The notes under the pieces: generated by a model
Seen by the model: the letters and a program-made list of their open reading frames with translations, nothing else
What the model was told of the DNA's origin: nothing
Database searches by the model: none
Program-made: the position numbers and the translations under genes
Source of the DNA: a virus
Length of the DNA: 55,879 bases
Direction: 5' to 3' (one strand)
IMG/VR virus record: IMGVR_UViG_3300036761_000980
Span: 1-55,879 of that record
Shown here: positions 1-55,879 of the stretch, in pieces
Numbering within the stretch: the first letter of the stretch is position 1
Layout of the letters: the number at the start of each line of letters is the position of its first letter

Positions 1-3000
1 TATCCTTATGGTACATCAACAGCTGGTCTTATAGAAAATAATTTTATTTATAACACTGGTTATTGTGCAATTGATGTTGGTGCAACAAATGTAATAGTAA
101 GAAATAATTTCATAGATTCGTTTTGTATAACTACTTCAGATGGCGGCGGTATATATTCAGGTTCAGCTAGTGGTTATCCAAATCAGACATTTAATGCAAA
201 TATAATTCTAAATGGTATAGGAGCATTTGGCGGTATACCATTACCAGCAACTTATGGCGCCGCAATGGGTATATATGAAGACTTTGGCTCAAGCGCTGGC
301 GTAATAGTTACTAATAATACTATTGCTTATTGTAGATCTGGAGGTATTTTTGATCATGCAAGTCAAAATATGACTATAATAGGTAATACGGTATATGCTT
401 GTGATGAAGGAGTTCATTTTCAAGAAACTCCAGGTATTGGGTTAGCAATAAGAAACATTACAATGAATAATAATAAATTTATTGCTATATCCTCTACTCA
501 ATATACTATGTATGCAAGAACAAATAGTAATACTGCTGATTTTAATTTATGGGGCACATTTGATTATAATTACTATGCGAGGCCCATATCTGAAGGATCA
601 ACTATAGAAGAAGTTCATGGAACAAATAATTGGACTCCTGTAAATAAGACAGTCGCGCAGTGGATAACCCTTGCTGCACAAGATTCTCATTCATATGCAA
701 ATATGGGCGGCAGTATTACTAATCCATCACAGCTTCATTTTATATACAATGAAACAAGCTCGCCAAAATCATATATACTATCTACTACAATGAAAGATGT
801 AGCAAACACGTCTTATTCAGGAACAATATCATTAGCATCATGGACATCACTAATACTTATCGGGCCTATAGGATCTACTGTAACACCATCATCGCCATCA
901 TTAACCCAATCGTTGACGCCAAGTAAGACGCCAAGTTTAACGCCAAGTAAGACGCCAAGTTTAACGCCAATACTAACCCAATCATTAACACCAAGTAAAA
1001 CACCAAGCATATCGATAAGTAAGACTCCAAGTAAGACGCCAAGTTTAACTCCAAGTAAGACTCCAAGTAAGACAATATCTGTTATATCTTCAGGTAGATA
1101 TATAGCAACTGCCGCTAATGGAGGAAGTGACAGTAACACAGGAACATCTGGTTCGCCATGGCTTACTCTTTCTTACGCATGTGCTCATAGTGTTTCAGGT
1201 GATATAATTCATGTAAGGGCAGGAACATATGCGCTTACTTCTAGTGTTACTGTACCTGTTGGAATAAGTATAGAAGGGGAAGGTCCCACAACGGCGCCTA
1301 CTTCAATTATTACATCAAATATTTCTGCTCAATATTCATATACTTTAAAATTAAATTCAGGGTCCGAGGGTACTAATGGTAATCAGCATATTTCCAATAT
1401 AAAAATGGATGGTCTTAATCTTACAGGATGGGCTGCTATAGGTATAAACGCTAGGAGTAATGTAAAGATATATAATTGTACATTTATTAATTTTTATGGA
1501 GAGGGGGTTATGTTTAATGGTGGTACTGCTTATTTAAACAATGCGCCTGGAACATATCCTACTGGAAATGAATTCCATGATAATATTGTAACTAACTGCT
1601 CGTATTATAATGGCGGAGATGATTACGGTTCTGGTAATTTAATGATAGGTGGGCAGAGTGGAATGCTTATCTATAATAATAGTATTGTACAAACAGGAAG
1701 GGGAACGGGATTAAACGGTTATTGTATTAAGCATTATAGTGGTGGTTACAATAAAGGCATTAAACTTTATAATAACTATCTTGAGACAGCTCCTGCTGCT
1801 GGCCCAGAACCTGCTTATGCTTGGGGATTTGTACTTGAGCAATGGGCTATGCGTGGTGGTTGGGAAATATATGGAAATACAATAAAAGGATGTTTAGATT
1901 TATCTAACGCAATGAAGGGTGCATATTCATTTGCTGTTGATATCCACGATAATACTTTTGGATATGATACACAGCCTCTTGGTTTAGATACTGAAGGTGA
2001 CGTTGCGATACGATTTGAATTGAATATGGAGCGATCAAATATTTATAGGAACCGCTTCAAAAATTCAATGGCTAGTATTTATATAAGTTGTGGAAGTAGT
2101 TTTACATTAAGAGATTTATATATTTATTATAATATATTTGAAAATCTGGGGAATAATCTTAGCGGACATGGATGGGCATTGAGATTCAACACATATACAG
2201 CGAACGATTTATCAAACACAGTTACTAATTGGAATTTCTGGAATAACGTGATGATTGGTGGCGTTTCTAATTCAACAGCATCAGGTATTCAATTACCTCA
2301 TGGTGTAGCATCAAACTTTAGTATAAGAAATAATATAATTGAAAATTTTGATCAAGGACCCGTTCAATTGCCACAATATGGAACGGCTACTTCTATTTCC
2401 ATTGAAAATAATGTCTTTTATAACAATGGAAATAGCAACAATCCAACTGGAGGTATATCATATACAAATGCCAATAATTTAAAGGTTAATCCATTATTTG
2501 TTTCAGCCACAGATTTTCATTTACAGGCAGGATCGCCAGCTATTAACACAGGTATAAGCGTCGGTTTGACGACAGATTATGCTGGCAATTCTGTAAGTAG
2601 TCCGCCTGAAATAGGGGCATATGAATATGTTGGTATAATACCATCTCAATCATTAACACCAAGTAAGACGCCAAGTATATCGATAAGTAAGACGCCAAGT
2701 TTGACGCCAAGTTTGACGCCAAGTAAAACGCCAACTTTAACACCAAGTAAGACAATATCCGTTATATCTGGAAATGTATATTATGTAAAAAATACAGGTA
2801 ACGATTCTAATAGCGGTTTGTCGGATGCGTTAGCGTGGCAGACTATAAATAAAATTAATAATCATAATTTTGTCGCAGGTGATCAGATTTTATTTAATCG
2901 CGGTGATGTATGGAGAGAGCAATTACGGTTTCAATCTGTGAATGGTACATCTAGTAGTAGAATTACAATTGGAGCTTATGGATCTGGAAATAAACCTAAG

Positions 3001-4404
3001 TTATTAGGAAGTGTAAATGGTGATGTTAACGGTTATTGGACATCATTGGGAAGTAATAAATGGGCATCGCCAAGTAATAGTTTTTCGTCAGAATCATTTA
3101 TTTTATTTTATGACACTAATTTAGCTACCTCCAAAGCTAGTATAAATAAAACCAGTTCATCAGCATTAACCGCCAATTGGGATATGTGGTATGATCCTGT
3201 TGGTCGAAGAGTTGTGGTATATCAAAGTAATGGCAGTCCTGATACGCAAGCAAATGGTATTGAAATAGCTGGTATTTTTAATATAACCACGCAGGGCAGT
3301 GTACTTACAATCAATTGGTGTAATTATATTACAATTGACAATATAGATGTTAGATATAGTAATGAATCTGGATATAATATGTGGGGTGAAAATATAGGCA
3401 ACGGGACATGTACATATATTACATATTCAAACTGTGAATTACATTACACATGGGATAAAGGTTATAATCTTGTTTACGGTGATAACATATTGTTAGATCA
3501 TTGTATTGCGGATCATTGTGGATATATTGGATATAATCCTACCGAAGCTGAAACCGTATATTCATGGGGAGAATCGGTATGGGTTCAATTAATAACCAAC
3601 CCAACTGTACGTTATACTGAAATAGCCTATCCGCATAATAATGGAATCGATATATGGGGTTGTAGTAATGCATTAGTAGAAAATTGTTACTGTCATGATG
3701 TAGATACGGTTGCAGGTGAGTATGCCGCTTTCGGTGGGCTTTATGAATCGGGTGTATATATCGACGGAACAGACAATGTGACAATTAGATATAATAATAT
3801 TAAAAATCTTCCAGTAGGTATAGCAATTGGAGCAGAAACTCCATCATATACTTCAAATAATATATTATGTTATTATAATATTGCCATTAATAATGACCAA
3901 AATTATGATGTAAATTGTACTCAAGCAGTAAGTAATATTGTTACTAATCTAAAATTTTATAATAATATTTCCTACAATGATGTAAATCAGTTATACAAAA
4001 GATCCAATTGGTCAGGTTTTTGGATTCAATATTGTACTACTGTTGATTTTAAAAATAATATAATTTATAATAAATTATCTGGAGCAAATTATCTATGGAG
4101 AATATATGCAACTGCATTAAGCGTAACCAGTGATTATAATGATTTTTATTTAACAACTGCATCTCAAAGTTATCAATTTGGAAATAATTATTATGGCGCT
4201 CTTACAGCATATAAAACAGGAAGTGGACAAGAAAGTCATTCTATATCTACTGACCCGCTCTTTGCGTCATCAACTGATTATCATTTACAATCAAATTCTT
4301 TGGCTATCAATGCAGGAGTACATATTAGTACTCCAGTGATATTAACAGATTATGATGGAATTACTATAGGTAATCCACCAGAAATAGGAGTATATGAATA
4401 TTAA
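1..4404 (+). CDS. Right-handed beta-helix adhesin/tailspike-like protein, 5' end outside window
   Basis: The frame is open from base 1, so the N-terminus is missing; the first internal ATG is at 265. Three beta-helix domains are separated by Thr/Ser/Pro linkers. Domain 1 (about 1-880) and domain 2 (about 1090-2635) are rich in Asn-Asn turns such as IYNNSIV and IRNNIIENF. Domain 3 (about 2770-4404) opens with YYVKNTGNDSNSG, the usual start of pectate-lyase-like parallel beta-helices. Domains 2 and 3 end in the same capping motif (NPLF...DFHLQ...SPAIN...PPEIG.YEY). The fold is typical of phage tailspikes and surface polysaccharide-binding proteins. I infer a host-glycan-binding or depolymerase role in the virion; no catalytic residues can be assigned. 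Confidence 0.8.
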   Translation, partial: YPYGTSTAGLIENNFIYNTGYCAIDVGATNVIVRNNFIDSFCITTSDGGGIYSGSASGYPNQTFNANIILNGIGAFGGIPLPATYGAAMGIYEDFGSSAGVIVTNNTIAYCRSGGIFDHASQNMTIIGNTVYACDEGVHFQETPGIGLAIRNITMNNNKFIAISSTQYTMYARTNSNTADFNLWGTFDYNYYARPISEGSTIEEVHGTNNWTPVNKTVAQWITLAAQDSHSYANMGGSITNPSQLHFIYNETSSPKSYILSTTMKDVANTSYSGTISLASWTSLILIGPIGSTVTPSSPSLTQSLTPSKTPSLTPSKTPSLTPILTQSLTPSKTPSISISKTPSKTPSLTPSKTPSKTISVISSGRYIATAANGGSDSNTGTSGSPWLTLSYACAHSVSGDIIHVRAGTYALTSSVTVPVGISIEGEGPTTAPTSIITSNISAQYSYTLKLNSGSEGTNGNQHISNIKMDGLNLTGWAAIGINARSNVKIYNCTFINFYGEGVMFNGGTAYLNNAPGTYPTGNEFHDNIVTNCSYYNGGDDYGSGNLMIGGQSGMLIYNNSIVQTGRGTGLNGYCIKHYSGGYNKGIKLYNNYLETAPAAGPEPAYAWGFVLEQWAMRGGWEIYGNTIKGCLDLSNAMKGAYSFAVDIHDNTFGYDTQPLGLDTEGDVAIRFELNMERSNIYRNRFKNSMASIYISCGSSFTLRDLYIYYNIFENLGNNLSGHGWALRFNTYTANDLSNTVTNWNFWNNVMIGGVSNSTASGIQLPHGVASNFSIRNNIIENFDQGPVQLPQYGTATSISIENNVFYNNGNSNNPTGGISYTNANNLKVNPLFVSATDFHLQAGSPAINTGISVGLTTDYAGNSVSSPPEIGAYEYVGIIPSQSLTPSKTPSISISKTPSLTPSLTPSKTPTLTPSKTISVISGNVYYVKNTGNDSNSGLSDALAWQTINKINNHNFVAGDQILFNRGDVWREQLRFQSVNGTSSSRITIGAYGSGNKPKLLGSVNGDVNGYWTSLGSNKWASPSNSFSSESFILFYDTNLATSKASINKTSSSALTANWDMWYDPVGRRVVVYQSNGSPDTQANGIEIAGIFNITTQGSVLTINWCNYITIDNIDVRYSNESGYNMWGENIGNGTCTYITYSNCELHYTWDKGYNLVYGDNILLDHCIADHCGYIGYNPTEAETVYSWGESVWVQLITNPTVRYTEIAYPHNNGIDIWGCSNALVENCYCHDVDTVAGEYAAFGGLYESGVYIDGTDNVTIRYNNIKNLPVGIAIGAETPSYTSNNILCYYNIAINNDQNYDVNCTQAVSNIVTNLKFYNNISYNDVNQLYKRSNWSGFWIQYCTTVDFKNNIIYNKLSGANYLWRIYATALSVTSDYNDFYLTTASQSYQFGNNYYGALTAYKTGSGQESHSISTDPLFASSTDYHLQSNSLAINAGVHISTPVILTDYDGITIGNPPEIGVYEY
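885..1080 (+). repeat. TPS-rich linker between beta-helix domains 1 and 2
   Basis: Degenerate tandem repeats encode units such as SLTPSKTPS; at DNA level the core is a variant of acgccaagt. The segment is Thr/Ser/Pro-rich and probably extended and flexible. Such mucin-like tracts are good O-glycosylation substrates. Confidence 0.85.
2640..2760 (+). repeat. TPS-rich linker between beta-helix domains 2 and 3
   Basis: This is a second copy of the same linker vocabulary (SLTPSKTPSISISKTPS). It separates domain 2 from domain 3 and ends with the same TISVIS exit motif as the first linker, which suggests a duplicated linker-plus-domain unit. Confidence 0.85.
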
Positions 4405-4419
4405 TATTTAAATAACAAA

Positions 4420-4683
4420 ATGGGAGACATTAAAATAAAAATAACTGACATTACAATACCTAACGACTTTAATATATTTTATAAAGCAGGTATTACTCCA
4501 TATCCTTTTGATAGTGGATATACTGACTATGGTGTTATATTTAGTGGAGGAACAGAAACCATAGATTTAATTGGGGATTTTATTTATGGCGAAGAATATT
4601 GGATCATGGGAAAAGAAGTGTTATATCCAGAACGATGGATGGTTAAAAATATATTAATAAATGATGCAATCGCTTACCAATGA
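4420..4683 (+). CDS. Small hypothetical protein in virion cluster (87 aa)
   Basis: The gene starts 15 bases after the beta-helix gene and overlaps the next gene by 23 bases. The product is predicted beta-rich (DIKIKITDITIPNDFNIFYKAG) with no signal or membrane segment. Its opening resembles that of the 5021 gene product in style (short beta-strands, then F-x-IY), so it may be a small immunoglobulin-like or accessory fibre domain. I do not recognise a family. It could form one polypeptide with the next frame through a +1 shift. Confidence 0.6.
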   Translation: MGDIKIKITDITIPNDFNIFYKAGITPYPFDSGYTDYGVIFSGGTETIDLIGDFIYGEEYWIMGKEVLYPERWMVKNILINDAIAYQ

Positions 4684-4978
4684 ATGTGATATGAGCCCTC
4701 AAGTACAAATGAGTTTAGGAACTAATTATTCGTTTAATGTTGTTGCATACGCAGTACATAGTGGAGGTAATAGATTAATTAGGCTTTCAACAGCGGACAT
4801 TATATTAACGGTAGATGCCATAGAAACAATATTACAAACAGGAGCGCCATTAGATAAAACGGGTCAAAGTTTTACTGGAACGCTAGCAGGAGGATCAACA
4901 TGGAATATGAACGATATAGGAGAAGTTACATTTAGAAATGCTGTAGCTGATGATTCTGATACTATGATATGTTATTAA
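4661..4978 (+). CDS. Small hypothetical protein in virion cluster (105 aa)
   Basis: The gene overlaps the preceding one in the +1 frame. The start may be ATG at 4661, or ATG at 4691, which lies eight bases after the upstream stop and begins MSPQVQMSLG. The sequence is beta-rich and ends in FRNAVADDSDTMICY. No family is recognised. A structural or fibre-associated role is inferred only from position between virion genes. Confidence 0.6.
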   Translation: MMQSLTNECDMSPQVQMSLGTNYSFNVVAYAVHSGGNRLIRLSTADIILTVDAIETILQTGAPLDKTGQSFTGTLAGGSTWNMNDIGEVTFRNAVADDSDTMICY

Positions 4979-5020
4979 AAAACAATATAGGATAATAATT
5001 ATATAATAACTAAAAAAATA

Positions 5021-6352
5021 ATGCCACTTCAAGTAACCATAATAGTAAATCCATCAAACACAGAGGCAGGCAGCTTTGATATTTATCAATTTATATATGA
5101 TAGTAATGGCGATCCACAAGCTGATCCCTTTTTATTAGAATCTAATGTGCCGATATCAAGTTTAATTGATCCTGGATATATTGTTATAGTAGATGAAAAC
5201 GCATATGGAATTAGACTAGTAAGTAATAATGATCGTGGTTTTGATTGTGAAGTAACATCTATAGATGAATTTTTTTCAAATGTAAAAATTGTTAATAATT
5301 TTCCTCCACTATATGGAAATATTAGTATAACTGGAGCGGCATTTGGGGGTTATTCATTAACTCCTCCGCCGCCACAAAACGCGTCTCCATATTATTATCG
5401 TATAGATACAGGAACCACAGTAGAAGATACAGCAAGCGTGGATATTAACAATGAGTCTATTAATACATTATCATATGTATTAACAATTAGAGATAGTGAG
5501 TCGTCATCGTCTTTCATTTATTCTAGCGACATTCCTCCAACTACTGGTATAACTATTAATATCGATAATACATTTTTATCATCTGCTAGACAATATGTGA
5601 TATCATTGGGAACATATATGTTGCCGTCAAAAACGCCATCAAAAACGCCGTCATTAACACCATCATTAACACCAAGTATAACAATCACGCCATCATTAAC
5701 ACCAAGCATAACGATTACTCCATCATTAACACCAAGCATAACGATTACGCCAAGTTTAACGCCAAGTAAAACGCCATCATTAACGCCAGGCGAAACACCT
5801 TCAATAACACCAAGTGAAACGCCTTCGTTAACGCCAAGTGAAACACCTTCGTTAACGCCAAGTGAAACACCAAGCATAACGCCAAGCGAGACTCCGACGC
5901 CAAGTATGACGCCATCATTAACGCCAAGCGAGACTCCGACGCCAAGCATGACGCCATCATTAACGCCAAGCGAGACTCCAACGCCAACAATAACGCCATC
6001 AACATCACCGCCGCCAGTAGGTAATTTTATTCTAGATTCAGCATATGGCATCAAATTTTCTGGTGTAACTGGAACTGGAATACCGTCATTTAGTTATCCA
6101 GTAACAAGTGGGAATACAACATTAACATATACGGGAACGATATCTGAACAAGATTTATCGGTAGAAGTATATGGAAATCCAGCTCCAAGCGGAGATAAAT
6201 ATTTGATACTAAGGGTTAATGGTTCTCAAATTGATACTGAAACGATTACTAATGGAGATACAACTGAGACAACTAGCGTGACTAAATCACTTCATTTGAC
6301 AGAGACAAGTGCACCGACGGAGATTATTATTAGAATAAATAATAGTGTATAA
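5021..6352 (+). CDS. Virion/fibre protein with long TPS-repeat linker (443 aa)
   Basis: The N-terminal 200 residues are beta-rich (VTIIVNPSNTEAGSFDIYQF). A Thr/Ser/Pro repeat tract of about 125 residues follows, then a C-terminal beta-sandwich-like domain of about 115 residues (FILDSAYGIKFSGVTG onward). Two globular ends joined by a flexible mucin-like stalk suggest a decoration or fibre protein. The same linker type is found in the beta-helix gene and in the 22416 gene. The function is unknown. Confidence 0.7.
   Translation: MPLQVTIIVNPSNTEAGSFDIYQFIYDSNGDPQADPFLLESNVPISSLIDPGYIVIVDENAYGIRLVSNNDRGFDCEVTSIDEFFSNVKIVNNFPPLYGNISITGAAFGGYSLTPPPPQNASPYYYRIDTGTTVEDTASVDINNESINTLSYVLTIRDSESSSSFIYSSDIPPTTGITINIDNTFLSSARQYVISLGTYMLPSKTPSKTPSLTPSLTPSITITPSLTPSITITPSLTPSITITPSLTPSKTPSLTPGETPSITPSETPSLTPSETPSLTPSETPSITPSETPTPSMTPSLTPSETPTPSMTPSLTPSETPTPTITPSTSPPPVGNFILDSAYGIKFSGVTGTGIPSFSYPVTSGNTTLTYTGTISEQDLSVEVYGNPAPSGDKYLILRVNGSQIDTETITNGDTTETTSVTKSLHLTETSAPTEIIIRINNSV
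5629..6012 (+). repeat. TPS/TPSE tandem repeat tract
   Basis: Three sub-blocks can be seen: TPSLTPSITI repeats, then TPSETPSLTPSE repeats, then TPTPSMTPSLTPSE repeats of about 48 bases. The block structure suggests expansion by slippage or unequal recombination. Confidence 0.85.
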
Positions 6353-6378
6353 CAAAGAGATTAGAAAAAATTTAATAC

Positions 6379-6387
6379 ATATTTATA
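6379..6387 (+). promoter_or_regulatory. ATATTTATA element before 6392 gene
   Basis: The 9-mer ends four bases before the ATG. It is one of the recurrent elements discussed as a candidate late promoter. If it acts as a -7 box, the transcript would be leaderless. Confidence 0.4.
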
Positions 6388-6391
6388 AGAA

Positions 6392-8425
6392 ATGAGTTTT
6401 TTACAAGCAAATAGTTCAGGAATTTTACCAGCAAGAATTACCAATTACGGTAGAAAAAAAATTGCGCAAGGTAATTTTAATATTGCATATTTTCAAATCG
6501 GTGATTCTGAATTTGATTATACGTTTTCCGAATTTGATGGTTTAAATAATCCACCACAAAAAGTGCTTATGCCTCTTGATAAAGATTCTCAAGTAAAATA
6601 TCCATATAAGGTCTCAGAATCTACATTAACAGGAACAACATATGGAATTCCATTACAATTTTCAGAAACAAAAATAGTTACAAATAATATGGGCCCAGCA
6701 GGCTATGTTTCCGAATATATCGCGTTTGATAGTGGTACGGGAGCTGGAACAAGAGTTGTAACCCCATATCAAGTTGTTGGTATATCACAAATAAATGGGT
6801 CAAACCAAATAGCCGTTTCAGACGGAACAGTGTTTAATGATACAGAGTATATTACGATCATAATGGATTATTTGGGGTCAAATGATGTAATAAGAGCCAG
6901 TACAACATCTTTAGTTTATAAAATAACAGGAATTGCAGGTAATGTATTATCATTAGATAGAAATATGCCAAATTTATCATCTTTAGGTTCTATAGATGTT
7001 ACAATTATATCCAATGAATATTCAGGAAATACATTAGTGTGCGGTGAAATTGTAAATAATGAGGAACAACAAAACTCATGGAATTTGGCAAATGTTTGGA
7101 GTAAAAAACCAGCTGGTTTAGATGTTACTACAGAAGACGAAAAATTATCAGGATATACAAGTAATGTTTTTGTATCAACAAAAGAATTTTTTGGGTATAA
7201 TACATCGTCAGGACAAACAAGTAATACAGGAACGACTATTACAAATTCCTTTGGAGACGCTATTATGGTATTACCAGAAGAACAACATTCTTTAAGTATT
7301 TTACATTTTTCTAAGCCCGGAAATATTTTAATTGATCCATATCTAGCATTTAAATATGAGGATTATATCGCGCATTCAACGGTAGATGATATTGAATATT
7401 TTCAAGTTTATATTCCTTTTATGCATTATGATAGAAATACCGGAACAACTATTGGCGGTCTATTTTTAATGGATTCAACAGATTATTACATTAATTCATC
7501 GGCAATGGATACCCGAAATAATCAAATGAAATATAGGTATTTACTAGATGAAAATAACAATAGAGTCGGTAAGATTTTTGTAAATCATAAAGTCATTGTT
7601 TTTGATGATCAAGAAATAGTTGCAATATTAGATTATAAATCAAATAGAAGATATACATTACCAATTCCAAGAATTTCATTGGTTCCAACAGATTCAAAAT
7701 GTGATGAAAATCACGATTTAACTCCATTATTAGGTGGAACGGGAGATACTGTTTTTGTTACTTATCTTCTTCAATATAGTAGTGAATTACAATACAATGG
7801 TTTACATTGTAATCATTATTCTAAAATTGTGGGAACAGAGCAAACTGGAGATGTTTCAATTAAATTTGGAGATAATTGTTTTACATTTATGAAGACATCA
7901 TTTGCTGATAGTACAAATGGGTATATCGCAGACGCATTTAAAATTTTAGTACAAAAAGTCGCCACAGGTCAACAGCCAGATCCTACATTATGGAAAATTA
8001 TAGATTTTACGAGTCAAATACCTAATTATGGCGGAGGTATTATCGATCCTGATGATTTAAGAAATGCAAGATTCATTATAACTAATACGGATTATGAAGG
8101 CGGCTCGTCATATGACTTAGAAAGCTATATTGGGTCATTACCTGATGAACCATCTACCTTACCTGAATTTGGCGATGAGCAACCATTTACAGGTAGCGTT
8201 AAATTAGTAAGAGCGTCAGATATTGAAGTATTAAGATTTTTGGTTAATTTGCCTTCAACTGATTTTATGACAACCCAAAATCCGTCATATGTTTCAGGCG
8301 TTCCTAAAAGATTTACTGAAGTCGCTTTGTTAGATGAGAATAAATATGTGTTGGTTATGGCAAAGACATCTAGCCCTGTGGTTAGAGTGGGCACACAAGT
8401 AGTGGCAGTTAAAATTGACATCTAA
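6392..8425 (+). CDS. Probable virion structural protein (677 aa)
   Basis: The protein begins MSFLQANSSGILPARITNYG followed by RKKIAQGNFNIAYFQIGDSE. I recall this N-terminal style from structural proteins of large Bacteroidetes phages but cannot name the family. There is no signal peptide, membrane segment or low-complexity tract, and the sequence is predicted mainly beta. The preceding genes are virion genes and the candidate late element lies four bases upstream of the ATG, so a baseplate or tail role is plausible but inferred. The next gene (ruvC-like) begins the DNA-metabolism block. Confidence 0.65.
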   Translation: MSFLQANSSGILPARITNYGRKKIAQGNFNIAYFQIGDSEFDYTFSEFDGLNNPPQKVLMPLDKDSQVKYPYKVSESTLTGTTYGIPLQFSETKIVTNNMGPAGYVSEYIAFDSGTGAGTRVVTPYQVVGISQINGSNQIAVSDGTVFNDTEYITIIMDYLGSNDVIRASTTSLVYKITGIAGNVLSLDRNMPNLSSLGSIDVTIISNEYSGNTLVCGEIVNNEEQQNSWNLANVWSKKPAGLDVTTEDEKLSGYTSNVFVSTKEFFGYNTSSGQTSNTGTTITNSFGDAIMVLPEEQHSLSILHFSKPGNILIDPYLAFKYEDYIAHSTVDDIEYFQVYIPFMHYDRNTGTTIGGLFLMDSTDYYINSSAMDTRNNQMKYRYLLDENNNRVGKIFVNHKVIVFDDQEIVAILDYKSNRRYTLPIPRISLVPTDSKCDENHDLTPLLGGTGDTVFVTYLLQYSSELQYNGLHCNHYSKIVGTEQTGDVSIKFGDNCFTFMKTSFADSTNGYIADAFKILVQKVATGQQPDPTLWKIIDFTSQIPNYGGGIIDPDDLRNARFIITNTDYEGGSSYDLESYIGSLPDEPSTLPEFGDEQPFTGSVKLVRASDIEVLRFLVNLPSTDFMTTQNPSYVSGVPKRFTEVALLDENKYVLVMAKTSSPVVRVGTQVVAVKIDI

Positions 8426-8478
8426 CTCTTTACAAAATAAAAAATATTCATTATCTATTGATTTATATACTGAATTAA

Positions 8479-9087
8479 ATGGAAAATGAATTAAAATTGA
8501 GAAATAAACCTAAGATTCTCGGATTAGATATTTCAACAAAAGTAATCGGTTGGGCGATATTTGATATGAATACTTCTACATTGCTAGAAGCAAGTCATTT
8601 TAGTCCCAAGATTAAGCCTGAGCCCGAAGATAAAATTGAGATTCTCGTTCGGAAAGCCGAAGCGTTTAAACATCATCTTGAAAAATATAAGGATTATGGT
8701 ATTGTGAGAATTATAATTGAAGAACCAATTTTGCAATCCAATAACATATATACTGTTGGAACACTTATAAGATATAATTCAATGATTCTTAAAGAATGTT
8801 GGGATATCTTTGGTATTGTTCCCTCATTTATTAGCACGTATAACGCCCGCAGATTCGCCTTTCCTGATTTGTTTCGTGATAATGGTAAAGGAAAAAATGT
8901 ATTATTTGGTGGTTTTCCAAAAGATACAGATAAAAAACATGTGATTTGGGAACATGTTAATACCATTTGTCCAGAAGTTAATTGGATATATGACAAAAAT
9001 GGAAAGCTCAAAACCTCAAACTATGATATCAGTGATTCCATCACCTGCATTATTGGGCATATAAACATGTTAAAAGCGTCAAAATAA
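8479..9087 (+). CDS. ruvC: RuvC-like Holliday junction resolvase
   Basis: This 202-aa protein has the RNase H-like RuvC fold. It contains the first strand GLDISTKVIGWA with the catalytic Asp at about residue 16, a second acidic site in IIIEEP at about 78-82, and a C-terminal acidic motif YDISDSIT at about 181-188. In this family these residues bind two metal ions and cleave four-way junctions. It probably resolves branched replicative or recombination DNA before packaging, taking the place of T4 endonuclease VII. A convergent homing cassette begins nine bases downstream, and the first clear plus-strand terminator lies beyond that cassette at 10406. Confidence 0.85.
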   Translation: MENELKLRNKPKILGLDISTKVIGWAIFDMNTSTLLEASHFSPKIKPEPEDKIEILVRKAEAFKHHLEKYKDYGIVRIIIEEPILQSNNIYTVGTLIRYNSMILKECWDIFGIVPSFISTYNARRFAFPDLFRDNGKGKNVLFGGFPKDTDKKHVIWEHVNTICPEVNWIYDKNGKLKTSNYDISDSITCIIGHINMLKASK

Positions 9088-9096
9088 TTGTATATT

Positions 9097-10128
9097 TTAA
9101 TGTTTATTTCTTTTAACATACCTATTAGTGTAACTGCAAAGAGGTTGTAAATTGGTATGATGATTTAAATTAATAACATCTTCAATTGTTATAGCGGATG
9201 AAATAGGAATTATATGATCTAAATCCCACCCATAATTAATTTCGCCATTATATTTACCATGATTTTCCCAAGTCATCCAATCTTCAAATTGTGATTCAAT
9301 ATGATTTTTAAATTCTTCAAAGGAGCATCCTAATATTTCAACTGTTTTATTTGGCTTCTTAAAACCATTTTGTCTAAAACATATAGCAATACTACTTCTA
9401 ACGCAACTAGATAATTTGAATATAGGATCTTTTTTAATTCTTTCCCTTCTTTTTTCATTTAAAGTTTTTTTATTAGATTTTCGATATTCTTTTTTTTGTT
9501 CTTTTATAGTTTCTTTATGTTTTTCTTGATAAATTTTTATAATGTCTTTATTTTTTCCATAATATTCTTTTTTATATATTTTCTGTTTTTCTTTTATTTT
9601 TTCTTTATTAGCTTCACGATATTTTCTTTGGGCTTCTTTTATTTCTTCTTTATTTTCAATATAATGTTTTTTTCTAAGTTCATCGATTCTTTCTTTATTC
9701 TTTTTATCATATAATTTGCGGCGTTCTATTTTATGCTCTTTTCTTTTTTTGTTTCTTTTAATTTTTTCTTCTTCAATTATTTGGGCGTTTTTTTCTATAT
9801 ATTCTTTTCGTTTTTCTCTATTCTTTTCTCTGGTTTTTTTATTATACTCTTCTTTATATTTTTCATGAGTTTTTTTACAATATATACTAACTTTTTCTTT
9901 ATTATTTCTATTCCATTCCGTCTTTTTTTCTTTTATTGATTCTTTATTTTTTTCGTAATATTCTTTTCTTAATTCTTTATTTTCTTCACGATATTTTTTT
10001 GTTTGATTTTTTATTTTTTCTTTATTTTTTTCGTGATATTCTTTCTGATATTTTTTAGTATGTTCTTTTCTTTGTATTTTTTCTTCATCTGTTAATGTAT
10101 TATATTCCTTTTTTTCTTGTGACATCAT
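9097..10128 (-). CDS. HNH homing endonuclease with long Lys/Glu-rich helical N-terminus
   Basis: The C-terminus carries an HNH nuclease: WDLDHIIPIS followed by NHHTNLQPL and a final NRYVKRNK. A conserved pre-domain, LGCSFEEFKNHIESQF, precedes it. Residues about 1-250 are almost entirely charged repeats of the type Y-x-E-K-N-K-E-x-I-K, probably a long single helix or coiled coil that could track DNA. The start codon ATG at 10128 overlaps the stop of the upstream RHH gene (ATGA). The cassette is antisense to its neighbours, between ruvC and its likely terminator, which is typical of a mobile free-standing homing gene. Confidence 0.85.
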   Translation of the reverse strand: MMSQEKKEYNTLTDEEKIQRKEHTKKYQKEYHEKNKEKIKNQTKKYREENKELRKEYYEKNKESIKEKKTEWNRNNKEKVSIYCKKTHEKYKEEYNKKTREKNREKRKEYIEKNAQIIEEEKIKRNKKRKEHKIERRKLYDKKNKERIDELRKKHYIENKEEIKEAQRKYREANKEKIKEKQKIYKKEYYGKNKDIIKIYQEKHKETIKEQKKEYRKSNKKTLNEKRRERIKKDPIFKLSSCVRSSIAICFRQNGFKKPNKTVEILGCSFEEFKNHIESQFEDWMTWENHGKYNGEINYGWDLDHIIPISSAITIEDVINLNHHTNLQPLCSYTNRYVKRNKH

Positions 10129-10280
10129 AATTCTTTATTTTTAAAATAATCGATTATTAATCTTTCAATGAAAGCCGATTTGTTGTTCGTTTCTTCGTCT
10201 ACTTTCTTTATCAGTTCTCTTGAGATAGTGATTCCCAATTTTCCTTTTTTGTCTTCTGTTTTTAATTTTGGTCTTCCCAT
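10125..10280 (-). CDS. Ribbon-helix-helix DNA-binding protein, partner of HNH gene
   Basis: This 51-aa protein begins MGRPKLKTEDKKGKLGITIS and continues RELIKKVDEETNNKSAFIER. It has a basic N-terminal tail, one beta-strand (LGITIS) and two helices, the RHH pattern of MetJ/Arc/CopG dimers that insert a beta-ribbon into the major groove. The stop overlaps the HNH start by four bases, so translation is likely coupled. Related small proteins precede the endonuclease genes at 12071, 52497 and 54397. A repressor or DNA-targeting partner role is inferred. Confidence 0.8.
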   Translation of the reverse strand: MGRPKLKTEDKKGKLGITISRELIKKVDEETNNKSAFIERLIIDYFKNKEL

Positions 10281-10297
10281 AATATGTTTTATTTAAT

Positions 10298-10306
10298 AAT
10301 AAATAT
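10298..10306 (-). promoter_or_regulatory. ATATTTATT element before the first RHH gene
   Basis: On the minus strand the 9-mer ends 17 bases before the RHH start at 10280. It lies between that start and the pair of AAATCCGAT repeats, a plausible promoter/operator arrangement. Confidence 0.35.
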
Positions 10307-10320
10307 CACGAAAATTTAAA

Positions 10321-10340
10321 AAATCCGATATAAATCCGAT
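10321..10340. promoter_or_regulatory. Tandem AAATCCGAT repeats, candidate RHH operator
   Basis: Two identical 9-base copies of AAATCCGAT (10321-10329 and 10332-10340) have their starts 11 bases apart, one helical turn. RHH dimers commonly bind such tandem sites cooperatively. The repeats lie 41-60 bases upstream of the RHH start on the minus strand. The repeat is seen; binding is inferred. Confidence 0.45.
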
Positions 10341-10405
10341 TTTTTACAATTATTTTATGTATATTTGATTTGTCATTTGATTAATTATAATTTTGTTTTT
10401 AAAAG

Positions 10406-10436
10406 AGCGGGAAGTTGGTGTCTTCCCGCTTTTTTT
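10406..10436 (+). terminator. Rho-independent terminator
   Basis: A perfect 9-bp GC-rich stem (AGCGGGAAG / CTTCCCGCT) has a 7-base loop and is followed by a run of T. It is oriented for plus-strand transcription and lies just before the primase promoter. It probably ends the ruvC transcript after reading antisense through the HNH cassette. Confidence 0.85.
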
Positions 10437-10468
10437 ATCGTATATTTTTTTTTCTCATTTCTTTTTCA

Positions 10469-10476
10469 TATATTTG
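10469..10476 (+). promoter_or_regulatory. Bacteroidetes-type -7 box (TATATTTG) for primase
   Basis: TATATTTG matches the Bacteroidetes -7 consensus TAnnTTTG and ends seven bases before the primase ATG at 10484. The -33 position holds a T run rather than a clean TTTG, so the match is partial. Confidence 0.5.
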
Positions 10477-10483
10477 TGCCATT

Positions 10484-11425
10484 ATGATCGAATCCATGGT
10501 AGAATATGAACCGATAATTGATATACTTGAAGATATTTTCGGGAATTTTAAGAGTCATAACGAATCCGCAGGTCAACTAAGCGTAGATTGTCCTGTGTGT
10601 TCTTATGAAATAAAAGGTCTTGATAAAGGAGACGGTAAAGGAAATCTCGAAATAAATTACCATCAAGGGATATATCACTGCTGGTCATGTGGAGAAACCC
10701 ACGACACGCATGGAAGATTACATTGGTTAATAAAAAAATACGGATCACGCCAACAGCTCAAGAAATTCGATTTATTAATGCCTGAAGAACCAGGTGAAGT
10801 ACAAAAGAAAATATATGAGAGAGTAAGATTACCAAAAGAAAATATTTTATTTGAAACAGCAAGTGCAGGAATAAAATTAACCCATCATTATAAAAAGGCA
10901 TACAATTATCTCAAACAACGAAATGTAACTGATGAGATGATTAAAAGATATAGGATCGGTTTTTGTTATCAAGGTAAATACGCTAATAGAATCATTATTC
11001 CATCATATGATGCGGATGAAATTTTAAATTATTTCGTTGCCAGATCATACTTACCGAATTCTTATAGGAAATATGATAATCCTAAAGCAGAAAAACAAAT
11101 AATAATTTTTAATGAATATCTCATCAATTGGAGCGAGCCAATATACCTGGTGGAAGGGCCCTTCGATAGTATATTTGTTCCTAATTCAATCCCAATGTTA
11201 GGTAAAAAGTTAAGTGATTTGTTATTTGACAGATTATATGAAAGGGCGAAGAAAATTATTATTGTTCTCGATGGGGACGCCCATGAAGACGCAAAAAAAC
11301 TATATTATAGATTAGATGGAGGGAGATTGTTTAATAAAATTTGGATAACTAAACTTCCAGTAGATAAAGACATAGCCGACCTCTGCGGGGATTTAACAGA
11401 ATATCCGCCATATCAATTTAATTAA
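10484..11425 (+). CDS. DNA primase (zinc-binding plus toprim)
   Basis: This 313-aa protein has an N-terminal zinc ribbon, CPVC at about residue 36 and CWSC at about 66, as in DnaG/gp4-type primases. A toprim domain follows, with YLVEGPFDS at about 221 and the acidic motif IIVLDGDAHEDA at about 261. It makes RNA primers for lagging-strand synthesis. No helicase domain is fused. The frame stays open upstream to a TTG inside the terminator, so ATG at 10484 (or 10496) is the realistic start. Homing cassettes lie on both sides of this region. Confidence 0.85.
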   Translation: MIESMVEYEPIIDILEDIFGNFKSHNESAGQLSVDCPVCSYEIKGLDKGDGKGNLEINYHQGIYHCWSCGETHDTHGRLHWLIKKYGSRQQLKKFDLLMPEEPGEVQKKIYERVRLPKENILFETASAGIKLTHHYKKAYNYLKQRNVTDEMIKRYRIGFCYQGKYANRIIIPSYDADEILNYFVARSYLPNSYRKYDNPKAEKQIIIFNEYLINWSEPIYLVEGPFDSIFVPNSIPMLGKKLSDLLFDRLYERAKKIIIVLDGDAHEDAKKLYYRLDGGRLFNKIWITKLPVDKDIADLCGDLTEYPPYQFN

Positions 11426-11430
11426 TTATT

Positions 11431-11517
11431 ATGACAATGAAAAACTACAAAGAATTAATGAACGAAAGATATGATTTATATTTTTCTCTAAGATTTCGTC
11501 CCGAACAAAGAAATTAA
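11431..11517 (+). CDS. Possible very small ORF (28 aa)
   Basis: A short frame beginning MTMKNYKELMNERYDLYF fits tightly between the primase stop and the 11528 gene, which supports translation. It is basic and aromatic, with no recognised family. Evidence is positional only. Confidence 0.35.
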   Translation: MTMKNYKELMNERYDLYFSLRFRPEQRN

Positions 11518-11527
11518 TTATATAACA

Positions 11528-11710
11528 ATGGAAACAGCAAAAGAATTAGCTTTTAAAGCGTGGAGAGACGCAACAGAAGGTAAAATACCAACCAAGGAGC
11601 ATTTTGAAAACTGGTGGTCTCAATGGGTTTATGTTAAAGATCATAAAGATAGTTTAGAACCGAAGCATAATGTTTATGTTGATGGCCATCGATATATAAA
11701 ATTAGATTAA
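11528..11710 (+). CDS. Small hypothetical protein (60 aa)
   Basis: The predicted protein is soluble and Trp-rich (AWRDATEGK, FENWWSQWVYVKD), with a helical first half. It has no Cys motif or membrane segment. It lies in a string of small genes between primase and the exonuclease. I do not recognise it. Confidence 0.6.
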   Translation: METAKELAFKAWRDATEGKIPTKEHFENWWSQWVYVKDHKDSLEPKHNVYVDGHRYIKLD

Positions 11711-11721
11711 TAAAATATAAA

Positions 11722-11880
11722 ATGGAAACGAACTTAAAATTTAGAGTGTATTATGATGACAGTATTGATAATGTGATTATCGATATTGCAAAAAGATTAG
11801 AACAATTTGGATTAAGAATAAAATGGATTCAAGCCGAAAATGACGGCTTTGATGACTACGAGATAGAAAAAATAGAATAA
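11722..11880 (+). CDS. Small hypothetical protein (52 aa)
   Basis: It reads METNLKFRVYYDDSIDNVII and then AKRLEQFGLRIKW, ending in an acidic tail. A beta-alpha-beta arrangement is likely. It starts 11 bases after the previous gene, and its stop directly abuts the palindrome that precedes the second RHH gene. The family is unknown. Confidence 0.55.
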   Translation: METNLKFRVYYDDSIDNVIIDIAKRLEQFGLRIKWIQAENDGFDDYEIEKIE

Positions 11881-11900
11881 AAGTAGTAAAATTACTACTT
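11881..11900. promoter_or_regulatory. 20-bp inverted repeat, candidate RHH operator
   Basis: Arms AAGTAGTAA and TTACTACTT (9 bp, perfect) are separated by two bases. The palindrome starts right after the upstream stop codon and ends 28 bases before the RHH ATG. There is no T run, so a terminator is unlikely. Binding by the RHH dimer is inferred. Confidence 0.45.
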
Positions 11901-11915
11901 TAAAGAAAAAGATAG

Positions 11916-11924
11916 ATATTTATA
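11916..11924 (+). promoter_or_regulatory. ATATTTATA element before second RHH gene
   Basis: The 9-mer ends four bases before the ATG at 11929 and lies just downstream of the 20-bp palindrome. Confidence 0.4.
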
Positions 11925-11928
11925 TAAT

Positions 11929-12090
11929 ATGGGAAGAATTAAGATTGATGATAGAAAAAAGAAACGGAAAATTTCGGTTTCAATAGATCCTGAAATTATT
12001 GTTTTGTTAAAAGAAAAATCTATTAACACATCTTCTCTAATAAATAAACTATTAAAGAAGTATATTGAAAATGGAAACAAAAATTTGTAA
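11929..12090 (+). CDS. Ribbon-helix-helix DNA-binding protein, partner of HNH gene
   Basis: This 53-aa protein begins MGRIKIDDRKKKRKISVSID and continues with PEIIVLLKEKSINTSS. It has the same plan as the 10280 protein: MGR start, basic tail, a beta-strand (KISVSID), then helices split by a Ser/Asn turn. Its last 20 bases overlap the start of the HNH gene. The conserved MGR start and strand-helix-helix core make common ancestry of the cassettes likely. Confidence 0.8.
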   Translation: MGRIKIDDRKKKRKISVSIDPEIIVLLKEKSINTSSLINKLLKKYIENGNKNL

Positions 12091-12949
12091 TAAATGTGGA
12101 AACAAAAAAGAAATTATAGAGTTTAAGAAAGATACGAGAAATAATGACGGATATGGTAGAATTTGTAAAAAGTGTCATAATATTGAAAGTAAATTGTACA
12201 GAGAAAAAAATCGTAAAGAAATTTTAGAAAAACAAAAAGAACATTATCATAAAAATATTGAAAAATCAAGAGAAAAATCAAGGTTTTATTATCAAAAAAA
12301 TCCCGAAACTAAAAAGAAATATGTTGACAAAAATAGAAGCATAATAAATAAACAAGTATCAAAATGGAAAAAAGAAAATTTAGAAAAAGTTTCAGAATAT
12401 TCAAAAAAATCTTATAGAAAAAATATTGAACACAAGAAAGAGTATATTAATAAGAATCGTCAGGAAATAAATAAAAGAAATACGAGGTGGAGAAAAAATA
12501 ATAAAGAAAAGATACAAAAATTAGGAAAAAAATATCGTGAAGAACATAAAGAATATATAAAAAATTATAATCTACAAAATAAAGAAAAAATTAACGAACA
12601 AAAGCGAATAAAACGAAATAAAAGATTAATAAATGATCCTCTTTATAAATTGACAAGAAATATCAGATGTCGAATTTATATGTTTTTTAAAAAAAGGAAT
12701 ATTACAAAAAGAAATAAAACGTTTGAAATTGTAGGATGTACGCCACAAGAATTACGAAATCATATAGAAAATCAATTTACCGAAGGAATGAACTGGAATA
12801 ATTATGGGGTCTATGGCTGGCATGTGGATCATAGAATTCCGTTAGATGCAGGAAAAAATGAAGAAGAAATTTATAAATTATGTCATCATAAAAATTTACA
12901 GCCTTTATGGGCAAACGAGAACTTAAAAAAGTCAAATAAAATATTATAA
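12071..12949 (+). CDS. HNH homing endonuclease with zinc ribbon and charged helical region
   Basis: The start chosen is ATG at 12071; a TTG at 12065 is an alternative. The N-terminus has a treble-clef-like zinc site, CNKCGNKK with ICKKCHN 20-odd residues later. About 150 residues of Lys/Glu/Asn-rich helical repeats follow, then the pre-domain VGCTPQELRNHIENQF and the HNH core VDHRIPLDA with CHHKNLQPLWANENLKKS. It differs from the 9097 nuclease in having the zinc ribbon and an intact ENLKKS end. The exonuclease gene starts two bases after its stop codon. Confidence 0.85.
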   Translation: METKICNKCGNKKEIIEFKKDTRNNDGYGRICKKCHNIESKLYREKNRKEILEKQKEHYHKNIEKSREKSRFYYQKNPETKKKYVDKNRSIINKQVSKWKKENLEKVSEYSKKSYRKNIEHKKEYINKNRQEINKRNTRWRKNNKEKIQKLGKKYREEHKEYIKNYNLQNKEKINEQKRIKRNKRLINDPLYKLTRNIRCRIYMFFKKRNITKRNKTFEIVGCTPQELRNHIENQFTEGMNWNNYGVYGWHVDHRIPLDAGKNEEEIYKLCHHKNLQPLWANENLKKSNKIL

Positions 12950-12950
12950 A

Positions 12951-13805
12951 ATGGAATTAAAAGAAATATCGAAAGAAATCAAAACGATTTTAGAAGAAAA
13001 CCGAAGACAACATCGGATAAGCTTCGTAGAAGCCAAACATATTTACTATATGATGGATTCGGAGGGCAAAATGAGAAGTGGATTTCCTTCCGTATCTAAA
13101 GTAATTAAGAATTTTTTCAAGCCATTCGATGCTCAAGGAATATCGATGAAAATGGCCAAAGGCGATCCGGAAGTACAGAAACAATTATTAGCAGAGTGGG
13201 CTCAGTCTGGAAAGGATTCCGTTAATCTTGGTAGTAGGGTTCACTATGAGTTAGAAAAATATATAATTGATCAATATGGTAACTATAAAGAAGTTAGACA
13301 GCCCGAATTCGTTATCACCGAAGAACAGAGAATAAAAAGCGATAAGATGATTCAAGCTGGAAAAGATTTTATTAAATTGATGCATGATAGAGGGGGTGTT
13401 CTTCTTGATACAGAAGCCACACTAGGAAATCCAGAAGAAGGATTCGTTGGGTCCCCTGATAATATATGGTTAATGATGAATAAAGATCAGTCGGATTTTG
13501 GGTTTGTGATAACCGATCATAAGAGTGGACAGCCAAAAAACTTTGAAGTATTTCCTTATACAGGTAAACTTTATAGCCCTTTCGAACAATTCCACGATAA
13601 CACATTGGGGCACTATTATTTACAAATACCATTATATGGCAGACTACTAATTAAGATGTTGAAAGGTTCAAAATATGAGGATAAGAAATTTCTTGGAGGA
13701 GTAATTGCTTTAATGAAAGAAGACGCCACCTTTGCTGAGTATAAGGTGCCGCAACCAATCACATCAACAATATTAACAATGGATTTAAAACCTTTTTTAA
13801 AATAA
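12951..13805 (+). CDS. PD-(D/E)XK nuclease, RecB/lambda-exonuclease type
   Basis: This 284-aa protein has the motifs of the RecB-like nuclease fold: an early Glu-rich helix with GSRVHYELEKYI, GFVGSPDNIWL at about 164-174 with the first Asp, FVITDHKSGQPKN at about 184-196 with the D-x-K pair, and the QxxxY helix YYLQIPLYGRLL at about 222. Such enzymes degrade double- or single-stranded ends in phage recombination. It lies directly upstream of SbcD and SbcC homologues, supporting a role in recombination-dependent replication or host DNA degradation. Confidence 0.8.
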   Translation: MELKEISKEIKTILEENRRQHRISFVEAKHIYYMMDSEGKMRSGFPSVSKVIKNFFKPFDAQGISMKMAKGDPEVQKQLLAEWAQSGKDSVNLGSRVHYELEKYIIDQYGNYKEVRQPEFVITEEQRIKSDKMIQAGKDFIKLMHDRGGVLLDTEATLGNPEEGFVGSPDNIWLMMNKDQSDFGFVITDHKSGQPKNFEVFPYTGKLYSPFEQFHDNTLGHYYLQIPLYGRLLIKMLKGSKYEDKKFLGGVIALMKEDATFAEYKVPQPITSTILTMDLKPFLK

Positions 13806-13808
13806 AAT

Positions 13809-14630
13809 ATGATACGAAAACTAGTCCATATTTCCGATATCCACATCCATACAACTCAGTATCATGATCTATATAGAAAGCAATTCGAATTACTTTTAGA
13901 TCAACTGAATGATGAGTTTTATGGTGGGGGTGATAATGAGGATTTACACGCCTTCGACTTTAGAATTGTAATTACAGGTGATATCTTTCATCAGAAGATC
14001 AACATCTCCAATGAACAGCTTATGTTGGCAAGTTGGTTTATTGATCGATTAACTGATATAGGCCGAGTTGTTATCATTCCTGGTAACCATGATTTCTTGG
14101 AAAATAATATGGAACGATTGGATAGTATAACGCCAGTCGTGGAATTATTGAATAAGCCTGGTGAAGTACATTATTATAAAGATAGTGGAGTGTATCAGGA
14201 TGAAAACATAAATTGGGTTGTTTATTCATTATATCAACATAATGTGAGACCTGAATTCAAAAAGGAAGATGGGTTTTATGTTGGATTATTTCACGGGCCA
14301 ATTCAGGGGATGTCAACCGATTTGGGATTTACATTTGATGATGCATATGACAGAATGAATTTTGTAGATCTCAATCTTTTACTAGCGGGAGATATACATA
14401 AACGCCAAACTTTTAAATTACCTAATGGTGGTGATGCAGTTATGATAGGTTCATTTTTACAAAATAATTTTGGAGAGGATGTTAAACATCACGGATACGG
14501 GATCTTCGATATGGAAACCAAAAAATACACATTCCATGATTTACCAAATGATCAACCATTTTTACATTATAGAATAAATGACATTAAAGACATTGAAACC
14601 GAAAGCGAACAACTCGTTAATCTTGGATGA
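13809..14630 (+). CDS. sbcD: SbcD/Mre11-like nuclease subunit (T4 gp47 type)
   Basis: This calcineurin-like phosphoesterase contains all expected metal motifs: HISDIHIH (about 7-14), ITGDIFH (about 55), IPGNHDF (about 90), FHGPIQG (about 161) and AGDIHKR (about 193). At 273 aa it is shorter than T4 gp47, mainly at the C-terminus. It pairs with the SbcC-like ATPase at 16526 to process double-strand ends for strand invasion. Four small genes and a membrane-protein gene separate the two subunits. Its 3' end overlaps the next gene by 53 bases. Confidence 0.88.
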   Translation: MIRKLVHISDIHIHTTQYHDLYRKQFELLLDQLNDEFYGGGDNEDLHAFDFRIVITGDIFHQKINISNEQLMLASWFIDRLTDIGRVVIIPGNHDFLENNMERLDSITPVVELLNKPGEVHYYKDSGVYQDENINWVVYSLYQHNVRPEFKKEDGFYVGLFHGPIQGMSTDLGFTFDDAYDRMNFVDLNLLLAGDIHKRQTFKLPNGGDAVMIGSFLQNNFGEDVKHHGYGIFDMETKKYTFHDLPNDQPFLHYRINDIKDIETESEQLVNLG

Positions 14631-14946
14631 TGAGTTTCTTCAATATTGTGAATTAAATAATATTGAGGATATTCAGAAGTTGGCGAAAGAAACTTTTAAA
14701 AAGGGATTTGATTTACTGAAGTACGGAGATATGCCAGTAAATAGATTAACGCCTTCAGATAAGATTGAGAAAAAGCCCGCAAAATCTGAGTATATTGAGA
14801 AAGAAGATGTTGTTATTAAGGAAACAAAATCTGATCCTATTGTTTTTTCGCATCCAAGTTCAATATTACCAATGGAGGAGATTAAAAAAGAAATAAAACA
14901 GAAAATTGATAAGATAGTGGAAAAAAGTAACCTTTATGATGAGTAA
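14578..14946 (+). CDS. Hypothetical protein overlapping sbcD (122 aa)
   Basis: The N-terminal half is helical (DDEFLQYCELNNIEDIQKLA); the rest is Lys/Glu-rich and probably disordered with a final helix (EEIKKEIKQKIDKIVEK). The start overlaps sbcD by 53 bases, suggesting coupled translation and possibly an accessory role for the nuclease. No family is recognised. Confidence 0.6.
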   Translation: MTLKTLKPKANNSLILDDEFLQYCELNNIEDIQKLAKETFKKGFDLLKYGDMPVNRLTPSDKIEKKPAKSEYIEKEDVVIKETKSDPIVFSHPSSILPMEEIKKEIKQKIDKIVEKSNLYDE

Positions 14947-15006
14947 AGTGGAAAATAATTTCTTTTTCTGAATTTTTTTACTTATTATTGGAAAATAATC
15001 TTCCAT

Positions 15007-15249
15007 ATGGACGAATTAGAAAAACTTAAAGAGGAAAACGAAGATCTGAAAACAAAGTTAACAGATTTATTATTCGAAATGAACTATAATAAACAAACTG
15101 AGCTTATTGAATTTCTCAGGGAGATATATGATAGTGTCATAATGGAAATGGAAGAAATAGATATATCATCTAGGGATGAGATCCTTTTTAGTTTGAAGAA
15201 AAATATTGAAGAATTTGCTAAAAATAATAAAATCAATATAAATGGATAA
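15007..15249 (+). CDS. Small coiled-coil protein (80 aa)
   Basis: It is strongly acidic and helical (MDELEKLKEENEDLKTKLTD), a probable coiled coil. The upstream 60 bases carry two copies of TGGAAAATAAT 40 bases apart (14949 and 14989), of unknown meaning. It overlaps the next gene by eight bases. Confidence 0.6.
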   Translation: MDELEKLKEENEDLKTKLTDLLFEMNYNKQTELIEFLREIYDSVIMEMEEIDISSRDEILFSLKKNIEEFAKNNKINING

Positions 15250-15550
15250 ATTAATTTTATGGATGTTGATGGCATATGGAATGTCAACAATTATTGTTTA
15301 CGGACATATATTCGATAGACCTCGTGATTGGGTGATTAGTAAATCATCTTTTTGGGGGTCATTTTTTACATGTATGTTATGTATTCCAGTATGGTGTGGA
15401 TTTTTCTTATCATTTGCGTTGGGTGGGCTCACCAATGCTTATTTTGACACTGGCAACTTTACATTCTTCTTTGATGGGATGTTTACCGCTGGGTCAGTTT
15501 GGGCCATAAACGCTTTCGTCGAGTTCTTCGAGGAAAGTAGAATTAAATAA
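15242..15550 (+). CDS. Membrane protein with Cys-rich CxxC-PVWCGF motif
   Basis: This 102-aa protein has about three hydrophobic segments: an N-terminal one, FFTCMLCIPVWCGFFLSFAL at about 38-57, and a C-terminal one ending before EFFEESRIK. The CMLCIPVWCGF motif resembles the DUF1360-type arrangement of Cys residues at a membrane helix. It is not clearly a holin. Its place inside the recombination operon is unexplained. Confidence 0.6.
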   Translation: MDKLILWMLMAYGMSTIIVYGHIFDRPRDWVISKSSFWGSFFTCMLCIPVWCGFFLSFALGGLTNAYFDTGNFTFFFDGMFTAGSVWAINAFVEFFEESRIK

Positions 15551-15556
15551 TTAAAA

Positions 15557-16282
15557 ATGAATTTATTTGAAGATTGGAAGTACGAATACAGAGATTTGCC
15601 TAATGAAAGTTTTGATGATTATGTGATCAAAAAAAAGGTTGTAGAAATTGCTCCACAGTTGTTGGGACTTAATTTAAAAATAAATGAAAATCATAACGGA
15701 AAGGGAATAGATTTAATATGTGTTGATAATCCCGAAATTGGTGTGGAAGTTGAGCGTGGAGGATGGTTTGGTGATTTTTGGAAAGATTTGTATTATAGTA
15801 CCGAAGTTATGAAATGGGGATTTTCGACACTTAATATGCCAGACCGAAAATTAAGATATTGGATGGAACGATATCTATGGAGAAAACAAATGATAGAAAA
15901 TCCTGGATTCAGAAATACAATTTTCATAAGATCGAGCTGGGAATTATATCAAATGAATGTTGTACGGCCAGAAACAGTCCTTAATCCTGACAAAATTTTT
16001 CGAAAAAGAGAAAAAGTAAAAAATAATACAAAAATAGAAGGATGGGTATCATTTAAACATGAGGATGTTGAGACATTTAATTTATATAACGATTTATACA
16101 TTTTAGAATCTGAAGAAAATGGTGAATATCCTGCGTTATCAGAAGAGCGAAGACGAGAGTTAGAAATCGAAAAAAGTGAAGTAGATGAATTAGTGCAAGC
16201 TGAGAAGCGTAAAAGAGCGACAGAAAGATTAAAAGAATTACATAAACAAAAAAATAAAGATGAAGATGAAAGTAAAAATTAA
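15557..16282 (+). CDS. Hypothetical protein, possible nuclease-like fold (241 aa)
   Basis: The first 130 residues contain GKGIDLICVDNPEIGVEVER, an Asp followed by E-x-E spaced as in some PD-(D/E)XK-like folds, but no Lys completes the motif convincingly. The C-terminal 70 residues are a charged helix ending KDEDESKN. It overlaps the next gene by 23 bases. The function is unknown. Confidence 0.55.
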   Translation: MNLFEDWKYEYRDLPNESFDDYVIKKKVVEIAPQLLGLNLKINENHNGKGIDLICVDNPEIGVEVERGGWFGDFWKDLYYSTEVMKWGFSTLNMPDRKLRYWMERYLWRKQMIENPGFRNTIFIRSSWELYQMNVVRPETVLNPDKIFRKREKVKNNTKIEGWVSFKHEDVETFNLYNDLYILESEENGEYPALSEERRRELEIEKSEVDELVQAEKRKRATERLKELHKQKNKDEDESKN

Positions 16283-16523
16283 CGGGAAGATTTTCACTGC
16301 CAAGCAGGTGGAAATCAATAATATCAAAAAATTGAGAATAAAAAGGGATTTAGATGACTTTGATATTTTATTTTTCAAAGAATGGATGATGATGAAAACA
16401 GATTATAAAGAAGATATTCCGTTCATATCTAAACTATCACGAGGAAAACTAATAGACTGCTTTCCATGTGATCTTGGCGAAAATTATGTTCTATTAGTTC
16501 ACAATGATATTAAAGAAATATAA
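16260..16523 (+). CDS. Small hypothetical protein upstream of sbcC (87 aa)
   Basis: A compact alpha/beta protein (KVKINGKIFTAKQVEINNIK) that starts within the preceding gene and ends two bases before sbcC, so it is translationally linked to the recombination genes. The family is not recognised. Confidence 0.6.
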   Translation: MKMKVKINGKIFTAKQVEINNIKKLRIKRDLDDFDILFFKEWMMMKTDYKEDIPFISKLSRGKLIDCFPCDLGENYVLLVHNDIKEI

Positions 16524-16525
16524 AA

Positions 16526-18868
16526 ATGAATTACAAAAATCCCTTCATCAAGGTCGAATGGGAAGACACGCCCGAGAATTTGACTCAGGAAAGAATTAAG
16601 CGAGTAAAAGAATATTTCAAAAAGAAGTATAATGCTGCCGATGTAAAAATTGTCACGAAAGTCGCCAGTAATAATTCTAATACTAAGTTGAAGTCATTGG
16701 ATGTGAGTGATAATATAACAGATCCTCAGTATCAAAAAAATCTGGTTAAAGATTTTATTACGGAGAACAAAATTGATATTAAATGGGAAATGATTGACCG
16801 TCTTGATAATAAGATCAATGGCGAGATAGATAAATTGGCGCAGAATAAAGTTCGTTATAATAAATGGTATATTAAGAAAATCGAATTTTCAAATTTTCTT
16901 TCGTTTGGTGATGATAATGTTCTTGATATAGATAAACTCGAAGGTGTGACAACTATTGAAGGAAATCCGAAAAACTTCTCAGGAAAATCTACCGTATCTA
17001 CAGATTTACTTATGTATCTGTTCTTTAACTCAACAACAAAGGGTAAAACCGCTCTTGAGGTCTTTAATAAATTCAGAGATTGTGATGTGGTAAAAGTTAA
17101 AGGATATATTGTAATTGATGAGGGAGAATATATTATTGAAAGAACGATCACGAGAAAGAAAAGTAAAACTGGGGAATTTTCCACAAAGAGTGAATTGGAG
17201 TTCTATAAAATGTCAGCGGATGGTAATCCTATTAATTTGGCAGGTGAGCAAAGAAGAGAAACCGAAGTATTTATTACTTCAGCAATTGGAACTGAAGAAG
17301 ATTTCCTGGCGACTATTTTAACTACAGGGCGCAATCTTGAAGATATGATTGAATTCAAGCCAACGGCAAGAGGAGCAATCTTAACAAGATTTATGGGATT
17401 AGAAAGTTTAAAGGTAAAAAAAGAGGCGTGTAAAACTATGTATAATGAGTGGAGTAAAAAACTCGTCTCAAATACCTATAATATAGTACAATTGACGACT
17501 GACAATGAGAATCACAACAATTACATCGACGATGCAAGCGTGCAGATAGTGAAACTTGGAAATGATTTAGAAAATTATGATGCGACATTAAAAGAATTAG
17601 AAACAAAACGCGATACTGCTCTACAATCAAAAAACAATGATATTGATAAGGAACTAATTAATACAAATCCAACTTTACTGAAGAGAGAAATAGATGAATT
17701 AAAAAATAAACAAACCGTTAGTAAAACGCAGGCCGAAGCAATTAAAGTTATTGAACCGTCGAAATATTATTCAGAAGACGATCATGAAAAATTAAAAAAA
17801 GAAATAAATGATGCGATTTTTAACGATAAATTAAATTCAGATTCTATTACAAGAAATGAAAATATTGTAAAGCAATTAGAGACTGGAAGTGTGTGCCCTA
17901 CATGTAAAAGGCCATTGGCGGATGTTGATCATTCTAAAGAAATATCCGAAGGTAAAACCCTTATTCAATCTTTATATGCGATCAATCTTGAAAATAAAAC
18001 GAAGATTGAGTCGTTAAAAGAGAATGAATTAGTATTTAGTAAATTAAAAACTGAATATGATGAATATGAAAGAAACAAACTCCGGAAAGCAAAATATGAA
18101 TTAGAGGTTGAACAGAAACAACTCGAAATTGATCGTAGTCAGACCAGGTTAAATAATTATGATAACAATAAACTTAAGCTCGAGCATAATCAGAAAATTG
18201 ATGGTGAGATAATTATATTGAAGACCAAAATTGACACTATTAATGCAAATATTCGAATTACAACAGCAAGTATCGAAAAATATAAAACTGAAATTATTAA
18301 TGTGAAGGAAAAGATTAAACTAAACCTTGAGTTAATTAAGAAGATTAAATCTGAAGAAGAATTAATATCAGTTTTCAAAGTTTATTTGATGATCTTTGGT
18401 AAAAATGGTATTTCAAAGGTTATTTTGAGGAATATGATGCCGCTTTTGAATCAGGAGTTACATAGACTCCTTGCCGATAGTTGTAATTTCACCGTAGAAT
18501 TGAATATAAACGACAAAAACGAGCTGGAGTTCCTGATGATAGATAACGAAACAAGGATCGTTAAACCTCTTAATAGTGGGTCTGGTTACGAAAAAACAAT
18601 TGCATCTCTAGCAATCCGTAGCGTTTTGACAAAAGTGTCGTCTTTACCAAAACCGAATATTGTTGTTATGGATGAAATTTTTAAAGGTGTAGCAGATGAG
18701 AACCTTGAGTTAATTGGGGAATTTTTCAAAAAAATTAAAAACTATTTCGAACATATTTTTGTTATTTCCCATAACCCCTTAATTCGTAACTGGTCGGATA
18801 ATTTGATAATGGTTAAAAAAGATGACAATGTGTCTTCTATTGAATCAGTAACAATGAAAATTTCGTGA
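16526..18868 (+). CDS. sbcC: SbcC/Rad50-like recombination ATPase (T4 gp46 type)
   Basis: This 780-aa SMC-like ATPase has a P-loop region at about 147-156 (GNPKNFSGKST), two long coiled coils with a zinc hook CPTCKRP at about 456, an ABC signature-like LNSGSGYEKT at about 682, Walker B NIVVMDEIFKG at about 710 and the switch histidine in VISHNP at about 747. It would work with SbcD to open DNA ends. It is longer than T4 gp46, mostly in the coiled coil, and carries about 110 extra residues before the ATPase start (KIEFSNFLSFGDDN). The P-loop has Pro where the first Gly of GxxxxGK is expected. Confidence 0.88.
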   Translation: MNYKNPFIKVEWEDTPENLTQERIKRVKEYFKKKYNAADVKIVTKVASNNSNTKLKSLDVSDNITDPQYQKNLVKDFITENKIDIKWEMIDRLDNKINGEIDKLAQNKVRYNKWYIKKIEFSNFLSFGDDNVLDIDKLEGVTTIEGNPKNFSGKSTVSTDLLMYLFFNSTTKGKTALEVFNKFRDCDVVKVKGYIVIDEGEYIIERTITRKKSKTGEFSTKSELEFYKMSADGNPINLAGEQRRETEVFITSAIGTEEDFLATILTTGRNLEDMIEFKPTARGAILTRFMGLESLKVKKEACKTMYNEWSKKLVSNTYNIVQLTTDNENHNNYIDDASVQIVKLGNDLENYDATLKELETKRDTALQSKNNDIDKELINTNPTLLKREIDELKNKQTVSKTQAEAIKVIEPSKYYSEDDHEKLKKEINDAIFNDKLNSDSITRNENIVKQLETGSVCPTCKRPLADVDHSKEISEGKTLIQSLYAINLENKTKIESLKENELVFSKLKTEYDEYERNKLRKAKYELEVEQKQLEIDRSQTRLNNYDNNKLKLEHNQKIDGEIIILKTKIDTINANIRITTASIEKYKTEIINVKEKIKLNLELIKKIKSEEELISVFKVYLMIFGKNGISKVILRNMMPLLNQELHRLLADSCNFTVELNINDKNELEFLMIDNETRIVKPLNSGSGYEKTIASLAIRSVLTKVSSLPKPNIVVMDEIFKGVADENLELIGEFFKKIKNYFEHIFVISHNPLIRNWSDNLIMVKKDDNVSSIESVTMKIS

Positions 18869-18891
18869 TTCTTTAGAAAAACGAAATTTTT
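18857..18891 (+). terminator. Weak AT-rich hairpin over the sbcC stop
   Basis: A perfect 9-bp stem AAAATTTCG / CGAAATTTT with a 16-base loop includes the stop codon and ends in five T. The stem is AT-rich and the loop long, so termination would be weak. Confidence 0.35.
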
Positions 18892-18903
18892 GTATTATAT
18901 TTG
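18873..18903 (+). promoter_or_regulatory. Bacteroidetes-type promoter for sigma gene
   Basis: TATATTTG at 18896-18903 matches TAnnTTTG; a degenerate -33 (TTAG for TTTG) lies 19 bases upstream. This suggests the host polymerase transcribes the sigma gene early. Confidence 0.5.
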
Positions 18904-18929
18904 TATAAATTAAATTTAAATATATATCT

Positions 18930-19739
18930 ATGCAGAAATCAAGAATCGTTAATTCAGATGAGGTTCAAAATTATTTAAAAGATTTAAAGAAAATTCCAGT
19001 AATCACACATGAAAGACAAGATGAGATTTTTAAACAACTAAAAGACAAGAACATAACGGAAAAAGAAAAAGAAAAAATATACAACGAATTAGTTGTGGGA
19101 AATTTAAGGTTTGTGGTCTCAATAGCGAAGCAATATCAGGCTCAAGGACTCGATTTATTGGATTTAATTTCTGAAGGTAATATCGGATTGCTTAAGTCCG
19201 TCGATAGGTTCGATCCATCAAGTGGTTTAAAGTTTATTTCATATGCTGTGTGGTGGATTAAACAATCTATAATGGCTTCATTAAATGAAAATTCAAGAAC
19301 TATTCGTATACCCTCTAATTTAATACAGGAGTCTCAAAAAACGCATAAGAAAGACGATTGTAGTGGATATAGCGATAATATAAATACAAATGTATCTGAA
19401 GTATCCTATACATTGCCATATTGTGTTCATCTGAATCAAGAAATAAATGAAGAAGGCGACGAGTTAATTGATATCATCAGGGACCCAAATGAACACAATC
19501 CTGAAGATGTGTTTATCTCTTCAGACGAAATTAAAAAAAGAGTTTCAGCGATATTAAGCGTCTTGGATGAAAGAGAAAAAATTATAATTGAGAAATATTT
19601 TGGATTAAATGGATCACAATCCAATTTGGATGATCTTGGTGAAGAATTTCAATGTACTAAAGAGAGAATCAGACAATTAAAGGATAAAAGTTTAAAAAAA
19701 TTACGTAACGAGAGTTATTCACTTTTAAAATATTTATAA
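18930..19739 (+). CDS. Phage-encoded sigma-70 family factor
   Basis: This 269-aa protein has sigma region 1.2-like DEVQNYLKDLKKIPVITHE, region 2 with GNLRFVVSIAKQYQ and LDLISEGNIGLLKSVDRFD then KFISYAVWWIKQSI (about 50-118), a shortened region 3, and a region 4 helix-turn-helix LDDLGEEFQCTKERIRQLKD at about 233-252. The layout is that of Bacteroidetes primary sigma factors, which lack region 1.1. It is far more complete than T4 gp55. I infer that it redirects polymerase to phage promoters, possibly the ATATTTAT elements. It has its own host-like promoter and its stop overlaps the next start. Confidence 0.88.
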   Translation: MQKSRIVNSDEVQNYLKDLKKIPVITHERQDEIFKQLKDKNITEKEKEKIYNELVVGNLRFVVSIAKQYQAQGLDLLDLISEGNIGLLKSVDRFDPSSGLKFISYAVWWIKQSIMASLNENSRTIRIPSNLIQESQKTHKKDDCSGYSDNINTNVSEVSYTLPYCVHLNQEINEEGDELIDIIRDPNEHNPEDVFISSDEIKKRVSAILSVLDEREKIIIEKYFGLNGSQSNLDDLGEEFQCTKERIRQLKDKSLKKLRNESYSLLKYL

Positions 19740-20692
19740 TGAGTAAATTTGCTGATAGCCTTTTAGAATTTTGGCTAAAAATATGGATGGTTATAAAACC
19801 TGCAATATCCATATATGGAACAATAAATTTTTTTAGAAGCAAAACATTTTTAATAATAGTGGTCGTAGTAATAGCGTTAGGATTTGGGAGATCCTGCGCT
19901 AAAGTGCGAGATTTGGAGCGACAGAATCATATAAAAGAACAAAATATTATTGCTCTGAGGGATACTGTTAGAATGGAAAGGACAAAGTCGGGAACATTAG
20001 AAGCCACCGTTGCTGGATTTATTTCAAGTGAAAAGGATCTTAAAAAATTAAATGCCGACTTATATAAGGAAGTTAAAGACCAAAAAGGAAATGTCATATC
20101 ATTAAATAAAATTGTATTTCAGTTAAAACAGGACACATCTCAATTAAGATCTCATATAAATTATCTCGAATCAATAATGAGTAAACCCATTCAAATAAAT
20201 GATAGCACATATTGTATTCCATGGGAATTGGAATATAACTGGAACCCCACTAATTTTGATATATATAAAGGGGAAACCACAATAGGTATTGCGGCAAAGA
20301 AATTAACGCCAAAGTTATTATTAGATAACACTAAAACATATAATAAACAATTTGATACACAATTCAATTCTTCATTTGAATTAAAGCATCGCCGAACTGA
20401 AATTTTAGAAAGAACAACTCAAATAGATTTAACTTTTGGGCAAGAAGTCGTGGATAAACAATTGAGAGTTTTTGTGACAACAAAATATCCAGGATTTACC
20501 GCCACATCGTTGAAAGGGTGGATGGTAGACCCAAATACCGATCCAGATATAAAAAGATTAATGAAAAAGAAGAAATGGATACCAAATACATGGTCTGTAG
20601 GTGGTGGTCCGTCTTTTGGATATAACATTTTATCAGGTAAGCCATATTTAGGTATAGGGGTTAATATAAACTATAATATATTACAATGGTAA
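19739..20692 (+). CDS. Inner-membrane-anchored coiled-coil protein, spanin-like (317 aa)
   Basis: One transmembrane helix (FLIIVVVVIALGF, about 39-51) is followed by RSCAKV and a long periplasmic coiled coil (about 57-145). A beta-rich C-terminal half ends in SVGGGPSFGYNILSGK and LGIGVNINYN, as in small outer-membrane beta domains. An inner-membrane helix, coiled coil and envelope-facing C-terminus are compatible with a spanin-like or envelope-bridging role, but I cannot name a family. ATGA coupling to the sigma gene implies co-expression. Confidence 0.6.
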   Translation: MSKFADSLLEFWLKIWMVIKPAISIYGTINFFRSKTFLIIVVVVIALGFGRSCAKVRDLERQNHIKEQNIIALRDTVRMERTKSGTLEATVAGFISSEKDLKKLNADLYKEVKDQKGNVISLNKIVFQLKQDTSQLRSHINYLESIMSKPIQINDSTYCIPWELEYNWNPTNFDIYKGETTIGIAAKKLTPKLLLDNTKTYNKQFDTQFNSSFELKHRRTEILERTTQIDLTFGQEVVDKQLRVFVTTKYPGFTATSLKGWMVDPNTDPDIKRLMKKKKWIPNTWSVGGGPSFGYNILSGKPYLGIGVNINYNILQW

Positions 20693-20695
20693 ATT

Positions 20696-21046
20696 ATGGC
20701 GCAAACATCACAAGAATTTTTCGAAAAAAATATGAAATGGTTCGCATTGGCGTTCTTAATATTATTTCTATTTAAATCGGTACAGAGTTGTAATCGTAAT
20801 ATGAGTACAACTATGGCAATAAAAAAAGATAAATATACTATTGACTCTTTAAGTAAAGATGTGTATAATTTAAAGAGTGAAAATAAAGAACTGAAACTCC
20901 AATTAAGTTTTCAAAAAGAAAAAGTTGGAGAAGCTAATAAACGAGCGGAAGCGATTCAATCAGTTGCAGAAAAAATAAAATCCAATACTACTACAACCGT
21001 CAATGTTCGTGGAGCTCAGATTGATACCATAAAAAAGAAAAAGTAA
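20696..21046 (+). CDS. Small membrane coiled-coil protein (116 aa)
   Basis: One hydrophobic helix (FALAFLILFLFKSV, about 16-30) is followed at once by QSCNRN, then a coiled coil (IDSLSKDVYNLKSENKELKL) and a Lys-rich end. The membrane helix followed by Cys and a coiled coil repeats the plan of the previous protein in miniature, so the two may pair. V-Q-S-C is a poor lipobox, so lipidation is uncertain. Confidence 0.6.
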   Translation: MAQTSQEFFEKNMKWFALAFLILFLFKSVQSCNRNMSTTMAIKKDKYTIDSLSKDVYNLKSENKELKLQLSFQKEKVGEANKRAEAIQSVAEKIKSNTTTTVNVRGAQIDTIKKKK

Positions 21047-22386
21047 TGAAATGGTTTAAAAATTTAAGTAGAGACAATTTACTGTATGGCGGATTAATAA
21101 TCACTTTTATAATTCTTTATGGAGCAACAGCATTCGTATCTTGGTATCATGCTATAGATTTATTCCTTATTGGTAACGCTATGATGTTATCAATTATATT
21201 AAGTTTTGTTGCCGAAGTTGGTCAAGCATCAGCGTTATTCAGTATACTTCTCACAAAAAATAAGCATAAATTTCTGACATGGTCTGTTATGATCATTTTA
21301 ACAACATTACAGGTAATAGGTAATGTCTATGCTACTTACGATTATATTAATCAAAATGGTGGGAAAGGCGTTGCGGAATTTGCTGCCTCTATTTTAAAGC
21401 CATTTGGGCTGGCGGATATGGACCCTGAAACATTTAAAGTTATTATTGCTTGGATATTAGGGGCATTGCTTCCAATTATCGCATTGTCAATGACAGCGCT
21501 TGTTGCTCAGAATATGATATTAAGGGCCGAAGAGGCTAAAACAAAATTCGATAATGAGAGTCAACCAGAGCCAATTGACGCTAAGGATATTATGAGTGAA
21601 GTTTCAAAAATAAGACCGACTCAAGAAGAATTGGATGAATTAGAAATTCTATTGAGTAGAAAAGAACCAATAAAAAAATCACCAGTTGAAGAAGGTGATA
21701 TAAATAAAAACGATATTCTTGGCCGCACAAAAGAAGAAATTAATCTTTATAATGATTTAATAAAAGGGGAGCAAGGGGCGCTATGGGCTGATGATTTTAT
21801 TGTAACTCAAAAAGAAAGAAATGTCGGAGAAAAAATTATTTCTGAGGAAAACGAATTTGAAAGTGGCCCCGATACGCCCGACGAATTTTACGATGAGGAA
21901 CAAGAAGAAGATCTACCTACCGATCAACTAACTAAGGAAGAAATTGAAAATTCATTATTAGGTATTGAATTTACCCCGTCCATATCAGATGAAGACATTA
22001 ATGAAATGAATCAGGATGAATATGAGAGAAAAAATTCACATCAACAGGAATCAGATGATATGGATGAAGATATAGCGTCTTTAACTCCAGATATTCAAGA
22101 AAAAGGAGATTCTAGCGGTGAACCTGGCACGCCAGGATGGCCAGGGATCAATTATTCAAATGATAGTCCATCTGAACCTGAAAGTATAATAACACATACA
22201 AATGGATTGGTTGAAGGAATGGGTAGTACTAAAATGGATGGCAATTCAGGTAACGGTGATCTACCAAGTGATAGTCCAGGCCTATCAGGTAGTGCCGAAA
22301 TAAGCCCAGAAGCTCAAAAAACACAAGAAGAAGAACGTTTGGAACGACTCCGAGCTATAGCACGAGAGAATTTAAAAAAAAAATAA
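21046..22386 (+). CDS. Four-helix membrane protein with long acidic tail (446 aa)
   Basis: Hydrophobic segments lie at about 10-31, 38-66, 73-95 and 126-152. After about residue 160 the protein is a 285-residue acidic, probably disordered cytoplasmic tail with short collagen-like GEPGTPGWPG and a final helix (EEERLERLRAIARENLKKK). It starts on the last base of the preceding stop codon (TAATG). The family is not recognised. It may be a membrane remodelling or sensor protein; a holin role is unlikely given its size. Confidence 0.6.
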   Translation: MKWFKNLSRDNLLYGGLIITFIILYGATAFVSWYHAIDLFLIGNAMMLSIILSFVAEVGQASALFSILLTKNKHKFLTWSVMIILTTLQVIGNVYATYDYINQNGGKGVAEFAASILKPFGLADMDPETFKVIIAWILGALLPIIALSMTALVAQNMILRAEEAKTKFDNESQPEPIDAKDIMSEVSKIRPTQEELDELEILLSRKEPIKKSPVEEGDINKNDILGRTKEEINLYNDLIKGEQGALWADDFIVTQKERNVGEKIISEENEFESGPDTPDEFYDEEQEEDLPTDQLTKEEIENSLLGIEFTPSISDEDINEMNQDEYERKNSHQQESDDMDEDIASLTPDIQEKGDSSGEPGTPGWPGINYSNDSPSEPESIITHTNGLVEGMGSTKMDGNSGNGDLPSDSPGLSGSAEISPEAQKTQEEERLERLRAIARENLKKK

Positions 22387-22415
22387 TCGACCACAGCCTC
22401 CCAGAGATAAACGAA

Positions 22416-22796
22416 ATGTTTACTTCTGGTGAGGATTTTCCACAGACATCTCCCGATCCATCACAAACGACAACTCCGATATGTACTCCATCAATTACGT
22501 TGACACCCACTCCATCAATTACGTTGACACCCACTCCATCAATTACGTTGACACCCACTCCATCAATTACACCGACATCCACCCCCTTATTTACCCCTCT
22601 AATTACGCCTTCGCTTACATCATCTGTTGAAATAATATATGTCGAATCTGATGATGTAAATCCATTACATATTCATTATGAAAAGGATTCGGCTACTGTT
22701 GTCAATGAAGATGATGTAGAAAAAATAAAACGGGATTTCAAGCCCAAAAAAACCTATTTAAGAGATGTTAGAAGTTCAAAGCGTAGACATACTTAA
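22416..22796 (+). CDS. Small protein with TPS/TPTPS repeats (126 aa)
   Basis: Residues about 15-70 are Thr/Ser/Pro repeats (PSITLTPTPSITLTPTPS). The C-terminal 55 residues are basic and end KRRHT. The linker is of the same kind as in the 1-4404 and 5021 genes, although this gene lies 16 kb away. It overlaps the amidase-like gene by 32 bases, so the pair may be assembled together on the virion. The function is unknown. Confidence 0.6.
   Translation: MFTSGEDFPQTSPDPSQTTTPICTPSITLTPTPSITLTPTPSITLTPTPSITPTSTPLFTPLITPSLTSSVEIIYVESDDVNPLHIHYEKDSATVVNEDDVEKIKRDFKPKKTYLRDVRSSKRRHT
22485..22575 (+). repeat. Three near-identical 30-base tandem repeats
   Basis: The unit (ccatcaattacgttgacacc plus cactcc or close variants) is repeated three times without change, encoding PSITLTPT. 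The identity between units indicates recent expansion. Confidence 0.8.
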
Positions 22797-23385
22797 TGAT
22801 GTTAAATTAAACATCAGTAAAAGAAAAACCAAAAAGACTCAAATTTTTCTATATGACACTCAAAGACGATTTGACGACTTTATGATGAAAATAAGATATC
22901 GTAAAAATGAGAAATATGATGAAATACCTCATTATGTAATTACTAAAACTGGAAAAGTATATAAGTTATTTGATACTAATTATGCTTCAAAAACTTTTGG
23001 ATTAAAAGATCTCGATAAGAAACAAATAAAGATCGCGCTAGAAAATCTAGGATGGTTAAATAAGAATACAATAACTGGTGTTTTATATAATTGGATTGGT
23101 GATCCATATAGGGCCGAGCCATTTATAAAAAAATGGAGGGATTATTATTTTTGGGACCCCTATTCCGAGGAACAACTTAATGCTTTAGTTTTATTATGTA
23201 AAGAACTATGTATTGAGCATAATATACCGTATCATACTGTTCCATCACAAGGATATTTGAGTAAAGCAATAAAATTCACTGGGATAGTGTGTAAATCAAA
23301 CTTTCTAAATATTTATACAGATATGAACCCATCATTCGATTTTAATATATTTTATAAAGATGACAACAGAGAAAAAAACAGATAG
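22765..23385 (+). CDS. Amidase_2/PGRP-fold protein with lost zinc ligands
   Basis: This 206-aa protein follows the N-acetylmuramoyl-L-alanine amidase layout: IPHYVITKTGKVYKLFD (about 54-70), GVLYNWIGDPY, SEEQLNALVLLCKELC (about 134-149), NIPYHTVPS, and a final TDMNPSFDFN that mirrors the usual K-x-DPGP-x-F. The expected first zinc His pair is FLYDT here, and the expected G-H-x-x-S is GIVCKSN. I therefore expect a peptidoglycan-binding protein rather than a working hydrolase, perhaps in the baseplate or tail. Confidence 0.65.
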   Translation: MLEVQSVDILNDVKLNISKRKTKKTQIFLYDTQRRFDDFMMKIRYRKNEKYDEIPHYVITKTGKVYKLFDTNYASKTFGLKDLDKKQIKIALENLGWLNKNTITGVLYNWIGDPYRAEPFIKKWRDYYFWDPYSEEQLNALVLLCKELCIEHNIPYHTVPSQGYLSKAIKFTGIVCKSNFLNIYTDMNPSFDFNIFYKDDNREKNR

Positions 23386-23995
23386 CTACGACGAAATAAA
23401 AGGTATGCTTAATAGAATTAGAAAAATTCAAGCTATGCCTAAATATGGAATGATTCAAGAACAAACATATCAAGGTGAAACTGAAGAGCCTCAAGATTCA
23501 AGGGGACAGCTCACAGATCCATATGGTTATGGAGCGGGAACAAAGAAACCAATTCCACGAAGCGTAGGAACAGAACCAGAAAAATCTTCCACAACGTCTT
23601 TTCAACAATCGAGAAGAGATAATGAAGAAGTATCGGTAATTAATAATGTTGATGTTGAAATTCATTCAGAAGATCCGGAAGAAAGAGTATTAGAGGATGA
23701 TGAAAAAGGAACAATTTCACAATTAATTGACGATTTTAAAGCTGAAGTTTCGGAGATCGCCGAATTTGATGGTTTGCATATATATCCAGATACTGCAGTT
23801 TTAAATGGGAAAATTGGAGGAAAAAATATTAATTTTTCATTTTCAGCAGGAGACGATAATGGATTTTATTTAGGCTCGCCATCATTATTAAAAATAGATG
23901 GTGAAGTACTTGAACTAATTAACAGATTAAAGGCATTTGAGCCAAAATTTGTAAATACAATAAATGATTTATTAGTGAACAGGAGAGATATGTAA
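23360..23995 (+). CDS. Probable capsid/prohead-associated protein (211 aa)
   Basis: The N-terminus is a short helix (YDEIKGMLNRIRKIQAM). A disordered middle rich in Gly, Pro and Thr follows, then a globular C-terminus from about 125 (LIDDFKAEVSEIAEFDGLHI). It overlaps the preceding gene by 26 bases and its stop overlaps the next start. Helix plus disordered segment is common in prohead core and scaffold-associated proteins, but the assignment is inferred from context only. Confidence 0.5.
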   Translation: MTTEKKTDSYDEIKGMLNRIRKIQAMPKYGMIQEQTYQGETEEPQDSRGQLTDPYGYGAGTKKPIPRSVGTEPEKSSTTSFQQSRRDNEEVSVINNVDVEIHSEDPEERVLEDDEKGTISQLIDDFKAEVSEIAEFDGLHIYPDTAVLNGKIGGKNINFSFSAGDDNGFYLGSPSLLKIDGEVLELINRLKAFEPKFVNTINDLLVNRRDM

Positions 23996-24234
23996 TGGCA
24001 ATTGATTCATCTGATAGAAGAGAAATGGAAGCGATTGCTAGAAGAGAAATGAAAAGTTTTCTCGATAGCACCCAAGCTCATAATGTAATAATAAAGGCCA
24101 TTCAAAATGAATTAGGTACAAAGAAGATTGACGATAAAATCGTCGACCTAGCCACAAAGGTTGTTGTTGAATTATTCAAAACATTGTGGCAAAGGAAATC
24201 TTTTTGGGAATCATCACTTAAAAATGTAAAATAA
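23995..24234 (+). CDS. Small helical protein in structural cluster (79 aa)
   Basis: All-helical (DRREMEAIARREMKSFLDST, then VVELFKTLWQRKSFWESSLK). It is coupled at both ends by one-base stop/start overlaps to the flanking genes, so it is made in step with them. The family is not recognised; a virion assembly role is likely from context. Confidence 0.55.
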   Translation: MAIDSSDRREMEAIARREMKSFLDSTQAHNVIIKAIQNELGTKKIDDKIVDLATKVVVELFKTLWQRKSFWESSLKNVK

Positions 24235-25139
24235 TGACAAATAAATTAAAAGGCGGATTATCGGATAATATGTCACTCGAAGACATAGCAAGAAAGCATA
24301 ATGTTTTTCTTGGCACTATTAAACAGGCAGTGGAAGCTGGCGTTAAAGTTGAAATGGAGCATACAAACGATAAAACTCAAGCTGAAGAAATCGCGAGAGA
24401 TCATGTAAGTGAAGATCCCGAATATTATAAAAAATTGAAGAAAATGGAAGCAAAAGAACAGACAATGTCTGACGCTTCAGGATCATATGAAGCCCCATTA
24501 ACTACAACGATATTAAAAAGAGATATTCATAAATTACGTAATTTTAATGAACAAATGGATGCGGGTGTATCAGCGGGGGCAATGTATGATGGACCAATTG
24601 GGACAGCAGGAGCGTCAAGTCCAATGGATAAAACAAAAAAACGTAGAAAAGATCCTTTAGAATTAGATGAAAAAAGCGAATCAGCAAGTATAACAGCAGC
24701 ATCAACTAAGGATATGATATCGACTAAGAAAGGATTTCCAAGATTTGGGGGCCCAAAAGCAAAATTTGTTCAGATAGATGCTAAATGCAAAAAATTTCCA
24801 TATTGTAATCAGGGTAATAGTGGTAAGAAATTTAAATTTATTAGTGAGATTGACGGAATGAAAAAAGCGATGGAAGATGCGGCAAAAAAATATGGAATAA
24901 CAGTTGAAGAAGTGAAGAAAATAATCATAAAGGAAGCTCTTCCAGTGGGTATGTTGGATGACCCAGGCAATCGAAAAGCAATGAAATCATGGACAGATAA
25001 AAGTGAGAAGTCAATCTATCACATATCAACAAAACATCCAATTGATATTAAAATAGATGATGAGGTTGAATTAGCTAAATTAAAAATGATTTTCTATAAG
25101 TATGATATTAATTTTCATGAGCACATAATTAAAAAATAA
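24234..25139 (+). CDS. DUF5661-domain protein (301 aa)
   Basis: Residues about 12-65 (MSLEDIARKHNVFLGTIKQA, then EMEHTNDKTQAEEIARDHV and DPEYYKKL) match the DUF5661 pattern seen in many large phages. The C-terminal part contains CKKFPYCNQG and a second helix set EEVKKIIIKEALPVG. The conserved domain is of unknown function and often lies near structural genes. The middle is low complexity. Confidence 0.65.
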   Translation: MTNKLKGGLSDNMSLEDIARKHNVFLGTIKQAVEAGVKVEMEHTNDKTQAEEIARDHVSEDPEYYKKLKKMEAKEQTMSDASGSYEAPLTTTILKRDIHKLRNFNEQMDAGVSAGAMYDGPIGTAGASSPMDKTKKRRKDPLELDEKSESASITAASTKDMISTKKGFPRFGGPKAKFVQIDAKCKKFPYCNQGNSGKKFKFISEIDGMKKAMEDAAKKYGITVEEVKKIIIKEALPVGMLDDPGNRKAMKSWTDKSEKSIYHISTKHPIDIKIDDEVELAKLKMIFYKYDINFHEHIIKK

Positions 25140-25143
25140 TTGA

Positions 25144-25152
25144 ATATTTATT
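25144..25152 (+). promoter_or_regulatory. ATATTTATT element before 25156 gene
   Basis: The 9-mer ends three bases before the ATG, so transcription from it would give a leaderless or nearly leaderless message. Confidence 0.35.
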
Positions 25153-25155
25153 GAT

Positions 25156-26439
25156 ATGAAGATAAAAGAACTAGACGCAATGATTAATCAAGTATTAGAA
25201 CAAGAAGCTAAGAAATTGATTATGGAGCAAATATCAGAGACAGATCATATGATTGATGCTGTTAAAAATTTTCAAACATTATCTCCTTTACTTGATAAAA
25301 TATCAAATATTGAAAATATCGGAAATGGAAAATTTGGAGTTCTTATTAGTATTGATAACATCACACCTGAAGAATTAGTTGATTGTTGCGGAGGATCATC
25401 TTTAGAAGAGGCAGAAACAAGTTTAATGCAAGGTCTTCATCATGATTTAGAGGATAATCAAATTGGAAACGCTATGGATGTAGATATTGATACTCAAGGT
25501 GACGAAAATTCATTAGAATTAAAAATAAAAATAACAGCAATTAAAAATACTTCACAGGGAGATACTGAAATGAATGAAAAAAAAGAAGTGATATTAGGTG
25601 ATAAAGAAATTTGTCAAAAATGTAATAAAGAGGTTTGTGAATGTAATAATGAAGTAAAAGAAATTGAAGTTGATGAAGAAGCAAAAAAATGGATTCAGAA
25701 AGCATTTAATAAAATAGAAAAAAAGGGCACCGAAGGTAAATGCACTGGTAAAAAATACGGAAGTTCAACATGTCCTCCAGGCTCAAAAGCGTATAATATG
25801 GCTAAAACATTAAGAAAAATAAACGAAACAACTATGAAAAAAACAATAACTCTTACCACAGCAGGAATGGCTGGCTTATTAAAGAAAATAATAAATGAAG
25901 TCACCGCTCCAAAGATGGATGCCACAACTGCGAAAGCAATTAAAGATAGCGGCGATCAAAATAACGATGCATTAAAAGCTGTTGAGAAAAAAATAAAAGA
26001 TTATCTAACATTTAAAGGTAACGATAATCCAGAATTTCCACATCAAATTGGCGGAGAAAAAGTCGCAAGACAGAATTCAAAAGAAGAAGATGAGGTTGTT
26101 GACGATAATAGAGGCGGCACCCCATCAGATTTGGTATATGACCACGAACCATCTGAAGATTTTAAGAAAAGAGCCGAAATGGCATTGGTCGGAGATTCAA
26201 AAATGGGCAATCCATCAGATGCAGTAAACGCAATAAAAACCGATGTTGGTAATAAAATGGTTAAACGCGGTAAAAGAGCTCAAGAACTTAGAAGAAAAGA
26301 GCCAATTTATAAGAAATCAGCAGTTCCAGTAGATGAAAAGTCAGGAAATGAGCCAGAAAGAGGATTAAAGAACCCAGTTGTTGGTAAAGAAATTGAAAGA
26401 ATGAAACAAATGTCTTCATATAATAAGAAAACGCAATAA
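25156..26439 (+). CDS. Putative structural/assembly protein with Cys-rich CTGKKYGSSTCPPGS motif (427 aa)
   Basis: The N-terminal domain is acidic, with Cys motifs EICQKCNKEVCECNN at about 151-165. The central module (about 177-222) reads KKWIQKAFNKIEKKGTEGKC and continues TGKKYGSSTCPPGSKAYNMA; I recall this module from other large phages but have no function for it. The C-terminal third is charged and repetitive. The candidate late element lies three bases upstream. Confidence 0.55.
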   Translation: MKIKELDAMINQVLEQEAKKLIMEQISETDHMIDAVKNFQTLSPLLDKISNIENIGNGKFGVLISIDNITPEELVDCCGGSSLEEAETSLMQGLHHDLEDNQIGNAMDVDIDTQGDENSLELKIKITAIKNTSQGDTEMNEKKEVILGDKEICQKCNKEVCECNNEVKEIEVDEEAKKWIQKAFNKIEKKGTEGKCTGKKYGSSTCPPGSKAYNMAKTLRKINETTMKKTITLTTAGMAGLLKKIINEVTAPKMDATTAKAIKDSGDQNNDALKAVEKKIKDYLTFKGNDNPEFPHQIGGEKVARQNSKEEDEVVDDNRGGTPSDLVYDHEPSEDFKKRAEMALVGDSKMGNPSDAVNAIKTDVGNKMVKRGKRAQELRRKEPIYKKSAVPVDEKSGNEPERGLKNPVVGKEIERMKQMSSYNKKTQ

Positions 26440-26478
26440 CTCTTTTTTTTAAGTCTTTTTATCCGTATATTTAATAAT

Positions 26479-26934
26479 ATGGAGAAAGATAATGAAGCAC
26501 GTTTAACATTCGAAACCTACAAAGAACAAATTGATACATGGTATCGAGCTCATAATATTATTCGGGAAAAATCTGAATTATATTATGATTTTTTATCTTC
26601 ATTACTTGATCTGATTGATGAAACATATTTGGGGTCTGATGTTTTAGTGTCTGATGATGATATTATAAATCATTTTAATTGGTGCTTTAATAAAATAACA
26701 AATAATTTTGAGCAAGAAAGAATTCATTTTATCGTCAAAAGCAATCATTATGAATATTTATGGTCTTTATTATATAAAGGTTATTATAAATCATTTAATG
26801 AACAAAAATATAGAATATTATCAGAATATTTTAAAGAATTATTTATATTTAATAAATTAAAAAAACCCCTTGAACTAGAATCATTTATAGAAATATATAA
26901 AATATTTGATCAAAACTTGAAAAAGATAAATTAA
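26479..26934 (+). CDS. Hypothetical helical protein (151 aa)
   Basis: Rich in Tyr, Phe and Trp with several helices (TFETYKEQIDTWYRAHNIIR). No known motif is seen. TATATTTA followed by ATAATATGG lies just upstream, similar to the 45549 gene. The function is unknown. Confidence 0.55.
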   Translation: MEKDNEARLTFETYKEQIDTWYRAHNIIREKSELYYDFLSSLLDLIDETYLGSDVLVSDDDIINHFNWCFNKITNNFEQERIHFIVKSNHYEYLWSLLYKGYYKSFNEQKYRILSEYFKELFIFNKLKKPLELESFIEIYKIFDQNLKKIN

Positions 26935-26963
26935 TTCGTTATATTAGATTAAAATTATAAATT

Positions 26964-27152
26964 ATGGAAACATTAGCAAAAATAAAAGAATTGGTTGAAT
27001 TAATGACAGCCGACACCTCTAAGGTGTATACTAAAGGAAATCGTAGTGCTGCTATTAGAGCACGAAAATATGCCCAAGAAATAAAAACACTAGTCGGAAC
27101 CTTTCGTAAGGAAGTTCTAGAAGAAGTAAAAAAACATGAAGGAGAAAATTGA
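26964..27152 (+). CDS. Histone H1-like protein (62 aa)
   Basis: The sequence reads LAKIKELVELMTADTSKVYT and then KGNRSAAIRARKYAQEIK and FRKEVLEEVKKHE. The K-G-N-x-x-A-x-x-R-A-R-K motif matches the small histone H1-like (Hc1) proteins common in Bacteroidetes. Such proteins bind DNA non-specifically. A phage copy could compact phage DNA or displace host nucleoid proteins. It overlaps the next gene by 17 bases. Confidence 0.7.
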   Translation: METLAKIKELVELMTADTSKVYTKGNRSAAIRARKYAQEIKTLVGTFRKEVLEEVKKHEGEN

Positions 27153-27330
27153 ATTATTTGTTTTTGTCTTATCTGTAATATACTGCATTAAATTTATAAT
27201 TGAATTTGCAATTATATTGGGACAAGATGATCCCGCGCCATTGAAAATTAGCGTAATAGAAAAAGTGTTTTTATATTTGGCATCGTCATTTGTAATAACG
27301 GGGATCGTATCAATGATATTTTTAAAATGA
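27136..27330 (+). CDS. Small two-helix membrane protein (64 aa)
   Basis: Two hydrophobic segments (LFVFVLSVIYCIKFIIEFAI and VFLYLASSFVITGIVSMIF) are separated by a polar loop. The size and topology would suit a holin or small inner-membrane accessory protein, but lysis genes are not nearby. It overlaps genes on both sides. Confidence 0.55.
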   Translation: MKEKIELFVFVLSVIYCIKFIIEFAIILGQDDPAPLKISVIEKVFLYLASSFVITGIVSMIFLK

Positions 27331-27779
27331 GAACCGCAGTGTTTGACACAATAAGTGCACTAAGGCCATTTTTTTTCTCACTTAGGGAGATTAAAGAAAA
27401 TATTAGTCTTGATATTAAAATTCCGTCACGCTGGAAGTATGATTTTATAATAGATGAAACTCAAATTCAAATTAAAGTTCAAGACGAAAATGATCGAAAT
27501 AAATTAGTTTCGATAATTGGATTAGCCACGAAAGAAGGATATGATGGAGTTTTTATCATTGCTAAAAAAATTATTAAGAATAATCAAGAGGAAGAAGAAA
27601 AAATTAAATTATTTAATGATAAAGTTGAAGAGTTAAAGGCGTTATTTTTAAACTCATCATTAGATAAATTAAAAGATATATCATTTAAACCAAGCAAGAA
27701 TGTCTTACGAGATACAGAGAGCGCTAGAAAAATTGAACTCGGAGATGCAGAAGGATCAGATGCAAACGGATCTAATTAA
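27327..27779 (+). CDS. Hypothetical protein (150 aa)
   Basis: An alpha/beta first part (DIKIPSRWKYDFIIDETQIQ) is followed by helices and an acidic Gly/Asn-rich tail. The 3' end overlaps the 27700 gene by 80 bases, which is unusually long. No family is recognised. Confidence 0.55.
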   Translation: MRTAVFDTISALRPFFFSLREIKENISLDIKIPSRWKYDFIIDETQIQIKVQDENDRNKLVSIIGLATKEGYDGVFIIAKKIIKNNQEEEEKIKLFNDKVEELKALFLNSSLDKLKDISFKPSKNVLRDTESARKIELGDAEGSDANGSN

Positions 27780-27912
27780 ACAAAAACAGATTGAGGAAAT
27801 TAAATCCTTAGATAAATCAAAAATGTTTATCCCGCCGCCTAAAAAGAAAATGTCCCTTTTAAAAAAAATATTAATTGCATTTGGATATGGAGAAAAGGGG
27901 CGAAATATTTAA
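27700..27912 (+). CDS. Small basic helical protein (70 aa)
   Basis: An amphipathic helix with Lys/Gln (ALEKLNSEMQKDQMQTDLIK) is followed by PPPKKKMSLLKKILIAFGYG. The 5' half lies inside the preceding gene in another frame. It is plausible because the tail extends 130 bases beyond that gene and overlaps the next start. Confidence 0.45.
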   Translation: MSYEIQRALEKLNSEMQKDQMQTDLIKQKQIEEIKSLDKSKMFIPPPKKKMSLLKKILIAFGYGEKGRNI

Positions 27913-28120
27913 TCAATTAGCTATAATAGCGGATTTACTTGAGAATATAAATTTAGAGTCCGAATCTAAGAGTGTTGTTCTTATACTTAGTAATGATGAT
28001 TTTGAAAAATTATTTAAGAAGATTATCAAAAAAGCAAAAACGCAATCAGATATGAATGAAACCACATTCTCACTAAAGATAGGAGATATAGATTTTATTT
28101 TTAATAAGAGTAATGTCTAA
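27887..28120 (+). CDS. Small hypothetical protein (77 aa)
   Basis: ATG at 27887 is chosen over an upstream TTG. The sequence MEKRGEIFNQLAIIADLLEN is followed by an alpha/beta remainder ending SLKIGDIDFIFNKSNV. Its last 20 bases overlap the end of the convergent 28101 gene. The function is unknown. Confidence 0.5.
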   Translation: MEKRGEIFNQLAIIADLLENINLESESKSVVLILSNDDFEKLFKKIIKKAKTQSDMNETTFSLKIGDIDFIFNKSNV

Positions 28121-28760
28121 ATAATTCAGTTCTTTTATATCCCTTAGATTCTAATAATGTATAGAGGTTACTTCTTTGATATGTTGTAATATCTTTAACA
28201 AAGATAAAATTTCCTTTTCCTCTTTTATTTATATCTTCGCGCACAATTTCAAATAGTCGATCAGTATCAGCAATATTTTTATTCCCAAATAATCTGATGT
28301 CATTTTCAACCTGTAAGAAAAGTTTATTATTTAATGTAAATATTTGAGCGATATCTTCTACTTTAAGAATAATTTCCATCATTTCATGATATCTAATTCT
28401 TTTTTTTGAATCAAAATCATATATTTTTTCTTCATTCCAATATGGAATTATTTCTTTAATTCTAAATTTATCATTTATGGCTGGAGTTTCTATGGATATT
28501 AATTCGGCTTTTATATTTCTTCCCAATTCATCTTTAATATATGTGGGTTTCGACCATTTATTATTCGGAAATATTAATCCCAGTTCAAAAACAAGTTCTC
28601 GTTTTCTTTTCCCTCCTTGTAATTTAACAAATGGCGGTCTCTGTTGAGTTTTAAATTCATGCCAATAATTATAAACGGTATTTTTCTTCTGGCATTTATA
28701 TAAAATTCTTAATTTTTTCTTGTTACAAAAAAGAATAATAAAATATTTTCCACCTATCAT
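28101..28760 (-). CDS. Hypothetical protein (219 aa)
   Basis: A basic N-terminus (KYFIILFCNKKKLRILYKC) is followed by beta-rich segments and, towards the C-terminus, LFEIVREDINKRGKGNFIFV. It is the second gene of a two-gene minus-strand unit; its ATG overlaps the stop of the upstream small membrane-protein gene (ATGA). No family is recognised. Confidence 0.6.
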   Translation of the reverse strand: MIGGKYFIILFCNKKKLRILYKCQKKNTVYNYWHEFKTQQRPPFVKLQGGKRKRELVFELGLIFPNNKWSKPTYIKDELGRNIKAELISIETPAINDKFRIKEIIPYWNEEKIYDFDSKKRIRYHEMMEIILKVEDIAQIFTLNNKLFLQVENDIRLFGNKNIADTDRLFEIVREDINKRGKGNFIFVKDITTYQRSNLYTLLESKGYKRTELFRHYSY

Positions 28761-28921
28761 TTAAATATATGTATTATATTTATTACAAATGTATAAAGTC
28801 CATATATACCCAAGAGAAACCAAATGAGTATCACCCAAGTAATTCCTTTATCTAATAAATTAAATTCTTTCTTGGATTCTTGTTGAGTAAGCGTTTTCTT
28901 TTTACAATTTTTACATGCCAT
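28757..28921 (-). CDS. Small membrane protein with CxxC start (54 aa)
   Basis: MACKNCKKKTLTQQESKKEF is followed by one transmembrane helix (ITWVILIWFLLGIYGLYTFV). The CKNCKKK start could bind a metal. It precedes the 28760 gene with a four-base overlap. The function is unknown. Confidence 0.55.
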   Translation of the reverse strand: MACKNCKKKTLTQQESKKEFNLLDKGITWVILIWFLLGIYGLYTFVINIIHIFK

Positions 28922-28943
28922 ATGTGTAATATACGATATTAAT

Positions 28944-28974
28944 TTTGTTTTCTCAAGAATTTTCCATATATTTG
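28944..28974 (+). promoter_or_regulatory. Strong Bacteroidetes-type promoter
   Basis: TTTG at 28944-28947 and TATATTTG at 28967-28974 are separated by exactly 19 bases, a full match to the Bacteroidetes -33/-7 consensus. The next gene starts 17 bases downstream. Confidence 0.75.
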
Positions 28975-28990
28975 AATAAATAATAAAATT

Positions 28991-29368
28991 ATGAAAAAGT
29001 TACAGAATTTATCAGATGTAAACACAAACACGCAAGAAGGACGATACTTGATGGCAGCATTAGCCAAACTTACCGGAGAAAGTCAAACAGATAAAACACC
29101 CGATGAAGTAATGGAACAATGTTATCTATTGCAGGAAAAAATCTTTGAGGACGCGATGGATATTCCTAATTTTGAAATACAGGAAAAAACATTCACAAAA
29201 GAACTTGAGATATTAATCAATAAAAAATCTCTTGAAAATGGTAGCGATACTCCCGATTTTATTCTGGCAAAATATTTATCATCTTGTCTGATAAACTTTA
29301 ATAACATATTAAAGGAAAGAGAAGAATGGTACGGAAGAAAATTAGTACATAAACCATTAACTAATTGA
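28991..29368 (+). CDS. Hypothetical protein (125 aa)
   Basis: Helical throughout (EGRYLMAALAKLTGESQTDK). It is the first gene after the best host-type promoter in the window and lies seven bases before a Dam-type methylase, so it is likely an early gene. The family is not recognised. Confidence 0.6.
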   Translation: MKKLQNLSDVNTNTQEGRYLMAALAKLTGESQTDKTPDEVMEQCYLLQEKIFEDAMDIPNFEIQEKTFTKELEILINKKSLENGSDTPDFILAKYLSSCLINFNNILKEREEWYGRKLVHKPLTN

Positions 29369-29375
29369 TTATCAA

Positions 29376-30218
29376 GTGATTTCATACATAGGCGGTAAGG
29401 CACGTATCGGTAAATGGATTGTTCCGTTTATACCGAAAAATATTGAAACATTCGCGGAACCCTTTTCCGGAATGATGTGGGTATTCTTTAATATGGACAT
29501 AGAAAAGTACCCAGACTTAAAGACAGTCGTTTATAATGACTTTAATAAGTTAAATGCGAACCTTTTTAGATGTTCTAAACAATATGACCGATTATGGGAT
29601 GAATTAGCTAAATATCCATGTCAGCAATTGGGCGTTGTAGATACACCTCCTGAATATGCGCCATTATTTAGGAAATGTCAGAAAGAAGTGTTTGATCCGA
29701 ATTTGATAATTCCCAATGAGGCTGATTTTGAAATTGCAGGTAAATATGTTTATGCTTTAACTCAGGTATTTTCGGGGTCTAAACCATCGTCATCGCCTTA
29801 TATGGATTATAAAGGAAAATATCGTTGTAAGGTTTTAATTTTTATGGATAAATTGAAAAATCCAAAATTTAGAGAACACCTCGATAAAATAACATTTATC
29901 GAACACAAAGATTTTCAAGAAGTTATTGAAAAATACGATACTCCTACCACATATTTCTATGTGGATAGTCCATATTATGGAACAGAAATGTTATATTCTG
30001 CTCATGATTTTGTTAAATCCGATCATGAAAGATTAGCAAATTGTCTTAAAAAAATTAAAGGAAAATTTGGGATGTCATATTACGAGTTTCCGCAATTATT
30101 AGAATGGTTTCCAAAAGATCAATATCATTGGGAACATCAGGAATTTGCAAAAGCATCTGCGGCGGCAAAAGGTAAGAAGCAAACAAAAGGAACAGAATTA
30201 CTAATTATGAATTACTAG
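29376..30218 (+). CDS. D12-class adenine DNA methyltransferase with variant DSPY
   Basis: The start is GTG at 29376, giving MISYIGGKARIGKWIVPFIP, the usual SAM-binding opening of Dam-type enzymes. FAEPFSG at about 26 is motif I, and VDSPYYG at about 196 stands for the catalytic D-P-P-Y, with Ser for the first Pro. At 280 aa it has the usual D12 length. It probably methylates adenine to protect phage DNA. The Ser variant may still be active. A second D12 gene begins at 55474. Confidence 0.8.
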   Translation: MISYIGGKARIGKWIVPFIPKNIETFAEPFSGMMWVFFNMDIEKYPDLKTVVYNDFNKLNANLFRCSKQYDRLWDELAKYPCQQLGVVDTPPEYAPLFRKCQKEVFDPNLIIPNEADFEIAGKYVYALTQVFSGSKPSSSPYMDYKGKYRCKVLIFMDKLKNPKFREHLDKITFIEHKDFQEVIEKYDTPTTYFYVDSPYYGTEMLYSAHDFVKSDHERLANCLKKIKGKFGMSYYEFPQLLEWFPKDQYHWEHQEFAKASAAAKGKKQTKGTELLIMNY

Positions 30219-30222
30219 TCAT

Positions 30223-30231
30223 CTATTTATA
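30223..30231 (+). promoter_or_regulatory. CTATTTATA element before 30237 gene
   Basis: A one-mismatch version of the ATATTTATA element, five bases before the ATG. Confidence 0.3.
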
Positions 30232-30236
30232 TTAAA

Positions 30237-30530
30237 ATGGTAAAGCCACGAGAAATGTCACCAGAAGTTTTAATTTATGTTCAAAATTTAAAGCATTATC
30301 TTACCACTAATGTAGTAGCACAGAAATATTTTAATATAAAAGGTAATGAAGAAACTTTTTTTAATTATTTGAGCGAGGAATCACAAAAAAATTTTGAAGA
30401 ACACGGAGAGCCGCAATTATCATTAGATCAATTTGAAGAACTTAGAAAAAAAATACATGGAAGTCATTATGGCGAAGCTGTCGGACTTTTTATTTCTTTA
30501 GGCGAATACGGATATATATCATTTAATTAA
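30237..30530 (+). CDS. Hypothetical protein (97 aa)
   Basis: Soluble and mostly helical (REMSPEVLIYVQNLKHYLTT), ending LFISLGEYGYISFN. It lies between the methylase and the AAA+ gene. No family is recognised. Confidence 0.6.
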   Translation: MVKPREMSPEVLIYVQNLKHYLTTNVVAQKYFNIKGNEETFFNYLSEESQKNFEEHGEPQLSLDQFEELRKKIHGSHYGEAVGLFISLGEYGYISFN

Positions 30531-30546
30531 TTTAAAATTATAATTT

Positions 30547-31617
30547 ATGAGAAAAATACCATTGGAATTTTCATTATATGACAATGTTTATGGCGGAAGC
30601 CTTCCTGATGATCAATATTATGTAATATTATTTGATGCAATTCCATCAAAGTATTCAACAAGGAATATATATTCAACATCACTTATTGATGAAATGAAAA
30701 AGATAGGATTTATCGAAGAATGCCGGCTTATGACATCAAAAAGAAATTTCGACAAGTCAAATGAATCATTATATGTAAATAAGAATTTACACATAATAAT
30801 GAACGTTCAATGCGATACTTCAAGGAGTCCGGATTTAATAACTACTGAGTTTCTTTATAATATACAATTAGGCGAATTGTTTCAACAAATAGACATAAAT
30901 ATTTTAAAGAATCATCAAAAAACGCTTAAAAAATCAAGTATTCAACTTGTTAAGAGTGACATGGGGCATTTAGATACTGAAGAATACGATTTAACAATTC
31001 CTGAATTGGATCTTGAATTAAATTATGGAAAAGATTTTATTAAAATTCACAATACAATAGTAAAACGATTAAACACCAATGGCGATAAGGGTATTATTCT
31101 TTTACATGGAGCGCCAGGAAGCGGAAAAACAACGTTTTTGAAATATCTTACCAGAGAAATCAAAGATAAAAATATTTTGTTTATACCGCCTTCAATGGCT
31201 GAAATGTTATCAGAGCCATCAATTATTCCATTTTTAATGGATAATAGAAATAGTATATTATTAATTGAAGATGCAGAGAAAGTTATTGCTGATAGAGAAG
31301 GAAAAGGATCGCCAGCTGGAGTATCAAATCTTTTAAATTTAACTGATGGTATTTTGGGTGATTGTTTAAACATTCAAGTGATAGCCACTTTTAATATGAA
31401 AAGAGAACGAATTGATCCTGCATTATTGCGAAAAGGCCGTCTTTTATGCGAATGGCATTTTAAGGAATTATCTATTGGTGATAGTAATATATTATTAAAA
31501 AAAATATTTCCAGGTGAGAATTATACCACCAATAAGCCAATGTTATTATCGGATATATACGGATTTGAAGATGATGACTTTTCGATAAAAAGAGATGAGG
31601 TAATTGGATTTAAATGA
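30547..31617 (+). CDS. BCS1-like AAA+ ATPase (356 aa)
   Basis: The C-terminal AAA+ module has Walker A GAPGSGKTTF at about 188, Walker B SILLIEDAE at about 237, a sensor-1 region VIATFNM at about 281, and DPALLRKGRLLCEW with the Arg residues expected of BCS1/classic AAA proteins. The N-terminal 150 residues are a separate domain of unknown role. Such ATPases remodel or translocate folded proteins. The stop overlaps the glutaredoxin-like gene (ATGA), suggesting a joint role. Confidence 0.8.
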   Translation: MRKIPLEFSLYDNVYGGSLPDDQYYVILFDAIPSKYSTRNIYSTSLIDEMKKIGFIEECRLMTSKRNFDKSNESLYVNKNLHIIMNVQCDTSRSPDLITTEFLYNIQLGELFQQIDINILKNHQKTLKKSSIQLVKSDMGHLDTEEYDLTIPELDLELNYGKDFIKIHNTIVKRLNTNGDKGIILLHGAPGSGKTTFLKYLTREIKDKNILFIPPSMAEMLSEPSIIPFLMDNRNSILLIEDAEKVIADREGKGSPAGVSNLLNLTDGILGDCLNIQVIATFNMKRERIDPALLRKGRLLCEWHFKELSIGDSNILLKKIFPGENYTTNKPMLLSDIYGFEDDDFSIKRDEVIGFK

Positions 31618-31898
31618 AAACCGTTGTTATTTTCACATTAAACAGTTGCTCTCATTGTCAAGAATTAAAACAAGAATTAACGAAATTATCAATACCATTT
31701 GATGATGTGGAAATAACCTTAAATAGGAAACTATGGGATTACGTTATTTCTCAAACAGGGTATGATCTTCTTCCAACAGTATTTATTAAAGACGGTAATG
31801 ATGATAGTGGCCTTATTTACACACCTGGACGAGATTTTCAAAGTAATGATGAAATAATAGAAATAATAAAGAATCAATACATAGAAAAAGGGAGTTAA
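31614..31898 (+). CDS. Glutaredoxin-like protein (94 aa)
   Basis: A thioredoxin fold is shown by VVIFTLNSCSHCQELKQEL with a C-S-H-C active site at about 12-15, and LLPTVFIKDG with the cis-Pro at about 61. It may reduce disulfides or supply electrons for nucleotide reduction; no reductase gene is in the window. The terminator hairpin begins inside its last codons. Confidence 0.75.
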   Translation: MKTVVIFTLNSCSHCQELKQELTKLSIPFDDVEITLNRKLWDYVISQTGYDLLPTVFIKDGNDDSGLIYTPGRDFQSNDEIIEIIKNQYIEKGS

Positions 31899-31913
31899 AA
31901 CTTCCTTTTTTTT
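31888..31913 (+). terminator. Rho-independent terminator
   Basis: Stem AAGGGAGT / ACTTCCTT with one G-T pair and a short A-rich loop, followed by eight T. It separates the early/accessory genes from the fibre gene. Confidence 0.75.
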
Positions 31914-31931
31914 GCAAAGAACGATTATAAA

Positions 31932-31940
31932 ACTATTTAT
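31932..31940 (+). promoter_or_regulatory. ACTATTTAT element before giant fibre gene
   Basis: A degenerate match to the ATATTTAT motif. It overlaps the left arm of the hairpin that abuts the start codon. Confidence 0.3.
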
Positions 31941-31960
31941 CTGAAAGTAACTTCAGATAA
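31937..31960 (+). promoter_or_regulatory. Perfect hairpin directly abutting the fibre start codon
   Basis: Arms TTATCTGAA and TTCAGATAA (9 bp, perfect) enclose AGTAAC, and the ATG follows with no gap. It could hold the initiation region of the mRNA or act as a DNA operator. No T run follows, so it is not a terminator. Confidence 0.55.
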
Positions 31961-34900
31961 ATGGCATTACAAAAGATAAATTGGACGCAAATTGATTCCG
32001 CCCATGTCCCCTCTGGTTTAACTATAGATTTAGGTTCAATACCCACACCAATTGATGGGACGTATACCGAAACCTTATTTATTGGGGAAGATGGTAATGA
32101 AGAAGTACTACATAACTTTTTTTGGTATCTTACTGGTTGTACAGGTAATACCGGAGCATCAGGAGATAGATATAGAACAACATCAACAACACAGCTAACA
32201 ATATCGGGGGGAACACAAACATTAATAGTTGGAACAGGATTATCATATATTCCAGGGCAGTCATTAATCATCGCAAAAGATGGTTACAATTATATGGAAG
32301 GTACTGTTGTCTCGTACACTGGGTCAACAGGAGAAATGATTGGGAATATAACATCATTTAGCGGATCTGGAACATATAATAGTTGGTATGTCAATTTAGG
32401 CGGAGCACAAGGAGCGGATGGAACTTCGGGTACAAGCGGAATATCTGGAACTAGCGGTTCTTCTGGAAGCTCAGGAACATCGGGTTCTAGCGGTTCTTCT
32501 GGAACAAGAGGAACATCCGGATCTTCAGGCTCATCAGGAACATCGGGTTCTCGTGGTACATCCGGATCTTCAGGTTCGTCTGGAACAAGTGGTACATCTG
32601 GTTCATCTGGAACAAGAGGAACATCAGGAACTTCAGGTTCTAGCGGATCATCTGGAACAAAAGGCACGTCTGGAACTTCGGGTTCTAGCGGGTCATCTGG
32701 GTCAAAAGGAACTTCAGGATCAAGTGGTTCGTCTGGAACAAGTGGATTATCCGGAACTTCAGGATCAAGTGGTTCTTCTGGAACAAGTGGATTATCCGGA
32801 ACTTCAGGATCAAGTGGTTCGTCTGGAATTTCAGGATCAAATGGAACATCTGGAACTTCAGGATCGAGCGGGTCTTCAGGGTCATCTGGTACATCTGGAA
32901 TAGATGGTTCTTCTGGAACATCTGGTACAAGTGGTTCGTCTGGCAGTTCTGGAACATCTGGAACATCTGGAACATCTGGAAGTTCTGGAACATCTGGAAT
33001 ATCAGGTACAAGCGGGTCATCGGGTAGTTCTGGAACATCTGGTACAAGCGGTTCGTCGGGTAGTTCTGGAACATCTGGTACAAGCGGGTCATCGGGATCA
33101 AGCGGTACATCAGGATCAAGCGGCACATCAGGTACAAGTGGGTCATCTGGCACAGCGGGCTCAAGTGGATCATCAGGTACGTCGGGGCAAGATGGGACAA
33201 ATTTTGGTACAAGCGGAACATCTGGAACATCTGGAACATCTGGTACAAGTGGTACATCTGGAACGTCAGGTGAACAGGGAATTATTGGGCCCCCAGGATT
33301 AGCTGGAACAAGTGGAACATCAGGAATAGATGGTTCTTCAGGAACATCAGGAATAGATGGTTCTTCTGGAACATCTGGCAGTTCTGGATCATCAGGTACA
33401 TCTGGAACATCTGGCACAACGGGCACATCAGGTACAAGCGGTTCATCTGGCACAGCGGGTTCAAGTGGATCATCGGGTACATCAGGGCAAGATGGTACAA
33501 ACTTTGGCACGAGCGGCACAAGTGGCACATCTGGAATAGATGGATCATCAGGATCAAGTGGAACATCAGGATCATCAGGATCAAGTGGAACATCAGGTGA
33601 GCAAGGAGTTATTGGCCCTCCAGGATTATCTGGATCACATGGAACATCGGGTTCAAGTGGTTCTTCAGGAACATCTGGAATAGACGGATCATCTGGCACA
33701 TCTGGAATAGATGGATCACACGGGACATCTGGTACATCTGGAATAGATGGGTCTAGCGGCACATCAGGATCTTCAGGATCATCGGGTGTTGGTACATCTG
33801 GTACATCTGGTACATCTGGTACAAGTGGAACATCTGGAATAGACGGATCATCGGGATCAAGCGGAACATCAGGAGAACAAGGAGTTATTGGACCACCAGG
33901 ATTATCAGGAACATCGGGTTCAAGTGGTTCTTCAGGAACATCTGGAGTAGATGGATCATCTGGTACATCTGGTACAGATGGAACTAGTGGGTCATCTGGA
34001 TCATCTGGATCATCAGGTGTTGGAACATCTGGAACATCTGGAACATCTGGAATAGATGGTTCATCTGGCACATCTGGAATAGACGGGTCGTCTGGAACAT
34101 CTGGTATAGATGGATCATCTGGAACATCTGGAATAGACGGATCATCTGGAACAAGCGGAACTTCGGGATTTGGGTCATCTGGCACATCTGGGTCATCAGG
34201 TGTTGGTACATCAGGTACAAGCGGAACATCAGGTGAGCCAGGAATTATTGGGCCGCCAGGAGTGCCAGGAACTAGCGGAACATCGGGTTCTTCAGGATCA
34301 TATGGTACTAGCGGAACATCGGGTTCAAGTGGATCTTCTGGAACATCTGGAATAGACGGATCATCTGGAACATCTGGAATAGAGGGGTCGTCTGGAACAT
34401 CTGGTATAGATGGATCATCTGGAACATCTGGAATAGACGGATCATCTGGAACATCTGGATCATCTGGATCATCGGGTGTTGGGACATCTGGGACATCTGG
34501 AACATCTGGCACATCTGGAACAAGTGGGTCATCTGGATCAAGCGGGACATCAGGTGATCAAGGAATTATTGGTCCACCAGGAGTGTCAGGAACATCTGGA
34601 ACTTCAGGGTCTTCGGGAACATCTGGTTCTAGTGGATCATCAGGAATATCTGGATCTAGTGGAACTTCTGGCACTGACGGAACATCTGGTTCTAGTGGTT
34701 CTTCGGGAACATCAGGGTCATCAGGGTCATCTGGAGTAGGTACGTCAGGAACAAGTGGAACATCAGGTGAGCAGGGAGTTATCGGTCCTCCAGGATTATC
34801 TGGATCGCATGGAACATCTGGCTCAAGTGGTTCTTCAGGCACATCTGGAACAAGCGGAACATCTGGAACTTCAGGTTCTAGTGGATCATCAGGAATTGAT

Positions 34901-37900
34901 GGATCTTCGGGCTCATCTGGAACATCAGGTACAAGTGGGTCTTCAGGTTCAGCTGGAACTAGTGGATCGTCTGGATCGTCAGGTGTTGGAACGTCTGGAA
35001 CGTCTGGAACGTCTGGAACGTCTGGAACGTCTGGAATAGATGGATCTTCAGGAACAAGTGGGTCTTCAGGTTCATCTGGAACATCGGGTACAAGTGGGTC
35101 TTCAGGCTCATATGGAACAAGCGGAACTTCAGGATCAAGTGGATCGTCTGGCACAAATGGAACATCGGGTTCTAGTGGATCATCTGGAACATCAGGTTCT
35201 AGCGGATCATCAGGTATAAATGGTTCATCAGGCTCATCGGGAAGTTCTGGCTCAAGTGGGTCTTCAGGATCAAGCGGCTCAAGTGGATCATCAGGATCAA
35301 GTGGATCTTCAGGATCAAGTGGATCTTCAGGATCAAGCGGATCTTCAGGAACCAGTGGATTATCAGGAACATTTGGTACTTCAGGTACTAGTGGTTCATC
35401 TGGGTCATATGGAACGAGCGGGACATCTGGAACTTCAGGAACATCAGGAATTTCGGGGTCTTCAGGAACTTCAGGATCAAAGGGAACTTCAGGAACAAGC
35501 GGAACGTCTGGTACAAGCGGATTACATGGATTATCTGGATCACATGGAACATCTGGTTCAAGTGGTTCTTCAGGAACATCAGGAACATCAGGAATTGATG
35601 GATCAAGTGGGACATCTGGTCCAGGTGGTTCTTCAGGAACATCTGGAATAGATGGATCATATGGAACATCAGGGACATCAGGAGCGTCAGGTTCATCTGG
35701 AGAGTCTGGATCGCATGGAACATCAGGAACATCAGGAGCATCAGGTTCATCTGGAGAATCTGGATCGCATGGAACATCTGGAACATCTGGAACAAGTGGT
35801 ATTTCAGGAGATAAGTATCAAACAACGTCATCTACATGTTTAACTATATCTGGTATAACACAAACACTCACGGTTTTAAGTGGATTATCATATAGCGCTG
35901 GACAATCATTAATTATTGGATTTGACGGGTCAAATTATATGACTGGTACGGTTACATCATATAATCCATCAACAGGAGCAATGGTTGGAAATATTTTATC
36001 TACTGTTGGTTCTGGATTTTATTGCGATTGGGATGTAAACTTAGGAGGGGCTCAAGGCGCTGATGGATCGCATGGAACATCTGGAACTTCTGGTACAAGC
36101 GGATCATCAGGTTCTTCTGGTACAAGCGGATCATCAGGCTCTTCTGGCACAAGTGGATCATCAGGTAGTTCCGGAACATCTGGCACAAGTGGTACATCTG
36201 GAATAGACGGATCATCTGGTACATCAGGATCTAGTGGTTCTTCAGGTTCAAGTGGCGCTGGGGTATCGGGTACAACTGATAATGATTTTTATTATGATAT
36301 TGATACAGATACATTATATGTACCAAATATAACTTTAAATGGTTCGATTATAATTGCAACTAATCTTCCTGTTGGAGATGATAATGGAACTAAAATAGGT
36401 TTAAGTGGTGATACATTTTATGTTGTGACAGGAATTACAACAGGATCATCAGGAACTTCAGGTACATCTGGAGCGTCAGGTTCATCAGGAGAATCTGGAT
36501 CACATGGAACTTCAGGAACTTCAGGAGCATCAGGTTCATCAGGGGAATCTGGGTCGCATGGCACATCTGGAACATCTGGTTCAAGCGGAAGTTCTGGATC
36601 AACAGGTACAAGTGGTTCTAGTGGATCTTCAGGAACGAGTGGTACATCAGGTATATCGGGCACAAGTGGCTCTTCTGGCTCTTCAGGCACAAGTGGAACA
36701 TCCGGATCAAGTGGAAGTTCAGGAACAAGTGGAACTAGTGGTTCATCAGGTAGTTCTGGAACATCTGGCACTTCTGGAACCAGCGGAGCATCAGGAACAA
36801 GTGGTTCTTCTGGATCATCTGGTACTAGTGGATCATCAGGTAGCTCAGGTACAAGCGGATCTTCTGGATCATCAGGCACATCTGGCACTAGCGGATCATC
36901 AGGAAGTTCAGGAACAAGTGGTACATCGGGAACAAGTGGTTCTTCTGGAACATCAGGATCGAGCGGGTCATCTGGAACTTCAGGCACAAGTGGTTCATCT
37001 GGTTCTTATGGTACAAGCGGAACATCTGGTACAAGTGGATCATCAGGATCTTCTGGAACATCTGGAAGTTCGGGATCATCTGGAACATCTGGTACAAGTG
37101 GATCATCAGGTTCTTCTGGCACAAGCGGAGGTTCAGGATCATCTGGGACAAGTGGAACATCTGGAACCAGTGGTTCATCTGGTAGTTCTGGGACAAGTGG
37201 AACATCAGGTTCGTCTGGCAGTTCTGGAACATCTGGTTCATCTGGTAGTTCAGGAACATCAGGTACAAGTGGTTCATCTGGTAGTTCTGGAACAAGCGGT
37301 AGTTCAGGATCTTCTGGCACAAGTGGAACATCTGGTACTAGTGGTTCATCGGGTTCATCTGGAACTAGTGGAACTTCTGGAACATCAGGTATATCGGGCA
37401 CAAGTGGTTCTTCTGGCTCTTCAGGTACAAGCGGGACATCAGGATCAAGTGGAAGTTCAGGTACAAGCGGGACATCAGGATCAAGTGGAAGTTCAGGCAC
37501 AAGTGGGACATCAGGATCAAGTGGAAGTTCAGGCACAAGTGGGACATCAGGAATATCTGGAACAAGCGGTAGTTCAGGATCTTCTGGCACTTCTGGTACG
37601 AGCGGATCTTCTGGTTCATCTGGAACAAGCGGTAGTTCAGGATCTTCTGGTACTTCAGGCACAAGTGGTGGTTCAGGTTCATCTGGAACAAGTGGAACAT
37701 CTGGAACTAGTGGTTCATCAGGTTCATCAGGAACATCAGGCACAAGCGGTTCATCTGGAAGCTCAGGCACAAGCGGAACATCTGGATCAAGTGGATCTTC
37801 AGGAACATCAGGTACAAGCGGTAGTTCAGGTTCGTCTGGTACTTCAGGCACAAGTGGTTCATCAGGTTCATCTGGAACATCGGGTTCGTCTGGTAGTTCT

Positions 37901-39676
37901 GGAACAAGCGGTAGTTCAGGATCTTCTGGTACAAGTGGCGGTTCGGGTTCATCTGGAACATCAGGTACAAGCGGATCATCTGGAACATCTGGTACGAGTG
38001 GCACATCTGGAACATCTGGTACGAGTGGCACATCTGGAAGTTCGGGATCATCTGGAACATCTGGCACAAGTGGATCTAGCGGGTCTTCTGGAACAAGTGG
38101 ATCTTCTGGTACATCTGGAACAAGTGGTTCATCAGGATCAAGTGGCACATCTGGAAGTTCAGGATCATCAGGCACATCTGGAAATTCTGGATCATCTGGC
38201 ACAAGTGGATCTTCTGGTAGTTCTGGAACATCTGGAACAAGTGGGTCTTCTGGGTCATCTGGAACAAGTGGATCGTCTGGAAGCTCAGGAACATCTGGCA
38301 CAAGTGGATCTTCTGGAAGTTCAGGGTCATCTGGCATAAGTGGATCTTCTGGAACTAGTGGGTCAAGTGGATCTTCAGGAACTAGTGGAAATTCTGGATC
38401 ATCAGGAACATCTGGCACTAGTGGATCGTCTGGTACTTCAGGAACATCTGGTACTTCTGGTACAAGCGGATCTAGCGGGTCTTCCGGTACAAGCGGTAGT
38501 TCAGGAACATCTGGAACAAGCGGCACATCTGGATCTAGTGGTTCATCAGGAACAAGCGGATCGTCTGGTAGTTCTGGAACATCTGGCACTTCAGGGACAT
38601 CTGGTATTTCTGGTACAAGCGGATCTAGCGGGTCTTCTGGCACAAGCGGTAGTTCAGGATCATCTGGTACTTCAGGAGTGAGTGGAACATCAGGTTCATC
38701 GGGTAGTTCAGGCACAAGTGGGTCAAGTGGTTCATCTGGAACAAGCGGATCATCTGGTAGTTCTGGAACATCTGGAACAAGCGGTACATCTGGATCTAGT
38801 GGTTCATCTGGAACAAGCGGATCATCTGGTAGTTCTGGAACATCTGGAACAAGCGGCACATCTGGATCTAGTGGTTCATCAGGAACAAGCGGATCATCAG
38901 GTAGTTCCGGAACATCTGGCACAAGTGGTACATCTGGAATAGACGGATCATCTGGTACATCAGGATCTAGTGGTTCTTCAGGTTCAAGTGGTGCGGGTGT
39001 ATCAGGTATAACCGATAGTGATTTTTATTATGACATCGATACAAATACATTATATACTCCTAATATAACATTAAATGGTTCAACTATAATTGCAACTAAT
39101 CTTCCTGTTGGATCCGATAATGGGACTAAAATAAGTTTAAGTGGTGATACATTTTATGTTGTAACAGGAATTACGACTGGTACATCTGGAACATCTGGAA
39201 CTTCAGGAGCATCGGGTTCATCTGGAGAATCTGGATCACATGGAACATCTGGAACTTCAGGTACAAGTGGATCAAGCGGCTCGAGTGGTTATAGTGGTAC
39301 AACATATTCTGGATTTTATTATTTTAATGGATGTTTATACGCTGATTGTGTAATTATAAATGGATCATATAAAATAAATTCAGTAATATTAACAGGTCTT
39401 ACTAGTACAGGATCAACAATTACATTAATATCAAAAACATATTGTAGCGGGGCGTTTTTTGATTATTATGTACAAGATGGGTCTAATATGAGAATAGGTA
39501 CAGTAATGAGTGTTTGGGATGGTACAAATATATCATATACTGATTATTCAACTACGGATATTGGAGATTCATCGCCAGTCTCATTCACTGCTAGTATAGA
39601 TGGATCTAATGTAAAATTAGAAGCAGAGATATCATCTGGAACTTGGACAATAAAACTCGGTATTAGATTAATATAA
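31961..39676 (+). CDS. Giant collagen-like fibre protein (2571 aa)
   Basis: The N-terminal attachment domain is about 147 residues. Four Gly-X-Y segments (about 2100 residues, mainly GTS, GSS and GIDGSS) are broken by small folded modules: DKYQTTSSTCLTISG at about 1281-1362, and two near copies of FYYDIDTDTLYVPNITLN at about 1440-1490 and 2350-2405. A C-terminal head (from about 2445) resembles other fibre tips. Gly at every third position implies a trimeric collagen-like rod. At the textbook rise of 0.286 nm per residue it could approach 0.6 micrometre. It is very poor in Pro and rich in Ser/Thr, so glycans may stabilise it. I infer a long tail or head fibre. Confidence 0.85.
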   Translation: MALQKINWTQIDSAHVPSGLTIDLGSIPTPIDGTYTETLFIGEDGNEEVLHNFFWYLTGCTGNTGASGDRYRTTSTTQLTISGGTQTLIVGTGLSYIPGQSLIIAKDGYNYMEGTVVSYTGSTGEMIGNITSFSGSGTYNSWYVNLGGAQGADGTSGTSGISGTSGSSGSSGTSGSSGSSGTRGTSGSSGSSGTSGSRGTSGSSGSSGTSGTSGSSGTRGTSGTSGSSGSSGTKGTSGTSGSSGSSGSKGTSGSSGSSGTSGLSGTSGSSGSSGTSGLSGTSGSSGSSGISGSNGTSGTSGSSGSSGSSGTSGIDGSSGTSGTSGSSGSSGTSGTSGTSGSSGTSGISGTSGSSGSSGTSGTSGSSGSSGTSGTSGSSGSSGTSGSSGTSGTSGSSGTAGSSGSSGTSGQDGTNFGTSGTSGTSGTSGTSGTSGTSGEQGIIGPPGLAGTSGTSGIDGSSGTSGIDGSSGTSGSSGSSGTSGTSGTTGTSGTSGSSGTAGSSGSSGTSGQDGTNFGTSGTSGTSGIDGSSGSSGTSGSSGSSGTSGEQGVIGPPGLSGSHGTSGSSGSSGTSGIDGSSGTSGIDGSHGTSGTSGIDGSSGTSGSSGSSGVGTSGTSGTSGTSGTSGIDGSSGSSGTSGEQGVIGPPGLSGTSGSSGSSGTSGVDGSSGTSGTDGTSGSSGSSGSSGVGTSGTSGTSGIDGSSGTSGIDGSSGTSGIDGSSGTSGIDGSSGTSGTSGFGSSGTSGSSGVGTSGTSGTSGEPGIIGPPGVPGTSGTSGSSGSYGTSGTSGSSGSSGTSGIDGSSGTSGIEGSSGTSGIDGSSGTSGIDGSSGTSGSSGSSGVGTSGTSGTSGTSGTSGSSGSSGTSGDQGIIGPPGVSGTSGTSGSSGTSGSSGSSGISGSSGTSGTDGTSGSSGSSGTSGSSGSSGVGTSGTSGTSGEQGVIGPPGLSGSHGTSGSSGSSGTSGTSGTSGTSGSSGSSGIDGSSGSSGTSGTSGSSGSAGTSGSSGSSGVGTSGTSGTSGTSGTSGIDGSSGTSGSSGSSGTSGTSGSSGSYGTSGTSGSSGSSGTNGTSGSSGSSGTSGSSGSSGINGSSGSSGSSGSSGSSGSSGSSGSSGSSGSSGSSGSSGSSGSSGTSGLSGTFGTSGTSGSSGSYGTSGTSGTSGTSGISGSSGTSGSKGTSGTSGTSGTSGLHGLSGSHGTSGSSGSSGTSGTSGIDGSSGTSGPGGSSGTSGIDGSYGTSGTSGASGSSGESGSHGTSGTSGASGSSGESGSHGTSGTSGTSGISGDKYQTTSSTCLTISGITQTLTVLSGLSYSAGQSLIIGFDGSNYMTGTVTSYNPSTGAMVGNILSTVGSGFYCDWDVNLGGAQGADGSHGTSGTSGTSGSSGSSGTSGSSGSSGTSGSSGSSGTSGTSGTSGIDGSSGTSGSSGSSGSSGAGVSGTTDNDFYYDIDTDTLYVPNITLNGSIIIATNLPVGDDNGTKIGLSGDTFYVVTGITTGSSGTSGTSGASGSSGESGSHGTSGTSGASGSSGESGSHGTSGTSGSSGSSGSTGTSGSSGSSGTSGTSGISGTSGSSGSSGTSGTSGSSGSSGTSGTSGSSGSSGTSGTSGTSGASGTSGSSGSSGTSGSSGSSGTSGSSGSSGTSGTSGSSGSSGTSGTSGTSGSSGTSGSSGSSGTSGTSGSSGSYGTSGTSGTSGSSGSSGTSGSSGSSGTSGTSGSSGSSGTSGGSGSSGTSGTSGTSGSSGSSGTSGTSGSSGSSGTSGSSGSSGTSGTSGSSGSSGTSGSSGSSGTSGTSGTSGSSGSSGTSGTSGTSGISGTSGSSGSSGTSGTSGSSGSSGTSGTSGSSGSSGTSGTSGSSGSSGTSGTSGISGTSGSSGSSGTSGTSGSSGSSGTSGSSGSSGTSGTSGGSGSSGTSGTSGTSGSSGSSGTSGTSGSSGSSGTSGTSGSSGSSGTSGTSGSSGSSGTSGTSGSSGSSGTSGSSGSSGTSGSSGSSGTSGGSGSSGTSGTSGSSGTSGTSGTSGTSGTSGTSGSSGSSGTSGTSGSSGSSGTSGSSGTSGTSGSSGSSGTSGSSGSSGTSGNSGSSGTSGSSGSSGTSGTSGSSGSSGTSGSSGSSGTSGTSGSSGSSGSSGISGSSGTSGSSGSSGTSGNSGSSGTSGTSGSSGTSGTSGTSGTSGSSGSSGTSGSSGTSGTSGTSGSSGSSGTSGSSGSSGTSGTSGTSGISGTSGSSGSSGTSGSSGSSGTSGVSGTSGSSGSSGTSGSSGSSGTSGSSGSSGTSGTSGTSGSSGSSGTSGSSGSSGTSGTSGTSGSSGSSGTSGSSGSSGTSGTSGTSGIDGSSGTSGSSGSSGSSGAGVSGITDSDFYYDIDTNTLYTPNITLNGSTIIATNLPVGSDNGTKISLSGDTFYVVTGITTGTSGTSGTSGASGSSGESGSHGTSGTSGTSGSSGSSGYSGTTYSGFYYFNGCLYADCVIINGSYKINSVILTGLTSTGSTITLISKTYCSGAFFDYYVQDGSNMRIGTVMSVWDGTNISYTDYSTTDIGDSSPVSFTASIDGSNVKLEAEISSGTWTIKLGIRLI
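32401..35806 (+). repeat. Collagen-like Gly-X-Y tract 1 (about 1135 residues)
   Basis: Nine-base units encode GTS, GSS and related triplets. Six Pro-containing modules (E-Q/P-G-I/V-I-G-PPG) and six G-V-G register breaks occur between about 33270 and 34990. The codons for Ser and Gly vary, so the DNA is less identical than the protein. Confidence 0.9.
36048..36270 (+). repeat. Collagen-like tract 2 (about 74 residues)
   Basis: A short Gly-X-Y run between two folded modules, starting with GAQGADG as tract 1 does. Confidence 0.85.
36439..38999 (+). repeat. Collagen-like tract 3 (about 854 residues)
   Basis: Almost pure GTS/GSS triplets with rare GGS, GNS and GIS. It has neither the Pro modules nor the G-V-G breaks of tract 1. 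All other reading frames are also largely open because of the repeat. Confidence 0.9.
39178..39294 (+). repeat. Collagen-like tract 4 (about 39 residues)
   Basis: Short run (GASGSSGESGSHGTSG) leading into the C-terminal head domain. The same sequence follows the first copy of the YYDIDT module. Confidence 0.85.
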
Positions 39677-39677
39677 A

Positions 39678-42449
39678 ATGGCAAATTACGGAGTAGTTAT
39701 TGATCAAAATGCACCACATCTAGTGGAATTAAAACCTCGAACAGTAGAAGGTGGATATGGATTATTATATAACTGGTATGTAGTAAAAGTGACTCCAGTT
39801 TCTATTGCGCCCGCAGGATGGCATGTGCCAACAATAACAGAACTGCAAACATTATCAACATTTCTGGGTGGAGATGCAATTTCAGGAGGAAAATTAAAAG
39901 AAACGGGTTTGGATCACTGGGATACACCAAATACAGGAGCAGATAATTCCTCAGGATTTACAGCTCTCGGTGCAGGAGCTAGAGATGTTGATGGTACATT
40001 TTGCTGCATTAAAGAGATATTTGGAGTATGGGCATCAACGGAAACAGGAGGTGATGGTGATTGTTTAGCATTACAAAAATATGATGATGCTACTATAATT
40101 ACGACAGTTGCCAAAAAAACTGGTATCTCTATTCGTTTAATTAAAAATAATTCTATCGATCCCGGTACAGTAACAGATATTGATGGTAATGTTTATCCTA
40201 CTGTCAAAATTGGTACTCAGGTATGGATGGCATTAAATTTGAAAGTTACAAAATATAATGATGGGACTTCGATTCCGGAAATTACTGATAATGCTGCATG
40301 GTCAGGAGATACCGCAGGTGCACTATGTGCATATGATAATAACTGGGATTATGTGTGGAATCGTTATCTAATTTATTTATTACCTAACGCTCCCGTGATT
40401 GAAAATCAATCATTTCAGATATACGAAGAACAATCATCTGGAACAACAGTTGGTCATGTTATTTCTACCGATCCAAATAATATTACATACTCAATAACTG
40501 CAGGAAATACTGGAAATGCATTTATAATTAATGCATCAACTGGATATTTAACAACAAATACAGTATTAGATTTTGAAACCCTTAGTGGATATTCATTAAC
40601 AATAGAGGTTGTAAATAATTCATTTCCATCTTTATCAGATACAGCTATTGTTAGTGTTGAAGTATTAAAATTATATCATGTATGCGTCGATAATGGATTA
40701 CATTTCAATGGTTATTCCGAAGATTTAATTGGATTATTAACTGTTGGCGTTGTTCATGCAACAACTGGAACCCTTACAGATTATGTAATAGAATGGCATT
40801 TAAACACTATAAGTGGATCAACTGTATTTATTACTGGCAATAGCGGAAATACGGATCCTTCTATCCAGTCGTTCCACCCAATAAATTCCGAATTAGTTCA
40901 AGCGGGTGAATTATATCCTGTTGTGCGTTATGCTAATGTTAATGGAATATTATATAGTGCTTATTCTAATCTTGGTTATTTATATTCGCCTGATTTATTG
41001 ACTTGTTTACCATCAATTACTGTTGTTTCAATGACTTGTTCAAATGGATCCGCAGGTTTATTTGGACATACTGTTCAATATATAAATACTACGCAACCAA
41101 GTCAACTCGCCAATAGATCATTGACATATGGATTAAATCTTGATAGTTCTTCGAAACAAATAAGTTACCAATTTTATGGATTTGCTATAGCTGACAGAAT
41201 AACTACGTCATATTGTACAACTGGCGGTACGAAAACAGTAATAGATGACTGGGTTGTAGGATTGGATTGCACTGGAAATACGTTTAATTCTTTACCTAAA
41301 TTATACACCAATCAATGGATAAAGAGATCTTTAAGTCTGACTGGATTTACATATCAAAGCGGTGATTATTTATTATTCGATACGTTCCCGTCATATAACG
41401 CTCCTGGAAATACTGATACTAACTGGCGATTAAGTATAAAATGTTTTAGTGGTGATAATTTAATTGATTTTGGATTCCAACCAAATACTGTTAATGATAT
41501 TGATACTGGAGCAACAATGAATTTAGTATGGAATACAGGTAATTGTTCTTATGATTTAACAGTTATAACAGGTGTACCAAGAGTTCCATTATCATATAAT
41601 AGTGATATGTACCATTATACAGAAGCTGGGGCCGGTGGTTCTTACGAGTGGACGACTGGCCAAACTATTTCTGTTCTTCAATATACAGGAAGTTCATTAA
41701 CTTGGGTGCCATATACTGCATATGGTAGTCCTTATTTACTTAATGGTGTATTAAATATAAAATTAACTGGTGGTACTCATAATCTTCTTTATACGTTTAC
41801 AGATGCGATGGATTATAATCATTATAAAACTGGATATACAACAAATATTACAAGTTCTCATTGGACTGATTGGACATCAGATGTAAATAGTTTAAATCAT
41901 TATAAATTTATAAATGATGTATTTAAAGTTTCAATGACAAGTGGTGACACTTTTTATACCTATGGATTATATGTTGATAGCCAATCAGTATTCACATTTG
42001 ATGATGTAAATAAAACAATTTCAATTGCACTTGTTCCTCAAACTGGTGTATATACTGGAGTTGCTTGTGATAAATCATCTGATAATTTTAATTGGATTAT
42101 AACTTATACGAATAATTTATACTCTGGAACAACTTGGGATTTAAATACAATTTGGGGTACTCAAAATCCATTCCCATTTATGTATCTTACTTATTGGCCA
42201 TATGTTTATACGGAAGCAACTATGCAAACATATATGTTTCTTTATAATAACTTATTGGATACAAGCACGCCATTAAGTCCTGAATGGTTCTTATCTTCTG
42301 GAGTTTGGTATTTCTGGAAAGTTTGCCTCAATTTAAAGATTGATAATGTGGTAGATCCATTAAATAATTATAGTGTATATAGTGGATTAAATTCAGATGG
42401 TAGTGTAAGTAGTCCAGTTGTTTGGACATTAATTAAAAGAGTACCGTAA
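39678..42449 (+). CDS. Fibre/adhesin with permuted FISUMP and cadherin-like domains (923 aa)
   Basis: It starts one base after the collagen gene stop codon. Residues about 26-155 contain YGLLYNWYVVK, PAGWHVPTITELQTL, GGKLKETGLDHWDTPNTGA and FTALGAGARDVDGTF, the second half of a FISUMP domain. Residues about 160-225 contain TDIDGNVYPTVKIGTQVWMA and KYNDGTSIPEITDNAAW, the first half. A cadherin-like domain follows at about 236-330 (FQIYEEQSSGTTVGHVISTD). The rest (about 335-923) is beta-rich and unrecognised. FISUMP domains occur on Bacteroidetes cell surfaces, so acquisition from a host is plausible. It is probably a receptor-binding or fibre-tip protein. Confidence 0.75.
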   Translation: MANYGVVIDQNAPHLVELKPRTVEGGYGLLYNWYVVKVTPVSIAPAGWHVPTITELQTLSTFLGGDAISGGKLKETGLDHWDTPNTGADNSSGFTALGAGARDVDGTFCCIKEIFGVWASTETGGDGDCLALQKYDDATIITTVAKKTGISIRLIKNNSIDPGTVTDIDGNVYPTVKIGTQVWMALNLKVTKYNDGTSIPEITDNAAWSGDTAGALCAYDNNWDYVWNRYLIYLLPNAPVIENQSFQIYEEQSSGTTVGHVISTDPNNITYSITAGNTGNAFIINASTGYLTTNTVLDFETLSGYSLTIEVVNNSFPSLSDTAIVSVEVLKLYHVCVDNGLHFNGYSEDLIGLLTVGVVHATTGTLTDYVIEWHLNTISGSTVFITGNSGNTDPSIQSFHPINSELVQAGELYPVVRYANVNGILYSAYSNLGYLYSPDLLTCLPSITVVSMTCSNGSAGLFGHTVQYINTTQPSQLANRSLTYGLNLDSSSKQISYQFYGFAIADRITTSYCTTGGTKTVIDDWVVGLDCTGNTFNSLPKLYTNQWIKRSLSLTGFTYQSGDYLLFDTFPSYNAPGNTDTNWRLSIKCFSGDNLIDFGFQPNTVNDIDTGATMNLVWNTGNCSYDLTVITGVPRVPLSYNSDMYHYTEAGAGGSYEWTTGQTISVLQYTGSSLTWVPYTAYGSPYLLNGVLNIKLTGGTHNLLYTFTDAMDYNHYKTGYTTNITSSHWTDWTSDVNSLNHYKFINDVFKVSMTSGDTFYTYGLYVDSQSVFTFDDVNKTISIALVPQTGVYTGVACDKSSDNFNWIITYTNNLYSGTTWDLNTIWGTQNPFPFMYLTYWPYVYTEATMQTYMFLYNNLLDTSTPLSPEWFLSSGVWYFWKVCLNLKIDNVVDPLNNYSVYSGLNSDGSVSSPVVWTLIKRVP

Positions 42450-42506
42450 TAGTATTAACTTATTCTGTAATTTGTAAAATCATAATTGATAATTAATTCA
42501 TTTACT

Positions 42507-42515
42507 ATATTTATA
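42507..42515 (+). promoter_or_regulatory. ATATTTATA element before 42534 gene
   Basis: The 9-mer lies in the 84-base gap after the adhesin gene and ends 18 bases before the ATG, so this message would have a short leader. Confidence 0.4.
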
Positions 42516-42533
42516 TATTAGTTATGTTATTAT

Positions 42534-45506
42534 ATGAGTAATGAATTTGTAGCCCGTAATGGTGTAATCATTAAATCAATTGCAACTGGTACAACCGAAA
42601 CTAAGATTTTAGTAGTGGATGATACTGGACTTATGAAATTAAGAACATCAATTTCTTTAGGCGGAACATCTGGAACAAGCGGAACATCTGGAACTTCAGG
42701 TTCAAGTGGTTCATCTGGAACAAGCGGATCGTCTGGTTCATCTGGTACATCTGGCGGTTCTGGTTCTTCAGGTACAAGCGGAACTTCAGGTTCGAGTGGT
42801 TCATCTGGCACAAGCGGATCATCTGGTTCATCTGGCACAAGCGGATCATCTGGTTCATCTGGAACAAGCGGAAGTTCAGGTTCTAGTGGTTCATCTGGAA
42901 CAAGAGGAACATCTGGTAGTTCTGGATCTTCTGGAACTTCTGGAACTAGTGGGACATCTGGTAGTTCTGGATCTTCTGGAACTAGTGGGACATCTGGTAA
43001 TTCTGGATCTTCTGGAACTAGTGGGACGTCTGGTAGTTCTGGATCTTCTGGAACTAGTGGAACATCTGGTAGTTCTGGAACATCACCAACTGGAGGAACT
43101 GGAGGTGATTCACTTTGGTATCTTATACCAGAAACTACTACAATAGCTCCTATAGCTAATGAGTCAATTCAAGTTAAAAATATTACTATTGGAGTAGAAA
43201 GTGATAACATGATTAAAGGTCTGGATTCGGAGACAGGAGGGAATCTTCAAATTTATGGAGGGGATAGTTTAATTGACATAGATGGTAGTAAAGGAGGAGA
43301 TGTTTGGATTGTAGGCGGATCTTCCAGTAATACCACTGGAGAAACAGGAGGAGATGTTTGGATTATAGGTGGATTTTCGCCAAATCCTGATCTATATAAT
43401 AGGTCTAATGTTTTTATAAGTAATGATATAGCGTACCTTCGATTTAAAACTATAGAAAATAATCAGATATGGTTTAGCCCAGGCGGAGAAGGTAGCGGCG
43501 CTGGTCAGAATTTTTATCTTGCAGGGGGAAATAGTGAATCAGATCCCGCAGGCGACATAATAATAAAAGGAGGAGATCAAATAGAAGCAACTACTGGCGG
43601 CCGCGGCGGAAATGTTATTATTTCTGGTGGAACTACTAGCAATGCTGGTGAACTTTATGGTGGAGACATTTATATTATTGGGGGAACGAGAGCAAATTCC
43701 GATATAAATAATAGGTCTAAAGTTTATATTGGTAATGAAAAATGGAGCCTTGAACTTAAAACTATGTATCTACCTGAAGTACTTGGAGATTATGGTGGTG
43801 AAACGATATGGCTTAGCCCAAGAGATCAAGATACGGGTAATACGCTTAATGGATATAGTTTTATACTTCAAGGAGGAAATAATAATAATGATCTAATACC
43901 CGAAATGCTTGATCCTATGGATGCAGGATCTATATTGGTAGTCGGAGGATCTCAAGGAGCAAGTAGTGGAGGTAAAGGTGGAGATGTTATAATTCAAGGC
44001 GGACTCACTACAGCTAGTAGTCCTACTGGAACTTCAGGTGGACATGTTTATATTCAAGGTGGATCTGGTAACACTATTGGAGGACGTGTTTATATTATTG
44101 GAGGCACTACTAATGCTGAAGGGGGATCAGGTTTAGGAGGTGATGTTGTATTTCAGCGTGGATATGGCGTAAGTGTTGGAGGAGAATTTTTATTTGAAAA
44201 TCTACCAGAAGCAACTGAAGGAGATCCTTATGTTGTTTCTTATAATTCATCAAGTGGTAGAATAAGTTATAGAGCAATATCTGGCGTTACTGAATTACTT
44301 TGGTATGAATCAGGTGTAAATTTAATATCTCCTGTAACTGCTTCTAATGGTATTGGTGTTGGTGATGTTCGGATCGGTGGCACTGGCGGAGGTAATCAAA
44401 TTTATGGAATAGAAGGTACTGGCGGTGAACCTGGCGGTAGTTTGATTGTGCATGGAGGAGATGCTTCATCTAGTGGAGCTGGGGGTGGATTCCTTGAGCT
44501 TCGTGCTGGAGATACTTTAATTAATGATCAACTTGATGGTGGATATGTTGAGATTCATGGTGGACATAATAATAATGGTACTGCTGGTACTGGGGGACGT
44601 GTTTATATTACGGGTGGAGGTGTTAGTAGTAGTAATGGATATGGTGGAGATATAATTATTTCACCTGGAATATGTGATAATAATAGTACCCTTAGTATGG
44701 GTGATGTTTTTCTCGGAACTAATCCCAATGATCCCGAAGCCTTTACCATAAAAATAGAGGATTTACCTGATGGACAGGTATTAATAGCATTAGAAGATGA
44801 TTATACACACGATTTTATAATTCGAGGAGCAAACACTTCTGGTAATACTCTAAATGACAATGGAGGTAACTTATATTTACTTGGAGGCGACGAATATACA
44901 ACCAATTCTGGCACTGGAGGTAGAGGTGGTGATGTTTATATTACTGGAGGAACAACAAATAGTCATTTTGCAATAGGTGGAAGTATTAATATTTTTGGTG
45001 GAGATAGTGAAAATGCTATGGGTGGTGATGTTTTTATAGCTGGGGGGCATGGCACTAGTGGTTATGGAAATGTGTATATTGCAAATCCTGTCGATGAAGG
45101 TGGATCATTACCAGTTGATTATGGCACTAATCTTCTTAATGTTTTATATGATGACGAGTCGGGGAAATTATCATATAAACAACCAACCGAACAGGTAGTT
45201 ACTTTTAATACAGGAACAACAACGATTGATTGGACAGTTTCAGAATATGCATATCTCGAACTAACTGATAATGTTTCTCTAATTCTCTTTACTAATCCAA
45301 ATAAAATAGGTGAATATTTCTTAAATATTAAACATATTGGTGACTCTTGGGAAGTAAGTGAATGGGATAGTGACATTTGGTGGCCACAAGGTGTATATCC
45401 CGTATTGTCAGATACCGAAAATGATATTGATCATTTTAGATTTTATTGGAATGGTAGTATTTATCTTGGCCTACTTATGTCTAAGTTTAGATCTATGTTA
45501 ACATAA
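42534..45506 (+). CDS. Collagen-stalked fibre with Gly-rich beta-repeat head (990 aa)
   Basis: A short N-terminal anchor (about 1-42) begins MSNEFVARNGVIIKSIATGT, a form found in fibre-attachment domains. A collagen-like stalk (about 43-183) and then about 650 residues of repeats built on GGDVxIxGG follow, for example GGDVWIVGG, GGNVIISGG and GGRVYIIGG. These probably form a beta-solenoid with one strand per repeat. The C-terminus (TIDWTVSEYAYLELTDNVSL) looks like a tail-fibre tip. The gene shares the collagen vocabulary with the 31961 gene. Confidence 0.75.
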   Translation: MSNEFVARNGVIIKSIATGTTETKILVVDDTGLMKLRTSISLGGTSGTSGTSGTSGSSGSSGTSGSSGSSGTSGGSGSSGTSGTSGSSGSSGTSGSSGSSGTSGSSGSSGTSGSSGSSGSSGTRGTSGSSGSSGTSGTSGTSGSSGSSGTSGTSGNSGSSGTSGTSGSSGSSGTSGTSGSSGTSPTGGTGGDSLWYLIPETTTIAPIANESIQVKNITIGVESDNMIKGLDSETGGNLQIYGGDSLIDIDGSKGGDVWIVGGSSSNTTGETGGDVWIIGGFSPNPDLYNRSNVFISNDIAYLRFKTIENNQIWFSPGGEGSGAGQNFYLAGGNSESDPAGDIIIKGGDQIEATTGGRGGNVIISGGTTSNAGELYGGDIYIIGGTRANSDINNRSKVYIGNEKWSLELKTMYLPEVLGDYGGETIWLSPRDQDTGNTLNGYSFILQGGNNNNDLIPEMLDPMDAGSILVVGGSQGASSGGKGGDVIIQGGLTTASSPTGTSGGHVYIQGGSGNTIGGRVYIIGGTTNAEGGSGLGGDVVFQRGYGVSVGGEFLFENLPEATEGDPYVVSYNSSSGRISYRAISGVTELLWYESGVNLISPVTASNGIGVGDVRIGGTGGGNQIYGIEGTGGEPGGSLIVHGGDASSSGAGGGFLELRAGDTLINDQLDGGYVEIHGGHNNNGTAGTGGRVYITGGGVSSSNGYGGDIIISPGICDNNSTLSMGDVFLGTNPNDPEAFTIKIEDLPDGQVLIALEDDYTHDFIIRGANTSGNTLNDNGGNLYLLGGDEYTTNSGTGGRGGDVYITGGTTNSHFAIGGSINIFGGDSENAMGGDVFIAGGHGTSGYGNVYIANPVDEGGSLPVDYGTNLLNVLYDDESGKLSYKQPTEQVVTFNTGTTTIDWTVSEYAYLELTDNVSLILFTNPNKIGEYFLNIKHIGDSWEVSEWDSDIWWPQGVYPVLSDTENDIDHFRFYWNGSIYLGLLMSKFRSMLT
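42661..43085 (+). repeat. Collagen-like tract (about 141 residues)
   Basis: GTS/GSS triplets with one GTRGTSG, a GGS and a GNS. The second half contains nearly identical 45-base units (GTSGTSGSSGSSGTS), pointing to recent expansion. Confidence 0.9.
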
Positions 45507-45548
45507 TAACCATTTCTTTTTATAATAATTTTTTCGTATATTTACGAT

Positions 45549-46778
45549 ATGAAAATATTATTAATTCAAAAATTTTCAATTATAGAGCCTCTTGGTTTAA
45601 TGGTTATTGGAAAAGCAATGATGGATGAGGGACACGATGTTCATTATTATCTTTATCATGGAAAAAGAATACCTCTTTATAATATTGATTTAAGAGATTT
45701 TAATTTGGTGGGATTTAGTACATATACAGGTAATCATATTGAAGTATATGAGGCTTGTAAAGAAGCAAAAAAATATGGTGTAATAACAGTAATTGGAGGC
45801 CCACATGCATCTTTTTTCTATAAAGAATGTAAAGAATATGCTGATTATGTATTCAGAGGTGAAAGTGTATTATCTTTTCCAAATATGGATGATAAAAAAA
45901 TCTATCCATTAGTTAATCCTGATTTGTTAATTCCTGATAGAGAAAATTTTTATTATTATTCGCCGATTCATAGAGATAATCGCATAAAAAATATAATGAC
46001 ATCTTTTGGTTGTCCATTTAGTTGTACATATTGTTATAATTCTCTATACAAAGAACTATATCCTGATGGTAAAGTACGATTAAGAACGGTTGACTCGATT
46101 ATTAAAGAAGCAAATTCATTAGATGCAGAATTAATATATTTCCAAGATGATTTTTTTGGATATAATAAGAAATGGTTAAAAGAATTTAATGAAAAATGGG
46201 GTAAAAGGCCATATCATGCCCAAATGAGAATTGAAACTCTTGATGATGAGAAACTTGATTTATTGATTGATAGTGGGTGCGTTGGTGCCACAATTGCAAT
46301 TGAAACATATGACGAAGAATATAGAGAAAAGGTATTAAAAAGAAAAATGCGAAATGATGTAATTCTTGTAAATTGTAGAAGATTATTGGACGCAGGAATA
46401 AAATTAAGAACAGAACAAATGCTCGGACTTCCAAATACAACATTTGAAGATGAATTAAATTTATTAAAATTAAATTGTCATATTAATCCAACAATTGCGT
46501 GGACAAGTATATTTCAACCATATCGTGGTACAGAATTAGGGGAATATTGCGTTAATAATAATTTATACAACGGAAATAATGAAGATGTTGATGATTCATT
46601 TTTTAAAAATACTGTACTAAATTACCCTAAAGAACGGAAAGAAGAAATAGTAAAATTACAACAAATATTTGCTTTATGCTCGCATATACCAAATGGATGG
46701 GAATATGCCGACCAAATAATAAAACATAATAACGATAATTTAAAAGAACACTTATATTCAATATTGTATAGAACATGA
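45549..46778 (+). CDS. B12-binding-domain radical SAM enzyme (409 aa)
   Basis: The N-terminal Rossmann-like B12-binding domain (about 1-130) has LGLMVIGKAMMDEGHDVHYY and VIGGPHASFF but no canonical D-x-H-x-x-G. The radical SAM core has the cluster motif C155-x3-C159-x2-C162 in CPFSCTYC. Later motifs (ELIYFQDDFFGYN, GVGATIAIETYDEEYREKVL in outline) match class B radical SAM enzymes. Such proteins methylate or rearrange unactivated carbons, often on glycans or natural products. ATGA overlap with the next gene places it in the glycosylation operon. The substrate is unknown. TATATTTA lies four bases before the start. Confidence 0.82.
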   Translation: MKILLIQKFSIIEPLGLMVIGKAMMDEGHDVHYYLYHGKRIPLYNIDLRDFNLVGFSTYTGNHIEVYEACKEAKKYGVITVIGGPHASFFYKECKEYADYVFRGESVLSFPNMDDKKIYPLVNPDLLIPDRENFYYYSPIHRDNRIKNIMTSFGCPFSCTYCYNSLYKELYPDGKVRLRTVDSIIKEANSLDAELIYFQDDFFGYNKKWLKEFNEKWGKRPYHAQMRIETLDDEKLDLLIDSGCVGATIAIETYDEEYREKVLKRKMRNDVILVNCRRLLDAGIKLRTEQMLGLPNTTFEDELNLLKLNCHINPTIAWTSIFQPYRGTELGEYCVNNNLYNGNNEDVDDSFFKNTVLNYPKERKEEIVKLQQIFALCSHIPNGWEYADQIIKHNNDNLKEHLYSILYRT

Positions 46779-49501
46779 AAATATTAGCGCATTGTTCATT
46801 TATAGGCACAACAGGATATGCTAACCACACTAGATCATTTTTTTGTGCATTAAACAAATATCATACTGTTAAAGTACGAAATTTAACTATTGGCAATGGA
46901 TGGAAAGGAATGAACAACACCCCGCACGACGATGAACCATATATTACAAAGGAAATGAAGGATATGTTAATTCTTCAAACTCTTTTCAATAATGATAAGT
47001 CCAGAACGGATTATCCGATGTATGATTATAAGGGTGATTTTAAACCTGATGTACATATCATATTACAAGATATGGATAATTATTATTTTTATGAAAATTA
47101 TGACGGATACAAAATAGGATTTTGTGTTTATGAATCAACAAGATATCCTGATCATTTTTTTCAGCGTTTATCATATTTTGACGAAATGTATGTTCCAACG
47201 CAATGGCAATTTGATTCTCTGGTTGAACAAGGATATCCCATTGAGAAGATTAAAATTGTTACCGAAGGTGTAGATATCGATGTGTTTAAACCTGCAAAAA
47301 AAATTATTAAAAAAGATAAATTTAGATTTTTATTATTTGGTAGATGGGATTATAGAAAATCAACAACTGAAATTATTAAAGCGTTTGGAGAAACATTTAA
47401 AGGTAATAATAATGTAGAACTTGTTTGTTCTGTTGAAAACCCATATCCAAGTGATGAAACACGATCTACCGCCGATAGAATTAAAAAATATAATGTTGAT
47501 TATGATAACATAAAATTTCTTGATTTTGTAAGTAGAAAAGAATATGTTGATTATTTGCAGCAAGGAGATGTTTTTGTTTCATGTGCGAGGAGTGAAGGAT
47601 GGGGATTACCTCTTTGTGAATCAATGAGTTGTGGTACTCCATCAATTTATTCAAATTGGGGAGCACAACTTCAATTTGCCAGAGATAAAGGTATTCCTGT
47701 TAAAATTTCACATATTAGACCCGCAAATATTGGTGATAAAGAAGTTGGCGGCGAATATTGTGAGCCAGATTTTGAAGATCTAGTTGTTCAAATGAAAAAC
47801 GCATATGAGAATTATAATGATTATAAAAAGAAAAGTTTAGAAGAATCAACATTAATACATAATGAATTTAATTGGGATAAAGTTGCAAAAGACGCTTCTA
47901 AAATCTTAGAAAAAAAAACCGATCCGTTTATTTTTGTTACAGCGGGAAATTTAGAATATATGCCGACGATTGAAAAATTAGTGGAATCCCTGAATGAATT
48001 TTCTAAAAATAAGGTTTTAGTATATGGAGTGGATTGTGATGTTCCATTCGAGTCGCCAAATATGATTAAACGAAGAATAAACCCATCTAAACACTCCAAA
48101 TATGATAGATGGTACTGGAAGCAGTATGCGTGTATCGAGTCATTAAATGAGAACTATGATCGTTTTATGTGGATCGATGGGGATGTTGTTGTAAATTATA
48201 ATATCGATACTATTGAGAAATATTTTCCACAAATTGAAAATTATCCATTATCCGATATTCATATACCAGAAGAATTTTCAGGATATTATATAGATGAAAA
48301 TAATAATAATAAAAACCAATTATTTAATGAAAATCTATGTAAATTATGGAATATAAACATTTCAAAGCCATATATGCATATCTGTATGTTTATTTATAAT
48401 AAAAATTGTAAATGGTGGTTTAATGAAATAATCAAGGAATACTTGACAGTTGATTTAAAATTATATGAAACATATTTCCTATGGAACGATGAGAGCATTG
48501 ATAATGGATTAAGGTGGAAATATGGATTTAAAAAACATCTTCCGTTATCTAATTTTGACACATCAGGGTATGATGGCGATGATGGATTTACTAAAGGAGT
48601 AATAAATGATTTTTATAAATTTTGGAACGAACCTGGCCCTCAAAATTTTGATAAAGTTTATGGATATAAATTTATTCCCAAGGATAAAGATCAAATAATT
48701 TATTTTCATGGGAATAAAGATCGTGAAGTTTCAGATAAAATGATTGAATTTATTAAATTTAAAAGAGATAATAATTTCTATCAATCTGAATATTTCTATA
48801 CCGATATTTATAACCTTAAAAATCTTGGAGAAATTAAAGATTTTGAAGGCGGCACAATGGATATTGCAAATAAATGTGGATGGGATTATGCGGTTTATCA
48901 TGAAATATATAATTTAAGGGATTATTACCTCAATCGAGAGAAAAGAATACGCGATGGTGATATTGTTGTTGATTTAGGCGGTAATATCGGTGTATTCACC
49001 AGATGGGCGTATAAAGAGGGGGCGAGTAAGGTAATTACATTTGAGCCCGATAAAAGATATTTTGAATTACTTCAATTAAACTCCGATCCTCGCACTGTAT
49101 TATTTAATGCCGCAATGAGTGATTCAATTGGTACAACCACATTATATGAAAGTGATCATCTTGGAGGATCAAATATTTTAGGGATACTAAATTGTACAAG
49201 AAGTTATAGTGTTAGAACATATACATTAGATTATCTATTTGAAACAGAATTAATTAATAAAATAGATTTTTTAAAAGTTGATATTGAAGGCGCCGAACAT
49301 CAGGTTTTTAAGGGAATATCGGATGAAAATTTAATGAAGATAAAAGCAATAGGAATGGAATATCATAATTGGGGCGGCGTCGATTATACGGAGGAACAAA
49401 GAACAGAGTTTATTAAAAGATTGAATAAATTAGGATTTAATTCACATATTTTATTTCTGGGATCAAATAATGTGCTACAAATGTTATATTTTTGGAGATG
49501 A
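46775..49501 (+). CDS. Three-domain fusion: GT4 glycosyltransferase, GT-A glycosyltransferase, FkbM methyltransferase (908 aa)
   Basis: Residues about 1-375 form a GT-B enzyme of GT4 type, with FLLFGRWDYRKSTTEIIKAF near 190 and the nucleotide-sugar motif EGWGLPLCESMSCGTPSIYS near 274. Residues about 383-640 are a GT-A-like domain with FVTAGNLEYMPTIEKLV and the D-x-D of MWIDGDVVV near 465. Residues about 725-908 are an FkbM methyltransferase, with VVDLGGNIGVFTRW, ITFEPDKRYFELLQLN and FLKVDIEGAEHQVFKG. The fusion implies sequential sugar addition and O-methylation on one substrate. I infer the Ser/Thr-rich fibre proteins encoded upstream. Confidence 0.82.
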   Translation: MKILAHCSFIGTTGYANHTRSFFCALNKYHTVKVRNLTIGNGWKGMNNTPHDDEPYITKEMKDMLILQTLFNNDKSRTDYPMYDYKGDFKPDVHIILQDMDNYYFYENYDGYKIGFCVYESTRYPDHFFQRLSYFDEMYVPTQWQFDSLVEQGYPIEKIKIVTEGVDIDVFKPAKKIIKKDKFRFLLFGRWDYRKSTTEIIKAFGETFKGNNNVELVCSVENPYPSDETRSTADRIKKYNVDYDNIKFLDFVSRKEYVDYLQQGDVFVSCARSEGWGLPLCESMSCGTPSIYSNWGAQLQFARDKGIPVKISHIRPANIGDKEVGGEYCEPDFEDLVVQMKNAYENYNDYKKKSLEESTLIHNEFNWDKVAKDASKILEKKTDPFIFVTAGNLEYMPTIEKLVESLNEFSKNKVLVYGVDCDVPFESPNMIKRRINPSKHSKYDRWYWKQYACIESLNENYDRFMWIDGDVVVNYNIDTIEKYFPQIENYPLSDIHIPEEFSGYYIDENNNNKNQLFNENLCKLWNINISKPYMHICMFIYNKNCKWWFNEIIKEYLTVDLKLYETYFLWNDESIDNGLRWKYGFKKHLPLSNFDTSGYDGDDGFTKGVINDFYKFWNEPGPQNFDKVYGYKFIPKDKDQIIYFHGNKDREVSDKMIEFIKFKRDNNFYQSEYFYTDIYNLKNLGEIKDFEGGTMDIANKCGWDYAVYHEIYNLRDYYLNREKRIRDGDIVVDLGGNIGVFTRWAYKEGASKVITFEPDKRYFELLQLNSDPRTVLFNAAMSDSIGTTTLYESDHLGGSNILGILNCTRSYSVRTYTLDYLFETELINKIDFLKVDIEGAEHQVFKGISDENLMKIKAIGMEYHNWGGVDYTEEQRTEFIKRLNKLGFNSHILFLGSNNVLQMLYFWR

Positions 49502-50160
49502 GTACACTGGATATAATAGCAAATTCATATGGAACAGATAAATCTTCCTATATGCACAATTATTGTGTTAAATATGAAAAATATTTACCATTTAATAGAT
49601 ATGATAATTTAAAAATATTAGAAATTGGAGTATTCCGAGGAGAATCATTAAGAACATGGAAAGATTATTTTTATCGTTCACAAATTATCGGTATTGACAT
49701 ATTACCCGAATGTAAGAACTACAAAGAAGATAGAATTAATATTGAAATTGGATCACAAATAGATGGTAATTTTTTAACTGAAGTTTCAAAAAAACACGGG
49801 CCATTTGATATGATATTAGATGATGGATCACATATGAATTCACATGTAATATACTCATTTGAACATTTATTTCCATCAATTACAACTGGCGGAGTTTATA
49901 TTATTGAAGATTGTACCACATCATATTGGAGTGATTTTGAAGGAGGATATTTGAAAGAAGGAACATCAATGGAATATTTTAAAAAATTAACCGATGATAT
50001 AAATTTTAGAGGATTACAATATGATGTAAACGGAAAGTTTCATCGGTACAGAAAAGAATTGGATCTTATTCCACTTTCACAAGAGCAACAACCATCCTGT
50101 AGAGTAGACATAGAATCAATAATTTTTTTAAACGGAATAATCATAATAACAAAACGATAA
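49498..50160 (+). CDS. Class I SAM methyltransferase, MycE-like sugar O-methyltransferase (220 aa)
   Basis: ATG at 49498 overlaps the previous stop (ATGA); a TTG at 49492 is less likely. The sequence has LDIIANSYGTDKSSYMHNY, ILEIGVFRGESLRTWKDYF (SAM site, about 42-60), IIGIDILPECKNY and FDMILDDGSHMNSHVIYSF. This is the layout of MycE/macrocin-type enzymes that methylate sugar hydroxyls using metal-bound Asp residues. Together with the FkbM domain it gives two methyltransferases for the glycan. Confidence 0.78.
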   Translation: MSTLDIIANSYGTDKSSYMHNYCVKYEKYLPFNRYDNLKILEIGVFRGESLRTWKDYFYRSQIIGIDILPECKNYKEDRINIEIGSQIDGNFLTEVSKKHGPFDMILDDGSHMNSHVIYSFEHLFPSITTGGVYIIEDCTTSYWSDFEGGYLKEGTSMEYFKKLTDDINFRGLQYDVNGKFHRYRKELDLIPLSQEQQPSCRVDIESIIFLNGIIIITKR

Positions 50161-52310
50161 TGTCACAATTCAACGAAGATATTTTTGTAATCGATTCTTG
50201 GCCAAATAATGAGTCAAGAGAAAATGAGTTAATCACCTTAATAGAGAGATTAAGAATATATGATATACCTATTTTATTAGCTGGCCACTACCCAATTAAA
50301 CCTGAAATACAGAAAATGGTAGATTATTGCCTTTATGATAGAAACAATCCATTGTTAATTACTGATGAATTTGCGGATTTTGGCGTTAATAGTGTCAGGT
50401 GGTCAGATACGAAGGATTTTCGTATTGAAAATCTTCGTGAATATCATCATGATTATGCGGTATGGCAAACAATGAAAAATGCTTTTAATTTTTCTAAATA
50501 TCTTGGTAAAAAATATATTCATTTTATAGACGATGATAATTTACCGCATCCTATACAGTATCGCCAGACATTTTTAGAAAGAATTAGAGATTTCGATGTG
50601 GTTATTACTGAGTACGATGAAGGTTCGTCATTAATAACAAATGAAAAACCTTATTGTACAACATATATCTTTTCAATTAGAACAGATATCGCGGTGAAGG
50701 TATTTGACACAATAAAAACTAAAGATGAATTCTTTCGTAATAAGCCAGATAGATGGCAATTAGAGAAAAATTTTTTAAATTCGGCTCGAAAAATTACTAA
50801 TAGTATCTATGTTTGTAAATACATTCCCAATAATAATGAATTAAACAGACACGCAGTATGGGAAAGGCCAGGAATGGACAGAAATAGAATGGATATTCAA
50901 CTTTACTTAGCAGTTAACGATATTGATGATTTATATTTACATACTATTTCAGGCGGCGATTACTTAATAGAAGTGTCCTATGGAAATTATAAAAAATTTC
51001 ATAATGTAACGAAGAATAGTATGCTTGTTTATGAGTTAGGTAAATATCAGCAAGGGAATACAATATTTGTATATTATCAGGGCACGGAAATATATAATAA
51101 TCATTTAGATTATGATATTAATAAATTTCGAGGATTAAATAAAATAATAAGAAAAACGGAAACGCCAAAAGAAATGAATAACACACCCCCAGAAATAAAA
51201 ATAAATTTTCTTGACGGAGCATTTGTCGAAATTAAAGAACAGATGAACAGAATATATCGTGTTCAGTTTATTAATAAAAGAAATAATCAAATTGATTTCG
51301 AATTAGATTTAAAAAGTAATCATTGGGCCAGATGTAGTAAAAAATATTATATCAATTGGTTGATAAGAATACAAGGTATCGATAATGATTTTTATTCTGA
51401 GTATGAAATAAATTTAACAAATAAAAGAGTACTAATTAGTTTTGAATCCAAGTCAATAGGTGATACATTAGCATGGATTCCATATGTTGAAAAATTTAGA
51501 GTTGATCATAAATGTATTGTTATTTGTTCAACATTTCATAATAATTTATTTAAAAATCAATATCCTGAAATTGAATTTGTCGAACCAGGAACAACTGTGC
51601 ATAATGTATATGGACTCTATAGATTAGGAGTCTTTAAAAAAACTGGGTATAAACCAGATCCAAACTCACCTAATGAAGTTGATTATGAAAAACATTTAAC
51701 TGATCCAAAGAAAGAACCATTAACTAAAGTGGCATCAGATATATTGGGTTTAGATTATGTGGAAATCAAACCTAAATTACCTGTATTTACACAAGGAAAG
51801 AAAAAAATAGTTTCTATAGGCACCATCTCGACGGCGCAATGCAAATTCTGGAATAATCCCAATGGATGGCAAGAAGTTGTTAATTTTCTTATTGTAAATG
51901 GATATGAAGTTAAATTACTTTCTAGCGAGCCAGATGGATATATGGGCAATACGAATCCTAAAAATGTAACAAAAATACAAAATAAAAAACTTGAAGAAAT
52001 TTTAAAAATAATCCAAGAATCTGAATTGTTTATTGGTATTAGTAGCGGATTATCATGGTTGGCTTGGGGAACGGGAACTTCCACAATAATTATTTCAGGA
52101 TTTACTGATGATTATGTTGAACCACAAGAAGGTATAATAAGGATAATAAATAAAGAAGTTTGTCATGGATGCTGGGGAAAATATAATTTTGATCCCAGCG
52201 ATTGGCGATGGTGTCCAGTTCATAAAGGAACTGATAGGGAATTTGAATGTACTAAAGAAATTTCATCTAAATCTGTAATTTATGAGATAAAATTAATTCT
52301 AAAGTTATGA
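50160..52310 (+). CDS. GT-A domain fused to TibC/Aah-like O-heptosyltransferase (716 aa)
   Basis: The N-terminal domain (about 1-300) is a GT-A glycosyltransferase with the acidic motif HFIDDDNLP near 124. The C-terminal domain (about 370-716) begins before RVLISFESKSIGDTLAWIPY and contains SIGTISTAQCKFWNNPNGWQ, ISSGLSWLAWGTGTSTIIIS and four Cys (668, 671, 685, 697) in EVCHGCW, WRWCPVHKGT and FECTK. This four-Cys pattern is the iron finger of autotransporter O-heptosyltransferases (TibC/Aah), which glycosylate many Ser residues on repetitive adhesins. That makes the repetitive Ser/Thr fibres the most likely acceptors. The gene starts on the last base of the previous stop codon. Confidence 0.8.
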   Translation: MSQFNEDIFVIDSWPNNESRENELITLIERLRIYDIPILLAGHYPIKPEIQKMVDYCLYDRNNPLLITDEFADFGVNSVRWSDTKDFRIENLREYHHDYAVWQTMKNAFNFSKYLGKKYIHFIDDDNLPHPIQYRQTFLERIRDFDVVITEYDEGSSLITNEKPYCTTYIFSIRTDIAVKVFDTIKTKDEFFRNKPDRWQLEKNFLNSARKITNSIYVCKYIPNNNELNRHAVWERPGMDRNRMDIQLYLAVNDIDDLYLHTISGGDYLIEVSYGNYKKFHNVTKNSMLVYELGKYQQGNTIFVYYQGTEIYNNHLDYDINKFRGLNKIIRKTETPKEMNNTPPEIKINFLDGAFVEIKEQMNRIYRVQFINKRNNQIDFELDLKSNHWARCSKKYYINWLIRIQGIDNDFYSEYEINLTNKRVLISFESKSIGDTLAWIPYVEKFRVDHKCIVICSTFHNNLFKNQYPEIEFVEPGTTVHNVYGLYRLGVFKKTGYKPDPNSPNEVDYEKHLTDPKKEPLTKVASDILGLDYVEIKPKLPVFTQGKKKIVSIGTISTAQCKFWNNPNGWQEVVNFLIVNGYEVKLLSSEPDGYMGNTNPKNVTKIQNKKLEEILKIIQESELFIGISSGLSWLAWGTGTSTIIISGFTDDYVEPQEGIIRIINKEVCHGCWGKYNFDPSDWRWCPVHKGTDREFECTKEISSKSVIYEIKLILKL

Positions 52311-52327
52311 TTTTTATAAAATTCTAT

Positions 52328-52336
52328 ATATTTATA
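52328..52336 (+). promoter_or_regulatory. ATATTTATA element before third RHH gene
   Basis: It lies within TATATATTTATATATA, a near-palindromic AT tract, and ends 14 bases before the ATG at 52351. Confidence 0.35.
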
Positions 52337-52350
52337 TATAAAAATATAAT

Positions 52351-52500
52351 ATGAAAGTTAAATCAATTTTAATATCAGAAAAAACACATGAAACATTAAA
52401 AAAATTTTGTAAGGAAAATTCGTTAATTTTAGGTAATTGGGTTGATAAGGTTATTTCAGAAGTAATAAAAGAAAAAGATGAAAAGAAAGATAGAAAATGA
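52351..52500 (+). CDS. RHH-like small protein, partner of Vsr-like endonuclease
   Basis: This 49-aa protein (MKVKSILISEKTHETLKKFC, then KENSLILGNWVDKVISEVIK) has a strand (VKSILIS) and two helices as in RHH proteins, with a Lys-rich tail. It lacks the MGR start of the other three. The stop overlaps the nuclease ATG by four bases. Confidence 0.7.
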   Translation: MKVKSILISEKTHETLKKFCKENSLILGNWVDKVISEVIKEKDEKKDRK

Positions 52501-53291
52501 ACGAATATATAAGATTATGTCCTTCTTGCGGAAAGGAAATAAAATATAAAAATAAAAGTCATTGTATTAGAGCAGATATAAAAAATTCAATATGTCAGGA
52601 ATGTCAACAAAAAAAATATCAATCAATTGAAAAATTTATAAGGAATTGTCCTATTTGTGATAAAGAAATAAAATATAAGGATAACATATCTTATGAACGA
52701 AGTATTAAAAAAGATCGGCCATGTTTATCTTGTTATTCTAAAATAGGAGAATATGAAAATAAAACAAATATAAGAAATTGTCCCATATGTAATAAAAAAA
52801 TAATCTATTCTAACAAATATAAATGTAATTACGCTAATTTAAAAAAATCGGAATGTCGTTCTTGTTCAAAATCAGGAGAAAAAGCTCCACTATATGGAAG
52901 AATAGGTGAAAAACACCATAACTTTGGTATAAAATTGACGGATGAACAAAAACAAAAAATGAGATTATCAAAAATGGCACATTTAAAAAAATGTTATGGG
53001 CAATTATCTCCGTTTTATAATCCTCTTGCTTGTCAATATTTTAATAAATTAATGGAAGAAACAAACACGCATATACAACATGCCGAAAACGGTGGTGAAT
53101 TTTATATTCCCGAATTAGGATATTGGGTGGATGGCTATGATGAAATTAATAATGCAATATATGAATTTGATGAAAGACATCATTTCGACGCTTTTGGTAA
53201 TTTAAAAGATAAAGACATACGCCGTCAAAATGAAATCGTGAAATTATTAAAATGTCAATTTCATAGAATAAAATTTAATATGGTATCATAA
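52497..53291 (+). CDS. Homing endonuclease, three zinc ribbons plus NUMOD3 and Vsr/EDxHD-like nuclease (264 aa)
   Basis: Three repeats of C-P-x-C-x-K-x-I-x-Y followed by C-x-x-C (about 8-125) look like tandem zinc ribbons for DNA recognition. A NUMOD3-like segment GEKHHNFGIKLTDEQKQKMR lies near 137-156. The C-terminus has VDGYDEINNAIYEFDERHHF and DIRRQNEIVKLLKCQFHRI, resembling Vsr/EDxHD-type homing nucleases. No HNH or GIY-YIG motif is present. It is the third nuclease family found with an RHH partner in this window. Confidence 0.72.
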   Translation: MNEYIRLCPSCGKEIKYKNKSHCIRADIKNSICQECQQKKYQSIEKFIRNCPICDKEIKYKDNISYERSIKKDRPCLSCYSKIGEYENKTNIRNCPICNKKIIYSNKYKCNYANLKKSECRSCSKSGEKAPLYGRIGEKHHNFGIKLTDEQKQKMRLSKMAHLKKCYGQLSPFYNPLACQYFNKLMEETNTHIQHAENGGEFYIPELGYWVDGYDEINNAIYEFDERHHFDAFGNLKDKDIRRQNEIVKLLKCQFHRIKFNMVS

Positions 53292-53303
53292 ATTAAGAAC
53301 TGT

Positions 53304-53486
53304 TTAGGGAACGGTTATCTCGTTTAATTTATTTACAATATTCTCAACCTCTTGTGCTGGCACAACTGTTGACGGCAATGGCGCTGGCTTTGATTTTATT
53401 TCACCATTTTCCACATATGTGATTCTTGCTGGTTGTTGTGCTGGTGATACTATTGTTTTTTTACCTTTACATCCGCATGGACTCAT
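53304..53486 (-). CDS. Small CGC-motif protein (60 aa)
   Basis: MSPCGCKGKKTIVSPAQQPA is followed by a Pro-rich middle and a C-terminal helix (AQEVENIVNKLNEI). The two Cys could bind a metal. It is a single minus-strand gene between a homing cassette and a methylase. The family is not recognised. Confidence 0.55.
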   Translation of the reverse strand: MSPCGCKGKKTIVSPAQQPARITYVENGEIKSKPAPLPSTVVPAQEVENIVNKLNEITVP

Positions 53487-53499
53487 ATTAATCTTTTTT

Positions 53500-53508
53500 A
53501 ATAAATAT
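53500..53508 (-). promoter_or_regulatory. ATATTTATT element before 53486 gene
   Basis: Minus-strand copy of the recurrent element, ending 13 bases before the start codon. It lies back to back with the plus-strand promoter at 53509. Confidence 0.35.
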
Positions 53509-53540
53509 TTTGTTTTCTAATTTATTTTAGTTTATCTTTG
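53509..53540 (+). promoter_or_regulatory. Bacteroidetes-type promoter for methylase
   Basis: TTTG at 53509-53512 and TATCTTTG at 53533-53540 are separated by 20 bases. The methylase ATG follows 38 bases later. Confidence 0.65.
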
Positions 53541-53578
53541 TACCAATATTAACAATATTAAACCTAAAAGTAAAGTAA

Positions 53579-54223
53579 ATGGACAAAGATTTTATTCCTG
53601 TAAAAAGTGTTTATAATAGCAACTATGAGGTCATCAAAAACATAATGACTTTATATAAGATTAATCGGTTTGATCTTGATTGTACCTATTCAAGAGGATT
53701 GTTTTGGAAAAATTTGCCTGAGCCAAGAATAAAAACGGATCTAGTCCCAATGACCGATGACACAATACAAGCAGATTCCGAACATCTACCATTTGAAGAT
53801 GGTAGTATGAAAACTATAATGTACGATCCTCCGTTCATAATATCTGGAAAATTATATAAAGAAAACAAAGAAGGTAGTTCAGTAATTGCTAAGAGGTTTG
53901 AAGGATATACAACATATGAAAAATTAACAACTAATTATTATAATACATTACAAGAACTTTATCGGATTTGTGAAAAAGATGGGTTAGTTGTAATGAAGAC
54001 AATGGACACAGTGAGTGGGGGCAAGAATCATTTTACACATGTAATGATTATGAATATGGCGATGAAAATCGGATTTTATCCAAGAGATCTTTTCGTTTTA
54101 GTAGCAAAAATGAGGATCAATTCCTTTGGTGGAAAATGGAATAAACAAGAACACGCCAGAAAACACAACAGTTTTTTCTGGATTTTAGAAAAAACAACAC
54201 CTAAAGTGAAATATTTGTTTTAA
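53579..54223 (+). CDS. DNA methyltransferase with DPPF motif (214 aa)
   Basis: The catalytic motif TIMYDPPF lies near residue 78-85, with preceding DDTIQADSEHLPFEDGSMK as in amino-methyltransferases (N4-cytosine or N6-adenine). Later KDGLVVMKTMD is the strand after the active site. The protein is short and has no evident target-recognition domain. The gene has its own host-type promoter, so early expression and DNA protection are likely. Homing cassettes lie on both sides. Confidence 0.75.
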   Translation: MDKDFIPVKSVYNSNYEVIKNIMTLYKINRFDLDCTYSRGLFWKNLPEPRIKTDLVPMTDDTIQADSEHLPFEDGSMKTIMYDPPFIISGKLYKENKEGSSVIAKRFEGYTTYEKLTTNYYNTLQELYRICEKDGLVVMKTMDTVSGGKNHFTHVMIMNMAMKIGFYPRDLFVLVAKMRINSFGGKWNKQEHARKHNSFFWILEKTTPKVKYLF

Positions 54224-54228
54224 AAATC

Positions 54229-54257
54229 ATATTTATATAAAAAGTAAGATATTTATT
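54229..54257 (+). promoter_or_regulatory. Two ATATTTAT elements 20 bases apart
   Basis: ATATTTATA at 54229-54237 and ATATTTATT at 54249-54257 precede the fourth RHH ATG, the second by three bases. The spacing of two helical turns would also suit paired RHH binding. Confidence 0.4.
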
Positions 54258-54260
54258 AAT

Positions 54261-54422
54261 ATGGGAAGGGAAAAAATAAATCCTCGTAATAAAAAAGTCA
54301 GGGCGACAATTACTATTGATCCTAAAATCGAAAAAATGATTAAGGAATTACATATTAATTTGTCATCTCTGGCAAATGATTTACTATTGAAATATTTTGA
54401 CGAAAAAAAGACGATATACTAA
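54261..54422 (+). CDS. Ribbon-helix-helix protein, partner of GIY-YIG endonuclease
   Basis: This 53-aa protein (MGREKINPRNKKVRATITID, then PKIEKMIKELHINLSSLAND) aligns over its full length with the 11929 protein: MGR start, basic tail, TITID strand, P-x-I, helix, I-N-x-S-S-L turn, helix. It overlaps the nuclease gene by 26 bases. Confidence 0.8.
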   Translation: MGREKINPRNKKVRATITIDPKIEKMIKELHINLSSLANDLLLKYFDEKKTIY

Positions 54423-55080
54423 TCCAATATCCTGTATATATAAAATAACATATGACAAATACATTTATATTGGTAGTACGGCAATATTTTCTAAAAGAAA
54501 ATTTGAACATTTATGGATGTTAAAAAATAATATTCATACTAATCCAATACTTCAAAACATATATAACAAACATGGTAGAACTAGCATAGAAATTTCTATA
54601 GTTGAAGAAGTGCCTATTGAGAATTTAATTGAAAGTGAACAAAGATACATTGATCAATATAAAACAAGTACAGATTTGAGATTAATAAACATTTTATTGG
54701 TGGCGGGAAGTTCTTTAGGTTATAAGCAAAGTCAAGAAACCTGTGATAAAAAAAGAAAGTCTATGTTAGGTAAAAACAAAGGAGTCAAAAGAAGTGAGGA
54801 ATATTGTTTACAACAATCTATTCGTCAAAAAAATAGAGTAATAACTCAAGAATGGAAAGATAAAATTTCTAATACATTAAAAGGAAGGGCAAGTCCTAAC
54901 AAACCTAAAAAATTTATTATTTATAATAATATCACATATTCATATAAAGAGTTTGCAGAAATTGTTAATTGTAATTTAAGTAATCTATATTTAACGACGC
55001 AAAAATATACTGAGAAGAAATATGGATATAAATTTGTTGAAATTAAGCAGGATTCTGAGGTGTTCCAAGGTACATATTAA
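54397..55080 (+). CDS. GIY-YIG homing endonuclease with NUMOD-like tail, TTG start (227 aa)
   Basis: The catalytic GIY-YIG domain is at the N-terminus: SCIYKITYDKYIYIGST, then KRKFEHL with the catalytic Arg region, and later the Glu/Asn region near IESEQRYIDQY. NUMOD3-like repeats follow (GKNKGVKRSEEYCLQQSIRQ, GRASPNKPKK) and a helix-turn-helix-like end (YKEFAEIVNCNLSNLYLTTQ). The frame has no ATG before the domain, so TTG at 54397 inside the RHH gene is the likely start, implying dependence on RHH translation. The 3' end overlaps the convergent DUF192 gene. Confidence 0.82.
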   Translation: MTKKRRYTNPISCIYKITYDKYIYIGSTAIFSKRKFEHLWMLKNNIHTNPILQNIYNKHGRTSIEISIVEEVPIENLIESEQRYIDQYKTSTDLRLINILLVAGSSLGYKQSQETCDKKRKSMLGKNKGVKRSEEYCLQQSIRQKNRVITQEWKDKISNTLKGRASPNKPKKFIIYNNITYSYKEFAEIVNCNLSNLYLTTQKYTEKKYGYKFVEIKQDSEVFQGTY

Positions 55081-55402
55081 CTCTATCACCTATTTTCCAA
55101 CCGCTGGCAGTACCTGCGGGGAACTCTATGACATGATCTCCCATTCCTGTATACCGAGGTAAGGTCATTCGGTGAGGGTCTTCTACGGGACAATTATGAT
55201 GAATCATACTGATTCGTTTATTAAGAACAAAAACAATATCTAATGGGACTAGGCAATTTTTCATCCAAAATGAATGATGTCCTTTTCCCATTTTAAATAC
55301 CATACATCCTTCAAGTTTATCTCTGCCCATCATACCCCTGGCAAACTCTTCGGGCTTCGATAGATATTCAGCGGAAAATTGTTTATCGTTTATAATAACC
55401 AT
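55043..55402 (-). CDS. DUF192 family protein (119 aa)
   Basis: ATG at 55402 (MVIINDKQFSAEYLSKPEEF) is chosen over an upstream in-frame ATG at 55447. The family motifs are present: FARGMMGRDKLEGCMVF, HSFWMKNCLVPLDIVFVL and HVIEFPAGTASGWKIGD. DUF192 proteins are small beta-barrels of uncertain function, usually exported in bacteria; no signal peptide is seen here. The last 38 bases overlap the end of the GIY-YIG gene in the opposite direction. Confidence 0.8.
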   Translation of the reverse strand: MVIINDKQFSAEYLSKPEEFARGMMGRDKLEGCMVFKMGKGHHSFWMKNCLVPLDIVFVLNKRISMIHHNCPVEDPHRMTLPRYTGMGDHVIEFPAGTASGWKIGDRVNMYLGTPQNPA

Positions 55403-55405
55403 ATT

Positions 55406-55414
55406 GATAAATAT
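55406..55414 (-). promoter_or_regulatory. ATATTTATC element before DUF192 gene
   Basis: Minus-strand copy ending three bases before the start codon at 55402, which supports that start. Confidence 0.4.
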
Positions 55415-55473
55415 TTGGAAATATAAATAATTTTCCTTATATTTCATAGTATAAAATCAATAGAAGAAAATAT

Positions 55474-55879
55474 ATGAAAAAATTAATGGCGCCTATTAAG
55501 TTCTTCGGTGGTAAAAATCTTATGTTCAGTGAGATAATGAAATATTTTCCTAAACCAGAGGAATATAATTGTTACATCGAGAGCTTTGGTGGAAGTTTTG
55601 CTCTCGGTTTGAAAATTGATCCAATTCCCCCAATTCAAATGTATAATGACCTCGATCAGAATGTTTATTCATTATATAAAGTACTATCTGATCCCGATAT
55701 GTTCAAATCATTCAAAGATAAATGTGATTTGGTTCTCTATTCCGAAGATATTCGGTCCGAATTTAAAGAGAACCTGAAACGAGACGATCTTTCAATAATT
55801 GATCGGGCGTTTAATTTCTTCTACGTAAATAGGACATCACATAATGGCGTCGGTGGTTTTTCTAAGAACACATATGTCA
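55474..55879 (+). CDS. D12-class adenine DNA methyltransferase, 3' end outside window
   Basis: MKKLMAPIKFFGGKNLMFSE is the SAM-binding opening; YIESFGGSFALGLKID is motif I, and MYNDLDQNVYSLYKVLSDPD and FFYVNRTSHNGVGGFSK are typical of Dam-type enzymes. The catalytic D-P-P-Y lies beyond the window. It is the second D12 gene, clearly different from that at 29376. Three DNA methylases in 26 kb suggest heavy protection against restriction. Confidence 0.8.
   Translation, partial: MKKLMAPIKFFGGKNLMFSEIMKYFPKPEEYNCYIESFGGSFALGLKIDPIPPIQMYNDLDQNVYSLYKVLSDPDMFKSFKDKCDLVLYSEDIRSEFKENLKRDDLSIIDRAFNFFYVNRTSHNGVGGFSKNTYV

Follow-up and report, generated by a model that had tools for sequence, protein, structure and literature searches.

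The 31961-39676 gene, on the plus strand of the window (the whole stretch of viral DNA analysed, 55,879 nt), is predicted from its domains and structure models to encode a collagen-like tail-fibre protein, presumably carried on the virion. The reading favoured here, to which a probability of about 0.6 is assigned, is that of a glycosylated collagen-type tail fibre whose sugar is supplied by a TibC/Aah-type transferase of the same phage. Glycosylation by the adjacent operon had been put forward in the original prediction as a guess; because the enzyme can now be assigned to a named family and is linked to such collagens in both directions of a genomic comparison, it can be treated as a hypothesis with a testable enzyme.

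A constrained Gly-X-Y shaft between beta domains

The frame is uninterrupted from the ATG at 31961 to the stop codon at 39676 and encodes 2571 aa, which match Pfam Collagen (PF01391) with 847 bits at a cut-off of 27.2. Twelve runs of at least five triplets each comprise 694 Gly-X-Y triplets, or 2082 residues. The X position is occupied by Thr in 309 and by Ser in 287 triplets, Y is Ser in 599 of the 694, and the commonest triplets are GTS (296) and GSS (266), with 886 Ser per chain inside the shaft triplets; Pro is found at 15 of the 1388 X/Y positions. The roughly 2100 residues with Gly at every third position, Thr/Ser at X and Ser at Y that had been claimed, and the very low Pro content, thus agree with the counts. 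No in-phase Gly substitution occurs in the 694 triplets, whereas residues other than Thr/Ser occupy 98 X positions and residues other than Ser occupy 95 Y positions. All four Gly codons are in use (379/194/70/51), as are both Ser codon boxes. The mixed codons together with the invariant Gly show that the pattern has been selected as protein and reflects neither chance nor mere DNA repetition. The small breaks in the shaft are insertions of one or two residues (in one case of 10) that each shift the phase, for example GVG-TS and GTN-F, as is likewise seen in other collagens.

All parts of the protein are encoded on the plus strand. The N-terminal peptide of residues 1-62 (31961-32146), of which 1-41 are conserved, is common to collagen and non-collagen fibres and is the probable virion anchor; the search was seeded with MALQKINW, which biases the invariance of the first eight residues, and an N-terminal query gave no matches in cellular genomes. 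Bead domain D follows at residues 65-150 (32153-32410) as a predicted beta fold (pLDDT 86), and then collagen block 1 (residues 148-1285, 32402-35815), which has eight short phase-shifting interruptions and includes GPP and GID triplets. A second copy of domain D (residues 1282-1367, 35804-36061), identical to the first at 58 of 84 aligned residues, leads to collagen block 2 (residues 1363-1434, 36047-36262, 24 triplets). Bead domain M, present at residues 1435-1494 (36263-36442) and again, with 56 of 64 residues identical, at residues 2347-2406 (38999-39178), flanks collagen block 3, the longest run, with 284 uninterrupted triplets (residues 1495-2346, 36443-38998). Collagen block 4 (residues 2407-2448, 39179-39304, 14 triplets) precedes the C-terminal tip domain (residues 2449-2571, 39305-39673), which is predicted to be all-beta.

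Domain D recurs between collagen runs in many relatives, with up to several copies per protein; a comparison with PDB folds gave no convincing match (best E 0.06), which does not in itself make it a new fold. Relatives of domain M were not found with a query covering 36245-36450. The tip domain model (pLDDT 81) superimposes on residues 169-281 of T4 gp9, in its C-terminal domain, with Z 12.0 and an rmsd of 2.2 over 105 residues; against tailspike C-termini Z is 10. One relative carries a C-terminal endosialidase chaperone domain, which is typical of trimeric fibres. PHROG tail-fibre families also match the protein; most of these matches fall in the low-complexity shaft and count for little by themselves. 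The shared anchor, the beaded collagen-type shaft and the gp9-like beta tip point to a tail or side-tail fibre, in line with the collagen-like fibre originally proposed. Promoter and terminator scans showed no excess over shuffles.

Among the 103 relatives listed (19,993 triplets), Glu (X:Y 229:32), Leu (212:32) and Ile (487:62) prefer X and Arg (27:97) prefers Y, as they do in known collagens. From the invariant Gly and this X/Y asymmetry we infer a triple-helical shaft. The shaft might otherwise be a flexible disordered Gly/Ser linker or a polyglycine-II bundle, with neither triple helix nor sugar, GSSGSSG being a classic flexible linker and polyglycine-II with GXX repeats being known from a phage adhesin. 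This is very improbable, as the lack of Gly substitution beside variable X and Y positions and the asymmetric placement of charged and branched residues argue against it, and the longest unbroken arrays of the relatives are ill-suited to a folded-back bundle. The triple helix remains the preferred form, with one feature that sets the phage proteins apart: in the same 103 relatives Thr is concentrated at X (9515:1132), with Ser at Y, the opposite of cellular bacterial collagens, in which Thr favours Y (PMC8968730).

At X, Thr and Ser follow one another in a non-random order in the window protein (lag-2 autocorrelation -0.40, z -8.8), unlike the Gly wobble bases, which are random. A structural period (7/2 helix) was rejected as an explanation because periods differ among relatives and none is common; X positions in other phages have different periods, some with strict Thr/Ser alternation. 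Ser codons at Y alternate, with AGY following AGY in the next triplet 12 times where 44 were expected. Over 101 collagen ORFs the count is 1124 against 1800 expected, with z below -2 in 51 ORFs and above 2 in five, perhaps because slippage, or the draining of one tRNA, is selected against. Two minus-strand ORFs lie antisense to the collagen gene, at 32290-34512 (740 aa) and 37006-38922 (638 aa); they follow from the repeat and its codon usage and are unlikely to be genes.

Length, copy number and stability of the shaft

At 0.286 nm per residue the 2082 shaft residues would span 595 nm if triple-helical, and the earlier figure of 0.6 micrometre holds as arithmetic, given a triple helix throughout. 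It does not hold for a single rod, since the shaft is segmented by two domains of about 85 residues (one N-terminal, one internal), two domains of 60 residues and eight short interruptions, and the longest unbroken piece would measure 244 nm.

The length is also less singular than the original prediction implied. Ser/Thr collagens are common in viral contigs: a scan, in which the sample was defined by the GTS/GSS codon pattern and loci were cut at their ends, returned at least 120 stretches. Among the 105 distinct ORFs listed with at least 20 triplets, at least four have 694 or more, one of them with 843 unbroken, and the collagen ORFs of a 735-kb huge phage encode 2816, 2830 and 3488 aa. An exceptional length was rejected on both counts, and the window protein is instead one long member of a widespread class. 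Collagen is not mentioned in the text of the paper on the 735-kb phage (PMC7162821), and phage collagens are still given a length of about 18 residues in a recent review (PMC8968730).

That the repeat number is an artefact of assembling a repetitive gene on a metagenomic contig is hardly credible. Exact duplicates inside the ORF reach at most 101 nt and no 127-mer is repeated, so an assembly collapse is unlikely. An independent IMG/VR assembly carries the 47-triplet array of the neighbouring gene 42534-45506 without a single base change, its SNPs lying beyond the array; this between-sample comparison covers the smaller array and one second assembly, the long array coming from a single sample. 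Long arrays are also present in the manually curated genomes of the 735-kb phage. The triplet number of the collagen gene is probably right.

Host-guest peptides become less stable when Pro at X or Hyp at Y is replaced (PMC7824840), which makes another stabiliser for the low-Pro shaft plausible; the earlier statement that one is needed is reasonable. The shaft could also be hyperglycosylated without being triple-helical, as a mucin-like bottle-brush or an extended single chain stiffened by sugars, given that it has almost no Pro and no Hyp, that Ser/Thr fill two-thirds of the positions and that Thr-Pro-Ser mucin-like linkers occur in other proteins of the same phage. A mucin, however, needs neither strict Gly periodicity nor a collagen-like X/Y asymmetry, and trimeric tip and chaperone domains likewise speak against one, so that this form of the shaft is considered quite unlikely.

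A TibC/Aah-type transferase and its linkage to Ser/Thr collagens

One nucleotide after the collagen gene begins a plus-strand gene (39678-42449) for a 923-aa protein with Fib_succ_major (FISUMP) and cadherin domains. Its FISUMP domain, which is C-type-lectin-like, suggests a Bacteroidota host. The general O-glycosylation motif of Bacteroidota is D-S/T-A/I/L/V/M/T; modification of the shaft by this host system was rejected, as the motif is found only at residues 12 and 1450, in non-collagen parts, and in none of the triplets. A Bacteroidota host has likewise been predicted for the largest huge phages (PMC7162821). The next gene (42534-45506, plus strand) encodes a second collagen-like structural protein of 990 aa with 47 triplets at 42663-43085. 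A run of four overlapping plus-strand genes begins 42 nt downstream of it, encoding a B12-binding radical SAM enzyme (45549-46778), a fusion of a GT4 glycosyltransferase with an FkbM methyltransferase (46775-49501), a methyltransferase (Methyltransf_24; 49492-50160) and a 716-aa protein (50160-52310), the C-terminal half of which (51180-52295) is a predicted TibC/Aah-type O-heptosyltransferase. Thr-Pro-Ser-rich mucin-like repeats were observed in the window proteins 1-4404, 5021-6352 and 22416-22796, one of them with a right-handed beta-helix; these are possible further O-glycosylation targets.

Residues 341-712 of the 716-aa protein score 263.3 bits with TIGR04414, the model of the autotransporter strand-loop-strand O-heptosyltransferase (BAHT), above its equivalog cut-off of 200, and the protein matches TibC structures (4rap) with an E of 4e-51. 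Pfam gave a weak GT9 match alone, PHROGs gave no family at E 0.001, and the N-terminal 340 residues (50160-51179) match no library family. The catalytic base of TibC, Asp-110, is kept as D435, and the four iron-finger cysteines as C668, C671, C685 and C697. Thr-226, Lys-230 and Trp-305, which bind the sugar in TibC, are kept as well, and Arg-286 is replaced by Ile614. A hydrophobic residue stands at this position in the window enzyme and in every one of the 48 distinct phage enzymes from IMG/VR; Arg is present in the enzyme of the 735-kb phage and in 23 of 27 cellular ones. With Arg-286 replaced, the donor sugar may differ or the activity may be altered, and heptose is not certain.

By its sequence the 716-aa protein is classed as a predicted enzyme, a BAHT relative from a distinct phage clade. 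In a tree of 78 BAHT enzymes all phage members fall into a single group (100/99) that excludes the 21 cellular ones. Six contigs from bacterial or archaeal metagenome-assembled genomes (MAGs), labelled as cellular, fall inside the phage clade, two of them with short collagen runs nearby; they may be phage contigs binned into MAGs. Since the collagen label requires at least 11 changes on the tree, the association of BAHT with collagen both recurs and is lost.

The linkage was assessed in both directions. A BAHT above the cut-off was found in 24 of 49 viral records picked for a Ser/Thr collagen, and in 17 of these 24 the nearest distance between the two was below 10 kb, where 5.6 were expected from rotated positions and the maximum in 5000 rotations was 13. 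The corresponding counts were 16 of 30 against 7.5 expected for GT4 and 8 of 20 against 4.1 for FkbM; the terminase control was near collagen in 0 of 23, with 4.5 expected. Conversely, among loci found by BAHT alone, 37 of 80 had a Ser/Thr collagen in their flanks. Counted as distinct loci, collagen was present at 19 of 49 BAHT loci and at 0 of 52 control loci found by the SbcC gene of the same phage group (p 1e-7). In the closest relatives the collagen ORF begins about 60 nt after the BAHT gene. Gene clustering cannot separate an enzyme that acts on the fibre from one located in the fibre region, although terminase is not close. A search of open-access papers for collagen together with glycosyltransferases in phages gave no report of such a link.

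A triple-helical fibre might need no sugar, with the glycosyltransferases acting on other fibres, the capsid, DNA or the host envelope and lying nearby for other reasons. Half of the collagen-bearing records are without BAHT and have the same triplet make-up, the comparison of records with and without the enzyme showing no difference except for a marginal one in Pro, and bacterial collagens of cellular origin can be stable even though they have no hydroxyproline (PMC8968730). Moreover, 27 of 48 distinct phage BAHT loci have no collagen inside the fetched flanks, suggesting that BAHT may have other targets. The records without BAHT are shorter, however (median 64 vs 123 kb), and are on that ground regarded as fragments; the two-way linkage stands against the controls, and the acceptors of BAHTs, which O-glycosylate proteins, are Ser-rich and repetitive, TibC and Aah modifying Ser and not Thr on repetitive adhesins (PMC4358343). 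A fibre without sugar is therefore judged unlikely, though less so than either a mucin-like or a linker-like shaft. Ser at Y in most triplets was counted in favour of shaft glycosylation by a Ser-specific enzyme of this kind. Glycosylation by the adjacent operon is thus strengthened by the TibC/Aah-type transferase and GT4 in the gene run and by their linkage to collagens, and weakened by the unchanged composition and the BAHT loci that lack collagen.

The proposed fibre and known systems

In the proposed model the 31961-39676 gene would encode a trimeric tail or side-tail fibre, docked to the virion by the N-terminal peptide that it shares with other fibres. The proline-free Gly-(Thr/Ser)-Ser shaft with its beta-domain beads would, with a triple helix along its whole length, project about 0.6 micrometre at most and would end in the gp9-like beta tip, whose fold is predicted. 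Inside the infected cell, the phage's own 50160-52310 transferase would O-glycosylate shaft serines, the GT4 and the methyltransferases encoded alongside it might extend or cap the sugar, and the hydrophilic coat would replace (hydroxy)proline as stabiliser and hold the rod extended. As a general rule, that a distinct TibC-type clade of environmental phages hyperglycosylates Ser of their own proline-free collagen fibres, with sugar instead of (hydroxy)proline stabilising rods several hundred nm long, is given even odds. Although a Pro-free collagen would be expected to have little stability, genes of this kind occur widely in viral contigs; the linkage to a solved and assayable enzyme family makes the question of how such a collagen holds together approachable by experiment. 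If the model is true, phages would hold collagen together with sugars in place of hydroxyproline. Stable recombinant collagen could then be obtained by a new post-translational route, TibC-type glycosylation would reach beyond autotransporters to phage virions, and it would become clear what the glycosyltransferase genes common in large phages act on.

The 735-kb huge phage (LR756501/LR756503) shares with the window the C-terminal tip (45%), bead domain D (44%), the N-terminus of the second collagen protein (49% identical to that of a 2373-aa collagen protein), Thr/Ser triplets, and a GT4 and a BAHT near the collagen gene, there fused in one gene; it differs in having longer ORFs, more Thr at X and many more collagen genes. 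In the isolated Microcystis phage Mel-JY01 (PP395634), no more than 2 kb separates a Ser/Thr collagen of 202 triplets from a downstream GT4-BAHT fusion, which is homologous to the window proteins 46775-49501 (40% identity over the GT4 part) and 50160-52310; its collagen is shorter, and GT4 and BAHT form one gene. The deposited minus-strand gene at 739-2298 of PP395634.1 is antisense to the plus-strand ORF with these triplets and is probably a mis-annotation.

The EPcl proteins of EHEC prophages (PMC3368898) belong to phage tail fibres too and have trimeric domains on either side of a collagen segment. They were shown to be triple-helical and appear as stalked dumbbells by EM; they are much shorter, with ordinary collagen composition and, as far as described, no linked glycosyltransferase. 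In BclA and other glycosylated bacterial collagens, sugar is thought to stabilise hydroxyproline-free collagen, as proposed here, but these have Thr at Y (31-48%) and Pro at X (PMC8968730), where the window protein has Thr at X, Ser at Y and nearly no Pro. The TibC/Aah BAHTs resemble the window enzyme in TIGR04414 score, catalytic Asp, iron-finger cysteines and the logic of Ser acceptors on repetitive surface proteins. Phages are not mentioned in the TibC paper (PMC4358343), and the phage enzymes form their separate clade with Ile, Val or Leu in place of Arg-286. The neighbour of TibC and Aah is an autotransporter substrate, whereas the neighbours of the window enzyme are collagen-like fibre genes.

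Follow-up and report, generated by a model that had tools for sequence, protein, structure and literature searches.

We find that a virus of bacteria encodes, immediately downstream of fiber genes that include giant collagen-like ones with almost only Gly, Ser, and Thr, a four-gene cluster ending in a glycosyltransferase of a protein-specific family. Such enzymes also accompany Ser/Thr-rich collagen-like fibers in numerous phages unrelated to this one, and this pattern suggests that phages widely coat their own fibers with sugar in a way so far undescribed. The analyzed sequence (hereafter, the window) is an IMG/VR virus record of 55,879 bases. Because a protein-specific enzyme lies next to a Ser-rich fiber, and because this arrangement recurs in unrelated phages together with enzymes for extension and methylation and sometimes for donor synthesis, self-glycosylation is the best explanation; we put the probability that the four genes are a cassette glycosylating the phage's own fibers at about three in four. 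This was also the core idea of an earlier reading made from the sequence alone (the sequence-only reading), according to which the phage glycosylates its fibers and methylates the glycan, and it is supported here by an enzyme family that acts on protein serines (PMC4358343) and by co-occurrence with collagen.

The fiber genes and the downstream cluster

The cluster comprises four plus-strand open reading frames (45549-52310), each overlapping its successor, and is preceded by three fiber-region genes (31961-45506):

31961-39676, plus strand: fiber gene 1, 2571 aa, about 690 Gly-X-Y triplets in tracts within 32402-39304
39678-42449, plus strand: fiber/adhesin gene 2, 923 aa, FISUMP and cadherin domains
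42534-45506, plus strand: fiber gene 3, 990 aa, 47 GTS/GSS collagen triplets (42663-43085) followed by about 19 GGxVxIxGG repeats
45549-46778, plus strand: gene 1, B12-binding-domain radical SAM enzyme (radical SAM 65 bits, B12-binding 51 bits)
46775-49501, plus strand: gene 2, fusion of GT4 (residues ~1-385, 60 bits), a middle domain (~386-690), and FkbM (~733-865, 64 bits)
49492-50160, plus strand: gene 3, MycE/MycF-type sugar O-methyltransferase, 220-222 aa
50160-52310, plus strand: gene 4, GT-A-fold N-terminus and BAHT (TibC-type) C-terminus, from sequence profiles and predicted fold
51180-52295, plus strand: BAHT domain of gene 4, residues 341-712, 263 bits with TIGR04414 (cut-off 200)
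51462-51464, plus strand: codon of Asp435, equivalent of the TibC catalytic base Asp110, invariant in 101/101 aligned viral rows
52161-52250, plus strand: iron finger Cys668, 671, 685, and 697 (TibC Cys339/342/358/370), motif WCPxHKxTDRxFECT

The overlapping start/stop junctions of the cluster, ATGA (46775), ATGA (49498, if the methyltransferase begins at that ATG), and TAATG (50160), indicate that the four genes are probably translationally coupled; the ATG at 49498, which gives the ATGA overlap with the preceding stop, is the more likely start of gene 3. A promoter scan stayed at chance level and a terminator search found none. The block also occurs in two further contigs (L002 and L003) at 99.5-99.9% DNA identity and in a third (L004) at approximately 80%, which excludes an assembly accident, and dN/dS values relative to L004 of 0.12, 0.15, 0.34, and 0.20 for genes 1 to 4 place the operon under purifying selection, so that it is no chance set of open reading frames. 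No named phage gave a megablast match to window bases 1-25000. Downstream of the cluster lies a DNA methyltransferase-like gene (53579-54223).

The open reading frames and the profile and PDB matches agree with the sequence-only reading that this is a set of four coupled genes for a radical SAM enzyme, a GT4/FkbM fusion, a MycE-like methyltransferase, and a TibC-like fusion. Both of the methyltransferases that it named were recovered, FkbM at 64 bits and the MycE-type enzyme through a match of gene 3 residues 7-180 to the solved MycE structure (3ssm, E = 2.6e-33), with DDGSH and IED motifs common to both. Its count of four glycosyltransferase domains was upheld in part: GT4 and BAHT are certain, and the gene 4 N-terminus is GT-A by predicted fold only. 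The middle domain of gene 2 carries a WIDGD motif, has no Pfam match, and gave a structure model built from only two sequences with a pLDDT of 37, and its description as a glycosyltransferase was dropped. Gene 1 carries a CxxxCxxC motif at residues 155-162, has as its nearest described relatives HpnJ and the apramycin-pathway enzyme AprD4 (the closest in the PDB), scores below every NCBIfam equivalog cut-off, and is 82% identical to its L004 counterpart. Among the viral contigs compared, the radical SAM gene was seen only in the window phage and its close kin, which places it outside the general cassette.

Fiber 1 has a collagen match (Pfam Collagen, E = 3.5e-262), 886 Ser and 312 Thr within the collagen tracts, and a proline content of 1%. 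Ser occupies the Y position in 601 of 687 triplets (87%) and Thr or Ser the X position in 601 of 687 (~87%). These serines are encoded by both TCN and AGY codons, indicating that the pattern is constrained at the protein level. Ser/Thr repeats had been claimed for all three fiber genes; they are present in the first and third, and gene 2 (39678-42449) contains no GTS/GSS collagen repeat. A profile search at E <= 0.05 found no canonical autotransporter strand-loop-strand acceptor repeat in the window fibers, fiber 3 included. In L004, the operon is preceded by a 2563-aa fiber with TPSLSISATP repeats instead of GTS collagen; the fiber is swapped and the Ser/Thr richness is kept.

A TibC-type enzyme and its link to collagen across phages

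Gene 4 exceeds the curated cut-off (200 bits) of TIGR04414, the NCBIfam equivalog model for autotransporter O-heptosyltransferases, a stronger assignment than the earlier label 'TibC-like', and its residues 335-706 match the sequence of the PDB TibC crystal structure (E = 3.7e-51). TibC and AAH transfer heptose onto protein serines, and TibC requires Asp110, Lys230, Trp305, and four iron-binding Cys (PMC4358343). We found that the TibC catalytic base Asp110 and the residues Thr226, Lys230, and Trp305, which bind the sugar, correspond to D435, T558, K562, and W633 of gene 4, and that the Asp, Lys, and Trp equivalents and the four Cys are invariant across 101 aligned viral rows, in which the window is present twice; two of the four Cys, though none of the other residues, belonged to the search motif. 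In the BAHTs of GTS-collagen contigs, which were found without motif selection, Asp/Lys/Trp are kept in 19/19 and the Cys in 18/19. A putative N-terminal beta-barrel of gene 4 aligns with TibC but scores weakly against the Pfam model of the barrel (E = 0.011), and Tyr594-Met595, the candidate tip of a beta-hairpin thumb, aligns to the hydrophobic TibC tip Phe265-Val266. The adenine-contacting Arg286, a ligand contact termed highly conserved in the TibC paper (PMC4358343), is Ile614 in gene 4 and V/R/T/I/L among viral members. This replacement means that the donor may not be ADP-heptose and leaves family membership by TIGR04414 unaffected; judged from the sequence, heptose is thus a likely, though not assured, first sugar.

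For the N-terminal half of gene 4, structure prediction gives a GT-A fold (mean pLDDT 67; PDB fold match E = 8e-6, TM ~0.35). Its top GT-A fold matches are the collagen glycosyltransferases LH3 and COLGALT1; TM values of 0.34-0.38 permit only the description 'GT-A fold', and collagen specificity was rejected as a claim. Among viral models, the one closest to this half (E = 5e-35) comes from an uncultured phage and bears the name 'Glycosyltransferase Aah/TibC', which shows that this family has already been reached by automatic annotation.

To find BAHTs in other phages, we searched IMG/VR with a degenerate DNA pattern for WCPxHKxTDRxFECT, which returned at least 120 loci. The alignable domains form at least 30 clusters at 70% identity, or at least 48 when those of GTS contigs are included, and all nine other phage lineages tested exceeded the TIGR04414 cut-off (266-338 bits); none of three phage BAHTs tested matched PHROG. 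A recognized structural gene (sheath, tube, hub, terminase, portal, or head closure) is present in 51/120 loci among the matches listed, which are short stretches. The cassette itself recurs elsewhere, with BAHT beside GT4 and FkbM or a MycE-type methyltransferase in differing fusion orders, and its neighbors there are tail sheath, tube, baseplate hub, terminase, or portal genes. One T4-like lineage, which has its nearest terminase relative in Flavobacterium phage 'immuto', carries BAHT in 27/27 loci with at least 5 kb of upstream sequence, at a fixed position upstream of terminase. Two small genes directly 3' of BAHT in three lineages (L054; L043/L097; L012 and its kin) best match the heptose-P kinase and adenylyltransferase domains of HldE, below cut-off. 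Among 50,697 named phage records, BAHT was found only in Microcystis phage Mel-JY01 and three huge uncultured phage records, and in none of the mycobacteriophage records of that collection. In Mel-JY01, a single protein fuses GT4, a domain like the gene 4 N-terminus, a MycE-type methyltransferase, and BAHT, and one structural protein separates it from an unannotated GTS-collagen fiber that runs in frame across the start of the record (754 + ~1016 residues). Since this sequenced phage has a named host, the BAHT and GTS-collagen pair can be tested directly. A literature search that excluded subscription papers and preprints found no description of phage BAHTs.

We then ran the check suggested by the sequence-only reading, co-occurrence of the operon with GTS-collagen genes across phages. 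GTS-collagen contigs were picked by the collagen pattern alone, using those of at least 60 kb among the matches listed, and control contigs of similar size were picked by a GPx pattern (n = 13) or an arbitrary 17-mer (n = 18). BAHT was present in 18 of the 22 GTS/GSS-collagen contigs listed (17 over the cut-off) compared with 3 of 31 controls (p = 1e-7; p values here and below ignore phylogeny). The three controls were all among the 18 picked by 17-mer, with 0/13 for the GP pattern, a control that includes GC-rich chance matches (real proline-rich collagen in 58/119 loci listed). Clustering at 70% identity splits the 19 BAHT copies carried by the GTS contigs into 18 groups, and therefore near-identical phages do not explain the association; gene neighborhood, common lineage, or habitat could inflate it. 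In the reverse test, strict G[ST][ST] collagen was present in 13/25 large BAHT contigs and 0/31 controls; the 12 contigs without it indicate that such a tract is not the sole acceptor. Locally, S/T collagen was found in 19/120 BAHT loci among the matches listed compared with 0/120 arbitrary viral loci (p = 2e-6), with a BAHT-collagen gap of 13-170 bp in nine loci. In short (~9 kb) loci alone, the link between GTS and BAHT was modest (10/120 versus 0/119 among the matches listed), because the two genes often lie farther apart, as seen in whole contigs.

A quick tree joins 31 of the 40 phage representatives with 10 bacterial or MAG rows in a single group (support 97), apart from the autotransporter-type set, and most proteobacterial BAHTs are placed elsewhere. 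Some of the 'bacterial' rows are phage contigs binned into MAGs, such as one with sheath, tube, and hub genes (L459) and one almost identical to a phage contig in our set (L454 and L078, respectively), and other bacterial rows of the phage group (Methylococcaceae) look chromosomal.

Probable self-glycosylation and alternative targets

From these findings we infer an acceptor, a first sugar, an order of steps, and a benefit. The BAHT half of gene 4 would act during assembly, transferring heptose to serine hydroxyls of the phage fibers from ADP-heptose that is probably supplied by the host or, in some relatives, by phage HldE-like enzymes. The likeliest acceptors would be the Y-position (and X-position) serines of solvent-exposed Gly-Thr/Ser-Ser collagen triplets. 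Extension of the heptose to a short oligosaccharide would fall to GT4 and the GT-A-like domain, with the gene 2 middle domain possibly taking part; FkbM and the MycE-like enzyme would O-methylate the product, and the radical SAM enzyme would probably modify a sugar further. In some animal collagens, sugars at Y-position residues stabilize a proline-poor triple helix, and by analogy helix stabilization is a reasonable candidate benefit here, next to the mimicry of host glycans and the shielding of the virion that the sequence-only reading also proposed. We regard it as an even call whether many large uncultured tailed phages hyperglycosylate their proline-poor Gly-Ser/Thr-Ser collagen fibers with a BAHT-primed, O-linked, methylated oligosaccharide, some of them with ADP-heptose synthesis genes of their own, and thereby stabilize and shield giant fibers through a bacterial type of collagen glycosylation.

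Phage-borne glycosyltransferases are usually taken by default to act on DNA or LPS, and the sequence-only reading had named both as alternative targets; a BAHT that lies within modules of virion structural genes makes either target a poor fit. An unlikely alternative is that the cassette acts on the surface of the host, altering LPS, exopolysaccharide, or a surface protein so that superinfection is blocked or the receptors are changed, which is how phage glycosyltransferases are usually read. LPS/EPS clusters often contain GT4 and FkbM, glycosyltransferases frequently adjoin fibers in host-range islands, and work on pelagimyophages (PMC7029224) and actinophages (PMC10202952) assigns neighboring glycosyltransferases to LPS, cell wall, or DNA. 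However, the priming enzyme here belongs to a protein-specific family, over the equivalog cut-off, is strongly tied to S/T-rich collagen while being present in 0/13 GP-pattern contigs, and in one lineage occupies a fixed site upstream of terminase (27/27), unlike a variable host-modification island. That the enzymes instead produce hypermodified DNA bases is very improbable: phage glycosyltransferases acting on DNA are known and the window holds the DNA methyltransferase-like gene at 53579-54223, but no modified-base synthesis gene was recognized among the window proteins scanned, the cassette is placed with fiber, tail, or packaging genes, and BAHTs act on proteins (PMC4358343).

At slightly longer odds than host-surface remodeling, BAHT may target the beta-solenoid-like GGxVxIxGG repeats of fiber 3 (or other domains) rather than collagen, with the association due to common descent among large aquatic phages. 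The acceptors known for BAHTs are beta-helical repeats (PMC4358343), fiber 3 has about 19 candidate repeats, and some BAHT phages lack GSS/GTS collagen; yet the known acceptor-repeat model does not match fiber 3, collagen lies directly beside BAHT in several unrelated lineages and in differing orientations, and the GTS contigs carry a great diversity of BAHT copies. Glycosylation of the collagen-bearing fibers remains our preferred reading. Members of a protein-specific O-heptosyltransferase family are present in dozens of divergent phage clusters, and the tie of this family to a single fiber type offers a concrete target that can be tested for a large class of phage glycosyltransferases. If true, our hypothesis would also explain why collagen tracts almost free of proline can be tolerated, and it predicts that common aquatic phages have sugar-coated fibers.

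Comparison with known systems

In mycobacteriophages Che8 and Rita, glycosyltransferases of the phage are proposed to act on its structural proteins (Freeman et al., 2023, cited in PMC11256854 and PMC12619734). The likeness lies in phage-encoded enzymes with virion proteins as the proposed target; the targets there are the capsid and tail tube of actinophages, and a collagen-like fiber is not reported among them. Mimivirus L230, a collagen lysyl hydroxylase and glucosyltransferase with activity shown on peptides (PMC9614988), is likewise a virus enzyme that glycosylates the virus's own collagen-like proteins. It differs in belonging to a eukaryotic virus and in forming hydroxylysine-linked glucose, whereas the window fibers offer Ser (or Thr) hydroxyls directly. 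Anthrose is an O-methylated sugar. It ends the oligosaccharides on the collagen-like region of BclA of the Bacillus exosporium (PMC9614988), a collagen-like hair with oligosaccharide side chains. BclA is at most a functional analogy and no relative, being part of a bacterial spore coat made with other enzymes and sugars.

The closest system is TibC of ETEC and AAH (TIGR04414; PDB 4RAP), to which gene 4 shows a full-length domain match, sharing the catalytic Asp together with Lys, Trp, and the Cys of the 1Fe iron finger, and in which the enzyme gene likewise adjoins a large, repetitive, Ser-containing surface protein. We know of no earlier BAHT system outside autotransporters. Unlike TibC and AAH, the BAHT of the window is phage-encoded, has Arg286 replaced by Ile, has a GT-A-like domain as its fusion partner, shares its cluster with GT4 and methyltransferases, and adjoins a collagen-like fiber instead of an autotransporter.

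Collagen-like fibres and their annotation

Long shadow ORFs overlie fibre 1, a GTS/GSS-collagen gene of the window, because of its GTS/GSS codon repeats; further long ones exist beyond these two:
Window 37006-38922, minus strand: long shadow ORF over fibre 1
Window 36504-38339, plus strand: long shadow ORF over fibre 1

Gene callers are likely to mis-annotate GTS/GSS-collagen fibres. The Microcystis phage Mel-JY01 fibre, which spans the arbitrary record start, is unannotated, and a deposited CDS (739-2298, minus strand) overlaps it. In L004, the closest relative, a different fibre precedes the operon:
L005 (PP395634.1) 2-3052 and L648 7739-10000: Mel-JY01 GTS-collagen fibre
L004 927-8618: TPSLSISATP-repeat fibre, 2563 aa, laminin-G and beta-helix domains

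Other genes of the window

Weak NUMOD3 and GIY-YIG matches suggest that candidate homing-endonuclease-like genes flank the 3' end of the operon; the product of the one at 52497-53291 is 54 aa shorter than its L004 counterpart. The beta-helix protein is possibly another fibre or tailspike.
Window 52497-53291 and 54397-55080: homing-endonuclease-like candidates
Window 265-4404: protein with right-handed beta-helix domains, 1379 aa

Neighbours of BAHT

Split HldE-like genes (heptose-phosphate adenylyltransferase and kinase) lie immediately 3' of BAHT, the TibC-type O-heptosyltransferase domain, in three loci, accompanied in L054 by a cupin gene:
L054 5594-7088
L043 2626-3775
L012 5717-6863

An HldE-like kinase also lies close to GTS-collagen in L203 and L168, where BAHT was not found within the stretch examined of each locus.

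In a large T4-like lineage (L365-L444, >600 matches), BAHT appears to be a fixed upstream neighbour of terminase, preceding it in 27/27 loci with at least 5 kb upstream; this terminase is ~56% identical to that of Flavobacterium phage immuto.

Follow-up and report, generated by a model that had tools for sequence, protein, structure and literature searches.

In pathogenic E. coli, enzymes of the TibC kind cover adhesins on the cell surface with seven-carbon sugars. The sections of Yao et al. 2014 (PMC4358343) cited here describe D110 as the catalytic base of TibC, R286 as a contact to the adenine (N1) of the donor, and four Cys residues as iron ligands needed for the dodecamer. In the same sections, Ser, not Thr, is the residue modified by both TibC and Aah, and P300 of TibC sets the choice of epimer, while Aah, with a Ser, accepts both heptose epimers.

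The window analyzed here is a whole virus record of 55,879 bases. It carries phage genes of the PHROG type (DNA primase, SbcC, SbcD, endonuclease VII, RuvC, a sigma factor and tail fibre), and no tRNA genes were found in it. One of its open reading frames (ORFs), of 716 aa, had been predicted to encode a TibC/Aah-like heptosyltransferase borne by a phage and fused to a GT-A domain. The source record and the phage gene families agree with the phage location. The ORF lies at precisely the coordinates first given, and its features are as follows.

50160..52310, + strand: GT-A-like domain fused to a TibC-type heptosyltransferase, 716 aa, ATG start
50166..50867, + strand: GT-A / nucleotidyltransferase fold, aa 3-236 (predicted fold)
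50895..51155, + strand: predicted beta-rich domain, aa 246-332, between the GT-A-like and TibC parts (predicted secondary structure)
51180..52295, + strand: TibC-type heptosyltransferase domain, aa 341-712 (TIGR04414 match; fold match aa 343-716)
51462..51464, + strand: D435, counterpart of the TibC catalytic base D110 (D in 100/100 rows of the tree described below)
52161..52250, + strand: four-Cys iron finger, aa 668-697 (counterpart of TibC C339/C342/C358/C370)

The TibC-type domain and its fusion partner

The relationship to TibC and Aah was borne out by profile, structure-derived sequence and fold. TIGR04414 (hepto_Aah_TibC, NCBIfam) matched the 716-aa protein at 263.3 bits (E 3.2e-78), above its curated cut-off of 200, and matched at 265.7 bits in a six-frame search of the record. 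The TibC of PDB entry 4rap matched the protein with E 3.7e-51, and Pfam Glyco_transf_9 was above its own cut-off. Pfam TibC_1st (PF21129) reached 16.2 bits against a cut-off of 27; the match to the TibC fold nonetheless begins at aa 343.

In an AlphaFold2 model of the protein, built from a 32-row alignment (mean pLDDT 85, pTM 0.55), the single domains are usable and their mutual arrangement is not. The predicted fold of aa 343-716 superposed on residues 21-389 of TibC (4rap_J) with Z 39.5 and 2.2 Å over 357 aligned residues, compared with Z of about 19-20 for LPS heptosyltransferases on the same predicted fold. A domain of the TIGR04414 type is also a distant relative of GT9/WaaC by Pfam, NCBIfam and fold. 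By sequence and predicted fold, the protein belongs to the TibC family.

Counterparts of TibC residues were read from the sequence alignment with 4rap, and conservation was counted over the 100 rows of a quick maximum-likelihood tree of TibC domains. This tree splits with full support into a clade of 24 rows (23 cellular and one viral contig) and a clade of 76 rows (58 phage and 18 cellular). Like D435, K562 and W633 (the TibC donor residues K230 and W305) and all four Cys were kept in 100 of 100 rows. C668, C671, C685 and C697 align with C339, C342, C358 and C370 of TibC, exactly at the positions first proposed for an iron finger, and the motifs WRWCPVHKGT and FECTK are present as first quoted. 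Because the alignment to the TibC Fe site holds residue by residue and the domain superposes over 343-716 at 2.2 Å, the four Cys are predicted to cluster as in that site. The structure prediction suggested as a check thus placed the TibC part directly on TibC, and the Cys match follows by alignment.

The donor residue T226 of TibC corresponds to T558, P300 falls on S628, a Ser as in Aah, and the pair of hydrophobic thumb residues F265-V266 is likewise hydrophobic here, as Y594-M595 (in the larger clade, 61 of 76 rows have the Y and 64 the M). The adenine-contacting R286 is replaced by Ile (I614), which makes the donor nucleotide less certain. This Arg is conserved among the autotransporter enzymes; of the 24 rows in the smaller, classic clade 23 have it, against 10 of 76 in the larger, collagen-linked one.

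For the N-terminal part, which had been predicted to be a GT-A domain that could extend the first sugar, a GT-A-like fold was indeed predicted, but a glycosyltransferase could not be told from a nucleotidyltransferase by fold. When residues 1-335 were folded alone (pLDDT 77), the similarity of this part to mannosylglycerate synthase (2y4m, Z 15.3) equalled that to IspD (3okr, Z 15.1), so our label stops at GT-A-like. The pattern D/E124-x-D126-N127 was conserved in 10 relatives. Searches of Pfam, NCBIfam and PHROGs with this part gave no match and no curated GT family. Foldseek ranked LH3 first (1.9e-5), with COLGALT1 also among the matches; both were rejected as relatives, with TM 0.35-0.39 and a ranking tied with nucleotidyltransferases.

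Collagen-like fibres beside TibC-type genes

No gene for a partner autotransporter was found near the 716-aa ORF. Its neighbours are collagen-like and FISUMP/cadherin proteins, so the enzyme was not filed as an autotransporter heptosyltransferase proper. The genes upstream of it are as follows.

31961..39676, + strand: collagen-like fibre, 2571 aa, proposed substrate (Pfam Collagen, 847 bits)
39678..42449, + strand: FISUMP and cadherin protein, 923 aa, adjoining the fibre (Pfam)
42534..45506, + strand: second fibre, 990 aa, possible second substrate (PHROG tail fibre)
45549..46778, + strand: B12-binding radical SAM protein, opening the proposed glycan cassette (Pfam, NCBIfam)
46775..49501, + strand: GT4 glycosyltransferase, middle domain and FkbM methyltransferase, 908 aa (Pfam, NCBIfam)
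49492..50160, + strand: Methyltransf_24 methyltransferase, 222 aa, overlapping both neighbours (Pfam)

The 2571-aa fibre, about 10 kb upstream on the same strand, has 687 Gly-X-Y triplets, among them 301 GTS and 266 GSS; its composition includes 949 S, 389 T and 25 P. The 990-aa fibre has 46 triplets, 44 of them G-[ST]-[ST]. The FISUMP/cadherin protein is probably a tip or adhesin part. The original prediction had argued that a phage version of the enzyme implies a phage protein substrate. This argument is strengthened by the giant G-T/S-S repeat fibre and by the recurrence of the pairing in other phages.

A first viral scan gave 7 TibC loci, and the phages collection held four records (Microcystis phage Mel-JY01, LR756501, LR756503 and LR756504). 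When viral sequences were scanned with a 7-row alignment, at least 595 relatives were found among the 600 candidates listed, which makes enzymes of the TibC type common among phages; 80 of these relatives were kept. A set of 87 TibC loci formed 64 clusters at 90% identity. We defined an ST-collagen ORF as one with at least 12 Gly-X-Y triplets, at least 40% of them G-[STA]-[ST]. Such an ORF was present in the locus in 39 of the 64 clusters and was the next ORF within 200 bp in 16. It accompanied fused enzymes in 36 of 47 clusters, against 3 of 17 for standalone enzymes (ORFs under 400 aa). In the tree, ST-collagen was linked to 48 of 76 rows of the larger clade and to 0 of 24 rows of the smaller; the window belongs to a group of 11 phage rows, again with full support, all of which have ST-collagen.

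The pairing was also approached from the collagen side. Viral contigs were chosen by DNA pattern, either G-[ST]-S repeats (ST) or G-P-x repeats (Pro-collagen, GP), and whole records were searched with TIGR04414. Of 120 ST loci, 100 entered the search, representing 99 records; of 119 GP loci, all newly fetched, 100 entered it. The pattern loci were unfiltered, with a collagen ORF of at least 12 triplets in 113 of 120 and 93 of 119, respectively. TIGR04414 was above cut-off in 32 of 99 ST-collagen records (15/49 and 17/50 in the two halves) and in 0 of 100 Pro-collagen records (0/50 and 0/50; Fisher p 1e-11). The 32 include G204, a near-copy of the window. One further ST record had a match below cut-off, and most of the 67 ST records without TibC above cut-off were fragments. 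Earlier in-locus counts (8/105 vs 0/93) were superseded by the whole-record searches, because the pattern loci had been cut to different lengths.

The Pro-collagen comparison set had higher GC and probably comes from other hosts. Among loci with GC under 42%, TibC was found in 23 of 84 ST and 0 of 25 Pro-collagen loci (p 0.0016), so GC matching weakens the contrast and does not remove it. In records of at least 50 kb, the counts were 17 of 30 and 0 of 22. The linkage may be partly regional, since variable host-recognition regions collect fibre and glycosyltransferase genes alike. Two further comparison sets were rejected: GT4-domain loci without TibC amounted to only two, both near-copies of the window, and terminase-selected T4-like records, meant as an unbiased set, were mostly short contigs and were kept out of the counts.

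The G-[ST]-[ST] pattern occurred in 31 of 50 TibC records, whereas none of 50 Pro-collagen records had it; the 735-kb LR756501 alone had 1,273 reverse and 5 forward matches. Over 6,707 triplets from 40 ORFs in phage TibC loci, Ser made up 80% of the Y position, Thr 46% and Ser 42% of the X position, and Pro about 0.6% per position.

Pairing with ST-collagen was seen in bacteria as well. Among the best 80 cellular relatives, ST-collagen ORFs were present in 14 of the 19 most phage-like loci (L412-L430) and in 0 of the 61 others. Of 10 cellular loci viewed by eye, 8 encode proteins that look like lipoproteins or signal-peptide proteins, with lipobox-like starts in L414, L424, L425 and L428 and signal-peptide-like starts in L418, L419, L420 and L422. 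The collagen ORF of L419 lies 12 bases from the TibC start codon. In L412, L417, L423 and L427 there are long ORFs resembling fibres, and these four loci may represent phage contigs within MAGs.

A proposed fibre glycosylation cassette and its alternatives

We consider it likely that the TibC domain heptosylates the phage's own proline-free collagen-like fibre from ADP-heptose, and that neighbouring enzymes extend and methylate the sugar into a dense glycan coat. The transferred sugar would be glycero-manno-heptose from ADP-heptose, and the acceptors would be serines of the fibre at 31961-39676 and perhaps of that at 42534-45506. From the 80% Ser at Y and the Ser specificity of TibC, the acceptor is probably the Y position of Gly-Thr-Ser and Gly-Ser-Ser triplets. 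Such O-heptosylation, as suggested by the sequences, would precede assembly and take place in the infected cell. Extension and methylation of the first sugar by the GT4, GT-A-like, FkbM and Methyltransf_24 modules would then turn the fibre into a densely glycan-coated rod; the coat may stiffen and protect the fibre or make it adhesive.

Fusions in relatives connect these modules. Locus L005 encodes a single 2859-aa protein with GT4, three FkbM, DUF6625, PIG-L, Methyltransf_24 and TibC parts, whose segments are 27-49% identical to the GT4-FkbM protein of the window. In Mel-JY01, GT4, GT-A-like and TibC parts lie in one protein of 1,226 aa. As such modules are fused in these two cases, the separate genes of the window may well act on one glycan.

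A supply of ADP-heptose is presumed from genes beside TibC. Directly downstream of TibC, 11 of the 64 clusters have an HldE-II-like and an HldE-I-like gene (L039, L047, L048, L053, L055, L057, L061, L063, L064, L066 and L077); L079 and L090 have a single HldE-like half, and an HldE-like gene lies near TibC in two Lachnospiraceae loci. We term the L039 pair HldE-like only, because its scores with the best NCBIfam models are below cut-off (rfaE_dom_II, 103 bits vs 181.5; rfaE_dom_I, 101.8 bits vs 345). TIGR02199 had matches in 11 of 14 control genomes, so only the tandem pair beside TibC was used. In two clusters, L055 and L066, TibC is followed by the HldE-like pair and this in turn by a fibre of the ST-collagen kind. 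The L066 fibre ends in a Peptidase_S74 chaperone domain, a domain that occurs in tail fibres and spikes. GmhA was set aside as donor evidence, since it was above cut-off in 1 of 40 TibC records, a phage record of 636 kb; the upstream heptose steps would accordingly be left to the host.

Another reading concerns the donor. A TibC-fold O-glycosyltransferase acting on the fibre with a donor other than ADP-heptose would fit the absence of Arg286, a residue linked to recognition of adenine, from 66 of the 76 clade rows, and HldE domain II had no match in the window or in 36 of 50 TibC records. We think this unlikely: the counterparts of K230, W305 and D110 are invariant, HldE-like pairs follow TibC as described above, the TibC enzymes of L039, L055, L057 and L063 also have no Arg, and the 636-kb phage record has GmhA together with TibC. 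The acceptor could also be questioned. If the linkage were regional only, the target of TibC would be some other protein of the virion, such as the FISUMP/cadherin protein or a different tail protein, with the collagen as a bystander. ST-collagen was not found in the locus in 14 of 17 standalone clusters, so some TibC members act elsewhere or their fibre is off the contig; in L039, the neighbour of TibC is a tail-like protein of 2318 aa that is not a collagen. Pro-rich collagen fibres, however, also lie in fibre regions and gave 0 of 100. With the two genes directly adjacent in 16 of 64 clusters, and with bacteria independently pairing TibC with small collagens that look secreted, a purely regional linkage is quite improbable.

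The enzyme might instead act on the host envelope, on its glycans (LPS core or O-chain) or on a surface protein, and so exclude other phages. The part of PMC7029224 cited here proposes such a role for pelagimyophage glycosyltransferases, methyltransferases and GTs do cluster at the locus, and the GT9/WaaC kinship of the domain, though distant, points the same way. We give this explanation very little weight, as the nearest characterized enzymes act on proteins (in the cited sections of PMC4358343), the predicted fold is far closer to TibC (Z 39.5) than to LPS heptosyltransferases (about 19-20), the partner of the gene is ST-collagen rather than Pro-collagen, and in bacteria the relatives are accompanied by small ST-collagens that look secreted.

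Heptosylation of the fibre could have a structural role. Hydroxyproline stabilizes animal collagen, and worm collagen with galactosyl-threonine is a precedent for sugar-stabilized triple helices. In TibC-linked collagens, Thr or Ser fills about 88% of X and Ser about 80% of Y, with almost no Pro. We tentatively speculate, as a possibility rather than an expectation, that O-heptosylation replaces hydroxyproline: heptosyl-Ser at Y would let the proline-free chain of 687 triplets fold into a rigid, protease-resistant triple helix, and the sister branch would build glycosylated collagen lipoproteins on the surfaces of methanotrophs and other proteobacteria.

Implications and comparison with known systems

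If the proposed fibre heptosylation is correct, TibC-type enzymes are not solely adhesin modifiers of enteric pathogens, and a second, large branch, borne by phages and by bacteria from the environment, has collagen-like Gly-Ser/Thr-Ser repeats as its dedicated target. Phage glycosyltransferase clusters usually taken as LPS modifiers would gain a function, and glycoprotein tail fibres, overlooked by work on recombinant fibres, would be predicted. With enzyme, donor pathway and repeat substrate in one cassette, simple genetics for glycosylated collagen in bacteria would be at hand, and a sugar in place of hydroxyproline in the triple helix would become testable.

The Aah/TibC label on a phage homologue already exists: in UniProt, a 924-aa protein of an uncultured Caudovirales phage, A0A6J5SVC1, is named 'Glycosyltransferase Aah/TibC'. 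It is 44% identical to the N-terminal domain of the window's protein, and the database name comes without a visible substrate or system. Among titles and abstract openings in the literature outside preprints and most subscription papers, no report of phage TibC-type enzymes or heptosylated collagen was found.

With TibC/Aah (BAHT, TIGR04414; PDB 4rap, 4rb4), the protein shares the whole domain, the catalytic Asp, the Lys, the Trp and the four Cys, and with Aah the Ser at position 300 (S628). It differs in its GT-A-like fusion, the replaced Arg286, its phage location and its sister clade, and its partner gene encodes a collagen-like fibre and not an autotransporter. The collagen of BclA has GXT repeats that contain proline, and other glycosyltransferases modify it. 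BclA of Bacillus spores is described in the part of PMC8968730 cited here as a glycosylated collagen-like protein, a trait that the fibre would share; Pro at about 0.6% per position and Ser at 80% of Y set the phage repeats apart. Human LH3/COLGALT1 and the mimivirus enzyme act on hydroxylysine. Collagen-directed glycosylation would nevertheless be common to these enzymes (the mimivirus collagen hydroxylase/glycosyltransferase according to the same part of PMC8968730) and to ours. Mycobacteriophages, in work cited in the part of PMC12619734 used here, bear glycans on virion proteins, as this phage would; their sites are the C-termini of capsid and tail-tube proteins, in contrast to the different enzyme family and the collagen-like fibre here. 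New in the present locus and its relatives is a known catalytic domain with a different class of partner, a lost Arg286 and a fusion to other glycan modules.

A multidomain fusion and other TibC-like reading frames

One reading frame in a viral locus (L005:270-8849) encodes a protein of 2,859 aa that carries, together with a TibC domain, a GT4 domain, three FkbM methyltransferase domains, DUF6625, a PIG-L deacetylase and Methyltransf_24. Judging from this domain content, the protein would be a single-chain assembly line for a glycan. Elsewhere in the same locus (L005:14511-16645), the terminase large subunit is apparently split by an intein-like insert, as judged by eye.

At another viral locus, a second TibC relative, spread over two frames (L006:3-1020), adjoins an intact one, and a NodU-like carbamoyltransferase lies downstream. 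Proteins of about 320 aa with weak TibC-like scores (about 50 bits) were found on the minus strand, opposite to the nearby real TibC, in eight viral loci (L067, L069, L070, L073-L075, L081 and L082). They are perhaps GT9 relatives.

Possible heptose-supply genes near TibC

In the 636-kb phage record LR756504 (locus L492), a GmhA gene (430182-430640) scored 251 bits, above the curated cut-off, and lies 27 kb from TibC. The TibC genes of two Lachnospiraceae MAGs (L461 and L471) have an HldE-like gene nearby.

Repeat, tail-like and collagen-like proteins

The G-[ST]-[ST] repeat pattern had 1,273 matches on the reverse strand of the 735-kb phage record LR756501, which therefore encodes either a single enormous repeat protein or several.

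A tail-like protein of 2,318 aa (L039:3-6959, viral) adjoins a standalone TibC and is a possible non-collagen substrate; an intein-like insert, judged by eye, seems to lie in its C-terminal part. In the window, a single phage protein with a FISUMP domain and a cadherin domain (39678-42449) adjoins the collagen fibre.

In methanotrophs and other Proteobacteria, small proteins with G-[ST]-S collagen stretches and lipobox- or signal-peptide-like starts were seen with a TibC relative nearby (L414, L418, L419, L420, L422, L424, L425 and L428).
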